A DNA stretch of 64,000 nt from positions 7,009,744 through 7,073,743 of the forward strand of contig OX637393.1 of assembly GCA_951799425.1 (NCBI GenBank). The letters are read 5' to 3'. Within the stretch, counting starts at the first letter, position 1; every line of letters starts with the position of its first letter. The translations under genes were made by a program, and so were the position numbers. Below are positions 1-64,000 of the stretch, one piece after another. Below the pieces are notes generated by a model. It was not told the DNA's origin, ran no database searches, and saw nothing but the letters and a program-made list of their open reading frames with translations. This DNA is from Ilex aquifolium. Its lineage: Eukaryota > Streptophyta > Magnoliopsida > Aquifoliales > Aquifoliaceae.

Positions 1-570
1 GAATAACAAATAAACCACACTGGATATATCTGCCATGTGAGTCTATGAGGCAAGTAATCGTACACCTCAAACTACTTTACCTCTCGATGTGGAGGTAAAA
101 TTGGACAATAGTGTTTCCAAAATCTGACCTAGATGTTCACAGTAACACCTTCTTAAGGTTCATGTACGTTGAGATAAAGGGGTAAACCCTCCTAGTATCA
201 TAGTTACTCGAAAAAATTTAGATTTTTGTGATGACAAAAAATATGGAAAGATGATAACACGTAAGGATCCTTGTATATCGATACCTCATTTAGGTTCTCA
301 AGCTCAATGACAACGGTCATTAAATAAAGAGTAGTGTTATGTTTATCAAAAAGTTTACTAAATCAATCTGAATGGTTGGATAGGTAGGTTCCATCATCAA
401 AATTAATGGGATTCACTGATCTGACTATCCACATTCATTTGGTAAGCTTTTTGACAAAAGATAATTGGTAAGCATAGCATTTTCCTAAAATAAAACAAAG
501 ATAATAGTCAAAACTTATGAAGAATTAAACTCTGAAATCTAAAACAACACATGAATATGAAATATTAGCA
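1..570. other. AT-rich intergenic stretch, nothing recognised
   Basis: No open frame of useful length, no RNA gene and no repeat structure is visible. The AT-rich composition matches the other intergenic parts of the window. Confidence 0.5.
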
Positions 571-2073
571 TTTGGTAACATTGTCAGGTTTCTGTTTTCA
601 AAAATAACAAAAACAAAAACATTTTTATTTTTTCTGTGAAAAAATTAAAATAAAAAACATGTTTGGTAACCACTTCAATTTATATCGTATTTAATAACTT
701 TAAATTAGTCCTCTGCTAAAAAAAATTAAAATTCATTGCCCCAATACATCCGTTAACTTATTAAATAAGATAGAAATCAAAATTTTAAAATCACATAAGT
801 TTTTAAACATACCAATACATCCAATATTCAACATACTACGAAATACATGTCATAGTAAGTCATTATCACTTAACTAAAAACCTAAATAATTAGTACAAAT
901 ATCAAGAATAGTAATGCACAGTATAAGATCAAATTAAATCCATAGCAAGTGAACATCAAAATAATGACTATGAGTGGTGAGTAGTGATAGTGGCGGTGGG
1001 TGGTGGTGACAATTAGTGGCGGAGAATAGTGGTGAGAGGTGGGTGGCGATGGAGGTGTGTAATGCTGGTGGTGACGACGAGAATGGCAAAGAGTAGCGGG
1101 TTGTGATGCCAATGATTGGTGGGTGGTGGTAATAGTGGCAAGTGATGGTGGCAAGCGATAGTGGGTGGTGGTACCACCATTAGCGAAGGGCAGTTGCGGC
1201 GAGTGGTTGCGGTGGCAATGGTAGAGGATAGTGGTGAGAGGGGGTGATGGTGGTAGTGGTGGTGGAGGGTGGTAGGTTATGCTGGCGATGACGGTTCATC
1301 ACACCGCACTGACCAACATCTAGATGTCGTTGGCACCGTCTTCTACTCCAAAAGCAAGCCGGACACCGGCTAGACTGGAAACACACGCCTGCGTGCACAG
1401 GAGGTTGAAGGAAGAAGATTGTCTATATGACGGGACCAAGACAGCATCCTACCCTTAGGGTGACAAGGAACGGTTGGCTGGTGGTAGCTATAGTGTTAGT
1501 TTGGGTGGTAGCAGTGGCGATGGGATAGTGGTGAGAGAGGGATGGTGGCAGTGACGACGAGTGGTGGTAGCTATAGTGGCGATGGGGGTGGTAGTGGTGG
1601 TGACGGGCGGTCGTAGTCGTGGCAATAGTAGTAAGGGAGTAGTGGTGAGTGGTGGTGGAAGATGGTGGCTGTGGGAGTGGTAACGGTTATGGTAGTGGGG
1701 GCGGAGGGTGGTGGTAGTGATGGTGAAGGTGGTGGGTGGAGGGTTGTGGTAGTGGTAACGGTAGTGGAGGTGACGACGGTGGGTGGTAGTGGTGGCGGTG
1801 TAGGTAGTAGTATTGGGTGGAGGGTGATGATGGCGGAGAAGCGTTTTGTTAAGATCTCATTAAGTTGAACCTAAACATCCGCCCGTTTTCAATTTTTGTT
1901 ATTTTTAAAAACAACTATTTTTTGTTTTCAAAAACTCACTCTAAACTGGAAACGTTTTCAAAATAGAGAAAAATAAAAACGGAAGCAAAATATTACCAAA
2001 CGTGTTGTCAGTTTTAATTTTAAAAAAAGTGGAAATAAAAACAAAAAACTGTAAACAAAAATGGTTACCAAAA
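571..2073. mobile_element. Foldback/TIR-like element filled with a GGT-rich repeat
   Basis: The left edge begins TTTGGTAACATTGTCAGG (571) and the right edge, read on the minus strand, begins TTTTGGTAACCATTTTTG (ending near 2073). A second inverted pair, GTTTGGTAACC near 661 and TTACCAAACG near 1992, lies just inside. A/T-rich arms of about 100-190 bp flank the body. I could not find a clear target-site duplication, so the family (Mutator-like or other foldback) is open. The body is dominated by GGT/GTG trinucleotide repeats. Open frames in it (Thr/His/Pro-rich on the minus strand, Val/Gly-rich on the plus strand) are by-products of the repeat. Confidence 0.45.
963..1850. repeat. GGT/GTG-rich low-complexity array
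   Basis: Imperfect runs of GGTGGTGG, GTGGCG and GATGGTGG fill this stretch. They are interrupted by a non-repetitive island at about 1290-1460. The array lies wholly inside the inverted-repeat arms of the element at 571-2073. Confidence 0.7.
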
Positions 2074-2513
2074 GTTTTGAAACATTTAAAAAATAAAGTA
2101 TAAATTTTATACATATATTCTAGCATATTAAACCTGGGTAAAATGCCATAGGTGCTCAACAATATCAAATTTTGATTTTAATCTTTCCTGGTTCCGCACA
2201 GAAAAATTCCATGGTCAAGGTCAAAAAATAGTTCAACAGTCGCTTATAGCCACACTAGAAATTCATAAAACGAAGTTATAAAGGTTCAAATTTTTATCAC
2301 TTCTCAAGTTCTCAAGTCCTACTTTCTATAATTGCCAGTTTTAATTCTCATGATTTTACCTTGGTCTTCATTGACTATAAAATCCCTATCAACTGAACTG
2401 ATTTAGACTTATTGAAGAGAAGCATATGATACGCAAGATATGACCAACAATTATGAGAGGGTTCCGACATAGACTCAAAAGTTATTAGAGTATAAAGTTA
2501 TGATAAGCATACT

Positions 2514-3052
2514 TGTTACTCCAAAATCTATTGAAATCGATGGAAAATTTTCAGTCAATAGACAGTTTACAGACGACTGTTTGTGACAGGTTCAAATTCC
2601 TTGTTTCAAAACTTCATTGGATGAAATTAATGGATAAACACAAAGTACAAGGACCTAATAAAAGATGACTCATTTATTAATTCCATCAAAGGGATTGCGA
2701 TTACAAAAAAGACTTCATAAACACCCTTGATTTGCATCAATAATTGCTTCTTAAAATTAATCTAAAACTACTCCTAAAATACCCAGATCTTGAGTCTTGT
2801 AGGGGTTTGAGTGTGTCATTCATCTTCTCCACTACATGCCCTTTTATAGTTGCAGACTTCTATGATTTTTCATACATCGACAGTTACTAGATGATAACCT
2901 CTAATTAGTTATTCTTCTTTTCAAATATGACTGTGGCTGATCATCTCCTGCCTTTCTTCAAATTCTGTTATGTGGCATCTTTTCAGTGCATTCAGATTGT
3001 CTGATGTCAATACATTGAATATTCATGGGATTTTATAGTTTATGTTTAAACA
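2514..3052 (-). repeat. LTR of the old gypsy-type element (3' LTR on the minus strand)
   Basis: It pairs with 9680-10216 along its full length, starts TGTTACTCC and ends TTTAAACA on the plus strand. Shared blocks include ATTGAAATCGATG and CTAAAACTACTCCTAAAATG/A. Confidence 0.8.
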
Positions 3053-3553
3053 ATGCCCCCTCATTTAATTGGGTTTAATTAATAACCCAAATGAATGAAC
3101 AGTTACGACCGTCGTTTTATTCAAAACACTTATTTAAAGAGTTTTGGCGGCTGAAATGTTCATTTCGCTTTTTTTTTTTCGTTTGCTTCCTGCTTCCTAT
3201 CTTTCTTTTCCTCTTGCAATTATTCTTCTTAGTGCTCGAAATGACTCCAAAAAAACAAAACCCTCCATCTTCATCCTCATCTGAAATCCCTTTCTCACCG
3301 AGATTTCTTACTGATTCAATAGATCATAGTGGGACTCTTGTTCTTGATCCTTCTTTCAAGTCATATGTCTGCGAGAAATTATCGGATCACTACCCTGTTC
3401 ACGAAGGCGAAACCCTAATGCTGAATCAGTCCCAACTTCTATGGAAGTCTTCCTCTCCATTGGTGGAGTAACCCTAATCAACGTTGGGTCGATTGTGTTG
3501 CAAAGTTAGAGCATCATTTTGCCTCTTAATAGAGACGCTATGGTATCTTTGAA

Positions 3554-3934
3554 ATGATTAAGCTCTCCACCTGTGAAACACACATGAGTCAGTGGCTAAT
3601 TGGTGATGCCGCATGTTTCTGGTCCCAAACTTGCAATGTCATGCTCCTTTCTATTGGCATGATGTTCCCAACAATACTAGACATTATTCATCTGACGAGA
3701 CTTCCATTGATAGGTATGGAGGTAAACGCTTGCATCTGTACCAATACTGGGCGTGATTTTGTCAATATCCCTTCCAATATAGGGCATAGTGAACTCATCA
3801 ATCACTTCTTTGCCTCTAAATTTCGTAACTTTTCATTTGTGGAGCATGTTGCTTTCCTTCTCCATTGGCTCTGTCAAGTTTTTTTGTGTGTTCCTAGCTT
3901 CAAGGTAACCAAGAAATATTCAATTGGCTATTAG
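3554..3934 (+). other. Antisense ORF like a plant mobile domain, inside the gypsy-type element
   Basis: A 126-codon frame reads opposite to the surrounding element. Its segment TILDIIHLTRLPLIG resembles the core of the plant mobile domain (PMD, also called aminotransferase-like mobile domain), in which a Pro-Thr-Leu-Asp...Leu-Thr-Gly-Leu-Pro stretch is typical. Pieces of such genes are often carried by plant transposons, and antisense ORFs between pol and the 3' LTR are known in the Tat lineage. I treat it as part of the fossil element. The match is by eye and moderate. Confidence 0.45.
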
Positions 3935-5011
3935 AAAAAAGCTTGTCTTGGCCCCTTTTGTTTTAAGGGCATTGTACAATGGTCTTTTTAATATAACAAA
4001 AAGTAGGATTACTGTCAGCTGTGTCAAAATTAGTTAAAGACAGAGCTAGAATAAGGCTAGAAATAGAGAATTTGCTCTTGAATACTAAGGAATTACTACC
4101 CAACTACCAAGATGGAAGTGGTAAGCTGTTGGTAGTAGCATAAAGTTTGAGGCATACCCAACAACAACTGAGACTGTTGTCAAATGAATGGGACACCTTT
4201 AAGATTCACTTTCCTTTTCCCTAGTATTTTTAGGAAACCATACGGTCTCTTGTGGCTTCTTATATATTTTTTGTTACATAAGTAACTTGGCCACTTGGTC
4301 TTTTGACTAATATAAAAGAAGTTTTCCTTCTATCTATGGCCCACAATCTTTGTTATTATTCATTCATTGGATTATATCATCACTGAAAATACAAAAAAGT
4401 GGTTATAATGAATGGAAATGAATGAAAGTTATTTTATTTTATTTCTAAAATATATAAAACCATCTCCTATTACAGAATAACTTAACACTGTTCAATTTCT
4501 TATTCAAATGGTAGGCTTGCTTGTTTCTACCCTTGTTCACTGTTTTTTGTGCAATTAGGTTACCAGTAAACTTCCCCTTTGTTGGAGGATAAACCTTCAA
4601 TGGGTTGCCTTCCATTTGTGGCATCAGTACTCAGAGGCTCCATTTGGTATCTCATTGACTCCTTGAAAGGCCTTTGGTGTATAACTTCTCATTTGACATC
4701 TAGCTTTACCTAGTCATCTTTTTTTTTTTTGTAGCCATTCACTCTGGTTCATGTTTACTGAACTAATTCCCAACATTTTAGTCCAATCAACAGAGGCATC
4801 ACCCAATGCCTTCTTTTTCTTCCAAGGTATATCTGGATAACCTTGTCAATATGGCTTTAATGGCAGCCATTCGCCATTCTAGGACCTCTTGCAGGTCATA
4901 TTCATTGACTAATGTGGACCCTTCACTTTCTAATCTTGGCTGCAAAAACCTAGATCTGGCCAGGTCATGGCAGATCTGATGCAAGCTACTTGACTCCAAA
5001 AGGCGCACCAA

Positions 5012-6240
5012 GTGCAGGTGGTTAAGTGTAGTAATAATTCGGTAGGTCTAAGGTCGATCCACAGGGATTGAATAGATCGCACGAAGGTAAAAAGGAAGAA
5101 CGATTTGAAGGTTGTTTGATTTGAGAAATTGTTAAAGACTGAAAGAAAATTCTTAAAAGCAAAAGCTACTCTTTAGTTGCGGGATTAGGGATTGTTCATG
5201 CATACCAAATATTATACTTACGCTATTATATTTTGTCTAGGTTAACTTCCAACATTAGTGTAATCAATCAGAATATAAAATTTTGAAAACCAATAATTGA
5301 TTAATATGAAAATATGAATTCAAGAACTAGTTTTGTAAACTCGCACGGAATTATCAGTATCACTCATACCAAGAAATCAATCAAGTTAATGGGTAATTAA
5401 ATAAGTTTACAGAGTTCAACACTTTGATAAAAATCATTCATTCAATCGATTGAGTAATAAAAGGTAATTCATTCAAGAACCATAAAGAATAATTGCATAA
5501 ATAAAATATATGATACACAATCTCCAAACCCTACCCTAACTAAAGAGTAAAAGAAGAACTACTTACTAGGCATGGGTATTTCCTCAAAAGGCTAAAAAAA
5601 ATTCACTAAAGACTAGATCTCCTCTAAGGTTGTCCTTTCTCGTATTTATAAAGAGAGACTCTACAAAATATATTCAGGATCCTTTTTACAACTAAAAATT
5701 CTACCAGGACAAAACAGTCGTGGCCGATGTTAGGAGGCGCTTCCGGACGGACAAGTCGTGTCCGGACGGAAGAGCTGCATTCTAACGCAAACGCTTCGTA
5801 TCGTCATTCTTCATCTGTATTCCCACACCCAAATAGCTTCAATTCTCTCAAATTTGCATCTTCATAGCTGCGCCCAGAAGGGCTTCTTGCGTCTGGATGG
5901 AAGTAGTCAGTGTCGTCAAAGTGAGTTCATCTCCAATTCCAAGGAGTGTCCGATCATTGCGTCCGGACGCACCTATCTATCCAGGAACGTATGGCTCTTG
6001 TCCCCCTTCGTCCAGAGTTGACTATTGACTTCCAATATCACTTCGGTCCCCTTGAATTTACTGTAATCTCCAATTGACTGGTTGATTTACCAAGTATACC
6101 GATTTAACTCATTTTACCTATTTTTACTTGATAAATTAATCAAACACTAAAAATTCGGTGAAAGCATTATATCAAGGGACAATGCATTTAACAGCTTTAA
6201 AATACTGCAATTCTCCATACATAACAGATAAAAAATAGTA
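5012..6240. mobile_element. Repeat inserted within the gypsy-type element, LTR-like, unclassified
   Basis: This block interrupts the protein-like remnants of the host element. It opens with GGTCGATCCACAGGGATTG near 5049, a phrase found in many plant retrotransposon-related repeats. Near 5730-5990 it carries several CGTCCGGACG-type palindromes like those in the copia LTR at 62982. Exact ends and target duplication could not be fixed. It is probably a fossil fragment of an LTR-type repeat. Confidence 0.4.
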
Positions 6241-9200
6241 CTTTCGATGACGAATCATAGGCTTTCTTCAACATACTTGTTGAATTGGTTTTTGCAGTTT
6301 CTTTGTCCAATTGAAGTTAGATCCTTGTGATAGAACTGAGCTTCCACATTATGTGCATCTATAGAAAATGGGTTGGTATCAGTCCAATGCACTTCCATCC
6401 CTTCATCTCTGTCTAATAGGAAGATTAGTGTCTGATGCAGGGATGATGGTACACAACCATTGGTGTGTATCCAATCTCTTCCAAGAAGAACATTGCAATT
6501 AGATGAGGAATCCCCTAAAAAAATGTTGTTATGGTCTTTCTAATGCCTACTTTTAATTGTACATACAATATTCCTATTGTAGAGGATGACCCTCCAGCAA
6601 CTTTTAACATCCTTAAAGGTAGGATGTTGACCACTGCCTCATTATCAATCAATACTTTACTAACTAGTTAACCATCGATATGGGCCTATATGTATAGTGG
6701 TTTCATATGTTTAACAAATTCCTTTCTGGGGAGTGTAATACCACTTTATCTGCCTCCCAGCCTCCTTGTTCTACCCTTATAGACCTCCCATCTGGTCTTG
6801 TTTCATTCACAGTCTCGGTGAAAACTGTCACTGATTCAGTGTTGTCTTCTACATCTCCTACTAATTGATTTGGTTGCCCTGACATAACCTTGAATGCTTC
6901 CGTAGAGCCACTATCATGTTGTGTGATGCATCATCTCTGAGGAGAGGTTTTATATCTTCAAAGTCCACAAGCTGCTCATCTTTGTCTTCTTCTACTTTCT
7001 GTTTTCCTTTTGCTGATGTATTTTTTGGTGTCTTCTCTGGTTCTCCTTTATATATATCTAGAATCTGCTTGAACTCATTAATCTTCCGATCAAATATGTC
7101 TTGCCCTGTTTGGACCTCTTTGACCTCCTTCTGATGTTCCTTTATTTATGTGGGATTTTTCTTCCTCGTCAATGGACATGGCCCTAAATAGGCTTCAAGA
7201 GGAGAAGGATCTCGCATGCTAATCCAAGCAGCAAACTTCCTTTGTTCTCTCCTTTCTTCGTTTTGCTAAGAGCTTGATAACATGCCCCATATGAGAATTT
7301 CGAATGATGAACATGGTGCCATTTTTCATCATGGACTTCAGGGGGATTCACTATTTTAGATCCAGCCTTTGTGATGATCTCAAACCTCCCTTTCCTTTTC
7401 TGATTTTGCTTTTCCTATTGTTCTTGTCTCCTAATCTTCTGTCAAACACTTTCCTTGGCCATCAATGGTTCAACAGAATGGTCCATCCCTTGCAGCCTTT
7501 CTTTCTTGGCTTGGTCACAATAACTTGTGTTTCATGCGATTCTCTAAGTTTCAAGAAAATAATAAGGACCATACACATGTTGGTACTTTGTTTGCAATTT
7601 GAATATGTCTGGGTTTGCACCATCGAATATTTTCTCAAAACCATTGTAGATCTGTACATCTCCTTCTCCTCTGGTGCTGAATTAGAGACCCTTGTTAATG
7701 AATTCTCTTACCACATCATTTAGTGGTATAGCATCTAGCATGACCATTTCCTTGGCACATATGAATCATATAACTAGTGACTCTTCCTCTCTGGCACTAA
7801 GCCTGGTGTGGACTGATACCCTCATCTTGGGAACATTCATTTCTTTGCCAACTAACAAATTGGCAACCATCATGTCTTCCTGCAAATTACCAGAAAACCA
7901 TATTAATATTGACTTCTTTAGGGAATGGGACTTTGTCTACACCCATGGTTTCTTCTTCTTTTGTGACTTACTTAAGCATTCATTTTTCGGATTAAATCCT
8001 ACACACGATTTTTAAAAGTGATGTAATAGTCGAATGCCTAAATGAATTATGTCATTTGTAGTATTATTTTTCCTTTCTTTTTCTGATGGGATATTATGTC
8101 CTTGAGATAAAACAATGAATTTTTGGTTGATTAACTCATCAAAGAGAGCATCACTCATCGATAGATCAAAGGAATACTGTCGAAAGGTTGAAGGTGCATC
8201 CTTCTTGAAAGGATGACTAGATGGCATATCCACAATATCCTCAATTTTTTTTCAAGGTGTCTCACATAATTGGTGACTTTCCTATGATTTGTGCCACATC
8301 TATTTCAATTTCTCTATCGAAGTCTTGAAAATAAGTTCCAAATGAACTATTATTCCTATGCTGCTCATCCCTGAGCAACATCTCATATCTGGTGGCCCTG
8401 GGTAAGAGTTCAAAGAGATCTCTGGACTCCATTCTTTCGAATTTATATCTTAATTCGAAGTCTAAACCATTTTGGGATAGTTTCACTAATTCAACTTTAG
8501 TCAAGTAAACATGACACATGACATTTGTTTTTGCCTTTCTTGAATCTATCAATGTACTGTTCTGCAGATTCATTTAATTTTTGCCTTAATCTTGAAAGAT
8601 CTGTCATCGAAACCTCTAGTTCATTTCTCAATAATTGAGTATGAAACTGCTCTTCTATTTCTTGTCAAATTTGAATTGAATTGGCGTGCAAATTTATGAA
8701 TCAAGCAAAGTTTGTCTTTGTTAAAGATCGTGGGAATAATTTCATCCTTAAATTCCCATTGTTTTCAACTTCCCCACATTAAAAAATGAATATGTCTATC
8801 TATTCTATTGTTGATTGATTCTCTTCACCAGAGTAAAGATGGAATTCTAGAATTTTATACCCCTTTGCGAATTCCTCATAGTCAATCCATGGTGGATATG
8901 ATTTTTTCAACACAGGCCTTTTAATTTTTCTAAGACCAAGGTCATACAAGTCTTGAATCATCTCTACTAGTTGATTCATATTAAAAGTCATGTTTTAGTG
9001 GCCTTCTAAGTTTTCAAATTGGTCAGAGGGTTGCCCTTCTGCCCTTGAGTTGAATTCCTTTATGGGTTCCAGTGGTGGCACGACATGCTTTTCACGGCCT
9101 CTTCTAGGACATTCAAGGGTCATCCTTGGCCCATTTATACCCCTAGGGTTCCTTCCTAAGAAGAAATTAGGAAACGTTTTGACATGTTCCCCATCAAAAT

Positions 9201-9679
9201 CCATATTGAAATGATTTTGGTATGGTGGGTCTGGTCTTTCATTTGTCACCATTGGTGGTGGTCTCCAATTTTCTACAAGAAACACCACAGGATCAGTGTT
9301 TCCTTCTTTTACCATTTGATTTCTAATTACAGTAGTTGATTTCTGATTAATTGGTCCTAACACTGGCATCTAGATATTCATTAACTCATACATGGCTTTC
9401 ACCAAATCTTGTCTAATGCCAGAGTTGGGATTGTGCAATACCTTCTTCAAGTTATGCACAAACTCCTACATCTGCAGAACTATCTTTGCCACTAGATTGG
9501 CCATTTTCTGGATTTGCAACTCCAATGGATTGATACTCGAACTTGCTTCACGATTGCCATTGTTTGGCGTCATTTCCATAGTTTCGTTAGTACCAAACAC
9601 AATCTCTTCTAGCTTCCTTGTTCGAACTATTTTTTAGATCCAAGTTAGTAATGTTGTCCCACTAGGCATGCCAAAAGAT

Positions 9680-10216
9680 TGTTGCTCCAAAATCTATTGA
9701 AATCGATGAAAAAATCCCAATGGATAGACAATTTTCAAGCGATTGTTTGTGATGGGTTCAAATGTCTTGTTTCAGACATCATTGGATGAAATTAATGGAT
9801 AAATACACAGTACGGGGAACTAATAAAAGATGATTCTTTTATTAATTCAATCAAAGGGATTTCGGTTATAGAAATGACTAAATAAATAATCTTAATTTGT
9901 AAAAATAACTGTTTCTTAAACTAATCTAAAACTACTCCTAAAATGTCTAGATCATGGATCTTGTGGGAGGTTTAAGTGTGTCTTTCATTTTCTCCACTAC
10001 ATGCCATTTTATAGCCATAGTCTTCGACGATTTTGCTTCCATCGATAGTTACTAGATGTTAACCTCCAATTAGTTATTCTTCTTTTCAAATATGACTATG
10101 GCTTATCATCTTCCACCTTTTTTTAGATTCTGCCAAGTGACATCTTTTCAATGCATTCAAATTGCCAGATGTTAATACATTGAATATTTCTAGGATTTTA
10201 TATTTATGCCCAAACG
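9680..10216 (-). repeat. LTR of the old gypsy-type element (5' LTR on the minus strand)
   Basis: Direct repeat partner of 2514-3052. The gag-like remnants lie directly to its left and read leftward, which makes this the 5' LTR. Confidence 0.8.
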
Positions 10217-11616
10217 GAACCAAAATATTATTTAGCAAATGATATATGCCATTGAATCAGTAGATCGCACTGGAAAAGTTTTATGGAACCGACTGATCTA
10301 GAAATCTACATGAATTTAGTAAGAAAAATTTGGTAAGGTATTTGGTAAGAGTAGTAAGGTTATCGAGTATAAGCTTTGCTATGTGACTAGCGGTGACCCT
10401 ACACATATGGAGGCCTTAAGAGAACATGTTGTATGAGGCTTCGTAATATTTAGCATAATAATATGGGTAGTACAAAATAATTATCAAGAATTAATATTCA
10501 TTAATTTTACAAAAAATTTAGGTTCGATGGAGCAGCAGTAGATGTTGAGAGTTGGATAACTCCATATCATGCTAGATCTAACTGTCCTTAGTAAAGTCTT
10601 GAACAAAATTTCAAAAGGCTATGCATCTATTCGGGTTACAATTTAAAATAATTAGGTAATAGACAATTAATTAGCTCATCAATTTTGATTGCAAGACATG
10701 AAACATCTACGGTTGGTATACGTATTCAAAATAGTAATATACAAAATACATAGCCAATTTTGACTAACAAATGCAGTATAAGACACAATTAGAACAATTT
10801 TAATCTAATACAATGATTTATTGCTCCATAATATAACAACCAAACAACCCCATAGTGTTAAGAGAAAATATATGTTTTCACATTTATCTAATAAGATAGC
10901 TAGAGACTTAAAACAAAAATTATATAATCCATAAACAATTAGATAGGCCCTAGGCAGCCACCTTAGTGCCTATGCCTCACCGACCCTATATGTGATTTAT
11001 AGGGCCAATAAGTGTGTATAATTTAGAACTAACAAAAAGAAATAAATGTTACACACAATACCAACCAAACCATTATTGCTCTCATTTGAAATTGTTGTCT
11101 CTCTTTTGCTAATCTTTCTTTTTTAATTTCTTCCATTTTTTTGTCAACAGTTTTGGCTAGATTATTTTCTGAATGAGTTGTGTGATCCAATGAACTTGAA
11201 CCATTGGGGTTGCAATTCCATTAGTTTGTCGATTTGTAAATGACCTTGCGGAAGTTTCACTTTAGTCTATTTAACATCTATTTTCTCAATATTTATTGAT
11301 TTCACATTACACCAAAATTCATATGAAAATAGACATTAGACGACGAAATAGTCATGTGTTGGGACAATGTGAAACCCAAAGGGGGAAGTTTGAAACGTAT
11401 TAACATAGTTGATGGGACAATGTGTTAGGCCCATGACCATTTTGGGTCAAAAATTACATGGTTGTTTAGTTTTGGTGTAGTAGGGGATAAACAATCCCCC
11501 TCCCCCCTCCCCCAAAAAAAGAAAAAAAAAATAAAGCAAAATTTGTCCAATTGCTTGAGAGAACAACGAATAATTAAAGCATTTATTAAACATTCTTTTT
11601 GTTTTGCATTTTGCAG
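10217..11616. other. Intergenic or intronic AT-rich stretch before LRR kinase copy 1
   Basis: No LRR, signal-peptide or kinase-type coding sequence is visible here. The last part (about 11500-11616), with its pyrimidine-rich tract and TTTTGCAG end, is the 3' end of an intron. The 5' exons of copy 1 are therefore not in this stretch. Confidence 0.55.
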
Positions 11617-14085
11617 GTGCTATACCACCAGAGATTGGCAATCTTTATAAGTTGGAGAGATTATCAACCGGTTTCAACAACCTTAGGGGTCCTATTCCAG
11701 CAACAATTTTCAATATCACAACAGCTCGATACATTCACCTAGGGAACAATAATCTTTCAGGCACTCTTCCGTCAAGTATGGGTCTGAGCCTACCCAATCT
11801 TGAATTAATTGAATTAGGAAGTAATCACTTGAATGGAATTGTTCCCGACTCCATCTCAAATGCTTCTAGACTCAATACAATGTTTATGGGGGGCAACGAT
11901 TTTTTCGGGTCCAATACCCAAATCACTTGGTAACCTAGAACTCATTGAACGTCTTGACTTGGAAAAAAACTATTTCACTGGTGAATCTTCATCTGGGGAG
12001 TTAAGCTTCTTCACTTCTTTGACAAATTGTCGACAGTTAAGGGTGTTTTGGATATCTTATAATCCTCTCAATGGATTTCTTCCTATTTCCATTGGAAATT
12101 TCTCCACTTCTCTGGATCATTTGGCCGCAAATAATTGTGGCATTAAAGGTGACATTCCTAACCAAATTGGCAATTTAAGCAATTTGGCATTTTTAGAACT
12201 AGGAGGCAATGACATACATGGATTCATTCCAACGACAATCAAAGAGTTGTGGAAGCTTCAAATTTTGGATTTGGATCAAAACAGAATATCAGGATCTATT
12301 CCAAGTGATCTCTGTTATTCAAAGAACATTGGCCTTCTAGATTTGAGCAAAAATGAATTTTTTAACTCTGTGCCAACATGCTTAGGGAATATGACTTCTT
12401 CAAGATATCTCTATCTAGACACCAACAAATTGACTTCCAGCATACCCACAAACCTTTGGAGACTCAAAGATATTTTGGAGTTGAACTTGTCTTCAAATTT
12501 TTTAACCGGGAAAATAACTCCAGAAATTGGAAGTCTAAAGGTTGTGACAATGATAGATCTATCGAGGAATCAATTATCAGGTATTTTTCCAAGTACAATT
12601 GGAGGTTTGCAAGATCTATCAACTTTGTTATTAGCGTATAACAGATTGCAAGGTCCACTTCCTGAGTCGCTTGGTAACTTGATAAACCTAGAGTTTCTGG
12701 ATTTATCTCATAACAATATATCTGGAACGATTCCAAAGTCCTTGGAGGGGCTCTGGCATCTCAAATACCTCAATTTATCTTACAATAAATTAAGAGGAGA
12801 AATTCCAAATGGTGGACCTTTTGCAAACTTCACTTATCAATCTTTTATGTCAAATGAAGATTTGTGTGGTGTTTCCAGGTTGCTAATGCCTCTATGCGAA
12901 TCTGGTTCACCTCAAAGATCAAGGAAGAAAAGAGTGATTCTAGTTATGTATGTCTCATTGGCGATTGCGATAATGGTTCTTACCTTGACCATGATTTTTG
13001 TTTTGATCAAACGACAAAGGAGAAATAACATCCCGATTGAAAATGACTTGTTGCCGGTGATAACCCATAGAAGAATTACATACTATGAACTTCGACAAGC
13101 AACTCATGAGTTCAATGAAAGCAACTTACTTGGCATGGGCAGCTTTGGTTCAGTTTACAAGGGGATCCTTCCAGATGGGACGCATCTGGCCATAAAAGTA
13201 TTCAATTTGCAAGTAGAAGGTGCATTCAAGAGTTTTGATACAGAATGTGAAGTATTGCGCAATCTTCGCCATCGAAATCTTACAAAAGTCATTAGCAGTT
13301 GCTCTAACCTTGATTTTAAAGCAATAGTGCTTGAGTATATGCCCAATGGAAGCCTTGAAAAGTGGTTGTATTCCCATAACTATTTCTTGGACATCTTGCA
13401 GAGATTAGATATAATGATAGATGTGGCACGTGCATTGGATTATCTCCACAATGGCTACTTGATTCCTGTGGTTCACTGTGATTTAAAGCCTAGCAATGTT
13501 TTGCTAGATGAACATCTGGTTGCACATGTGAGTGATTTTGGCATTGCAAAGTTGTTGGGTGAAGAGAGTGTTGCACTAACAAAGACTCTAGCCACATTGG
13601 GCTACATTGCACCAGGTGACGATTCTAGCTTTTTAATTTATACTTGCATTTTGAATTTTGTTTTTGTAATCAAATTTTGTATACGGTCTAAATTCCCGAG
13701 AAAATTTAATTTAGTTGATGATTTTATAATGGATGTAGAGTATGGATTAGAAGGACTAGTCTCTACCAGGTGTGATGTCTATAGCTATGGCATCCTGCTA
13801 ATGGAAACCTTTACGAGAACGAAACCCTGTGATGAAAAGTTCACCGAAGATTTAAGTATCAAGAAATGGGTGGATAATTCCTTACAAAGCGCAATAATCC
13901 AAGTTATTGATGCCAACTTAGTAAGGCCAGAGGACGAACACTTGACTGTGAAGGTGCAATGTGTAGCATCTGTCATGGAATTGGCTTTGAAATGCTCTAT
14001 AGAATCACCTGAAGAGCGGATTAGCTTGAGGGAGGTTGTAGCAGCTCTCCAGAAGATCAGACTTCAGTTTCTTGCAAATTGTTAA
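11617..14085 (+). pseudogene. LRR receptor kinase, 5'-truncated copy 1 (At3g47570-like, class XII)
   Basis: The product family is plasma-membrane LRR receptor-like kinases; class XII includes pattern-recognition receptors. Exon 11617-13615 follows a splice acceptor (TTTTGCAG). It encodes LRRs from GAIPPEIGNL to about 12840, then one membrane segment (about 12945-13010) and the kinase. In the kinase are the glycine loop GMGSFGSVYKG, the lysine of HLAIKVF (about 13195), HCDLKPSN (about 13473) and DFG (about 13534). HCD in place of HRD makes it a non-RD kinase. Intron 13616-13738 splices to give the APE motif; the last exon ends at TAA 14083-14085. The signal peptide and first LRR exons are absent from the window. 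One extra T in the six-T run at 11900-11905 shifts the frame: LNTMFMGGNDF must continue one base later as SGPIPKSLGNL. The rest is open. It could be a near-intact allele with a homopolymer error, or a recent pseudogene. Confidence 0.85.
13616..13738 (+). other. Intron of LRR kinase copy 1, length 123, open in frame
   Basis: The boundaries are CCAG/GTGACG and TGTAG/AGTATGG. Splicing restores YIAPEYGLEG, the expected activation-segment end. The intron is 41 codons long with no stop in the reading frame, so an unspliced message would still read through. Confidence 0.8.
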
Positions 14086-14756
14086 AGGTCTTGAAACATG
14101 AAATTGTTCTTCTACATTCTCTTGCAAGTATTATAGTTCCTTACTCAAGCATAGTTTTATTTGCTAACATCGTGACATTGTTGCAACAGATTTGACAGGT
14201 GTTGGATTTGACATGTGGAAGTGCTAGTAACTCTTTTGCTCCCCGTTGTTGGAACTGGCTGCAGATAAATGTATGGTGAGATAGATAATCAAGGTTTGTT
14301 GTTTGTCTAATTAAGGTGTATGTTTTAACATGATACTATAAGTAGTTGATGATTATGATGATGATAGTTATTTGTGTGATCATTAATGTTGGCTTCCAGT
14401 TTAGTTTGGAATACTTTAAGATACTTTAAGATACCTTTCCTACTTTAAGATAACCCATAGAACAAACAATGTTGGCTTCTACTAATCACCTCGTTATTTT
14501 ACTGAACAAATATGTGGAATATTTAAGTACTATTTTTTATTTATGTTTTAGTAGGCTTATCATTGCATGACTCATACCTAATATGACATGAACCTAAAAA
14601 TAGTACAATCCACAAACATGAATGGTAGTTTTCTCTCTTTTGATATGATGCATATATATTAAATTTACTGTGCATGAAAGATAATTGACGGTTTTTTTTT
14701 TTACAACAGGTTTAGCTTGAATATTCACCAATTTTTTCTTCTTATTTCCATTATGA
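14086..14756. other. 3' flank of LRR kinase copy 1, nothing else recognised
   Basis: AT-rich sequence that resembles the 3' flank of the second kinase copy in its first part (both contain a phrase like TTTGACATGTGGAAG, near 14206 and 45597). This supports shared ancestry beyond the coding region. Confidence 0.5.
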
Positions 14757-15070
14757 TGGTTTTGTTTTACCTTCACTTTGTACCCCGAAAGATTTAAGAT
14801 CTCTCACTTTGTACCTTCAAAAATTAAATTTTCACAATACACTTTAAATATATTAAAAGTGTTGCAATGCGACCGTTTCGTTAGTTCTCGTTTTTTATTC
14901 CGTCAAAAACCACCTTATTGACGTTGACGGAATAAATAATGAAAACTAACAGAAGGGCCACATTCTAATATTTTTAATATATTGAGGGTGCAATGAGAGA
15001 AATTTAATCTTTGAACATATAAAATGATAATTATTTAAATCTTTCAGCAGGCAAAGTGCAATTCACCCTT
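14757..15070. mobile_element. Foldback MITE of about 300 bp
   Basis: The two halves are imperfect inverted copies. The centre is TTATTCCGTCAA...TTGACGGAATAA (14897-14937). Outward, each arm has an A/T stretch containing AATATATTAAAA, a pyrimidine-rich segment and an end like CACTTTG(T/C)CC...GAAAGATTTAA. The phrase GCAAAGTGCAATTCACCC at the right end is typical of abundant small plant inverted-repeat elements. A partial relative lies at about 19690-19750. Confidence 0.65.
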
Positions 15071-15192
15071 TAAATAATGTTTAGTTAGCAATCTCCTCAA
15101 TACTTTTTCAAAAAATAATCCTAAAGCTTTTTATTCTCTTCCTATTTATATCTCATCTCTTCTCTTTCATAGCTGTTAGTTTGAATATATTA

Positions 15193-15801
15193 GAGAATCT
15201 CCAACTTTGACTTAAATTTAAATTTGAATCAAAATGGCCCAAAAAACTTCTCTAATCTTGAACTCAAACCTATACCAAATCAAAATAAAACTTATTCTGG
15301 ACCCAAATTGAAGTAGACTCAAATTCTATACCAAATTTCTAACAGTAACTTTTTAACATATCCAAAACTAAAAGACTTCTTTGACGACTTGTTCTTTGCC
15401 ACTTCTTATCTCTTTCTACTACGCTGCTTCTATCGCCGACCACCCCCGAAGCTTTCACAAATCATTCGCCAACTTGTTCTCTACCTTTTCTTTTTCTTTA
15501 TTTGGATTTATAAAAAATGATAAGGGATTAAAACAATCTTAGATTTCTGATGTAGTTTCTTTATTCTCATGTACTGTTGTATATATATTCTTTTTTTTTT
15601 TTTGAATTCACCATTTGTGGAGATATATGAAAGTTTCATTTATTTTATCAAATATCATGATTTGAATAATACAAAAAATGAGTTTTGGGACAATGAAAGA
15701 ATTTTTTAAAAGATTTGAGTAGATATTTGAGTTTGTCCATTAGAGTACTCTATATCAAACCAAGCTTTTTACTAAAATTTGAGTCATGGTTAGAGGTACT
15801 C
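15193..15801. mobile_element. Tourist/Harbinger-like MITE with TTA target duplication
   Basis: The left end is GAGAATCTCCAACTTTGACT. The right end on the minus strand is GAGTACCTCTAACCATGACT, followed on both strands by TTAAATTT or CAAATTTT. Both ends abut TTA (15190-15192 and 15802-15804), the target duplication expected for PIF/Harbinger elements. No transposase frame lies inside the 609 bp, so it is non-autonomous. Confidence 0.65.
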
Positions 15802-15866
15802 TTAGGAATTTATGGACCTAATGTGCTTACTTAATTAAATGATTAATTGAAAATTGCATTTTTACC

Positions 15867-15973
15867 AACGGGCCTTTGGTCCAATGGTACTCCTTACCTT
15901 ATGAAGGCTCTGTCTTTTTGAGGTCAAGGGTTCAAGTTCCCCCTCCCCCTTCTCCCCTCCCCCCAAAAAAAAA
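15867..15973 (+). mobile_element. tRNA-related SINE-like unit 1
   Basis: An A-box-like stretch TGGTCCAATGGTACTCC near 15877 and a B-box-like GGGTTCAAGTTCC (about 15928-15940) have tRNA-promoter spacing of about 40 bp. The unit ends in C-rich then A-rich sequence. It may be a short SINE body copied by polymerase III. The family is not identified. Confidence 0.5.
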
Positions 15974-15990
15974 TATTTTAAAAATATCAA

Positions 15991-16080
15991 TGGGCCTTTA
16001 GTCCAATGGTACTCCTTACCTTGTAAAAATTTTGCCTTCTTGAGGTCAAAGGGTTCAAACCCCTCCCCCAAAAAAAAAAA
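15991..16080 (+). mobile_element. tRNA-related SINE-like unit 2 (tandem partner)
   Basis: Near-copy of the unit at 15867, beginning TGGGCCTTTAGTCCAATGG. It has a B box GGTTCAAACC (about 16052) that fits the consensus better than unit 1, and ends in CCCCCAAAAAAAAA. About 17 AT-rich bases separate the two units. Confidence 0.5.
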
Positions 16081-16433
16081 TTTAATTAATTAATCAAATC
16101 TAATAACAGCAATCGATTATTAGGTTCAAGTAATCTTACTCTATATAGAAACACATGTTTAATGAAATCAATAATGAGACTATCGTGCAATATTTTTAAA
16201 TATGAAAACTAGTCTAGAACAATTGTAAACGCGTTGAAAATAAGTATTACCAATTAATATTTAAATTTTTGTACATATGATCAGTTTATTTTTTATCTTC
16301 TTCTTGTTAAAATTTGTCCTCTCTATCGTAAATTTCTAGCTTACCCATGATTAGACTAAAATCCTGAATCAATTGGTACATCAATGCAAATCAAATTAAG
16401 ATAGAGATGAATTCCAACCCATATTTGTGTAAT

Positions 16434-19400
16434 TGTGACACCCCAAAACCGGGGGTCCTTTATTAACCGTTGACAACCCGTCAACCCGCGGAAACATCCG
16501 TGAATATCGCTCAATCCGACACCACATCAAGAATATCTTTAAGCCGGGATTATAACCCATAATGAAAATTCGGTTTAACATTCATTTCATTCAATTAAAG
16601 TCCCATACACCGTGGTTTGTACCCCATTAGGGTCCACTTTGATCATTTAAAGGAAGGAAATTCAAAGCCCAAAGATTTGGCAAAACATTTAAAAATTTCA
16701 GATTTTTGGGATGACTACCGGTAGTTGTTTATCGACTACCGGTAGCCGAAACATTCTGGAAATCAACTACCTGTTGTCTACCGGTAGCCGAAACATTCTG
16801 GAGCTACGACTACCTGTTGGCTACCGGTAGCTGTTTCCTTCTGGAAAACAACTACCTGTTAGCTACCGGTAGCTGGAACCCTCTGGACCAACGACTACCT
16901 GTTGACTACCGGTAGTCAAGGGTAGATTTTGTCCATTTCAATAATTTTTCATTTCCAACTCATTTCAAACCTTTCCAAGGTCACCCAAACATATATGTTC
17001 ATGTTTTCTACATTATAAAAAGTCCATGGAAGTCCATTTAATACAATTCCATATATTTACACATTAAAATGGAATTTATACGAAAACTTTACAAGTTAAA
17101 CCATAAAAGCCACAAGTCGGCTTTTCTTCATTCTTGGGGTCCCGTATGAGGGTCTCCCACCGGCGTATAGTCCGCACCTGAAATGTTTCCTTTATAGGGT
17201 GAGACAACGCCCAGTAGAGTGTTTCCTACGGAGGCTACTCCTCAACCTATATGCATATGAAATGTTCACATGCACAACCACAATTCCCATAACCATTCCA
17301 TCAAGTAATATGATTAAATGATGTAATGCTAGAATGTCATGCCATGAATGAGGTGAGACCCACCCATGTGCACCCAACCCGAGTCCACTCCGACTCCCTT
17401 TACATGTCAATGCCATGTATGTTAAACCCGGGCTACCCAAGCCCCATAAAATGAGATGAGACTCATGTACTCAACTCGAGTCCGCCCCGGCTCAACATGA
17501 AATGAGATGTGACTTATTTATGCACTCACCCCAAGCCCTTCCCAGCTCGACAACACAATGCTAATGCCAATGTGTTTAACATGACATGAAGTGAGATGAG
17601 ACTCAACCATGTAACTCAATCCGAGCCTCCCCGGCTGCCTCAACACAATGCAACGCCAATGTGTAATAATGTCGTCATCTATGTTTCACATCAAATGACA
17701 TTTTCAAAGCTAGGGTCTTTCTTGGGATCGGAAACTTCATGGACTCCTACCAATGGTCTTCCACACCAGTACACTTTATGGACTCTTATACCAACGGAGT
17801 GCACCCTCCAAATCACCGAGTCTTTCACCCGAGAGGTCGTCATGCCTCTTCTTGCTCATCCCGACCCAATTTATCATGCAACCGTGCGACTCAGTCGGAT
17901 ATTCAATCCAACTTTCCCGAGCCCACCCTTCAACCACCAAGAATGATGTTTGAATGAACCATGCACCCACACTCATGAATGACTCCCATGAATGTGACAC
18001 AACCTTATGCCCAATATGCTATGCCGCCAATGAGCAACTCTTTTCATGTCCACATGCATTTAATACCACATAGATTGTGGTACAATACCCATGCACAAAC
18101 ACACCCACACCCATGCTAACATCCCATGAATGTGATGCCACACCATGTCCCATATGCAATGTATGCAACTTGGACTACTCCTTGCGTCAATTACCATGCC
18201 GGATATCGACGTCAACCATGCACTCACCCATGAAATAAATGATTCCATGCCAATGCAATGTAATGCACCATTGCATATCCATGCCATGTGCCATATGATA
18301 TGAATGCCATATGGAAAATTAATTCATAGTTTCACATGTTCACATTCATGGCAATTATATCAATAACATATAACTACCAAATTCCTTAACCATGTCAATA
18401 CATCAAGGAGCATATATTGGCATCTTAGTGCATAATTTCACATAGCTCTACTCATCTAAACATGTTATCACAATTTCGTTGGAATAACAACCAATTCCAC
18501 AACCAAGGCATTTAAACAAACACCTTCAAGGCAAACAACATGTTATCACATAAGTTGTTCAATTTCTCTCAAGAAATTCCTATAGGCAATTTCTATTAAA
18601 CAATTTAGGATAAAATTAGTTTACCCCAATTGCATCAATAGGTAAGTGTAATTTTTCTAACAACCTACCCATTTTCTTCATTATTCCATAACTATATACA
18701 TATAAATATGTATACATATTTATATATATACCAAGCCATAATCATAGGCATTCTAGGTAAGAAATCAACCCAAGTAGGAGAACCCCTACCTCTTGTAGCG
18801 TGAGGAACGACGTAGGAAGCTCCCAAGACCCGAAAACCAACTCGAAGCTTGATTTTCGTACACTTCCATCTTTTCACCTTCGGTGAAAACCATTGTTTTT
18901 GGTACCCACGCGTAGCCCTCGTCGCGTAGATCACTTCTCCCTTCTAGCTCGAGTGGATTTGAGCACTCCACGGCCGTAGATCGTAGAGAGAAGTTGAGTT
19001 TTCTCTCATTTTCCCTCTCTTCTTTTCTCTCGGCTGAAACCGGCTGAAATGGTGAAGGAGAAGTCTGATTTTTCAGACTTTAGGCCCCTATTTATATTTT
19101 TAGAATACTTGGCCCACAATTGGCCACACGTCCCTTTTAATTCCGGGTCCGTTTCAATCCCGAAACGATTAATTTTCGTCCCGGTTCAAGTTCAAAATAT
19201 TTTATATGAACTTTATTTAAATTATTTTCAAATTCTCCATATTTTAACAAAATTTTCGTTTTTGGGGTCACCCGAGACTCGACCGCCTCGTAAAACGCGA
19301 AAAATCCGACTATCTCGGAATTCGACAAAATTTTACATGTCCACTAGATTTCGCGAGACGAATCCAACGGTGAAGTCCGTTTCGTCATCCAAGTTCTAGA

Positions 19401-19481
19401 AAAATTCAGTTTTACAGCCGGAGTGGCAATTTACCATTTTGCCCTTGTTCATCAAAGTTTAAAATTTTCCGGGATTTCACA
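16434..19481. mobile_element. 3.05-kb solo LTR, gypsy/chromovirus-like
   Basis: The block starts TGTGACACCCC and ends GGGATTTCACA. It is flanked by the same five bases, GTAAT, at 16429-16433 and 19482-19486. TG...CA ends with a 5-bp duplication and no internal coding region indicate a solo LTR left by recombination between two LTRs. The CACCCC start and great length suit plant chromovirus-type LTRs. The ORFs in 17192-18970 are not gene-like. The end features suggest the parent lay on the minus strand. The terminal duplication is still perfect, so it is not very old. Confidence 0.75.
16713..16918. repeat. Tandem array with ACCGGT palindromes in the solo LTR
   Basis: Units of about 45-50 bp contain CTACCGGTAG(C/T) followed by phrases like AACATTCTGGA and ACTACCTGTT. 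Six CTACCGGTAG palindromes are visible. Confidence 0.75.
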
Positions 19482-19486
19482 GTAAT

Positions 19487-20320
19487 CCTATGTGAAAAAT
19501 ACTATTTAGACTTAATTTAAGCATTTAACCTAGGAACCTAATTAATTACAATTATTAGATATTAAATGTGGACTCCATCTAATCACTGAATTTACAACTA
19601 ATATGTATTGAAATTTGAAAGAAGCACAAATTGCTAAAAATGAATTTACAATAGATCTTCGCATCCTAAAAGATCTAAGAAATCTCACTTTTCACTCTTA
19701 AAGATTAAATTTTTCACATTGCACTCTCAATGTATCAACATCAATGGGGTATGTCTACAAAGACAATGAAATTTTTTTTTTGACCTAAAAAGGGTAGAGG
19801 AGGTGGCGACTTGGGTCATTTCCAAACCCCAATCCCACTAAATTGGCATAACCAGTTTTATTTTCCTTTTTGCTTTTTCAGAACTGCAACTAATTCACTC
19901 GCCAATTAATATGCTCTTCTTGCCTTCAATTCTCAAAACAAATTTTAACCCTTACTACATTCTGGTAAACAATATGTCCACTACTACTCCTGATTTAGAT
20001 CTAAAGGATTTTATGTGTAATTGAGTGCGAATGAGAACAAAATAACAAACATCCATAGTAGATTTATGAAAAATTTACCAGAAATCATCCTCTTGTAGGG
20101 GAAGATGGGTTGGTAGTTCTGGCAAAGCAAGTCGTGAATCTCTGTTGTTGAGGGAAGGTGGACAACAACGGAGATTCCAAAAGTTTCTGTTTATTGCTTC
20201 TTCTTTTTTTTTTTTCCTTCTCTTTAACAAACTAGAGGAGGACTACGGTACTCAAGGAGATACCGTACAAAAAATTATAATTTTTTAAAGTTAAGCAAGT
20301 TATAACTTTTTAGGTTATAA
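19487..20320. other. Intergenic AT-rich stretch
   Basis: A partial copy of the small foldback family of 14757-15070 lies near 19690-19750. Otherwise no gene, RNA or complete element is visible. Confidence 0.4.
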
Positions 20321-20323
20321 GTT

Positions 20324-20508
20324 TACAACTGCGAAGGGCATGTTTGATTGTGAAATATTATATGATCGATCATGCAATTTTAACTGATAGATGTGAAGTT
20401 TTAAATGGTAGATTTGAAGTTTCAACTTATTGGAGTTATTAATGATCTACTACAATATTTCATGATCGATTATGAATAACCACATCCAATTGTAACTTGA
20501 AGTTTTAG
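20324..20508. mobile_element. Possible small inverted-repeat MITE
   Basis: GTGAAATATTATATGATCGA on the left is mirrored by a minus-strand stretch ATGAAATATTGTAGTAGATC on the right. The outer ends GGGCATGTTTG and GGATGTGGTT are only loosely alike. No target duplication is seen. Confidence 0.35.
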
Positions 20509-20867
20509 TACAGTGCAATTTTTTCTTTATTTGTTACCGTACAACTATCTAGAAAATTATGATTTCAATCCCTTATTAGATTCAAATTTTAGCCCGACGC
20601 TTATAGTTTGAGTTCAAAAATTTTAACATTGCAATAGTCATGTCGAAGAGTTTGCGTTGAAGGTTGAGTTCGGGTTGAGAGAATACCACCAATAGGGCCT
20701 AGACGATGAGAAACTGCTGGCGTTCTCAAAGAACGACTCAAGTCTTAGCCTAACACTCGCACCATAGAGTTGCAAGTTAATGAGAGTCAGGAAAGACCCA
20801 AAACGAAGCACTACAAGTCACTGGACCACCAGTCTGTAGTGTTCGGGTTAAGTTTGATTAAATATTT

Positions 20868-21460
20868 TATAACTTTAATTCAACTCAAATGAACTATTTT
20901 ATCCGTCCGAGTTGGACCCTAGTGAAAATAGGGAGGAAAAGTGATGTGGGTGGCGAGACTTCTCTGCATAAAAGATTAAAAGTAAGTTCATATCGTGGAA
21001 GATCCGGTCAATAATCTATATATTATATGTATTATATTTTATTTGATACCTATAACTTTTTTAAATTAAAAAAGGTCAAAAAACAATATTTATGGTGTAT
21101 ATAAACAAAAAAACAACAAAAAATTATTCATAACACTACACACACAAAAAAAATGAACCTATGGACCATTTTGTAATTGACCACAATGTGTTTTTATAAT
21201 TTGAAAGTATTGTATGAGAAATATATTATCAATCACATTGAAAATATCTAACTCTGTATACAATCAATTATCAGTCATCCACTAATTATTTATTAGGTTA
21301 TGCAATCATTTCGTCACAATCTTCGATTTTTTTAATTTATTTGATAATTAACTTCCAAATATATTAAAAGAGCAATCCAATCATGGTTCAAAGTTTTGCT
21401 GAAAAAGAAAAAAAAATCCAGTCGATAAAGGTAAGATGATACACCTGTATTTATTGGAAG
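20868..21460. repeat. Duplicated segment, copy A (lacks the hAT insertion)
   Basis: The sequence from CAACTCAAATGAACTATTTTATCC through GAGTTGGACC, GGTGGCGAGACTTCTCTGCA and the later GTCGATAAAGGTAAGATGAT recurs in the same order at 24230-25280. Copy A holds ATCCGTCCGAGTTGG (about 20901) where copy B has a 656-bp insertion. Confidence 0.6.
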
Positions 21461-21599
21461 GGTGGGACAATGTCTATTCTCACCCTACAAATCTCCATTC
21501 TCACCTCATTTAATTTTTTATTATCAAACCACTAAATCCACATCTTCTATACTCACCCCATACTACATACACCCTTTTAATAAATAAACTTACATTTTC

Positions 21600-21800
21600 G
21601 CAAACAACAAGAAAGGCATGTGTGCATAAACCTACTCATGTAAAGACCTCAGAGCACTTTGGCTGGAAAAGAAGAAACCACTCCATTAGAGTCAAATTGT
21701 TTTTTAAATGGGTGCAATTGGGTCAAACTTATCGAGCTTGAGTATGAACGGAGCTCAATAATCGACATTAAAGTCTTGCCATGGGTGAAAAACACGTTGA
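21600..21800. repeat. Dispersed repeat shared with 48125-48345
   Basis: ACCTACTCATGTAAAGACCT, CTTTGGCTGGAAAAG and AGTCAAATTGTT here match ACCTACTCATGTCAAGCCTA, CTTTAGCCGGAAAAA and AGTCAAATTGTT in the same order near 48158-48240. The family is unknown. Confidence 0.5.
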
Positions 21801-23230
21801 AAATCGTTTAAATCACATAGAAATCCGATTTGAAATACTTCGCCACCAACCAACCTCTAACCCAGTCGATCTTCCTTTACTGTGCCTATAAAGACCAAAG
21901 AATACTGATTTCATTAGTTCATCGTCTGATAAAAAAAAAAAATAGTCCATCTCCTATTTTCCTCCTACACTATTAATGAGTAAGGGGTCCACTCATGCAT
22001 AATAGGTTCCACTTGAATACATGATAGATGATCCATTGGTATGGGTTTATTTGGGTATGAATTAGTAGTAGCTAGTAATCTCCAACCTGTCTAAAAATCT
22101 GAAAACAAACTCCTTCCTAAAATAAACTACATAGCCAAAATCAAGATATCTTTCTAAACTCAAAGTCCTCCTTAAAAATAACTATTTTTAAAAACAATAA
22201 ATGACTACAATTGATAAACTCGAATTTAAAGGAGGAAAATTTTTGTTTAAAGGAAAATGAAATATGACCATTAAATTTTTAAAAGATAATAAAATATGAC
22301 CATTGATTATATAAGTAAATGATTGAGTTTCTTTTGATTTGAGTAAAAATTTTAATCTTCCTTGATTTGGTATGCGTTTGGTTATAAGGTTGAAGAATAT
22401 TGTTGGATTATTTTTACCGGATTTTATTTGAGTCTAAGAAAAGGTAAGTGCTGAAGATTCTCTAAAGGAATGAAATTCACATTATACATTTAATTATTTT
22501 TTATGAAATGATGGCATACGTGATAACGATAATATAATATCACTGTCACATTAAATATTTACTCGGGAAAGTGTGTAGACTATTTTGCATAAAAAAATTA
22601 AGAAAATTATTTGGACATTAATTACAACCCTATTTATCACAAGTATTGAATTGGTAACATGTCCCAATTAATATTAAGGTCCATATTCAATCTAATAATA
22701 ATTGATTAGATCAATAAATTAAATCTAAATAGCATTGCTCTAAAAAATTCATAGAGGGTAAGACAAAATGTGGCTCCCTTCTATTAAACAAAAGAATAAT
22801 GTTTGGCCTTAAAAATTTGACATAATAATGTGGCTTCAGTGGAACCATTTGATCAACACCAAGTTTTAATATTTGATGGGCTAGTTAATCCAAAGGCTAT
22901 AATAAATTAGTTCAATAAATTAAGTCTCAATAGCATTGCTCTTAGAATATTAGATTAACACTAAGTTTTAATGTTTTATGGGGTTCATAGTCAATTCAAT
23001 AGTTGTAATGAATTAGGCTGATTAGAAAATTAGATAGATATTTGCTTACATGGAAGAATTTGTAAGAATAAAATTAAGTTTTAAAACTTTTATTTCCATT
23101 TTAATTATGTTTAAATTGTGATTTTCAGTTACAAATCTTTTGGTCCTATTTAGTGTATATTCAAGAATAATATTTATTGACCTTAATATTGTTTTATAGC
23201 TATTCAAGAGCACATAGTTAAATACCTTGA
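21801..23230. other. Intergenic stretch with diverged repeat of about 190 bp
   Basis: A phrase like CAATAAATTAAATCTAAATA followed by GCATTGCTCT occurs near 22711, and a variant occurs near 22914. Related wording (AATTCAATAGTTGTAATGAA) appears near 22993. This is an old tandem or clustered repeat. No gene is visible. Confidence 0.4.
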
Positions 23231-23238
23231 AAGTATAT

Positions 23239-23324
23239 CATGTGTAGGTTACACATGTGTAAGCCAACGGTCAAGAGCATTGAAGGATAGTAACCATGTG
23301 TAGGCTACACACATGCTATATATA
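23239..23324 (+). promoter_or_regulatory. Twin palindromes and TATA box before a small ORF
   Basis: Two near-palindromes, 23239-23257 (CATGTGTAGGTTACACATG) and 23295-23315 (the same core with GGCT and two extra bases), each hold CATGTG/CACATG E-box-like halves. A TATATATA box at 23317-23324 follows directly, about 87 bp before the ATG at 23411. The spacing suits a plant core promoter. The role of the palindromes is inferred. Confidence 0.45.
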
Positions 23325-23410
23325 GTGGCTTGGAAAAATTCTTTTGACATACACCGAATTCAACTTTTCAATATAACTCAGTACATTTTTCCTTACCCCA
23401 CCTTCCAGCT

Positions 23411-23684
23411 ATGAAGTCAAGTTTCTTCCAATTGCTTGTTGTCAAGTTTTTTATACTTGGCCTACTTTTCTATTATCATCTATTATTTTGGTTTTGGGCA
23501 ACTCGATTCGAGTCAGATTCATCCTAACCTTCCAGTGGACGTGACCATTGAGGAGGTGCTGCTGCGAGCGTCTGGGTTGGATCTTGGAGTCGCTGGTGTC
23601 CGTCAGTACCCTCACGTGGGGAGGCTCAGCTGCTTTAGGACAGTGATCACACGCCTCTCGGACTCGCAGGCCAGCTCTTTCTAA
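23411..23684 (+). CDS. Possible small secreted-peptide gene, frame broken or spliced
   Basis: I do not recognise a family. ATG 23411 opens a frame MKSSFFQLLVVKFFILGLLF that looks like a signal peptide, but this frame stops early. An overlapping frame one step away continues from about 23436 to TAA 23682-23684 and includes LPVDVTIEEVLLRASG, GVRQYPHVGR and a C-terminal SDSQASSF. The second half is clearly more GC- and CpG-rich than its surroundings, like real coding sequence. A TATA box and paired palindromes sit upstream. Either a one- or two-base indel separates leader and body, or a short intron does. It may be a small secreted peptide precursor or a decayed fragment of a larger gene. Confidence 0.35.
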
Positions 23685-23699
23685 ATATATTTATTTGGT

Positions 23700-24229
23700 T
23701 TATATAGATTGCATGTTTATACATGTCCTGTATTTATTTAAATTGCATGTTATATTTTTAATGATCGAACTACTGTTTGCATGCTTTATTTTGAGTTTTA
23801 GATTACAACACTCTTAGTTATTTTGCTCACGTCATAAATCTAATGTTTGTTGATTTGGCCAAAAATCCAGTAGCTATTTTTCTTAATTCTAATGGTAAAT
23901 TTATGTGTCAGATTTATAATTGTTATTACAGAATTGTGGGTAGTTATTTACTTACATAGAGAGTTGATTATTAATTTTTATGGGGTCCATTTACTTTTTT
24001 ATTTTGATATTATTATTCGATAATATATTATATCAGCATTGTCACATGGTATCACCAACATTCCTGCTCTCTCTCTCTCACCCCGCTGCAATCGTCCTCA
24101 AAACGACACTTTACCCACTTACAGAGCACCCAAACCAAACCCATCAATGCCACCACCACTTTACCCACTTGCAGAGCTCGTCATTGCTCGCTTCGGGATT
24201 CAATTGGATTTCCTCTGTAAGTGCTTCAA
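23700..24229. other. Intergenic stretch with a short tandem duplication
   Basis: CACTTTACCCACTTACAGAGC (24108) recurs as CACTTTACCCACTTGCAGAGC about 52 bp later. The sequence is C-rich and CT-rich, like a 5' leader, and a donor-like CTGTAAGT follows at about 24216. No gene can be attached to it. Confidence 0.35.
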
Positions 24230-25280
24230 TATTCTTCAACTCGAATGGACTATTTCATCCGGCTAGGGGTGTCTATGGGCCGGGTTATCACGGGTCTCGT
24301 TACCTGGCCCAAAAAATAGGTCCGAACCCCGATAGGCTCGATAGTTAGCCCGCCTGAGCCTGAGCCCAATATCCTTAAAAAGAGGGCTTGGGTTTGCCCC
24401 CAAACCCATTATCCGGCCCAAGAGCCCGCCCACCCACCCACCCATCCTTCAAAAAAAAATTATATTAGTCTCCCAATATCGAAATTTGAAGTTTTAAAAA
24501 TTTAGATATTATAAATAATGTATTATTTTCTTTTCCATGTATTAAGTATATAAGTTTTAAATGGTAGAGTAATACAAATGACAGATAAGTTAATAGGTGT
24601 CAACCTAGTTGGGATTTATTCATTCAATTGGATGTAGTTCATTATTTTATTTTTATCCATTTTGATTTTACTTTTGATTCAAAAATATAATTTATACAAA
24701 TATTAAGTTACAAAAATATTCATTATTTTTAAATAAAGATGTATATAAAAAAACCTGCAAGCAGACCCGCCCAACAACCCTGCTCACAGGCCCGCCCAAT
24801 AGGCTCATGGGTTGGGCTGCGGGTAGCTTACCCCTACCCGAAGTCCAGCCCGGCCCACCCAAGCCCAACCCGAAAAAAATTTCGCAAGCCTAGCCCGGCC
24901 CGGCCCATAGACACCCCTACACCCAGCCAAGTTGGACCACCTAGTGGAAATAGAGAGAAGAAGTAGGTGGGTGGCGAGACTTCTCTGCATAAAAAATTAA
25001 AAGTAATTCCATATCTTGAAAGACTCGATCAATAAATCTATTGTGGGTATATTAGTGTCAATCCCATCATTATTGTCTTGTTCATTATTGGCCACTACTA
25101 TTCCCACTCACCTAGTTACGCAAATTTTATATTTAACTATGAAGTTTTAATTTTTTCGCTTCAAATTGATATAACTAAACTACATATTATATGTATTATA
25201 TTATATGTAATACCTTAAAATAGCAATCCAAATATCCAATCGATAAAGGTAAGATGATGCACATATATTTATTAGAATCA
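24230..25280. repeat. Duplicated segment, copy B (interrupted by hAT-like element)
   Basis: Partner of 20868-21460. It carries the hAT-like insertion 24264-24919, plus about 150 bp of extra sequence near 25040-25180 not present in copy A. Confidence 0.6.
24264..24919. mobile_element. Non-autonomous hAT-like element, 656 bp
   Basis: The ends are TAGGGGTGTCTATGGGCCGG and, on the minus strand, TAGGGGTGTCTATGGGCCGG, an essentially perfect inverted pair. The flanks CATCCGGC (24256-24263) and CACCCAGC (24920-24927) match at 6 of 8 bases, fitting an 8-bp hAT target duplication that has aged. The related copy A at 20901 shows the uninterrupted site. There is no transposase frame. Confidence 0.75.
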
Positions 25281-25995
25281 TAATGCATACAATCATGCTT
25301 GAGCTACTTTATTTTTTCTAAGGGGCTACGCCAGTTTAAATACTCAAATTTAATTTCGAATATTACTAGGATTGGAGTATCAAATTTCAAGAATCAATCC
25401 TATCCCGAACCCCAATCTGGTTTAAATACTTGTGGTCATCCCAATTTAATGTAAAAGAAAGGTAAATATTGTTGGACAACTTTTTATTTTTCAACTCTCA
25501 CAGGGTTTATTTAACTACAAGAAATTTGCCTTTTAGCCGCGAAAATTATTGCGGCTAAATGCATAAAAATTGTCACTATATACTTTAGTGACAATATTTT
25601 TATTGCCACTAGGCCGCGGCAATATGTGTGTGGCTAAATCACTTAGCTATGACATTTAATTGTTGCCACTAAAAGTAAATTTTTTAGCCGCACCATGAAA
25701 AATGCCACTAAATGTGAAATCTTTAGCCGCCATAATTATTATAGCAAGTAAACTAAATTTGCCACTAAAATATACTATATCACCACTAAAAGTCCAATTA
25801 AAACCTGACTTTTAGTGACAACAATTAATTGCGGCTAAAAATATACATTTTACCCACAATTAAAATCACCACTAAAATTTGAAACATGATTTTTTGACAA
25901 CTTATTGTCGTTACTAATTAATACATTAAAATGAACAAAGAAACCTATCGCATATTTGAAAGAATTTATTTTTCAATATTTTCAAATTTCACGTA

Positions 25996-26960
25996 CCTTT
26001 TTTTTTTTTTTTTTGATTGAAATCAAGTATTACAAGAAGCAGATTTTACAAGAATCAAAACAATGAAAAGCCTAAAATTCAAGGCTTTAATCACTCCAAA
26101 AAAAATCAACCAATTTGTACAGTCTTCAATCCCCCTGTCCAGAGACATGAAGAGGCAGTATAACAGTCTACTTCCTTAAAACTTTGGTACCCTGTTGATC
26201 TAGCTGCTGCAGCTTCCTGGCTTGTGAACACCTACATCTCTGCAACACAGTGAACACCTACTGGTTTGTCCCAAATACAAGCCATGAAAGCAAAGAAGAA
26301 ACCCCACCAGAATCCACTTTCAAACCACAGTTGATTTCCATTAATTCAGGCAACCCTATCATCATGATCTGGGCAGAATGAGACCGAGGCACTGCCCACC
26401 TTACCAAAGATTGTCATTAGTTGCTTTAACACCTGACTCAATTGATTTCAACGGACTACCAGATCTGCTGTTTCATAGAGAATAGAAGATTATTAGAAGA
26501 TCGAGAAACTAACACAATGCAAGGGTCATTTCCAAGATGACTCAATCTCAACAATAAGTTCCAGTTTGCAATAGGAAAATGACAATCTTTCATGTCTTTG
26601 CATTTCCAGGAAAACCCCCTAAATGGGTACTGATAGTCCATTACATTACAGGCAGTGTTTGTTAAGGATTCCAGATAAAGTTTTGGAAACTGTACACTTT
26701 ACAAGATTGCCTGAACAATGTAATCAACTACAAAAACTTATTTAGAAAGGTTGTCCCCAACATTATAAAGCATATTTAACCAATCCCAAAACTTTAGCAG
26801 CACAGTGAACACCTACTGCTGATCTAGCTGCAGCACCTACTTGTTTCAAGCAAAGCTACACTGGGGTGTGTTTCACAGCAACTTCAGGGCAATGAATAGA
26901 AAGTATTTAGCAGCACATTTGAAACATCTAGCAACTAGGGATCTACGAAAACAGACTGAA
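25996..26960 (-). mobile_element. Poly(A)-tailed retroposon remnant (probable LINE 3' end), minus strand
   Basis: A run of about 20 T at 25998-26017 is the tail read from the minus strand. It is followed by GATTGAAATCAAGTATTACA, ACAAGAAGCAG and AAGGCTTTAATC, an order also seen near 34650-34760 inside the inner CACTA. No reverse transcriptase frame remains. The body has repeats of CACAGTGAACACCTACT near 26251 and 26793. Confidence 0.4.
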
Positions 26961-27022
26961 GCCAGTAAATAAACTTTCTTCTGCATAGAAAATTTTCTTT
27001 CATCTAAAAAACTGAATACTGA

Positions 27023-28014
27023 ACTAATAACACTTCAATACCTCCTCTGCATACTGGTTATTAGATCTTTCGTCTTTAGTCTTCGGAGGCGAGCCTTCCA
27101 AAGTTGTTTTCAGAGCTTTCACTGGTTTGTACCTAACATAAAAGTAAAGATATTATATATCAAGACTACATAAAAGTAAGATTACTAACCCATGAAATAG
27201 ATTTTTTCCAATTTAAGAGATCTTACCCTATCACAATGAAGAGAGGTAAGAATTTGCCCCGACTCTTTCATTTGCTGAAAATATGTGGTGAGCTAAGTTT
27301 GAAGCACGGCATGCACCTGTGTTTGTATCTCAACATGCATATTGGACTCTAAGGACTCTAGTCGCGAAGCTAAATCACTGTTTTCCTTCTCCAACGACTC
27401 CCAACGCATCCTATTTGTTTCAGCTTGCCTCTTCAATTCCTCATTCTCCTTCTCTAGTTGTGCACGGATGCGCTGTCCAGCTGTAGATGTTGTGGGCTTT
27501 GGACCAGCCCCACGACCACGTACATATCCTGATTTTTCCGGACCGAGCACTACTTCAAACCTCTGATCCTCAGTCATGGGGGTAGCTCCTTCCTCCATTG
27601 ATTGAGTCTAGCCTCTTAAGGTCGCTCTATATTTGGAAAGATTACAATCTATCAATTTAGCATTATGTAAAAAGATATTTCAAAGGAATTGAGAAGGATA
27701 GGATAACTTACATAGACTTCTCCCGATCTCTTGCCAGCCCAATCATTCCTCTTCATACTAAACTTGGTTGTTAACCACAGTTCCGTACGGTTAGGCTCCT
27801 CTCCAGTCTCGGGATCACGCTATATGCATTAACATTAATAGAAAAATTTTACATAAATATGCATGTATACATGTATATAATTAATCAGATAAGTGAAATA
27901 TACATTTAAAAAATAACTCACGCTATCGTAACTAATTCCAGCGAAACTCTTCGTCCCTGCAATATGACCCATGTCTTGTTTTGCTCGGTTCTCCTTGTTT
28001 CTTTCACTCATTTT
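27023..28014 (-). pseudogene. TNPA-type (Transposase_24 family) gene remnant of the outer CACTA
   Basis: Exons on the minus strand can be traced. 28014-27922 holds MSERNKENRAKQDMGHIAGT then KSFAGISYDS. 27819-27713 holds RDPETGEEPNRTELWLTT. About 27600-27300 holds VLGPEKSGYVRGRG then a Glu/Lys-rich predicted coiled coil. About 27134-27023 ends SNNQYAEEVLKCY and a stop. The phrases SFAxISYE, DPxTGxEPxRxEL and VLGPExSGYVRG are hallmarks of the second protein of plant CACTA elements, which in En/Spm binds subterminal motifs. Splice-like boundaries (TATAG acceptor, GTGAGT donor) are kept. The N-terminal part is missing: it lies beyond the deletion that joins it to the TNP2 remnant at about 28100. 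Confidence 0.7.
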
Positions 28015-28104
28015 CTGCATTCAAGAATTAAAAGTAAGTTTCAAGCTACCTGTCCAAATAACAGTAGCCATAATTAATTAATACACAAGCAGTCCAACAC
28101 AGAA

Positions 28105-28354
28105 ATTTGCTTTTGTTTTCCATTATCAAATTTATATCTAGGCTCTTTGCATTCTATACACTCTTGTTTATCTTTGTGCTCCTTCCAAAATAACATGCAG
28201 TCATTTTTGCAAGTATGAATCCTTGTATAGTCAAGCCCCATGTCACGAATGATCTTTTTAGCCTCATAATAGGAGCTAGGGAGTGTCTCACCATCAGGAA
28301 GTGCCTCCTTAAATAGCTCAAGCATCATACTAAACATTTTATTACTCACTCGAT
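28105..28354 (-). pseudogene. TNP2 transposase remnant, downstream part (outer CACTA)
   Basis: The minus-strand frame holds LELFKEALPDGETLPSSYYE, IIRDMGLDYTRIHTCKNDC and C-x2-C residues near ECIECKEPRYK. This is the segment that precedes the catalytic region in CACTA TNP2 transposases. It continues the frame of 36543-37047: if the 8.18-kb inner element and one TTA are removed, the codons meet as HLKVL then NRVSNKM. After GKQKQI the resemblance stops abruptly. The catalytic part is gone, so this protein could not transpose anything. Confidence 0.8.
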
Positions 28355-28377
28355 TTACACTACAACAAAAAGCATTT

Positions 28378-28915
28378 TTTGCGACGTTTTTAAATTTGTC
28401 GCAAATAGTTTACTATTAGCGACGATTTTTTAATTTCGTCGCAAATTTCAGTTTTGGTAAATTTTTTAGCGACGTTTTCAAAAAACGTCGCAAATAAACA
28501 TTTTACTTAAATAATAAATTTAAAAAATATCAATTTAATTGACTTTTAGCGACATTTTTAAAAAACGTCGCAAATAAATATTTTACTTAAATAAAAACTT
28601 TTAAAAAAATATCAATTAATTCACTTTTAGCGACGTTTTTAAAAAACGTCGCAAATACACATTTTACTTAAAAAAAACTTTAAAAAAAATATCAATTTAA
28701 TTGACTTTTAGCGACGTTTTTCAAAAAACGTCGCAAATAAACATTTTCCTTAAATAAAAAATTTAAAAAATATCAATTTAATTGACTTTTAGCGACGTTT
28801 TTCAAAAACGTCGCAAATAAAAATTTTACTTAAATAAAAAATTTAAAAAATATCATTTTAATTGACTTTTAGCGACGTTTTTAAAAAAAACGTTGCAAAT
28901 AAACATTTTACTTTA
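28378..28915. repeat. Left subterminal palindrome array of inner CACTA
   Basis: Seven units of about 80 bp each contain a palindrome GCGACG-T/A spacer-CGTCGC (28422, 28470, 28549, 28630, 28711, 28793, 28873). They are separated by A/T-rich filler like AAATATCAATTTAATTGAC. Such arrays are the expected binding sites of the element's own second protein. Confidence 0.8.
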
Positions 28916-28950
28916 ATAAAAAATTTTAAAAAAATTATCAATTTAATTCA

Positions 28951-30864
28951 CATGTTAATTTGAATGTTAATTTAATGAAATTGAAAGTCGATTTGATGAA
29001 ATTACATGTTAATTTGATGAAATTAAATGTCAATTTGATAAATCGAATGTTAATTTAATGAAATTGAAAGTCGATTTGATGAAATTACATGTTAATTTGA
29101 TGAAATTGAATATCCATTTCATAAATTGAATGTTAATTTGATGAAATTGAATGTCAATTTGATAAATTGAATGTTAATTTGATGAAATTGAATGTCAATT
29201 TGATAAATCGAATGTTAATTTAATGAAATTGAAAGTCGATTTGATGAAATTACATGTTAATTTGATGAAATTGAATGTCAATTTAATAAATTGAATGTTA
29301 ATTTGATGAAATTGAATGTCAATTTGATAAATTGAATGTTAATTTAATAAAATTGAAAGTCGATTTGATGAAATTACATGTTAATTTGATGAAATTGAAT
29401 GTTCATTTGATAATTTGAATGTTAATTTGATGAATTGGGTGTTAATTTAATGAAATTGAAAGTTTATTTGATTACTTTAAATGTTTAATTGAATGTTAAT
29501 TTGATAAATTGAATGTTAATTTAATGAAATTGACTGTCGATTTAATGAAATTACATGTTAATTTGATGAAATTGAATGTCCATTTAATAAATTGAATGTT
29601 AATTTGATAAATTGAATGTCAATTTGATAAATTGAATGTTAATTTAATGAAATTGAAAGTCGATTTGATGAAATTACATGTTAATTTGATGAAATTAAAT
29701 GTCAATTTGATAAATTGAATGTTAATTTGATGAAATTGAATGTCAATTTGATAAATCGAATGTTAATTTAAAGAAATTGAAAGTCGATTTGATGAAATTA
29801 CATGTTAATATGATGAAATTTAATGACCATTTCATAAATTGAATGTTAATTTGATGAAATTGAATGTCAATTTGATAAATCCAATGTTAATTTAATAAAA
29901 TTGAAAGTCAATTTGATGAAATTACATGTTAATTTGATGAAATTGAATGTCAATTTAATAAATTGAATGTTAATTTGATGAAATTGAATTTCAATTTGAT
30001 AAATTGAATGTTAATTTAATGAAATTGAAAGTCGATTTGATGAGATTACTTGTTAATTTGATGAAATTGAATGTTAATTTGATAATTTGAATGTTAATTT
30101 GATGAATTGGGTGTTAATTTAATGAAATTGAAAGTTTATTTGATTACTTTAAATGTTTAATTGAATGTTAATTTGATAAATTGAATGTTAATTTGATGAA
30201 ATTGAATGTCAATTTGATAAATCGAATGTTAATTTAAAGAAATTGAAAGTCGATTTGATGAAATTACATATTAATATGATGAAATTTAATGTCTATTTCA
30301 TAAATTGAATGTTAATTTGATGAAATTGAATGTCAATTTGATAAATCGAATGTTAATTTAATAAAAGTGAAAGTCGATTTGATGAAATTACTTGTTAATT
30401 TGATAATTTGAATGTTAATTTGATGAATTGGGTGTTAATTTAATGAAATTGAAAGTTTATTTGATTACTTTAAATGTTTAATTGAATGTTAATTTGATGA
30501 AATTGAATGTCAATTTGATAAATTGAATGTTAATTTAATGAAATTGAAAGTCGATTTGATGAAATTACATGTTAATTTGATGAAATTGAATGTCCATTTA
30601 ATAAATTGAATGTTAATTTGATGAAATTGAATGTCAATTTGATAAATTGAATGTTAATTTAATAAAATTGAAAGTCGATTTGATGAAATTACATGCTAAT
30701 TTGATGAAATTGAATGTTAATTTAATAAATTGAATGTTAATTTGATGAAATTGAATGTCAATTTGATAAATTGAATATTAATTTAATAAAATTGAAAGTC
30801 GATTTGATGAAATTACATGTTAATTTGATGAAATTGAATGTCAATTTAATAAATTGAATGTTAA
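28951..30864. repeat. AT-rich minisatellite of about 1.9 kb in inner CACTA
   Basis: Units of about 20-24 bp alternate between TGTTAATTTGATGAAATTGA, AGTCGATTTGATGAAATTAC and TGTCAATTTGATAAATTGA. These group into longer blocks of roughly 100-125 bp. At least five higher-order blocks are near-identical. The array interrupts the palindrome arrays on either side. Confidence 0.9.
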
Positions 30865-30869
30865 CTAGT

Positions 30870-31300
30870 TATTAGCGACGTTTTTATAAATCGTTGCAAA
30901 AAAGTGATTCCCTCCAAAATTTTTTGTGGCGGGAGAAACGGCTCCCAAATATTTTAAAGGTGGTTGGCTCGAAAAATTGAAGGAAGAGACATATTAATAT
31001 TATTTGCGACGTTTTTATAAATCGTGACAGAAGTCAAAATTTTATTTTTATTTTTGAATTAAATAAATAAGTATTAAATGAAATATTAATATTATTAGCG
31101 ACGTTTCTAGAAATCGTCGCAGAAGTGTCAAAACTTTATTTTTGAATCCTTAGTGGGAAGATGAAATAGTAATATTATTAGTGACGATTTTGTAAATCGT
31201 CGCAGAAGTCAAAATTTTATTTTTATTTTTAAATTAAATAAATAAGTATGAGATCAAATATTAATATTATTAGCGACGTTTTTTAAAATCGTCGCAGAAG
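30870..31300. repeat. Second palindrome array in inner CACTA
   Basis: Five units spaced about 85-130 bp apart contain GCGACGTTTNTANAAATCG(TCGC)-type palindromes (30876, 31008, 31099, 31183, 31273). They share filler such as AGTCAAAATTTTATTTTTA. Confidence 0.75.
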
Positions 31301-31389
31301 TCAAAATTTTATTCGCCTCTGAATAAACTTTTTTCCCCTTACCCAACTATTTTTCCCTCTTTCCCTCCTTCCCCATCGTTCCCTCTTCG

Positions 31390-31700
31390 TTTTCAGTGGA
31401 CACACACACACACACACACTCTCTCTCTCTCTCTCTGCCTCTCCCTGCCAGTCGAAGCCACAAGCACCCTGAAGGTCAGTTCATTATCGATCGTCGCCGC
31501 CTCCTCTCTCTCTCTCCATCGATTCACTCCACTACCGCCGCCTCCTCTCTCTCAGCCTCTCTCTTCATCACACCTCTCGGCATCGATGCGCCTCTCAATC
31601 GATTTTCGGAATCCAGAGCCGTCGAGCATGTCCGAGTGTTGTCCAAAGAGATCGATGGTCGCCAGGTTAGAAAGATTTTACATACATTTCTCTTTCAACA
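31390..31700 (+). other. CpG-rich leader-like fragment in inner CACTA, probable captured 5' end
   Basis: (CA)n(CT)n microsatellite sequence is followed by a CpG- and pyrimidine-rich stretch like a plant 5' UTR. A frame then contains LGIDAPLNRFSESRAVEHVR and ends at a donor-like GCCAG/GTTAGA near 31664. The composition is unlike the AT-rich arrays around it. The source gene is not recognised. It lies upstream of the chromomethylase fragment in the same orientation, so a chimeric transcript is conceivable. Confidence 0.4.
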
Positions 31701-32036
31701 CCAATAACGACCGTAGTTATAGGCACACATATGGTATATGCCATGTATGTTGTTCCAATTGGTCATGTTTGAGCTTGGATTGTGTTTGATTTAAGGAAAC
31801 CCGCACAACCTTTCCCCTCTCTGATTTTGTCTCGCCTACCCATACACAAATTTACTCTTCGTCATACCACAGCCTCACCCTGCACATGAAGTATTTGTTG
31901 AAATTTCTAAGAGCTCCTCCTCGTCAACCACTGCCCATTTTGTGTCAATTTATGGTTCCAATTATCTAATCCAAGGTTTAGAGATATAAAACTGGGGCAA
32001 ATTGTATTGATTTTAAATTAAATAATCAAAATTTTG

Positions 32037-34278
32037 CTGACATAGTTAAGTTTGCTGGGGGATTTCTTGGAAGATATGCTTTGGGTCGTCTTATTGGAAT
32101 GAATTATCAAGCACGGCTAGGGATGATGGCAGCCGGTGCTTATGGCCTTCCACAATTTCGCATGCGAGTATTCATGTGGGGTGCTCGTCCTTCAGAGGTG
32201 ATTTCATTATTTTGTTTAATTTCAGACTCTTGATTTTGTGATTCATACTAGTTGCCTATTTTCACTTGCAGAAATTGCCCCAATATCCATTACCCACGCA
32301 TAATGTCGTTGTGAGAGGTGTGATTCCTACTGAATTTGAGGTATGATAGATCCTTCATGTTTCATGTTTCATTTATCTTTCTTATTTTTGTCATGGATTA
32401 CATTATAAACTTTGCATATGCATGCAGTCAAACACGGTTGGTTATGAAGAAGGTCATAAAATGGAATTGGAGAAGGAACTCTTGCTTGGGGATGCAATAT
32501 CAGACCTTCCTCCAGTATGTAAAATCATGTTACAAAGGTTTTCCTTGATATTTAATACGACTCAGGTTTTTATTTGGTTTTCTTTTAATCGATTTTTTAT
32601 TATTTAGGTGGATAACGATGAGGCACGTGATGAAATACCATACGAGGGTGAACCCAAGACAGAATTTCAGCACTTCATTAGATTAAGAAGGGTGAATTAG
32701 TTGTGTTAAGTAGCTTAGTGGTCTAATGACATGAAGAAAATGGTGTTCACATGTAGAAAGTACATCATATGTTGCATGGCAGGTAAGTCTGTCAATGAAT
32801 TTGATTTTGCTTTGTATCTAGTTTGATACTTTTATTAGCATTTGATAAGGGTTCCTTGATTGGATTATTCTAAAACAACTCAAGTCTACTATGTTATGTT
32901 AACAAATCAGATTTGATATAGGCCAAACTAATCTAGAAACAATCCCACCCAAAAGATTTTAAGTATGTTGAATGTGTTTTAAATGATATCTACATCCGAT
33001 TCCAAATAGCTAGTGGGAGTTCCCCTCATCCTCTCTCTTATAATTTTTTTTGTGTAGTTGTAGTTTTTTTCATCTGTTCCTCATGATAATACACATGCAG
33101 TTTTCTTCCTCTTTGTCATCTCTCCTCTCCCTTGGCTTGTTGGTTTGAGAAATTTTTCTTTTGCTTTTTTAGTTATTGCATTTTTGAATAGTGGATTAGA
33201 TTGTATAATTAGATTGCAAATGTGCTCATTTGTATTGCACAAATGTACTTGTACTACCTTGCAAATCATCCCCAATAGTGATTAATGTGTAAAAATTGAA
33301 ATGAATGTGTGGCTCTTTTATTTCTCCATTCACCCGTAGCATTGAAATTGTGGTATAAAGCTCTTTATGAGTTTGATTTGAGTTCGGTAATCCCAAGATT
33401 GTGTTTCTTTACTTGAAACAAATCATTGTGTTTGAAAAAGGGGGCAAGACATCGATTTTATTGGAATGTGTGGTAATGACAACTTTTTTGGGATTTGGTT
33501 GGCAAGAAATAACAGAATTTTCAAAGGCATGGAAGAATATGTGGAGTTGTTATGGAAAAGAATCAAGTTTTTTTGCTACCTTTTGGGCATTGATGTCAAA
33601 AGAGTTGGAAGACAGCTTGTAGTTAGATGAAAATATTGATAGTTATTGGTTGATGTATATTTTCAACTCTGTTTTTCCTTTTTTTTTTTGTATTGTATTA
33701 GATATGAGGTGGATTTCTTATCCACTACATTGTACTTTTTTACTTTGTATTTCATTGTAAGTGATGAATTTTTTTTTTGGGGTTTTCTATCAAAAAGGTG
33801 CTATGAGCACTATGGAGCCTTTGTTTTCGTTTAGGGTTGGTAGAGGTTTCTTGGTCTACTTTAAACTTGCACTAGTTTTTTGAACTCTATAAATCCTAGG
33901 TTTAAGTTGCAATTAGAACTTTTGTTTTGTGTAATAGTATTGTCGTGTTCCAAGTCTAAGTCATTGGCTGTGCAAATGGCTATTAGTTATTGCATGTTTA
34001 CAAAGTTGAATGGGACCCAGATATTCCAAGGGTGTATCTGCCTTCTGGGAAGCCATTGGTATGATTTGCTTTGTAATTTTCAATCTTTGTATATTTTTAT
34101 GCTAGTTGTCGATTGAAAGTGATTATGTTGTCATTAATGCTAGGTACCTGATTATGCAATGACTTTTGTAAACGGAAGTTCATCAAAGTACGGAGTGGTT
34201 GGTTTGTGTTTCATAATTCTGTGAATAAATGCTAAATTTCAATATGTACTCATTTGCAAAATTGTGCAGACCGTTTGA
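32037..34278 (+). pseudogene. Captured chromomethylase (CMT3-like DNA methyltransferase) fragment with introns
   Basis: The intact family methylates non-CG cytosines in heterochromatin. Recognisable exons: about 32037-32197 ([20 protein letters not shown]; then [14 protein letters not shown], holding the QxRxR of motif VIII), 32272-32340 (KLPQYPLPTHNVVVRGVIPT), 32428-32514 (NTVGYEEG...LGDAISDLPP), 32608-32700 (DEIPYEGEPKTEFQHFIRLR, then a stop), 34002-34058 (KVEWDPDIPRVYLPSGKPL) and 34144-34187 (VPDYAMTFVNGSSS). A piece reading KPF starts at 34270. GT-AG boundaries are kept, so DNA rather than mRNA was captured. The BAH and chromo domains, AdoMet motif I and catalytic Pro-Cys motif IV are absent. 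The exons between 32700 and 34000 are lost or replaced by a LINE scrap. No active enzyme is possible from this. Confidence 0.85.
33440..33660 (+). mobile_element. LINE ORF2 C-terminal fragment within inner CACTA
   Basis: One frame reads FGIWLARNNRIFKGMEEYVE then LLWKRIKFF. Another carries on as FFATFWALMSKELEDSL and a stop. This is the typical last segment (W-x-ERNxRIF...W) of plant L1-type polyproteins, with one frame shift. It sits between two groups of chromomethylase exons. Confidence 0.6.
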
Positions 34279-34319
34279 TATACTCTTTTTATTAGTTAGA
34301 TATACTCTTGGGAAAGCTG

Positions 34320-34444
34320 TAACAGAAAACTTTATTTTACGATAAAGTGCAGAAGTTGCTGGATGAGAATGCCAGCAGAAAGTCAAAACAACAGGTGGGG
34401 TTGAGAAATGACATGTTCCATGTCAAACCATCTTCTGATGGTCA
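34320..34444 (+). other. Exon-like open segment of unknown origin in inner CACTA
   Basis: After an AG near 34325, a frame reads KTLFYDKVQKLLDENASRKS then KQQVGLRNDMFHVKPSSDGQ. It stops at a donor-like CAG/GTATAAC (34444). It looks like one exon of a captured gene. I do not recognise it. It may belong to a second source gene. Confidence 0.35.
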
Positions 34445-34454
34445 GGTATAACAT

Positions 34455-34455
<1 letters not shown>

Positions 34456-34502
<47 letters not shown>
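34456..34502. repeat. (CT)n microsatellite
   Basis: About 23 uninterrupted CT repeats. Confidence 0.95.
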
Positions 34503-34507
<5 letters not shown>

Positions 34508-34647
34508 TTTGAAACGTATGCTATGAATTCTAAGTTCTGTTTTTAACTTGCAAGATTACTTGAGGTGCATTCTTTACTTTGCAAGATTTCAGTTCTTAAC
34601 GAGTTCATCTTTGATAACATTGATCTTTTCCTGGATCTTTGTTATAT

Positions 34648-34800
34648 CTACACTTTTTTTTTTTAAAGAAAGAGGGAAATTTTTATCCAAAATTCAAGCA
34701 TTTACAAGAAGCAAAGAACAAAGTTCTAGAAAAAATTGAAAGTTGGCTTTAATCCTTCAATGGATTAAACCAAATCTAATTACAGTATGAGATACTCAAT
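34648..34800 (-). mobile_element. Retroposon 3'-end scrap, minus strand
   Basis: A T-run is followed by ATTCAAGCATTTACAAGAAG, then AAAGTTGGCTTTAATC-like wording that matches the order at 26017-26100. This marks two copies of one poly(A)-tailed family. Confidence 0.4.
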
Positions 34801-35909
34801 TTTTAAAAAATAGATCCTGCTTTGCAGCACACCAAACACCAAACAGCTCAATGCAGAAGCAACACAGCACAACACAAAGTGCACTATGCAGAAAAGCACA
34901 ACACAGAAAGCACTATGCAGCAACCACATCACAGAGCATGCCAGTGCATGTTTGATCCAGCTGCATCAGTACTTTGCACCAAAACCATTCTGCATGGAAA
35001 CAATTTCTTAACTATGTATTTTTTCAGTTTTGCCAAATTAGCTTTTGATTTATGTGATGAACTCTCAGGTTCAGGAAGCATGGCTTCCAGCTTGGCTTAC
35101 AGTCCATTGTGTTCATTGACAGGTAAATTTTTATCCTCTGCATTGACAAATCTAAACAAAAACATGATAAAAGTAGAAGGCAAAATGCGTTAACCCAAAA
35201 GTATTTTTTTACCATCTTAAATAAAGTATGAGTTCAGCATCTTAAATTTGTCACAAAAATAAATGATGATTCCATCACAGACTCTCTAATGGTGTTATAT
35301 TGAAAGGAATTAACAAGAAACGTAATTTAGCATTAATCAATTATAGGCAATTTTGGAGATTTGAAAAAATATTTTGCTTTAATGTAATAATAATATATGA
35401 ATATGATTTAGTTGAAATGTACCCCAAGAAAATTTGAATGTCTTTGTTGTTCATGTTTATTCAGAATAAATGAAAACTATTGTGTTTATATCATATAATA
35501 ATTATTTTTTTAAAGTTGTGCTCAATTGTTCTGATCTGACCTCAGTCTGGGCTGGTACTGATCTGTTGAGCTTGGAGATGGTATTTCAAGGCATGTAGTT
35601 GGACTGCTGGAGCTGTTCAAGTTTAAGAGACATTAAATGTAATTAGAGATGGTTTAAATCCTCTTGAAGGATAAAGCCATTTTTTCAATTTTTAGAACTT
35701 CTTGTTCTTTGATTTTTGTAATTAATTCTTTTTGGAAATAAAATTTTGTTTTTTTTTACAAAGATGTGAAATGTATGTTGAATGGAAAAGTTGTGAAATG
35801 TATTAATTTTGTTAGTTTTGTATTGAACACGGATATTATTGGTGTACAGGTGAAAAAATTTGTTGGAATATTATTTTTTATGAATTATTTTAAAAAAAAA
35901 TGAACTTTT

Positions 35910-36530
35910 TTGCGACGAAATTAAAATCGTCAGGAAAAATTGTAAGAATAATCTTTTTCACGACGATTTTTATACGTCGCAAATGTATTTATTAATTTTT
36001 TTGTTTATGTAAAATTATTTGCGACGTTTTTTTTACGTCTCGAAAAATTAATTGAATTATTATTTTTTAAATTTTTATTTTTTAAAAATTATTTGCGACG
36101 ACTTTTTTACGTCGCGAAAAATTAATTAAATTATTATTTTTTACATTTTTATTTTTGTATAAAATTATTCGCGACGATTTTTTTACGTCGCAAAAAAATT
36201 AATTAAATTATTATTTTTTTACATTTTTATTTTTGTAAAAAATTATTTGCGACGATTTTTTTACGTCGCGAAAAATTAATTAAATTATTATTTTTAATTT
36301 TTGTTATGCTGGTGGAATAGATTTTAGCTACGTTTTTTTGGATTTTAGCGACGTTTTTTTTCGTCGCAAAATTTTTTTTTTTGCGATGAAAATATATTTG
36401 CGTCGCAAAATACTTTCTACGACGAGGCTATTGCGACAAACACGCGACGAAAAAAAACGTCGCAAAAACCAATTGGCGACGATTTTTTTTAATTTAGCGA
36501 CGAAAAAAAACGTCGCAAAAAACGATTTTT
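35910..36530. repeat. Right subterminal palindrome array of inner CACTA
   Basis: About nine palindromes such as GCGACGATTTTTTTACGTCGC, with filler AAAAATTAATTAAATTATTA, in units of about 65-75 bp. The last ones, GCGACGAAAAAAAACGTCGC, abut the terminal CACTACAACAAAAA repeat. Confidence 0.8.
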
Positions 36531-36542
36531 GTTGTAGTGTTA

Positions 36543-37047
36543 GTACTTTCAAGTGCAATAACTTCAGAGTGAATGACAACTTGGTGAACTTCTTGCAACC
36601 CGGATACAACTGTTGGTTAGCATCCTTTAATAATCTCATAAATTTATTTGTTTCCCAATCAGGCACTGCATTCCCAGTACTGTTTGAATTCTCTCCTCCC
36701 CAAGCATTCACAGTTGCCGCAATGTAATGTTCATAAATCATTTCTTGCAGGTCATCGTGATCATTTTCATCTTCTTCGTCAAGCTCATCATCATCATCAT
36801 CGCTGCTCAACTCAAACTCTTCCCCATGAAATACCCACGTAATGTAATCTTTAACTATACCATGGTAATACAAATGAGTTTCCACATCATCATGAGTATG
36901 AAAATAAACGTTATTGCATTTAACACATAGACAACGTATCATTTTCCCAGGTTCAGTATTGGCAAAAGCGAACTCCATGAATTGTTTAACTCCTTCACGA
37001 TATTCAGGGCGTCGTCTATCCCTAATCCCCATCCAAGTCTTATCCAT
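36543..37047 (-). pseudogene. TNP2 transposase N-terminal exon of outer CACTA
   Basis: The minus-strand ATG at 37047 opens MDKTWMGIRDRRRPEYREGV, the Transpos_assoc domain that begins CACTA TNP2 proteins. The C-x2-C and H residues of that zinc-binding-like unit follow (CLCVKCNN...THDDVETHLYYHG), then an Asp/Glu run, then WETNKFMRLLKDANQQLYPG. The frame runs into the inner element at 36542. The start is chosen by family resemblance. Confidence 0.85.
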
Positions 37048-39083
37048 GTGTCCCTACCCTATCCCGAAGAATAAGAGGAATCCCTGTAGTAAATTAACAA
37101 AAACCAATTTTAATACGAACCAATTTTAATGCACGTACAGCCATTCTCATAGTCATAGACAATTTTAATGCACATATAACCATTCTCATAGTAATGTTAG
37201 ATCATGCCCTCTTTTAGAACAAAAGCATAGAAAGAGCACAAGTTTAAGGCACAAAACATCTGCACTATCTGGTCAAAATCCCAAAACTAGAGCACACAGA
37301 AAACCCGGCTCACGGAAATACCTCAATAAAGGATTACTATGGCTCTCTTGCTGCTCACCTTCTATCTACCAATATGTCAGTACGGCAATAGAGGCAATCA
37401 CCACAAGTCCGAACCCAAGGATACAAGCCAATCAACACAAGACAAGTAAGATGCGGATATACCTTTCTCGGATCGAATGATTTTCTAACCACAGTAAACG
37501 CTTCCTACGGCAACATTGAAGCAACTTGCAAAGTATTATGCAATCACAGAAAAGAATTGATACTCTATTTCCATAACTAATCAGAAAAGGAATCATAGTA
37601 ACAAAAAAGAAAACATTAATCCATGAACTCTAACTCTAAGCTACCATTAATCAAAGGATAGAAATAGACTAAATTAATCATCATTTAATACTAAGTTTAG
37701 AACATGTCACAAATCAAAGTCCTAAAAGTCATTTTAGTACCGGGTCGATGATAGAGTTTCATGTAATTTCCTATATTTGGTACAAATAACACCATATAAT
37801 ACGTGCTATTAACCCAAAATAACAAAAATTATTCTTATAACCAGGTGGTCAACATAACCCATATTTGTTTCGATATGTGTTTGCATCATCCATTGATTGC
37901 TCGCACGCATCAAAATCAAAACCAAACTTCAATGTTGACAGGCTTATCGTCTCTTTTCTAAAGGAAAATTCAGAGAGGTATCACTAGTCGATTGGGAAAC
38001 CCATCAAGGTTATAAATTTGTATATCGAGATGTATGTGTGAGTGCGTGTGAGAGACGGACAGGACAGGACAGTCTGGAAGTACAGGGACAGACATTTAAA
38101 AAAAATTACAATGATAAAAATTATAAAAATGTGGAACATTGCGTCGGCCTAAGGATCATGTTTACAGGAATAGATTCTATTTTTGGTGTCAAAATCTAAA
38201 AAAATGTGGAACATTGCGTCGGCCTAAGGATCATGTTTACAAGAATAGATTCTATTTTTGGTGTCAAAATCTAAAAAAATTATAGAGGTGTTATCCTTTG
38301 TACGCTGCGCTCTTGCCTCGCTCAACAGAAAATTTGCAATTATTTCCTCTGAATTCTCAGCCATAGTGTTTCTCTCCCTTGTCTGTGCAAGTTCAGGAGA
38401 GTTAAAATTTTGGATTAATTGACTTAAACAAGGAATTAATGAACCATTGATCTGAGTCAGGATATTTGACTCTTCAAAATATGTGATCATAAGACCTTAT
38501 ATGATTTTAACAAGGCAAAACAACCATCACTTTTAACAAGATATCAGATCACAAAATCACTGACAAATGCAGACAAACGCCATCCGAATTCAGCAACAGC
38601 GCAACATTTAAATAGTCTAACACATTAGTTAGTAATAAACTTTCTACCGATAAACTAGAAATCAAACTGAATAACAACAGATTGGAACAATAAAGAAACA
38701 AAGGCATCAACTGATTTCATCAAAATAGTCATCTGTTTAGCTAATTTACCGAAACAATTAGACAAATGGGTAAAGGAATCTGGTTGCAGAAAAACAAACA
38801 CAAAAAACACAAATCAATGCTCTATAGAGAACAGAGAAGCAAAACAGAGAGTAGAGAGAGGAGCTTACTAATTATTTATTTAGATTTGCTCTGCAAAACA
38901 CAAATTAATAGCTTCGTCTTCTTCAGATCTGGTCTGCAATCATCGAGAGGTTAATAGAGATAAGGCTTTGTGCCCTAGCCGATCACTGAGCTCGTGTGTG
39001 AGATAGAGGTCGAGAGGTCGAGAGGTCAAGAGGTCGCGAGGCCGCGAGAGAGAGAGGGGAGGGCCAGTCTATGAGAGAAAGAA

Positions 39084-39132
<49 letters not shown>

Positions 39133-39164
39133 GTGAGTGTTGAGAATCAGCTGCAGTAAAAAGA
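37048..39164. other. 5' region of the outer CACTA, non-coding
   Basis: This is upstream of the TNP2 start, on the minus strand. It contains a 75-bp tandem duplication (38127-38276) and a (GA)n tract at about 39081-39129. No coding exon is recognisable. Confidence 0.5.
38127..38276. repeat. 75-bp tandem duplication
   Basis: GTGGAACATTGCGTCGGCCT at 38131 recurs at 38206 with one base difference in the 75-bp unit (ACAGGAATAG versus ACAAGAATAG). Confidence 0.9.
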
Positions 39165-41699
39165 AGTGTAGTGACTAAAAATAATTGTTTATATAGATTA
39201 TTAGTGATAAAAATAAATTGTTGCCACTAAATTATTTTTCCATCAAGAATTAATGACAAATAGTTAGCTTTTTAGCCATGACAATAAAACTGTCACTCAT
39301 TAAATTTATTATATTATATATAGTGACAATAATTATTTTTTGACTAAAAATTTAAATTTAATTAGTGACTAAATTTAAATTGTTGTCACTAAATATTTGG
39401 AATTAGTGGTGAATTAATGATGTGTTTTTTGCCGCAACATTCAAATTGTCACTAACTGAATATACTACCATATCTCCAGTGACAATAATAATTTTTCATC
39501 ACTAGTTACATATCTTTAGTGGTGATAAATAATTATAATCACTAAATAATTTGAATATCATGTCTTCAGTGGCAATTATAATTTTTTGTCATTAAAGATA
39601 TGTATTTAGTGACAACATTTTTAGCTGCAATTTAAATATAGCGGCTAAAAGTGATTTTTCTTGTAATGTTTGGTTTGTGTACTAGTGCGTAAGATTCAAC
39701 TAAATTTGTTTCAAGATTACTTTATATTAGGTTCATATTATGAAATTTTTGGCTGCTGAACTACATATTTGGTAGAAACTAATACAATATTTGATGGTCT
39801 TAAACTAATTTTTCTTTAAAGGACTAGATGAAACCTTTTTTAGATGAAAACAAGTGTGACCGATTGTGTTTTTTATATTACCGACTCTTGATAGTGGTGG
39901 TGTCATTACTATGATCAAAATAGTATTCTTGACATGAAGCTTCCCTCTGGCATGTATCTTAGTCACCATCTTTCAACAATCAAGTCTTCTCTGCTGCGTG
40001 AGTCCATATTCCAAACTTAACACCCTCATGAAGAAATTCATTTTTCTCTTTTTTGCCACACTTTCGTGGGCAAATAGTTTCATGGCTTGCTTTGCAAGGG
40101 CTGAAACTAACTTAGACTCCGATCAATCAGCTCTTCTTGCTTTTAAAGCTCAAATCAGGTTTGACCCTCAAAACATTCTGGTAAAAAATTGGTCCACCAC
40201 CACCCCAGCTTGCAATTGGATTGGCATCTCTTGGCGTTCGTCACGAAAGAGTCACAGCCTTGAATCTTCCCAACATGGATCTTAATGGCACCATTTCTCC
40301 ATATCTAGGAAATCTCTCATTTCTTGCTTCCCTCAGCCTCAGTAACAACACTTTTCACGGCCATGTCCCCGAGGAGTTGGGTCATTTGCGTCGATTGAAT
40401 GAAATTGATTTGGGATTCAACTCTCTTAGCAAGGAGGTTCCATCATGGTTTGGAATCCTACCAAAACTTGAACTCTTGCTCATGCATTATAATAGTTTCA
40501 TTGGTGTTATCCCGCCTTCCCTTGGCAACATCACTAGCCTTGTGGTGATGCGGGTATCGGGCAATCATCTACAAGGACATTAGACATATTCCAAAAGCAA
40601 TTGGTAACCTTTCTAGCTGGAAAATACTGAGATTGGGAAATAACCAGCTTTCTGGTTCCATACAATTCATCTTCAACATGTCTTCATTGGAACAAATTAT
40701 TCTTACATATAATATTTTATCGGGTCCCATCCCAAGAGATATATGTAGTCAACTACCTGATGTCAAAGAAATCTATCTTGATTCTAATCAGTTTCAAGGT
40801 CTTCTCCCATCCAATTGGTACAGATGTGGGAAGCTTCGGATTTTATCATTGTCCTATAACAAATTCACAGGCAGCATACCTTGAGGAATCGGCAACTTGA
40901 CCATGCTGAAGAGTTTGGATCTTAGAGACAACACACTGAAAGGTAATCTTTGTATAATGTGTCAGTGTTATTGTAGCATGTTCATGTGTGCTTACAAACA
41001 AGGTGTTAGCGATGGCCACAGGCTTGCCCAAACAATTGCATATAAGCTTAGTTACATATTGTGTTAATTTGTCGACAAAATTCATTATAGTCATTAGATT
41101 GACCGTGGGTCCCATCAAATGTTAAAATTTGGTGGTATTACTCAAAGCAGTATATGGAAACCAATTGCAGCACCCGAAACAAGGATCTGCCACTTCGAAC
41201 GTCGAGTCCACCACCACAAACTTATCAACAAAACATAATAGACTCCCATGTAGTGCTTCCCAAGAACGTAAGATTCCGATAATAGAAACTAACTACTCAT
41301 GATAACAGAATACATAAATATTTTGTTAGCTTTGGTTTAATCTCCAACAATATATACAAAAAGATACTAAGAGGAAGAAGCGTATGGGCCACATTTTGCA
41401 TATTGCAGGCGAAATCCCACATGAGATAGGCGATCTGAACTTGGAGGAATTATCCATGGCGAAAAATGGACTCGTCGGTCACATACCATCTTCTATTTTC
41501 AACACCACTTCTTTAAAGTTCCTTAATCTTGATGACAATAACTTGGCAGGGAGTCTACCATGGGATATGTGCTTGCATGCTCCTAAGCTCGAGTTAATCT
41601 ATATTAACCGTAACAAGGCAGTCACGGGAGGCATTCCCACAAGTATTGGGAACTGTACTTCGCTCATGGTCCTATATCTAAATTATCTCAATTTGACAG

Positions 41700-42744
41700 G
41701 TATAACTTTTATCTTTTTCTTAAACAAACGTTTAGATTCCTGTTCTTTGTGTAATTAACATTTTTATATCTTTTTGGCATTTCATAGTCAATAATATTTA
41801 AAAAAATACTCACGTGTCTTGAAAATCATATGATATCTTTATTTATGTTTATCAAAAAATGATACCCAATTAACTACAGTCGATGGATTGAATTAAGTAA
41901 GATCCCTATCGCATTTCTCGATGTTAAAGCGTACTAAATTAATCTATTAAATTTAACTATTAGCTAAAAAAGTAATATTGATGTCGTATTAAATATTACC
42001 CTAACCAATAAGACAAAAAATATTAATCATACAATTAAATCTTATTTTATTTTCTTTCATCATTGAGTGTTTTATAATCTTTTCAAGACTGATAGGCGGG
42101 TTGTCAAGTCAATGATGCGGACCAATTTATTCCAATCAATTAATTTAACTAAGTAATTATGTGATTGGAGCTTTCTAGCATGTTTAAGCAACTAAGCAAT
42201 CAACTTATTTTAATCAAACAAGTTAACAGTTTTAGGTGGTGGTAGCTTCTGGGGAGTTCATCATATATATGTAATGTACAGTAGTTTAGTCTCTATGGAT
42301 TGAAAGAGTGTTGAGATTGGATCCATAAGCTAAACGGGTATAGTAGAACTACATGAGTTATAAAGGTTGGCCTTAACTAGCCCGGGTCACTGGGTTGACC
42401 AACTTGGCTAGATTAATCAATTTTTTTTTCTTAATTGTAAAATTAAATAGTCATTCCTTACATGATTAGGAGTATCATGAATATGGCATTGATAAGATAA
42501 TTGGCTATAAGTTAATAGTCAAACTTGGTAAGTTTTAAATTTAATTTTGGGCTTCTTTGATTAGTGATAGTCAAATTACGATCTAACAATACGTATAAAA
42601 AGTATATACCTAAAGGTATTGGGCATAAATTCCATCTTCATGTTATATATATATATATTTCATCTTCATAAATTCCATCTTCATTTCTCTAATTTCACTC
42701 TAAAATTGAACACGAGTAACCGTGTGCAGGACTACTAGTTCATC

Positions 42745-42816
<72 letters not shown>

Positions 42817-42957
42817 GATAGCATTAACTTACTTTTTTTTTTTTACATTTTCAGGTGCTATTCGACAAGAAATTGGCAATCTTAAAAATTTGTGTATACA
42901 TATATACAGAGAGAGAGAGGATAGCATTAACTTCCTTTTTTTTCTTTACATTTTCAG
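41700..42957 (+). other. Second intron of LRR kinase copy 2
   Basis: The donor is GACAG/GTATAAC and the acceptor ATTTTCAG/GTGCTATC. The phase matches the acceptor before exon 11617 of copy 1. The 3' end holds TA and GA microsatellites and a 103-bp duplication of the acceptor region. Confidence 0.7.
42855..42957 (+). repeat. 103-bp tandem duplication of splice acceptor and exon start
   Basis: CATTTTCAGGTGCTATTCGA (ending intron at 42854) recurs as CATTTTCAGGTGCTATCCCA (42957). Each copy is preceded by a GA tract and GATAGCATTAACTT. The upstream copy runs into TGTATACATATATACAGAGA after AATTTG. Confidence 0.85.
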
Positions 42958-44971
42958 GTGCTATCCCACAAGAAATTGGCAAACTTAACAATTTGAGTGA
43001 TTTATCCATGGGTTTCAAAAAAAAAAAAAAACCGTCTCATGGGTCCAATTCCAATCGCAATTTTCAACATCACAACACTGAAATTCATATTCCTTGAGAA
43101 CAATCATCTTTCAGGCACTCTTCCATCAAGTATGGGCATTTGGCTACCTAATCTTACAGAAATATATCTTGGATGGAATAATTTGAACGGAATTGTTCCC
43201 GACACTATCTCAAATGCTTCTAGAATCACCAAAAATAAATATTTCGGTGCCAACCAATTCTCTGGTACACTACCCAAATCATTGGGTAGCCTAGAACTCC
43301 TTGAAGATCTTGTGTTGCTAGGTAACAACTTTACTAGAGAATACTCATCTATGGAGTTAACCTTCTTTACTTCTTTGATAAATTGCAGAAAACTAAGGGT
43401 ATTGAGCGTATCTAGAAATCCTTTCAATGGCATTCTTCCAGTTTCCATTGGCAATCTCTCCACTTCTCTTTATACTCTCCATGCAAGCCATTGTAAAATT
43501 AAGGGGAACATTCCTAATGAGATCAGCAATTTAACCAATTTGGAATTCGTGGACCTTGATCACAATGACATAGATGGATAGATTCTGCCGACAATCAAAG
43601 AGTTGTGGAAACTTCAAATTTTGCATCTTGAACAAAACAAAATACCAGGATCTATTCCGACTGGTGTCTGCCATTTAAGGAACATGGGCTTTTTAGATTT
43701 GAGCAAAAATGAGTTTTCTAACTCTATGCCAACATGCTTTGAAAATATTACTTCTCTAAGATACCTCTATTTGGATTCAAATAAATTAACTTCCAGCATA
43801 ACCACAAACCTATGGAGACTCAAAGATCTTTTGGAGTTGAACTTGTCTTCAAATTCTTTAACCGGGTATATAGAACCAGAAATTGGAAGGCTTAAGGTTG
43901 TGACAAAAATAGATCTTTGGAGGAATCGGTTATCAGGTATTGTCCCTAGCAAAATTGTAGGCCTACAAGGTCTGTCGATTCTATCATTAGCACATAAAAG
44001 ATTGCAAGGACCCCTACTTGAGTCACTTGCAAAATTGGTAAGCCTAGAGTTTTTGGATTTATTTCATAACAATATCTCTGGAACGATTCCAAAGTCCTTA
44101 GAGGCGCTCTTGCTTCTTAAATACATCAATGTATCTCACAATAAATTAAGAGGAGAAATTCCAAATGGTGGACCTTTTGCAAACCTCATTTATTAGTCTT
44201 TTTTGTCAAATGAAGATTTGTGAGGTCCACCTAGGTTGCTAGTGCCTCTCTGCAAGAGTAGTTCTCTTAAAAGATCAAAGAATAAAAGAATGCTTCTAGC
44301 TGCATATATCTCGCTGGCAGTTGGATCTACGATTTTGGCCTTGGCCTTGATATTCTTTTTGATCAAACAACAAAGGAGAAGTAATGTTCCCCATGAAAAT
44401 GATTTGTTACCTGCAATAACCCATGGAAGAATTTCATACTACGAACTTCGACGTGCAACTCACGAGTTCAGTGAAATCAACTTGCTTGGCAAGGGTGGCT
44501 GTGGTTCAGTTTACAAAGGAATTCTTACGGATGGGACGCATTTGGCTGTAAAAGTATTCAATTTGCAACTAGAAGATGCATTCCAGTACTTTGATGCAGA
44601 ATGTGAAGTATTGTGCAACCTTCGCCACCGAAATCTTACCAAAGTTATCAACAGTTTCTCTAATCTTGATTTCAAAGCAATAGTCCTTGAGTATATGCCC
44701 AATGGAGGCCTTGAGAAGTGGTTGTATTCCCATAACTATTTCTTGGACATCTTGTAAAGATTAGATATAATAATAGATGTCGAACGTGCATTGGATTATC
44801 TCCACCATGGCTACTCGAGTCCTGTGATCCATTGTGACTTAAAGCCTAGCAATGTCTTGTTAGATGAACATATGGTTGCACATGTTAGTGATTTTGGCAT
44901 TGCAAAATTACTGGGTGAGGAGAGTACTACACTAACCAAGACTCTGGCAACATTGGGGTATATTGCACCAG

Positions 44972-45112
44972 GTGACGCTTCTACCTTTTTAATTAATACC
45001 TTTTTTTGCATTTGGATTCTCTTTACAACTTTGGCTTTTTTTTTTTTTCAATATAATCTCGTACAAAGTGTAAAGTTCCTTACAAAAATTATAATTTTGT
45101 TGATGAATGTAG
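44972..45112 (+). other. Kinase-domain intron of copy 2, length 141, open in frame
   Basis: Same position as 13616-13738 of copy 1 (ACCAG/GTGACG and TGTAG/AGTACGG). The length is again a multiple of three and no in-frame stop is present. Confidence 0.8.
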
Positions 45113-46109
45113 AGTACGGATTGGAAGGATTAGTCTCTACAAGGTGTGATGTTTACAGCTATGGCATTATGTTGATGGAGACTTTTACAAGGACAAATCC
45201 CTGTGATGAAAAGTTCACTGGAGATTTGAGCCTCACGAATTGGGTGAATGATTGCCTACCAAATGAGATAATCCAAGTTATAGATGCCAACTTAGTAATG
45301 CCAGAAGATGAATACTTGACTCTGAAGGAGCAATGTGTATCATCCGTATTGGAATTGGCTTTGAAATGCTCTACAGAATCACCTAAAGAGAGGATTTGCA
45401 TGAAAGTATCGTAGCTCTACAAAAGATTAGACTTCAATTTCTGGCAAAGTGTGAAAGGCCTTGACACATGAAAGTATTGTTCGACATTATCGTATAAATG
45501 CAAAGTAATATAACTGCTCACTCAAGCATGAGTCTAGACTTGCAGTAAAAATTCTATATGCTAACATCTTGATGTTGTTGCCACAGGTTGCAAGGTTTGA
45601 CATGTGGAAGTTGCAGGAGTTACTGCCAAAAATGTGTGTTGTAAGATAATAATTAAGATTTATTGGTCGTCTAAAGTGAAGGTCATGGAAATGTACTTTT
45701 GAAGTCTAAAACTGTGGCATGATCTATCAAGTCATCAATTTTTTGGCTAATCCATTGTTGTTGATTATTCCTACTCGAGTGATTTGGCTATTAATGTTTA
45801 GAGGGAGGTGGGTGCGCCACAACACAATCAAAAGGATTTTTAGGAAAAATCACCATTTAGAAAAAGGATTGAGCAAGGTCGGAGTGAAGGTCAAGTGGAA
45901 GAGAGGATACTCCATGAAAATAACATGGCCATAGACTCTGGGGAGACAAGCATTTACTACAAGAGGGAGTCATAGCAATTATAACTCGTGTGATTCGCAG
46001 TTTCAGAAAACCAACTCTCAGAAGAAAAAAGTCACTTCCGAAGCGCTCTCATTTCAAGTAGAATAAATATTGTATGTGCCATTAGCTGTAAGTTTTGCAT
46101 GTTGCAGAC

Positions 46110-46717
46110 TAAGGGCGGAGCTACTTGAGGACGAGGGGGGGCACATGCCCACCCTCAATTTTTTTTTTAAAATATTACTTATGTATATTTCAAATAATTT
46201 GAAGTATATTTAAGTGTGCTCACTCTATCATTTTTTGTTCTATCAATTAGTATAGTCCCCGTACCTAAATAATTATGCATTTTTGGACACACTTTGGACA
46301 CTTTAGGGATACATCTATATAAGTTTTTGACATGTCGAACTCATTTTTTTTAAGCTATAGAGATTCCAATTTAAAAAAAAAGTTATAGAGATTATGGCAA
46401 CTAAGTTACTTAATTAAATGAGTGATTAATAACTAATAGTTTGATCGTATATATGGAGAAATACTATAGTATCTTTTATGCAGTTAGCTTCATTTGTTAC
46501 GAAGGGTTATATAATTAGCTTCTCTTTTTTGTTTGTTTTTATTTATGTATGCTATATTTATCAAAGTTTGACCCTTTCGTATTTTATGAATTTTTAAATA
46601 TCGAATACAATATAGTAAATTTGAATATACTATTTTATTTTTATTGATTAGAAGAAAAAAAATTAAATTTTTTTAGTAAAGTGCCCACCCTAGACATAAT
46701 TTCTGGCTCTGCCCCAG
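46110..46717. mobile_element. Non-autonomous hAT-like element with perfect 8-bp target duplication
   Basis: TTGCAGAC stands at 46102-46109 and again at 46718-46725. The ends are TAAGGGCGGAGCTA and, on the minus strand, CTGGGGCAGAGCCA, the GGGGCGGAGCCA type seen in plant hAT elements. Inside both ends are GTGCCCACCC-type phrases in inverted arrangement. There is no transposase frame in the 608 bp. Confidence 0.8.
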
Positions 46718-46725
46718 TTGCAGAC

Positions 46726-47435
46726 CCATCTCTATGCAATGTTATTTGGTATGGATTTGTTAGTTCTATTTAAGACTATCCTACTTGTTGTTTGTGGTCA
46801 ATAATGATAAGATACTTTTGAAACTGTTATTTGTGGTCAAAACTTATTTACTAAATTACGACCCAAAATTTGTTCATCCAAAATAATTTGTTGATAAATC
46901 CAATCACTAGACCTGTATCCATGAATATCCAGAAAACTAGATATTCCTGGACAACTTCAACCGAAGGATGGGTAAAAATTACTTTTGACGAGGCCTTGTA
47001 AGATAAACCAAAAATTACATGATCTGAATGTTATTTGTTGTGTTTTCATTTACTCCGTAAACTTTCTATTGGTAACACATTCTCACCCAAAAAAATAAAA
47101 AAGGTTGATTGGAAGGCCGATCTCTAGGCCCAATAAGATTCCAAAAAAAACCCACTCGTTAATTTTTTTTTTTTTTTTTGATTAGTTCCTTATTGAAAAG
47201 TCAAAGTAATGATATAATTAACACTCTTTATGATCGCAAAAAATAATGACAATATAATCACCCAATTTAAACACTACGTCATCATAATGTATATTTTTCT
47301 CCATAAACACAAAAAAGATGTAGGTACGCAATTAAAAAGAAAAAAAAATATACATATATATATATACCTTCGAGCCAAAAAATAACAAGTACACAATAAA
47401 AAAAATAAAAATAATAATAGGTATGTAATAATTGT
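46726..47435. other. Intergenic AT-rich stretch
   Basis: A T-run near 47165-47184 may be a retroposon tail. No gene or complete element is visible. Confidence 0.4.
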
Positions 47436-47439
47436 CAAA

Positions 47440-47845
47440 CATATACACTAAAACACAGATCGTTAATATATCTACTTCTCCATAAAAACAAATCGCAAGA
47501 CAGGTACACTAAAATACATATTGTTATACAGGTACATTAAAACACAGATCGCTAATGTGTCTTCTTCTCCATAAACACAAATTCGTCAGATAAGTACACT
47601 AAAAATACAGATCGTTAATGTACATTCTTCTCCATAAACATAGATCGTTAGACATGTACACTAAAAAACACCGATCGTCAAACAGATACACTAAAACACA
47701 GATCGTTAATGTATCTTCTTCTCTATAAACACAGAAAATTAGACAAGTACACTAAAACACAGATCGTTAATGTACATTCTTCTCCATAAACACAGATCGT
47801 CAGACAGGTATAATAAAATACAGATCGTCAAACGACATCATAATG
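47440..47845. repeat. Minisatellite with about 60-bp unit
   Basis: Units combine ACACTAAAACACAGATCGTT, AATGTATCTTCTTCTCCATA and AACACAGATCGTCAGACAGG in variable order, five to six times. Confidence 0.8.
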
Positions 47846-48124
47846 TCCAAATAGTTTGGTTCACTAGTTTGAATTTCAAAACTGATAGACCACACCGCAA
47901 AAACCTCCAAAAAAAATATTAACTATATTTTAGGCTGAAATCATGTGATGAGGTCAAAATGGGTAATGAAAATCAGTAACTAACCAATCCCTTAACATTC
48001 CCGCTAACACAGGAACCCGCATTCAAATTTTTTCAAAAATCGAAGGAATTTTTTTAAACTAAAAATTCGATAGAACTAAAGTTGGTTTACACACCAAATA
48101 AGGAACCCTAGACTAATTAACTAA

Positions 48125-48345
48125 AAAAATAAAGAAAAAAGACTTGTGTACACAAACCTACTCATGTCAAGCCTAAAGATCTCAAATTACTTTAGCCGGA
48201 AAAACAATGACAGCCATTTTGTTTATATAGTCAAATTGTTGTCCATATGGGTGTTAAGCAAATCGAGTTTGTCAACCTTTGATTACGTCGTCATGCTCGA
48301 GCTCGAACCTAACTAAATAATCAACATTAGATTTTTCCTCAAGCT
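48125..48345. repeat. Dispersed repeat shared with 21600-21800
   Basis: See the partner at 21600. It matches in the same order over about 200 bp with moderate divergence. Confidence 0.5.
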
Positions 48346-48379
48346 CAAGCTCAGCTTACCAGAAGATTGTGAGCATACT

Positions 48380-48775
48380 GGCTTGTTTGGATGATCTTTG
48401 GGGGAGGGATTGGATTGGTTTCCCCAAATCCTGCCAAATCAAACCCCCACCTTTGTTTCTATGGGATTTATTGACGAATCTAATCCATACCCGTGTTTGG
48501 TATGTAACCTATACATATGCGGGACTCATTGATGTATCACCATTATCATCATATATTTATCCTATAAATGACTATATTGTTCATTAACTAATTTAATTCA
48601 TATTCATGTTTGTTTAATTCAAGGATACAAATGATATTTGCCTCAATAATTCGAATATGGCTTGACCATAACCCACCCCCTCATGGATTTGATGAAACCC
48701 ACATTCAAGGGTTTAAGGTATCGGGTCGGGACTGCTGCCCATAGCTTGAAAAAGCCATCCAAACAAGGATTTTGG
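48380..48775. mobile_element. Possible MITE with CTTGTTTGGAT inverted ends
   Basis: CTTGTTTGGATGATCTTT (48382) is mirrored by a minus-strand CTTGTTTGGATGGCTTTTTC ending near 48772. No target duplication could be settled. Confidence 0.4.
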
Positions 48776-50630
48776 AAGTCCATTATATTATTTTCCCCAA
48801 ACCCATATTACCAAACCCTATACCCACTTACTAAACAGTCCCTTAAATTATTGAAATTCTCTACTTTTTCTGCTTTTGGTTATGTAGAACTTCTTTTGCT
48901 GGAAAGCTTCAATATTTACTAAATCTTATGAAGTAGGTTTGAAAGTTTCAATATTCCATTTTCTTTTCTTTTTATTTATTTATTTGTTTGATGTTGTGGG
49001 GGGTATTTGTGGCAATTACTTCAAACTAGTATTGAGAATCCCACATACCCTGGAAGGCTGAAAACTTGTACTATTTGCCCCGTAAACTTAACCCATAAGT
49101 TACTAAATTTAAAGTTACTAGTAATTGCCCGTGCCTAAAGGCACGAATCAAAAAAATTGCAAACAATTGGTCATGCCTGTTAGGCATTGTATAATACAAA
49201 AAAATTACAAAATCTGAGTAGTCATTGTGCGTGAAGTTCTTATATAAGACTAAAAACAATCGTTGACTTCCCGAGGAAAGTTTTATTTAAGAATTCATAA
49301 TTTAATATCCTAACTACGAGGACTTCGAACCTTACACCTTATTCATTTTAGATTGCACCAAAATCAAAATGAAACAATTCAAATAAAAAGGATCATGAAT
49401 ATGGCCATATTCTAAGCAGTCATATCCCTCGAGTTGGAGCCGAATATATGCAAATCTGGTAGAGTGATTTAGGTAAAAGGAATCCATGTCTAATGACCTG
49501 TGAATACTGTCTCGATGGAGGAAAAAATTTGAAGATATTTTCCTGCCACAAAAATAGTATTATCCCTCCAACAATCCTCTAAGAAGTTGAGTTTCGAGTA
49601 TTTAAATTCTCCTTCATGTTGTAGCAAAATCTTGCACTGATGAAGGGGTGAATTTGAAAAGCTCCTCCCTTCCTTATCTGTCATGAACTCGAAAATTGAG
49701 ACCTATACCTGAGAGCACAGTGTAACATCAAGAAAAATGTCAAATAGAAAAATCCAATCAAATGACCAATATCACAAATAATTATTAATAATTTCTCAGG
49801 GAAGTGCTGAAGTATCTTGTAATAATTCATTGCTTGCAAATAACACATGCCAACTACATACAACCATGAAACATTCATATTAAGACTACACACATGCCGA
49901 GCATCATATATTAATTACAATGCATTGGTACTTGATCGTCCCCATAAAAAAATCCCAAAATCAATCTTATTTCATTCGATGTTCGCCGAAATTTTCTAAG
50001 AAAATTCAAATCAGCAATGAAATCAAAGCAACCCATTACCAATAGCCTCAACACTCCACCAAATTACACAATTCAAACAACCAAACCCCCAAACCATACA
50101 CCAAACAAACACATTCATAACCAACCAGAGGATAAGAAAATGCTAAAAAAAAGAATGGGAATGCCAATACCAATAAACAAAAAATAAAAAAGAGAAATAA
50201 ACTGTAAAAGTGTACGCTAGTTTACGCAAAATCATTAAAAAAATGGGCCCATGCCTACCACACTTCTCAAAAACCACACTAAAAGTCACCACACACCTCT
50301 TTCAAAATCACTGCCACATAGCATGAATGAAACTAAACAAAGAGTCCAACGAAACTAATAAAAAAAAATTAACAAAGCAAGAAAGGTGAAAGCACAGGCC
50401 AAGGAGCAAATAAGGCATTCCTCAAGATACAGTATATCGTTTAAAACATTCAATTACAAAAAAAAATTAAACCATGAAAACTTGATATCAAAAGCTAAAA
50501 TGCATTAATGCATTGGCATCCACTTGTAATTGAAGGAACTGAAATATATTGTTATCTTTTTAATATTTTTTAAGCACGAAAAATCTAAGTATCATAAGAA
50601 GATAAACATAATAATCATGGCCACCTAATG
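48776..50630. other. Intergenic stretch without recognised genes
   Basis: It contains a possible Helitron terminus at 49118 (listed separately). The remainder is AT-rich and unremarkable on both strands. Confidence 0.4.
49118..49145 (-). mobile_element. Possible Helitron 3' terminus
   Basis: On the minus strand a 7-bp-stem hairpin (CGTGCCT, loop TT, AGGCACG) is followed after 12 bases by CTAG and then T. This matches the Helitron rule of hairpin, about 11 bases, CTRR and insertion before T. The 5' end was not found. Confidence 0.35.
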
Positions 50631-50639
50631 TTGATAAGA

Positions 50640-51400
50640 CATGTGGTTCAAAGACATGTTATGCAGTCCATCTGCACTGGATTTTCTAGTCTGCACTGGA
50701 CTGTTCTGTCTTGGCATGATGGTGGGATATGCAGGCACAGTCTGATTGCATGGTCTGTTCCTGCACTGCTCATTTGCAGGACTGTATGCGCTGGTTAATG
50801 CTGCACTGGACTGGGACTGCTCTTCAACTCATACAGCTGGGGTTTGTAGGCAGGATCTGTTTCAAATTTTGGACACTATACTGTAATTAGAATTGGTTAA
50901 TTGTGCAACCTCCTGATCTGAATGTACTCCTAATCTCCTGATCAGTTTCTGAATATACTCCTAACCTCCTGATCTGTTTATGCACAATTGACAGAAGATT
51001 GAAAGTGCAACCTCTAATCCACCACCTTAAACTGGACCATCAATGGCAGCAACTAAAGGTTTTCTTGCAGCTAACCAGTGAATGAATCAAAAAAATGATT
51101 AACATTAAGATGTGTGAGCTAACATACAAAACTCAAACAACATACTTCAAATGAAATTCCTACCATGACAAAGACATTGTTAATGATTCGAGTCAAACAA
51201 TAATCTTCTTCAGAAAACATTGCTAAGCAAAGTGCATAACATTCCTTATCATACAATGATCATCGAACAAACTCAAACACATCACTCACCCCAGATATTC
51301 CAAAAGGGTCCAAATCATAGTAAAAAAAAGTGAGGTGGTGCAGTAAGTTATGTGTGTCTCGCCTATGACCATTCTCCAAAAGGAAATATATTTAATAATC
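50640..51400. other. Intergenic stretch with CTGCACTGGA-type repeats
   Basis: CTGCACTGGA occurs near 50671, 50691 and 50801, and CTCCTGATCTG-like phrases recur near 50911-50970. The wording resembles the poly(A)-tailed family of 25996-26960, but no tail or frame proves it. Confidence 0.35.
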
Positions 51401-51401
51401 T

Positions 51402-52068
51402 ACCCTGATGCATCCAGCAGGGAGAAGAAGAGGGCAATCAGTGTCAAATTAAGTGACAAAAATAAGAGGATCTAGTGTAATTTATCCATTTAGTTTTAGA
51501 CGGCAAACTGACGGTTAGTTTCAGGTGTGCATTGATACTAATTTCTATCTTTCAAAATGCAAATTTGAGATTTTTGAGAATACAAATTGACATTCAAACA
51601 ATCTTTCGGGATGCAATTTGTAATTAACCTTAACTATTTTTACCATTTTTATTCGGGACTGCAATAGTGATAAAAACACACGGTACATGATGAAAATTTA
51701 TTTTTTTGGAACCATATACTTTATTTTTTTGGTACATTGAAAGTTAAAACAAAACTAAATAGAGTTCCTAAGGACGCTGGTCAGATGGGCCAACATAAAT
51801 TTTGCCAATTGGGGAAAGGGAGCATCAAGCTCCCATATACAGCTCCTATTATTTATTGCCCATCCCTTCATTGCCCGTGTCATACCTTCTTCAACTTTGA
51901 CATAAACTATAGAGACACCATCAGGCCATCTTCACCAACGTGTACAGTGACATCCAGATGCAGCATTCCAGCTGAGCAAAATGGTCCACCTGCTGCTGTC
52001 CTGAAGAGTTTAGGGTAGTAGGTGAACAGTCACGTGAACAGTGACTGTTCACCCTGATGCATCCAGCA
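51402..52068. mobile_element. 631-bp insertion bounded by an 18-bp direct repeat
   Basis: ACCCTGATGCATCCAGCA is present at 51402-51419 and 52051-52068. Such a long duplication suits target-primed retroposition, yet no poly(A) tract ends the insert. The right edge is a hairpin (52022-52050) with arms TGAACAGTCAC and GTGACTGTTCA. The class is unresolved. Confidence 0.45.
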
Positions 52069-52216
52069 TTACTCAAACTAACAATTATAACATAATAAGC
52101 TATAAAATTAAAAGGAAATACGGACCAATAAGATGACAGTTGAAGCAGTCATAGTTGAAGCAGTCAAACCTTAATTGCCAGTAAACCCATCTCAATCCAT
52201 CTAGAGTCAAAAAATC

Positions 52217-52440
52217 ACTAAAAATATATATTTTCTAGTAACAGCTAATAAGCATTTTTCACTCACATATGCACACTCATCAATTATTCTATGTCCGTTA
52301 ACTAAAAACATAAATTTTCTAGTAACATCTAATAAGCATTTTTCACTCACATATGCACACTCATCAATTATTCTATGTCCGTTAACTAAAAATATAAATT
52401 TTCTAGTAACAGCTAATAAGCATTTTTCACTCACATATGA
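52217..52440. repeat. 84-bp tandem repeat, 2.7 copies
   Basis: Copies start at 52217, 52301 and 52385 with ACTAAAAA(T/C)AT. Because 84 is 28 codons, the minus strand stays open with a repeated MSEKCLL(A/D)VTRK unit. This is probably an accident of the repeat. Confidence 0.85.
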
Positions 52441-52486
52441 CTTATTCTATGTCGTCTTTGCATTGTTGTTCTTCTTATTTCCCTTT

Positions 52487-53428
52487 GTTAAGATTTTGTT
52501 TTATTAATTTTGTTTCATTTTCATAGCAGTGGTATCATCAATTGTCAAGAGTGGTTCTAAGACAAGGTGAGGGGATGATCATGTTCTGAGGGTGAGGACT
52601 GAGGATAGACTTTTCAATTCGTTTGCTGGCACATGTGCACTTTTGTTTCTATCCTTATATGCAGTGATTAGAAATGATTTAACAAAGCAATTCTAAGAAC
52701 TATTATTGCCTTAATCATTTGCAACAGACTAAGCCTTCAAGCCTAAGCAACACAAAAATGAAATCTGAATTCATAGAACTCAGACATGAGTAATTGGGTA
52801 TCACGATTACTTAAACAATCAAACTCCATATGGGTAATTAAACCAATATGCATAAAACAACCAATACAAGAAAAAAAAAGAACCAAAAAAAAAAAGCAAG
52901 ACCATCAAAATAAAATGTGCATATTTCTTTGGCTAATTTTGTCGAACACGTGAGATGCAAAATTTTGGCAACTGATTGTTAAGATTTCGTTTTATTAATT
53001 TTGTTTCATTTTCATAGCAGTGGTATCATCAATTGTCAAGAGTGGTTCTAAGACAGGGTGAGGGGATGACCATGTTTTGAGGGTGAGGACTGAGGATAGA
53101 CTTTTCAATTCGTTTGCTGGCACATGTGCACTTTTGTTTCTATCCTTATATGCAGTGATTAGAAATGGTTTAACAAAGTAATTCTAAGAACTATTATTGC
53201 CTTAATCATTTGCAACAGACTAAGCTTTCAAGCCTAAGCAACACAAAAATGAAATCTGAATTCATAGAACTCAGACATGAGTAATTGGGTATCACGATAA
53301 CTGAAACAATCAAAACTCCATGTGGGTAATTAAACCAATATGCATAAAACAACCAATACAGGAAAATAAAACAACCAATACAGGAAAATAAAACAACCAA
53401 AAAAAAGCAAGACCATCAAAATAAAATG
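52487..53428. repeat. Recent tandem duplication, 491-bp period
   Basis: 52487-52917 and 52978-53428 are nearly identical, differing at about a dozen sites plus an A-rich length change. They begin GTTAAGATTT(T/C)GTTTTATT and end CCATCAAAATAAAATG. No gene is recognised in the unit. Confidence 0.9.
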
Positions 53429-53429
53429 A

Positions 53430-55440
53430 GACTAACCTTGGAGAGTGAGAGGCAGCCGGAGTTGTTGAGAGAGGAGAGAAGTGGAACCACAGAAAAACCA
53501 AACTCAACCAAACGAACTATAAGATTGTGGAAGAGATAATAGTCTCCCATCCCTGTTGGGAGAGATAGAAGCGTGAGAGAGAGAGGCGTGACAGATTGGG
53601 AGAGAAAGAGGCGTGAGAGAGGTAGTCTGTTTTGAGATAGGCTTCTTCATGGGCAGGAAAAAAAAATTTATGACTAATCGTAGACCATTGGATCAAAATT
53701 TTTAAGATGATCTGAACCGTATTTTGTTTCAAAATGATCTGGACCTCTCTTTGTCTTTTGGATTTTGTCTCAAAACGATCTGGACCTCTCTTGTCTTTTG
53801 GATTCAAACTTCGCTCTACTTTATTATATAGATGTTGGACAAGACTATTTGGGGAAATGTTTAATTATATATTCAATTAGGGGTAATTCGTATCTGAAGG
53901 TACGACATAATGTAAATAATTTTGAAAGAGATGCCGGTGGCTATTGAATGAGTCTATTTGAGACTGTTGGATAAGTTTATTGAAATTTATCCTATTTTAT
54001 ATTATAGATTGTGGCATAAGATTATGTCATCAATATAATATCACAATAAATAAATAATTATAAAAAATGGGAAAGTTTAAGAAAAAAAAATACGGCTGAA
54101 GGCTCCCCCCCCCCCCCAAAAAAAAAAAAAAAGAAGCCAAAGAGCCTAAATTCCCACTCCAAAGTCACAACATAAACACCACCTCAAATTTCTACCACAA
54201 ACCAAAACAAATAAAATCAAACATTCTCTCAGTTTTTTTTTCAATCTCAATCTTTTCAACAAAGAATGAAAATAGAGGGGCAAATTACACTTTGACTCCT
54301 CAATTATTTTTTTTCACTTTGCCCCTTCAATTATTACCCATGAAGTACAAAACTTTGACAATTTAAGCATAAATTATTTGGACTAAAAATTTATATTAAG
54401 ATAAAAAAGAAACCAAATTTATAAATTTTCACTTACAATTTTTTTATGTGAGTGAAAGGAATACAACTATAAACACACCCAAAAGAGCTAGAAAAACTTA
54501 AATAAAAGCTCACAAAGAGAGAATAATTTTGGACCTAACAAAATTAGATATTGAATTGAACTACTAAAATTTGGGCCCTAAAAATTTAAATTATTTCTAA
54601 AATACAAAAAAAAAAAAAAAATAGGCTTATCATACTAAAGGAATAAATTTTATGGAAGCTTTCCAAAATTTGGGCTCAACCAAGTAAAAAGTAATTTTAA
54701 ACTTAACAAAATTAAATATTAATTTAAACTTTTAAAATTTGGATAAAAGTAATCTTATTGTACCAAAGCAGTAAACATTTTTGGGGGGCCTCTAAAATTT
54801 GGGGCCCTAGGCATGTACCTTAGCTGCATAGGACTTGGGTCGGCCCTGCGTTAATAAGTGACAGATCCACTTAAATTTCTCTCTCTCTTTCTCTTCTCGT
54901 TTCACTTTTATTCTTTTCAAATTTTGTGGTAATTAACCCTAAACTATGTTTTCATACTTGTATTCATCATTTAATGCTTACAAACAACATCCATATGACA
55001 CTACATCACAATAAAAATATCCTTCGAGTGTAGCATTTTGTTATAATTTACTTGATTCCAATTCCCTTTATCATTTTTTAAAGCATTTTGTTACTATTCA
55101 AAATCCATACCATTTTTTTTTGGGTTCTCTTCTCATATTTATGAAAATCCAAAATACCCCAACCAGCTTACTAACGTTACATTCGTCGCGTCACCTTTTT
55201 TATTCCAAGCATATTTTATTTCTTCTACATCAATAAACGCATCGTTATACAAAAAAGAGAAGTGGATGAGAAAATATTTAATATAATGGTTGTATCACAT
55301 AATCACTATCACGTAGTAGATGTCACTAAATTCTATAATCACCAATAATTTTCATATTCAACAACTAATATGTGGAATTAATGGAATTCATTTATTCTAT
55401 TTGTTTGTTTATTTATTATTGATCGGTGATATGGTATGAC
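53430..55440. other. Intergenic stretch with scraps of small repeats
   Basis: It holds a short tandem duplication GATCTGGACCTCTC (53738 and 53779) and a C11-A run near 54107. A stretch at 54280-54360, GGGGCAAATTACACTTTGAC, resembles a foldback-MITE end. A hAT-like end GGTCGGCCCTG lies near 54839. None is complete. Confidence 0.4.
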
Positions 55441-55445
55441 ACTTA

Positions 55446-55612
55446 TATTGAAGGGAAATACTATATAACTCAAATTTGTATCCCAAATGAAGGGGAACCA
55501 TTAGATGATTGGGTCTCATCAATTTTTTTAAATGGAACCCACTGATCCAATGATCCCCTTAATTTGAGATGTAAATTTGAGTTACAAATTTAAATTACAT
55601 AGCATTGTTCTA
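55446..55612. mobile_element. Inverted-repeat MITE of about 167 bp
   Basis: The left arm ACTATATAACTCAAATTTGT then ATCCCAAATGAAGGGGA is mirrored by a minus-strand right arm GCTATGTAATTTAAATTTGT then CATCTCAAATTAAGGGGATC. The short centre is TCTCATCAATTTTTTTAAAT. No target duplication was fixed. Confidence 0.65.
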
Positions 55613-55775
55613 TTGAATATTTACTTGGAATGGGCAAAGCAACTGTTCTGGCAATAGTACCAATTAGATTCTATCCGGACCCACACACGAACGTTTACCC
55701 ACCTTTTGCCCAATGGAAACGATGGCCAGTTCTTCTACCCCACACCCCATCCCACTTTTCACATTCCGAAACTAC

Positions 55776-56712
55776 TGACGAGCCCAAATTTGCCTGGGCC
55801 AAACCCAATAAAAATAAACTGAGAAAGCTCAAAGGAAAGCCCAAACAAATAGAAGGCATCAGGAGGTCAACACCCAAAGCACCAAGGCCAACGACTAGGA
55901 AGGCATGGCGACCCTTGGGCGCCATGCATGGCTACACTTGGGCGCCGCTAGGCAGATCCCTTGGACCTGGTCCTTTGGGCGCCGCCCATGGCAGCCTTTG
56001 GGCGTCATGCATGGTTGCACTTGGGTGCCGCTGGGCAAGTCCCTTGGACCTGGTCCCGTGGACATGGTCCGCCAGGGCAGGTCCCTTGGGCGCCTACTTC
56101 TCTCCATTCCTTTTGACCCCGTCACTCCAACTCAAGTCCAACCTAGCTCAAGAAGACAACTCAAGTCCAACCCAGCTCAGGATCCTCCTCCGAAGGAATA
56201 GGAACACGAGGGAGAAAATATCGGGATGCGGACGGAGATCTATTTCTACCTTAACTGTGCTTGCCAAAGAGATTTATTCCTACTGAGATTGTACTTACCA
56301 AAATAGTGGAAGACCTCTCACTCACGTCACCGCCTCACCGCCTTACTAAGCCTATATAATGTAAAATCTCTCCACAAGGAGAGGGATCGGGACAACACCC
56401 TTGACACCTCTACAATACATTCTCCTACACACACTACACCTCCCTATACACATTGCTTCTCTCTTATAAAACACTGTAATACTCCGGTGTATATTCTTCT
56501 GGTTACTCATCAATAAAGATCTCCCGCCACCGCAGCCGTTCCCGAGAGTGGAGTAGGTCACCCGGACCGAACCACTATAAATCTTTGTGTTTACTCTATA
56601 TTTACTGTTTTGCCATTGATCTGTCATTGATTGCCTACTTACTACTTATTAATTACACATATTCATATACTTGACTGTTGATCTTGCACGAAGACAATTT
56701 TGTGCATCATCA
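55776..56712. mobile_element. 937-bp solo LTR, Tat-type gypsy-like
   Basis: It begins TGACGAGCCC and ends GTGCATCATCA, flanked by ACTAC at 55771-55775 and 56713-56717. Near the right side are a TATA-like TATATAATG, AATAAAG, and a TTTTGTGCATCA end as in Tat-group LTRs, so it reads on the plus strand. No internal region remains, hence solo. The 218-codon frame inside is a by-product of its GC-rich U3. The perfect duplication suggests modest age. Confidence 0.75.
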
Positions 56713-56861
56713 ACTACCCTTTCACATTCCGAAACTACCCCCATTATGCACCCAAAATTACGTTCTAACCCTCAATCTTGTAACCGAAGAAAAAACCTGT
56801 GCGAGTCCCAAACCCCCACTCCTTCCTTATAACCAACCACCTTCTCAAAAAATAGAGAGAG

Positions 56862-57077
56862 ATGGAGAAGAAGGCAAGTTTGATGTTCCTGGTCAAGAGG
56901 CTAGGAAAGAAGAGTTCATGGAGGTTGAAAAGCTTTGGACTAAGGTGGAAGAGGAAGTCCAGCTTGGGTGTTTGGTTCGTTGATGATTTTCTGTTCAAGA
57001 TTGTCTCTGTTCTTGAAGCCATCGTTTTGGTGTCCGCTCTCTGTTTCTTCTTCCTCTGTTTTGGGTGTCATATCTGA
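56862..57077 (+). CDS. Small single-pass membrane protein, 71 aa, unknown function
   Basis: This is an intact frame with context GAGAGAGATGG and a purine-rich leader. The product starts MEKKASLMFLVKRLGKKSSW, very basic to about residue 38. It then has VWFVDDFLFKIVSVLEAIVL and a hydrophobic tail SALCFFFLCFGCHI. The pattern of basic head, VDD.LFKIVS.LEAIVLVS and Cys-rich end FLCFGCHI recalls a family of small conserved plant proteins of unknown role. It is probably tail-anchored or single-pass. The start is chosen because the upstream frame has no better ATG. The solo LTR 55776-56712 ends 150 bp upstream, inside the likely promoter. Family recognition is from memory. Confidence 0.6.
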   Translation: MEKKASLMFLVKRLGKKSSWRLKSFGLRWKRKSSLGVWFVDDFLFKIVSVLEAIVLVSALCFFFLCFGCHI

Positions 57078-57387
57078 AATATGGTATTTTAGTTTTATGG
57101 CTTGGATTAACACTGTGAGTCGTATTGTAGAGAGAGAGAGAATGAGGGTTGGAGAGAGAAAGTGCAGAGGATGTATTTGTAGATGGAGGAAAGCCCATTA
57201 TTCAATATTCATGTAGCTGTAAAATTCTCTTTTCTTTTATTTTGTTTTCTATTTGCTCTCTCCTAACTCTTTTCTTTCTAGAGGCAATACTTATATTCCA
57301 ATGCTTGGGAGTTTGGGTTTTTTCTTTGGACAGGGGATGAAGTGTATCTGTGGACTGTAATCAGATGTAACTCTTGTTGTAATGTAG

Positions 57388-57412
57388 TATTCTCTCTCTC
57401 TCTCTCTCTCTT
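57388..57412. repeat. (CT)n microsatellite
   Basis: Short CT run in the 3' flank of the small membrane protein gene. Confidence 0.9.
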
Positions 57413-57699
57413 AATCATATGGTCACAAATATTCATTGCCTGCCACCCCCCACCCCCATGGTCTCTGTCACTCCGCCACCACCTGCGGGTAATTGAAGTT
57501 TTATTTTAGTAGCAATCTAGTATGTGTTTTGTATTTTTGCATTGTTGTTTTTTCTTATCCAGTTTGTGCACTTCTCATAAATTTTTATCACACAAATAAT
57601 AGTGAAAATAACATTATTTTTAATTTATTGACCTAATTTATTTGCCCAATCATTCGTTATGGTGAATCAACAGTGGTCTCCAATTTTAATTTGGATTTG

Positions 57700-59550
57700 T
57701 TATAAAACCATTCGTACACGGGTAGAACGGTGTTTTCTTGAGGCAATAATGGTTAGACTTAGGTTTGACAATCGTTGGATACAATTGATCATGAAATGTG
57801 TAACTTTTGTTTCGTATTCAATTAGAATGAATGGGGATTAGATGAGTTATTTTTATCCACATCGAGAGTTGAGGCAAGGTGATCCATTGTCTTCCTATTT
57901 ATTCTTATCATGTTCCAAGGGGTTTCAGCTCTATTAAAGAAAAAAAGAGGACAGATGAGGCATCCAAGGTTTATCGGCTGGGCGGAGAGGTCTTAATTTT
58001 ACTCATCTACTCTTTGTCGATGATAGCTTGTTCTTTGCTAAAGCAAATAAGATAAATGCACAAAATATCAAGAATTATTTATTTATTTCTGAAAAGGCAT
58101 CGGGTCAGACTATCAAGATGTCAAAATTAGAGGTAGTTTTTTCAGATAATGTTTCTCTTGTTGAGAGAAATTCTGTTTTGGAGTTGCTGCCTTTTAAAGT
58201 TGTTGTAAGCCATGAGAAATACTTAGGTTTACCTTTAGTTTTGGGGAAAACAAAGAAGCAGATGTTTGACAATATTAAGCAACGGCTTCTATCTCATGTA
58301 GGTAAGGAAGTTTTAATAAAATCTGTGGCTCAGGCAATTCCCACTTATGTCATGCCCCGTTTCAAACTTCCAGTCTCCTTTGTTCCAAAATAAATAGTAT
58401 GATGTCTAATTTTTTGTGGAGTCAAACGGATGAAGGTAAGAAAATTCATTGGGTTTCTTGGAAGAAGTTGTGTTTATCAAAGTGTAAAGGTGGGATGGGC
58501 TTTAGTGATATTGAGGTTTTTAATATTTTTTTATTGGCAAAGCAATATTAGAGGCTTATTTAGAATCCTGATTCATTATTATTCCAAGTTCTTAAGGCTA
58601 AATATTTTCCTTCTTCTCCTTTGATGGAGGCTAAACTTGACTCTAATCCTTCGTATTCTTGGAGGAGTATATTAGCCTCAAGACATGTTGTGGAGGCATG
58701 ATTGCGGTGGAGAATTAGCAATGGTCAAAATGTAAGAGTAAAGCTTGACAGGTGGATTCCAAGACCACATACTTCCAAAGTTATTAGTCAATTGTCGGAT
58801 CTCAATGATGATACAAGAGTGAGTTATTTTGTCGATACTGTGACCCAAAGTTGGAATGTCGAATTGCTTCGTCAACATTTCTTGGATTTTGACGTTAATG
58901 ATATCCTATCTATCCCATTATGTCCACATCTACTGGAAGATCGTCTAAGGTGATTATAAGAATTTCAGCCATTTTTCGATACGTAGTTCATATCATCTTG
59001 CTATTGAACAAAATTTGGTTGGTGTTCAACATAATTCCGCTCTACAAGCAGCCTTTAGTTCTTGTGGATGCTCAAGAGTAGGAGTGGTGCTATGGAATCA
59101 TGAAAGACATTTTTTAGCAGGCTTTAGTCATAAACTGGCTAGACAACTAAGTGCAACATTGTTGAAGCTTTGCCTGCTTTTACTGCAGTTCGTTTAGGCC
59201 AGAAACTTGGTTGTAAGTGGATTGTTTTAGAAAGGGATTCCAAATTTGTTATTGATGCTATTCAGAAGAATTAGTTGGAGTAGTCGAAGATAGGAAACTT
59301 TGTGGAGCAGATTCAGGTTTATGGATCCACTTTTTAGTCCTTTTCAGTATCTTGGATTCATCGAGAAGGATATGAAGTCGCTAATTATCTTGTTAAATTT
59401 GCTGTGAATTGTAGTTTTCAAACTTTATGGATGGAATGACCAAAAAACAAAAAACTTTATGGATGGAGGAGAAAATTCCTTCTTTTCTGTTGTCTTCCCT
59501 CTATAAAGATGTAATCTTTTCAAGTTAATGAAATATATATATCGTTGTTT
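57700..59550 (+). mobile_element. 5'-truncated, decayed L1-type LINE
   Basis: Reverse transcriptase starts mid-domain (RVERCFLEAIMVRL, where YDRVEW is usual), then LRQGDPLSSYLF. The catalytic box is HLLFVDD (58002-58022; FADD is usual). It continues with SHEKYLGLPLVLGKTKKQMF and IPTYVMPRFKLP. The zinc-binding C-terminal segment (NGQNVRVKLDRWIP) and an RNase H part (59030-59430, ERDSKFVIDAIQKN) follow. Stops lie after RMNGD (57839-57841) and after VPK (58391-58393), and the frame shifts several times, so it is dead. The 5' end (endonuclease and early RT) is missing, as usual for LINE copies. The 3' end near 59540 follows TTAATGAAATATATAT. Confidence 0.8.
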
Positions 59551-60130
59551 TATATGGGAAAAGTATGGTTTTAGGAAAAGCTATTAGGAATTGAATTATT
59601 TTGATAGGACAACTTGGTATTAGGAAAGATAGGAGCAATTGGTGCTTATCTCATTCCTTTCTAAAGTTAGGAATGTAGTGCCTATGATATAATTTGTCTA
59701 TACCTCACACGGTTCAGTCAGATTACTCAGTAAGATATGGTTTGATGTTTGAGGCCTCGCTTCACTAACTGAAGTCAGTTCCTTGTGAACTGTGTTAGCT
59801 AGGCGAGGATCGTTCCCCCTCCTAGTAGTCAGTCTGTTCTCTCTGGAGGAAAGTCTTACTCTCGTTTAGTTCAAACGTAGCTCGCAGGAGTCAAGGGATT
59901 GTAGGGGTGACTTCCAGAAAAAATTACAGCGAGGAGAGCTTATGGACAGAAAATAAGCATTCCGGCGACTTTTGGCACTTATGATCAGTGTTCACAAGAG
60001 CGAGACGGTTCCATGTCTTACAATGTTCAAGTAACATTCTTCTCGGAAGGATTTTTTAGGGAGGGCCAGATAAAAACGGAACATCCATGAAAGATGGAAC
60101 AAGATGATGAAGAAGGCCGCGCTTGATAAT
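59551..60130. other. Possible organelle-derived (mitochondrial-like) insert
   Basis: Composition changes: more balanced GC and phrases such as GAGGATCGTTCCCCCTCCTA and GGAGGAAAGTCTTACTCTCG, in the style of plant mitochondrial non-coding DNA. No gene is present. This is an impression from base usage, not a match. Confidence 0.3.
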
Positions 60131-60921
60131 GTTTGGAATACACTAAACAAACATTCATTTTTTATTTTTTTTTTGATAAAATTGTTTTTACTTAAAAAAT
60201 AATTTGAAATAATTATGAAATGGAACATTAGGTATAGAGACAAGTTTTCAAGCTCTAGCGTCTCGATTTTGAGTTTGATGGGTTAAGCTGAATATGAGTT
60301 GTTTATATGTCTTATTCACATGTCAGGTCATTTTCAAATTCGTGTTGAGTTATAATCAAGTTCGTGTCATAAAATTCGTTTCACGTTCGAGTCGTGTCAT
60401 CGTGTTGAGACGAAAATTTTCACCCCTAACTAAGATGGAAAAAAAAAAAAATTTTAAAATTTTTATTTTTTATTTTTAAAATTTATTTTTAAAATTTTTT
60501 AAAATATATATATAAATACATATTTTATCATTGTATTTTTATATGAAATTAATGTATACATAATATATGTACATATAAAAAGATATATAAACAAATAAGA
60601 TATATCTCAACACGAATAATTAACTTTTCATCAACTTTCTTTCCAATTTTGGAGGGATTGATTTTCGTGAGTTGAAAGGAAAGTTAATTCATCCACTTTT
60701 CCATCCTTCCTATATTTCTTCCTTACTAAACATGATATTTTATTTATCCTTTCAACTTTCCATCCTTCCATTTTTTCCATCATACCAAACAGAGCATAAA
60801 TGGTGGGCTGAGTAGTTAATTTAAAATGTTGATCGAAGTTGTTAACCTAATAAGTCATTGTTATTAAATTAAATAAAAGATTCAATACCAATTCAATAGT
60901 TATGATTAATTAGTTCAATCA
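60131..60921. other. Intergenic AT-rich stretch with a MITE-like end
   Basis: TTTTCACCCCTA near 60418-60428 looks like one end of a hAT-type MITE. The 60600-60790 stretch, with ACCAAACAGAGC, looks like the end of another small element. Partners were not found. Confidence 0.35.
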
Positions 60922-62981
60922 TGTCACGCCCCATCTCGGTCTCCCAAGGATAAGACGCGACTAGGTTTTGGATACACCTGTTTACATATATGTATAATCT
61001 GGACTAATCAAACATTAAATAATTCCACAGGTGCAACAACACCACCCATCAACTTAATCAATAAGCATGATGGTAAAAACCTGTCTCATAACCTGTACCA
61101 TATACAAAAAAAAACACATGTACCAATTGTTTGTTTCCCAGGTTATAGACATATACAAAATCTCATACCCACATAGCATACATTACAAAGTATGCTTGTT
61201 GAGTCTGTTTACAAATATATACCATTTACCTGACATAATAATTTTTCACAAATATAATACACAACCTAGCAATTAGTTATACCGACACTCAACCTGAGTG
61301 ATGTCATCCTAACATTATTCAAGACTCTATCGACTGGACAGTGGACTGGTCTGCATCTTTTTCTACCGTACCTGAAAAGGAGAAACTATAGGGGTGTGAG
61401 CTAAACCACGCGCTCAGTGAATATACATGCTGTATATGAAATGAAAATGATAGTAATACACTGAAGTAGGTAGATACTACGTAGATACACGTATCAAACA
61501 ACAACATCATTCCAATTCCAAAGAATTCACAAGTCACATCACAACCATACTACCCCTCATCGGGTAATCGATCCCACATGGATCCGTGTCTCCCGAACCT
61601 CCCGGGAACACCACAGTGCTAGCACACCACTGCACGCCCAGTGATCAGGCATCGACGCCCTTGTCTCAAACAGTGCGCCACATTCCACAATACACAATAC
61701 ACAGTACAAAGCATCATTCAATCACATAAGCACATATCACATAATCCTGGAGAAATACTATTAAATTCTATCATTTCCTATCATCTTATAATAGCATTTC
61801 TAAAACATATAAAGATATACACCCACTTCAAATACACAGATCTACGACCCTTCGGTCTTATCGGTGGATCTTTTCTGTGTTACTGTATCTGTTCCAACAC
61901 CGACTGTTACACCCGTTCCCCCTAACACATTTGTAATCACAATATCAATATATTTATCACATATAATAATTAATCATGCACTAATGCATGCAAAATGATG
62001 CACCCCAAAGTGCCCCGGTAACTCCGATTACCGCACTATCCACTCACACATTAGCACTTTTATTCTAGAGATCACATTTCCTCCCCAATTATTCAAAATC
62101 ACTCACATTAATCACAATTAGGATTAAGTAGGTCAAACACATTGACCGGGGGTCCATTTTCACACATTTCGACCTTGAATCCTAAAAACTGCACTTCCGG
62201 CGTTCCATACATTTCGCACCGGACATTATAGTCATTTACATTCGAAAGTCACATTATCACATCAAGCTTCATTTAAAAATGCAGCCTGCAAAATTTCAGG
62301 TCGTTCGGATTAAAATTCACACATGTGATAATAACATTTAGAAATCAGGGTTTCGGCGATACCAACGTCCATTTCCAATTCTTATCGTATGTTTCTTTTA
62401 AGACCGTTACACTTAAATTTATCTATACATTTAATCAATATAAAACAGCCCATAATTGAGCCTTTAAACCACCTATTTCATTCCCATAATTCCGGTTCCA
62501 ACCTAGCCCTCGAAAAATATACCGAACATTTCAACTAGCCATTTCCCATATTTTTTTTTTTCACACTTAATTTAATACCCCTTCTTACCAGCCCCTAAAA
62601 TATACTAAATACACTTAATTAAACTCTCAAAAAATCTGTTTTGATCTTAAAATAAAACTGCCCATTAATTATGCACAAAACAGTCCACAAATTAAAATTA
62701 AGCAAAACAGTACATGGAATTAAATTAAAACAGTCACTAATTGTAAATAAAACAGACCCCATATTTACGTACATACTAAAATTAATCACATAAACATGCT
62801 TAAAATTAATCTATATACCTTTTTGTTTCTTGCTCTCTCTTCCTCCTTGGTTTCGGCTCAAGGAACGCACCCCTTTTTTTTTTTTTCTTTCTTCCTTTCC
62901 TTTTTCTCTTTCTTTTTCCCCCTTTCTCTCTTGCTCTCCTCACTCTCGGCTTCCCAGTATATTCAGAACACACACACACAC
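60922..62981. mobile_element. Partial gypsy/chromovirus-like LTR, cut by copia insertion
   Basis: It starts TGTCACGCCCCATCTCGG, a common opening of plant chromovirus LTRs. It includes GTGTGAGCTAAACCACGCGC followed by TCAGTG near 61395, also typical of such LTRs. No coding sequence is found. The right side runs through a pyrimidine-rich stretch into a CA run, where the copia element begins. The rest may continue beyond the window. Confidence 0.55.
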
Positions 62982-63420
62982 TGTTGGGCCATTTGTGGAG
63001 TCAAGTTTCTGAGGCGTACTGGAAGTCGCGTCCGGACGGCAGAAGAGCGCGCGTCCGGACGCAAGTGGCAGAACGTTGAAAGAGCAAAACTGAACTCACT
63101 GGAAGTCGCGTCCGGACGCGGTATAGTCATGCGTCCGGACGCGTGTCTGTTTCGTGGCTTAGTGCACAGAATGTATAAAAACCCTTGTCTTGGTGATTAG
63201 GGTATGAGAGTGGTGTGAGATATTACATAGCCTCCTTCTTTGTATTTTTGTCTCTCCTAATAGTGAAATCCCTGCAGCGTCGTGGATGTAGGCAAATTGC
63301 CGAACCACGTAAATATTGTGTGTCTTGTTCTTCCTTGCTTGTTATTGTTTTCTGTTCTTGATTTGCTCTTGGATTGTGTGTGTGTTTCTGTGGGTTTTAA
63401 TAACGGTTAAATCCCCAACA
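62982..63420 (+). repeat. 5' LTR of the copia element
   Basis: 439 bp with short inverted ends TGTTGGG/CCCAACA. Four GCGTCCGGACG-type palindromes lie at about 63028, 63050, 63108 and 63131. Confidence 0.9.
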
Positions 63421-63463
63421 ACTGGTATCAGAGCTCCGGGTTAGGAGGTCAAGGGTTTGCACA

Positions 63464-64000
63464 ATGACCGAAGACAAAGTCAAGATCGAGAAATTCAATG
63501 GTTCGAACTACGCGTTCTGGAAGATGCAGATGGAGGATATTCTGTATCAGAAGGATCTTTATCTGCCTATCGATGGCGAAAAGCCAGCGGATATGGAGCA
63601 AGCAAAGTGGGATGTTCTGGATCGCAAAGCCCTAGGGACTGTGCGACTGTGTCTCGCGCCGTCAGTTGCGTCGAACATCGCCAAAGAAAAGACTACATCA
63701 GGTTTATTCAAAGCCCTAGAAAAGATGTATGAAAAGCCTTCAGCGGTGAATAAGATATATCTCATGAAGAAGTTATTTAATTTAAAGATGTCTGAAAACT
63801 CTATTGTTGCTGAACATATCAATGAATTCAATACGGTCACGAATCAGTTAGAATCTGTGAGTATTGTCTTTGATGATGAAATTAGAGCTCTTGTACTTTT
63901 ATCAAGTTTGCCAGAAAGTTGGAATGGACTTGTCGTGGCAGTGAGCAATTCTTCCGGATCTGTAAAGATAAAACTGGAGGATGTCGTGTCATTGATATTA
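63464..64000 (+). CDS. Copia gag polyprotein, N-terminal part, runs off the window
   Basis: ATG 63464 lies 29 bases after the primer site. The frame stays open to the window edge (179 codons). It begins MTEDKVKIEKFNGSNYAFWK and includes MQMEDILYQKDLYLPI and, later, LMKKLFNLKMSENSIVAEHI and LLSSLPESWNGLVVAVS. These match the copia-type Gag (UBN2) pattern of NYxxWK, LMxxLxxLKM and LLxSLPxSW. Gag forms the particle that packages the element's RNA. Confidence 0.9.
   Translation, partial: MTEDKVKIEKFNGSNYAFWKMQMEDILYQKDLYLPIDGEKPADMEQAKWDVLDRKALGTVRLCLAPSVASNIAKEKTTSGLFKALEKMYEKPSAVNKIYLMKKLFNLKMSENSIVAEHINEFNTVTNQLESVSIVFDDEIRALVLLSSLPESWNGLVVAVSNSSGSVKIKLEDVVSLIL

Follow-up and report, generated by a model that had tools for sequence, protein, structure and literature searches.

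We describe here a CACTA transposon of holly that carries a piece of a host chromomethylase gene together with its introns. The window is the whole stretch of 64,000 nucleotides that was analysed (contig 3:7009744-7073743), and the searches covered a genome of 103 contigs and 800,232,872 bases. The element is complete, with both terminal inverted repeats intact and a TTA duplication on either side (Table 1), and the terminal repeats and the 3-bp target-site duplication place it in the CACTA (EnSpm) superfamily. Intact CACTA ends had been predicted for it and are indeed present; the extent originally given to the find (32037-34278) is close to that of the chromomethylase homology, although the whole element reaches far past those positions on both sides.

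Table 1. The window element, its chromomethylase cargo and the gene that it interrupts (positions within the window).
Feature	Coordinates	Strand	Remarks
Complete non-autonomous CACTA element, 8,182 bp	28358..36539	+	Terminal CACTACAACAAAAA (from 28358) and TTGTAGTG (up to 36539); TNP2 frame restored on joining the flanks
Target-site duplication TTA, left copy	28355..28357	.	
Target-site duplication TTA, right copy	36540..36542	.	
Left arm	28358..32027	+	Subterminal GCGACG repeats, an A+T minisatellite and a second group of GCGACG repeats, followed by an exon-like stretch
Captured chromomethylase genomic fragment	32028..34277	+	Introns kept, internal deletions
Exon 9, 3' part	32028..32197	+	170/330 nt; PCQ motif half lost
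Exon 10	32272..32340	+	69/69 nt
Exon 11	32428..32514	+	87/87 nt
Exon 12	32608..32689	+	82/88 nt; donor site gone with the common 471-bp deletion
Exon 14	34000..34058	+	59/105 nt; exon 13 missing
Exon 15	34144..34187	+	44/44 nt
Exon 16	34270..34277	+	First 8 nt; end of the captured stretch
Right arm	34278..36539	+	Common to sister elements without the chromomethylase piece
Interrupted TNP2 gene, N-terminal part	36540..37047	-	Transpos_assoc, E 2.7e-23
Same TNP2 frame, continuation across the element	28074..28354	-	No Pfam match of its own

When the element and one copy of TTA are removed, the flanks join into one uninterrupted TNP2-type frame on the minus strand. This fixes the borders of the element and demonstrates that it inserted into a TNP2 exon of an older CACTA, in antisense orientation to the interrupted gene. 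The older, degraded host element (25513-39668) ends in AACTACAAG and TTGTAATG and is flanked on both sides by TTT, its subterminal repeats differ, and its minus strand carries the TNP2 N-terminal part and a coiled-coil frame; no transposase core was seen in its long frames. LRR receptor-kinase-like genes, partly broken and named by eye from their frames, flank the nested CACTAs at 11604-14085 and 39998-45414.

None of the nine stop-to-stop frames of at least 75 aa within the window element matched a transposase family, and in a Pfam search eight of these nine frames were without a family while the remaining one gave a methylase match below the cut-off. With up to two mismatches allowed, the motif at the 5' end of the element has 417 + 413 genomic occurrences, compared with 0 + 0 for a reversed control pattern; the 417 + 413 are counts of ends and not of elements, because the two ends of one element can both match. 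The A+T minisatellite of the left arm (approximately 28950-30870) has units of 20-21 and 41 bp and is present with other lengths in two further elements (C5 and C3:26.18M, below), and the exon-like stretch at approximately 31329-31667 is common to other elements. The right arm has an exon-like stretch of its own at 34355-34447 (KLLDENASRKSKQQVGLRNDMFHVKPSSDGQ), which the sister elements have as well; 31 residues from it gave no Pfam match, and partial matches to it lie at C1:54935848, C3:39407124, C10:1590436 and C3:11172036.

The sequence between the two arms matches contig 4 in four blocks at 96.6-98.2% DNA identity, introns included, and the match goes far beyond chance. The central claim of the original prediction, that pieces of a host chromomethylase gene sit together with introns inside a CACTA element, is thereby borne out, with the parent gene in the same genome. 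At least six exon-like pieces had been proposed, and six of at least 21 nt are found (170, 69, 87, 82, 59 and 44 nt) together with 8 nt of a seventh exon. The first four pieces translate into 132 residues, whose best matches are the PDB chains 7ubu, 9mvy and 4fsx (E 9.4e-49), the last of which we take to be maize ZMET2. The window copy is nevertheless unable to make a methyltransferase, because exon 13, the PCQ half of exon 9, the exons before 9 and the exons after 16 are missing. If three changes next to the deletion are left aside, five of the six single-copy exonic changes replace a residue, and we reject a protein-coding role of the cargo on account of the lost motifs, the broken exons and these seemingly unconstrained changes. 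The stretch at 33240-33800 corresponds to part of parent intron 12; it has many matches of 67-78% across the genome and looks like an old repeat in the donor gene.

The donor locus on contig 4 is an open gene with GT-AG borders and 17 exons, counted from the BAH domain on and thus exclusive of the first exon or exons upstream, with a C-terminal stretch containing IQVGNAVAVPVARALGY further downstream. Its BAH, Chromo and DNA_methylase domains all score above the Pfam cut-off, and among PDB chains it scores highest against 9mvy (836 bits), less than one bit ahead of 7ubu and 4fsx. A paralogue on contig 16, in whose projected exons no stop codons were seen, differs from it with dS 0.405, dN 0.060 and dN/dS 0.15, and the parent is intact and constrained. 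The prediction had called the captured gene CMT3-like. That it is a chromomethylase follows from the three domains, and on sequence similarity it is probably of the CMT3 type, although identities to the ZMET2-type chain (81/109 and 45/80 for the contig-4 gene, 80/107 and 42/81 for the other chromomethylase gene, on contig 13) separate CMT3 from CMT2 weakly. A Pfam DNA_methylase search of the genome gave 15 matches, two of which lie within elements that carry the cargo. Part of contig 4:24729249-24729719 matches other loci at 77-87%, and a repeat therefore sits directly after parent exon 12.

Among the 59 fragment matches listed, those of at least 97% fall in the window, in the contig-4 donor and in three more elements, C5:39.55M, C20:13.35M and C3:26.18M. 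The others are mostly of 67-78% and represent the intron 12 stretch at further sites; the contig-16 paralogue is listed at 70-88%, and a single match of 77% lies inside the contig-13 gene. The C5 carrier (8,094 bp, flanked by CTA/CTA) and the C3:26.18M carrier (8,521 bp, flanked by TAT/TAT) are complete, and the C20 carrier has its 5' end and a right arm that stops at the counterpart of window position 34685. The 3-bp target-site duplication expected of a CACTA (EnSpm) element is thus found in three of the four carriers, the fourth being 3'-truncated, and the element has transposed with its cargo to several sites. With no transposase detected in its long frames, a host gene as cargo, a donor elsewhere and presence at several sites, the window element is a Pack-CACTA. 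A frame adjoining the truncated carrier (contig 20:13347600-13350750) resembles what is presumably a hydroxycinnamoyl-transferase (BAHD).

The deletions within the cargo are informative about its history. Contig-4 bases 24729249-24729719 (471 bp) are missing exactly from all four carriers, and because the contig-16 paralogue has the exon sequence concerned, the gap is a deletion in the carriers that points to one capture. A second gap (contig-4 24730263-24730758, 496 bp) is exact in three carriers and lies within a larger gap in C20, and could be either a deletion in the carriers or a later insertion in contig 4. A third deletion is common to C5 and C20, and the remaining ones are private to single carriers. 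No carrier has any exon before 9 or anything past the start of 16; the lost exons differ from carrier to carrier, and only 73 nt of exon 12 is exon sequence retained by all four. Divergence is 0.38-0.86% between carriers and 1.2-2.2% between carriers and contig 4, fixed differences separate the carriers from the parent at 48 sites, and a tree sets the carriers apart from contig 4 (support 0.86) without resolving the branching order among them. With assumed rates of 2.5-7e-9, intron distances place the split from the donor approximately 1.5-5 My ago and the separation within each of the two carrier pairs that were dated at 0.3-1.2 My ago. We also note that 46 of the 117 singleton changes in ten right-arm sequences are C>T or G>A, at 0.1055 per G or C site compared with 0.0205 per A or T site for changes in the opposite direction, an excess that fits methylated DNA and is also expected from a general A+T bias.

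Two sister elements without the cargo, C2:11.03M and C13:13.66M, indicate what the capture probably replaced. Both have the right arm in common with the window element from 34277 onward, the left arm is common to C2 as far as 32035 and past it and to C13 as far as 31799 only, and other sequence occupies the slot between the arms; the comparison covered their 3' ends. The junctions follow from aligning C2, C5 and C20 with the donor. At the left junction there are six bases of microhomology, TAATTG, between the donor and the older cargo of the sister element, and at the right one donor CCGTTTG is followed directly by the arm with almost no microhomology; the sequence there allows two readings, one with two changed bases and the other with a short templated filler. 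The right junction is common to the window, C5 and C20. In C3:26.18M both junctions have been lost, and in the window copy the left one, so that for these two carriers a single capture rests on the common deletion. The donor is uninterrupted and unscarred across the two capture borders, which lie in an intron and inside exon 16, and the captured span on contig 4 is 24728352-24732303, approximately 3.95 kb. The junctions and the unscarred donor fit template switching during gap repair, as far as sequence can tell. A hint of other gene cargo comes from C19:16821680-16825086 (L063), where a frame from approximately 2641 holds a ubiquitin carboxyl-terminal hydrolase exon (UCH, E 2.5e-10) some 0.7 kb past a copy of the left-arm stretch; because no element end was found in this 3.4-kb locus, it is no more than a hint.

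We propose, with a probability of roughly 0.7, that the window element is a Pack-CACTA that acquired its chromomethylase piece in a single event of gap repair or template switching, and that the cargo is a passenger. A gap in an existing element would have been repaired by copying approximately 3.95 kb of the intact contig-4 gene, in one event that replaced the older cargo approximately 1.5-5 million years ago, after which the element would have spread to further sites while deletions eroded each copy. The cargo would make no enzyme, would be silenced along with the element and would serve neither element nor host, with any small RNAs from it arising as by-products.

Such small RNAs could matter to the host without being of use to the element. 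The capture of introns as well as exons provides long identical stretches for targeting at the DNA level, and 24-nt siRNAs directed against the elements might also methylate the body of the donor gene, at a cost to the host and not as a device of the element, as has been reported for captured genes in maize. However, the parent is without sign of decay, and we regard this collateral silencing as unlikely, if the most credible of the alternatives considered here.

Two alternatives concern the capture itself. Pack-CACTAs of Arabidopsis have been proposed, from mobilisation followed in real time, to arise where two nearby elements lose their inner ends and are mobilised jointly, and a neighbour insertion of this kind could in principle have picked up the chromomethylase piece instead of gap repair. 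The donor is unscarred at both borders, however, and the microhomology at the left junction is shared with a sister element's older cargo, and we consider this route slightly less credible again. It is decidedly doubtful that the donor was another allele or a lost close paralogue instead of the contig-4 allele itself. The 13 of 19 polarisable fixed differences that are changes on the contig-4 side would suit such a donor, but relative-rate tests with the four copies are not significant (chi-square 0.08 to 2.0), and there is no nearer copy among the matches listed for the assembly. Gap repair from the contig-4 gene remains the reading that we favor for the origin of the cargo.

The original prediction went further and raised the possibility of anti-silencing, in which the cargo would give rise to small RNAs that reduce the parent chromomethylase, so that non-CG methylation of CACTA elements is relaxed. 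There is a precedent in rice, where CACTA elements carry pre-miR820, which is derived from OsDRM2, and miR820 lowers OsDRM2 (PMC3459959). Exonic 21-mers matching the parent mRNA exactly number 311 of 391 in the window copy, 453 of 571 in C5, 418 of 571 in C20 and 129 of 129 in C3:26.18M, and for the window copy this identity is high enough for small-RNA targeting of the parent; because only 22 of its 391 are shared with the contig-16 paralogue, suppression would be partial. BLAST searches for an inverted copy, with low-complexity masking, two scorings and a plus-strand control, gave no minus-strand chromomethylase match in any of the four carriers. An unmasked permissive search gave one match in C5 and at least three in C3:26.18M, all of 60-63%, and these pair the element arms with an A+T-rich donor stretch (24729376-24729587) that is missing from the carriers.

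Foldbacks were scanned on both strands with 30 shuffles each, in 180 windows of 140 nt for the window copy (31301-35900) and in 70, 64 and 22 windows for the chromomethylase parts of C5, C20 and C3:26.18M respectively. The lowest z-scores around the window copy (-3.49 and -3.25) lie at 34701-34890, outside the chromomethylase part; within that part the lowest are -3.03 for the window copy, -3.44 for C5, -3.39 for C20 and -2.02 for C3:26.18M, and C20 also has a value of -3.20 on the sense strand. An antisense-strand fold recurs at about the same place in intron 12 (33600-33800 or its counterpart) in the window copy, C5 and C20, the three carriers that retain this place, and could be taken to favor anti-silencing. 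Folds at the lowest z-scores are nevertheless weak (-15 to -28 kcal/mol per 140 nt), and neither a miR820-type foldback precursor nor an inverted copy of the cargo was found in any of the four carriers. We do not read the intron 12 fold as a miRNA precursor, given the A+T-rich intron and the low energy.

Other observations also argue against anti-silencing. The exon cargo common to all four carriers is limited to the 73 nt of exon 12, the parent remains open, intact and constrained (dN/dS 0.15), and sister elements fill the same slot with other sequence. We consider that the anti-silencing reading is improbable, and that a neutral passenger, which the prediction had itself allowed for, is the better reading of the cargo. 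One specific form of anti-silencing deserves mention. Since the window copy is antisense to the interrupted TNP2 gene, read-through of this and other interrupted genes could give antisense RNA. Paired with sense RNA started in the left arm, it might form double-stranded RNA, reduce the contig-4 chromomethylase and favor CACTA movement. We think this more improbable still, but if true it would be a second, independent attack by CACTA elements on host DNA methylation, directed against a chromomethylase instead of DRM2.

A chimeric or dominant-negative protein made from the cargo is scarcely credible: several splice sites survive, and the fragments in soybean Tgm-Express1 are spliced into chimeric RNAs (PMC1947982), but exons 9, 12 and 14 are broken and exon 13 is lost in the window copy, the losses differ per carrier, the exonic changes look unconstrained, and the frames are without a Pfam family apart from the sub-cutoff methylase match.

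The holly element adds to the Pack-CACTAs, a known kind, although its cargo is unusually pointed. Its CACTACAA ends, its 3-bp duplication, the lack of any transposase found in it, the host gene pieces inside it and family material from more than one locus are as described for Pack-CACTA and other Pack-TYPE elements of Arabidopsis, rice and maize (PMC8903248), but that account, in the parts considered here, favors neighbour insertion and re-mobilisation, whereas the holly junctions suggest template switching between existing arms. The rice miR820 elements, of which Nipponbare has five copies, likewise contain captured exon and intron sequence of a host DNA methyltransferase gene and are present in several copies, and they differ in that a foldback gives rise to the miRNA that lowers OsDRM2 (as outlined in PMC3459959); in holly the capture concerns a chromomethylase gene, and the longer fragment is in one orientation and without a clear foldback. 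Soybean Tgm-Express1 is similarly a CACTA-type element with host gene fragments including introns, although these are five unrelated fragments spliced into a host transcript and do not come from a silencing gene (PMC1947982). In Zymoseptoria tritici transposons multiplied a DNA methyltransferase gene, but RIP is reported to have disabled every copy, the original among them, with loss of methylation (PMC6710886), whereas the holly parent is intact. If anti-silencing were true, the holly element would also resemble VANDAL transposons in being a DNA transposon that counters host methylation, although VANDAL is described as acting through an encoded anti-silencing protein, VANC (PMC13317346), and the holly cargo makes none. 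The top matches of a literature search on methyltransferase or chromomethylase pieces in transposons and on gene capture included none in which a CACTA element had captured a chromomethylase.

The capture by a transposon of a gene from the machinery that silences it offers a test of whether gene capture is offence or noise. Rice miR820 and OsDRM2 are the known case, and the capture of a chromomethylase in holly is a second, in which carriers can be compared directly with non-carriers because the donor, cargo-free sister elements and exact junctions are all present in one genome. If the cargo is a passenger, it shows the ease with which indiscriminate capture yields suggestive cargo; and the question of anti-silencing becomes one that can be tested in another plant and for another enzyme.
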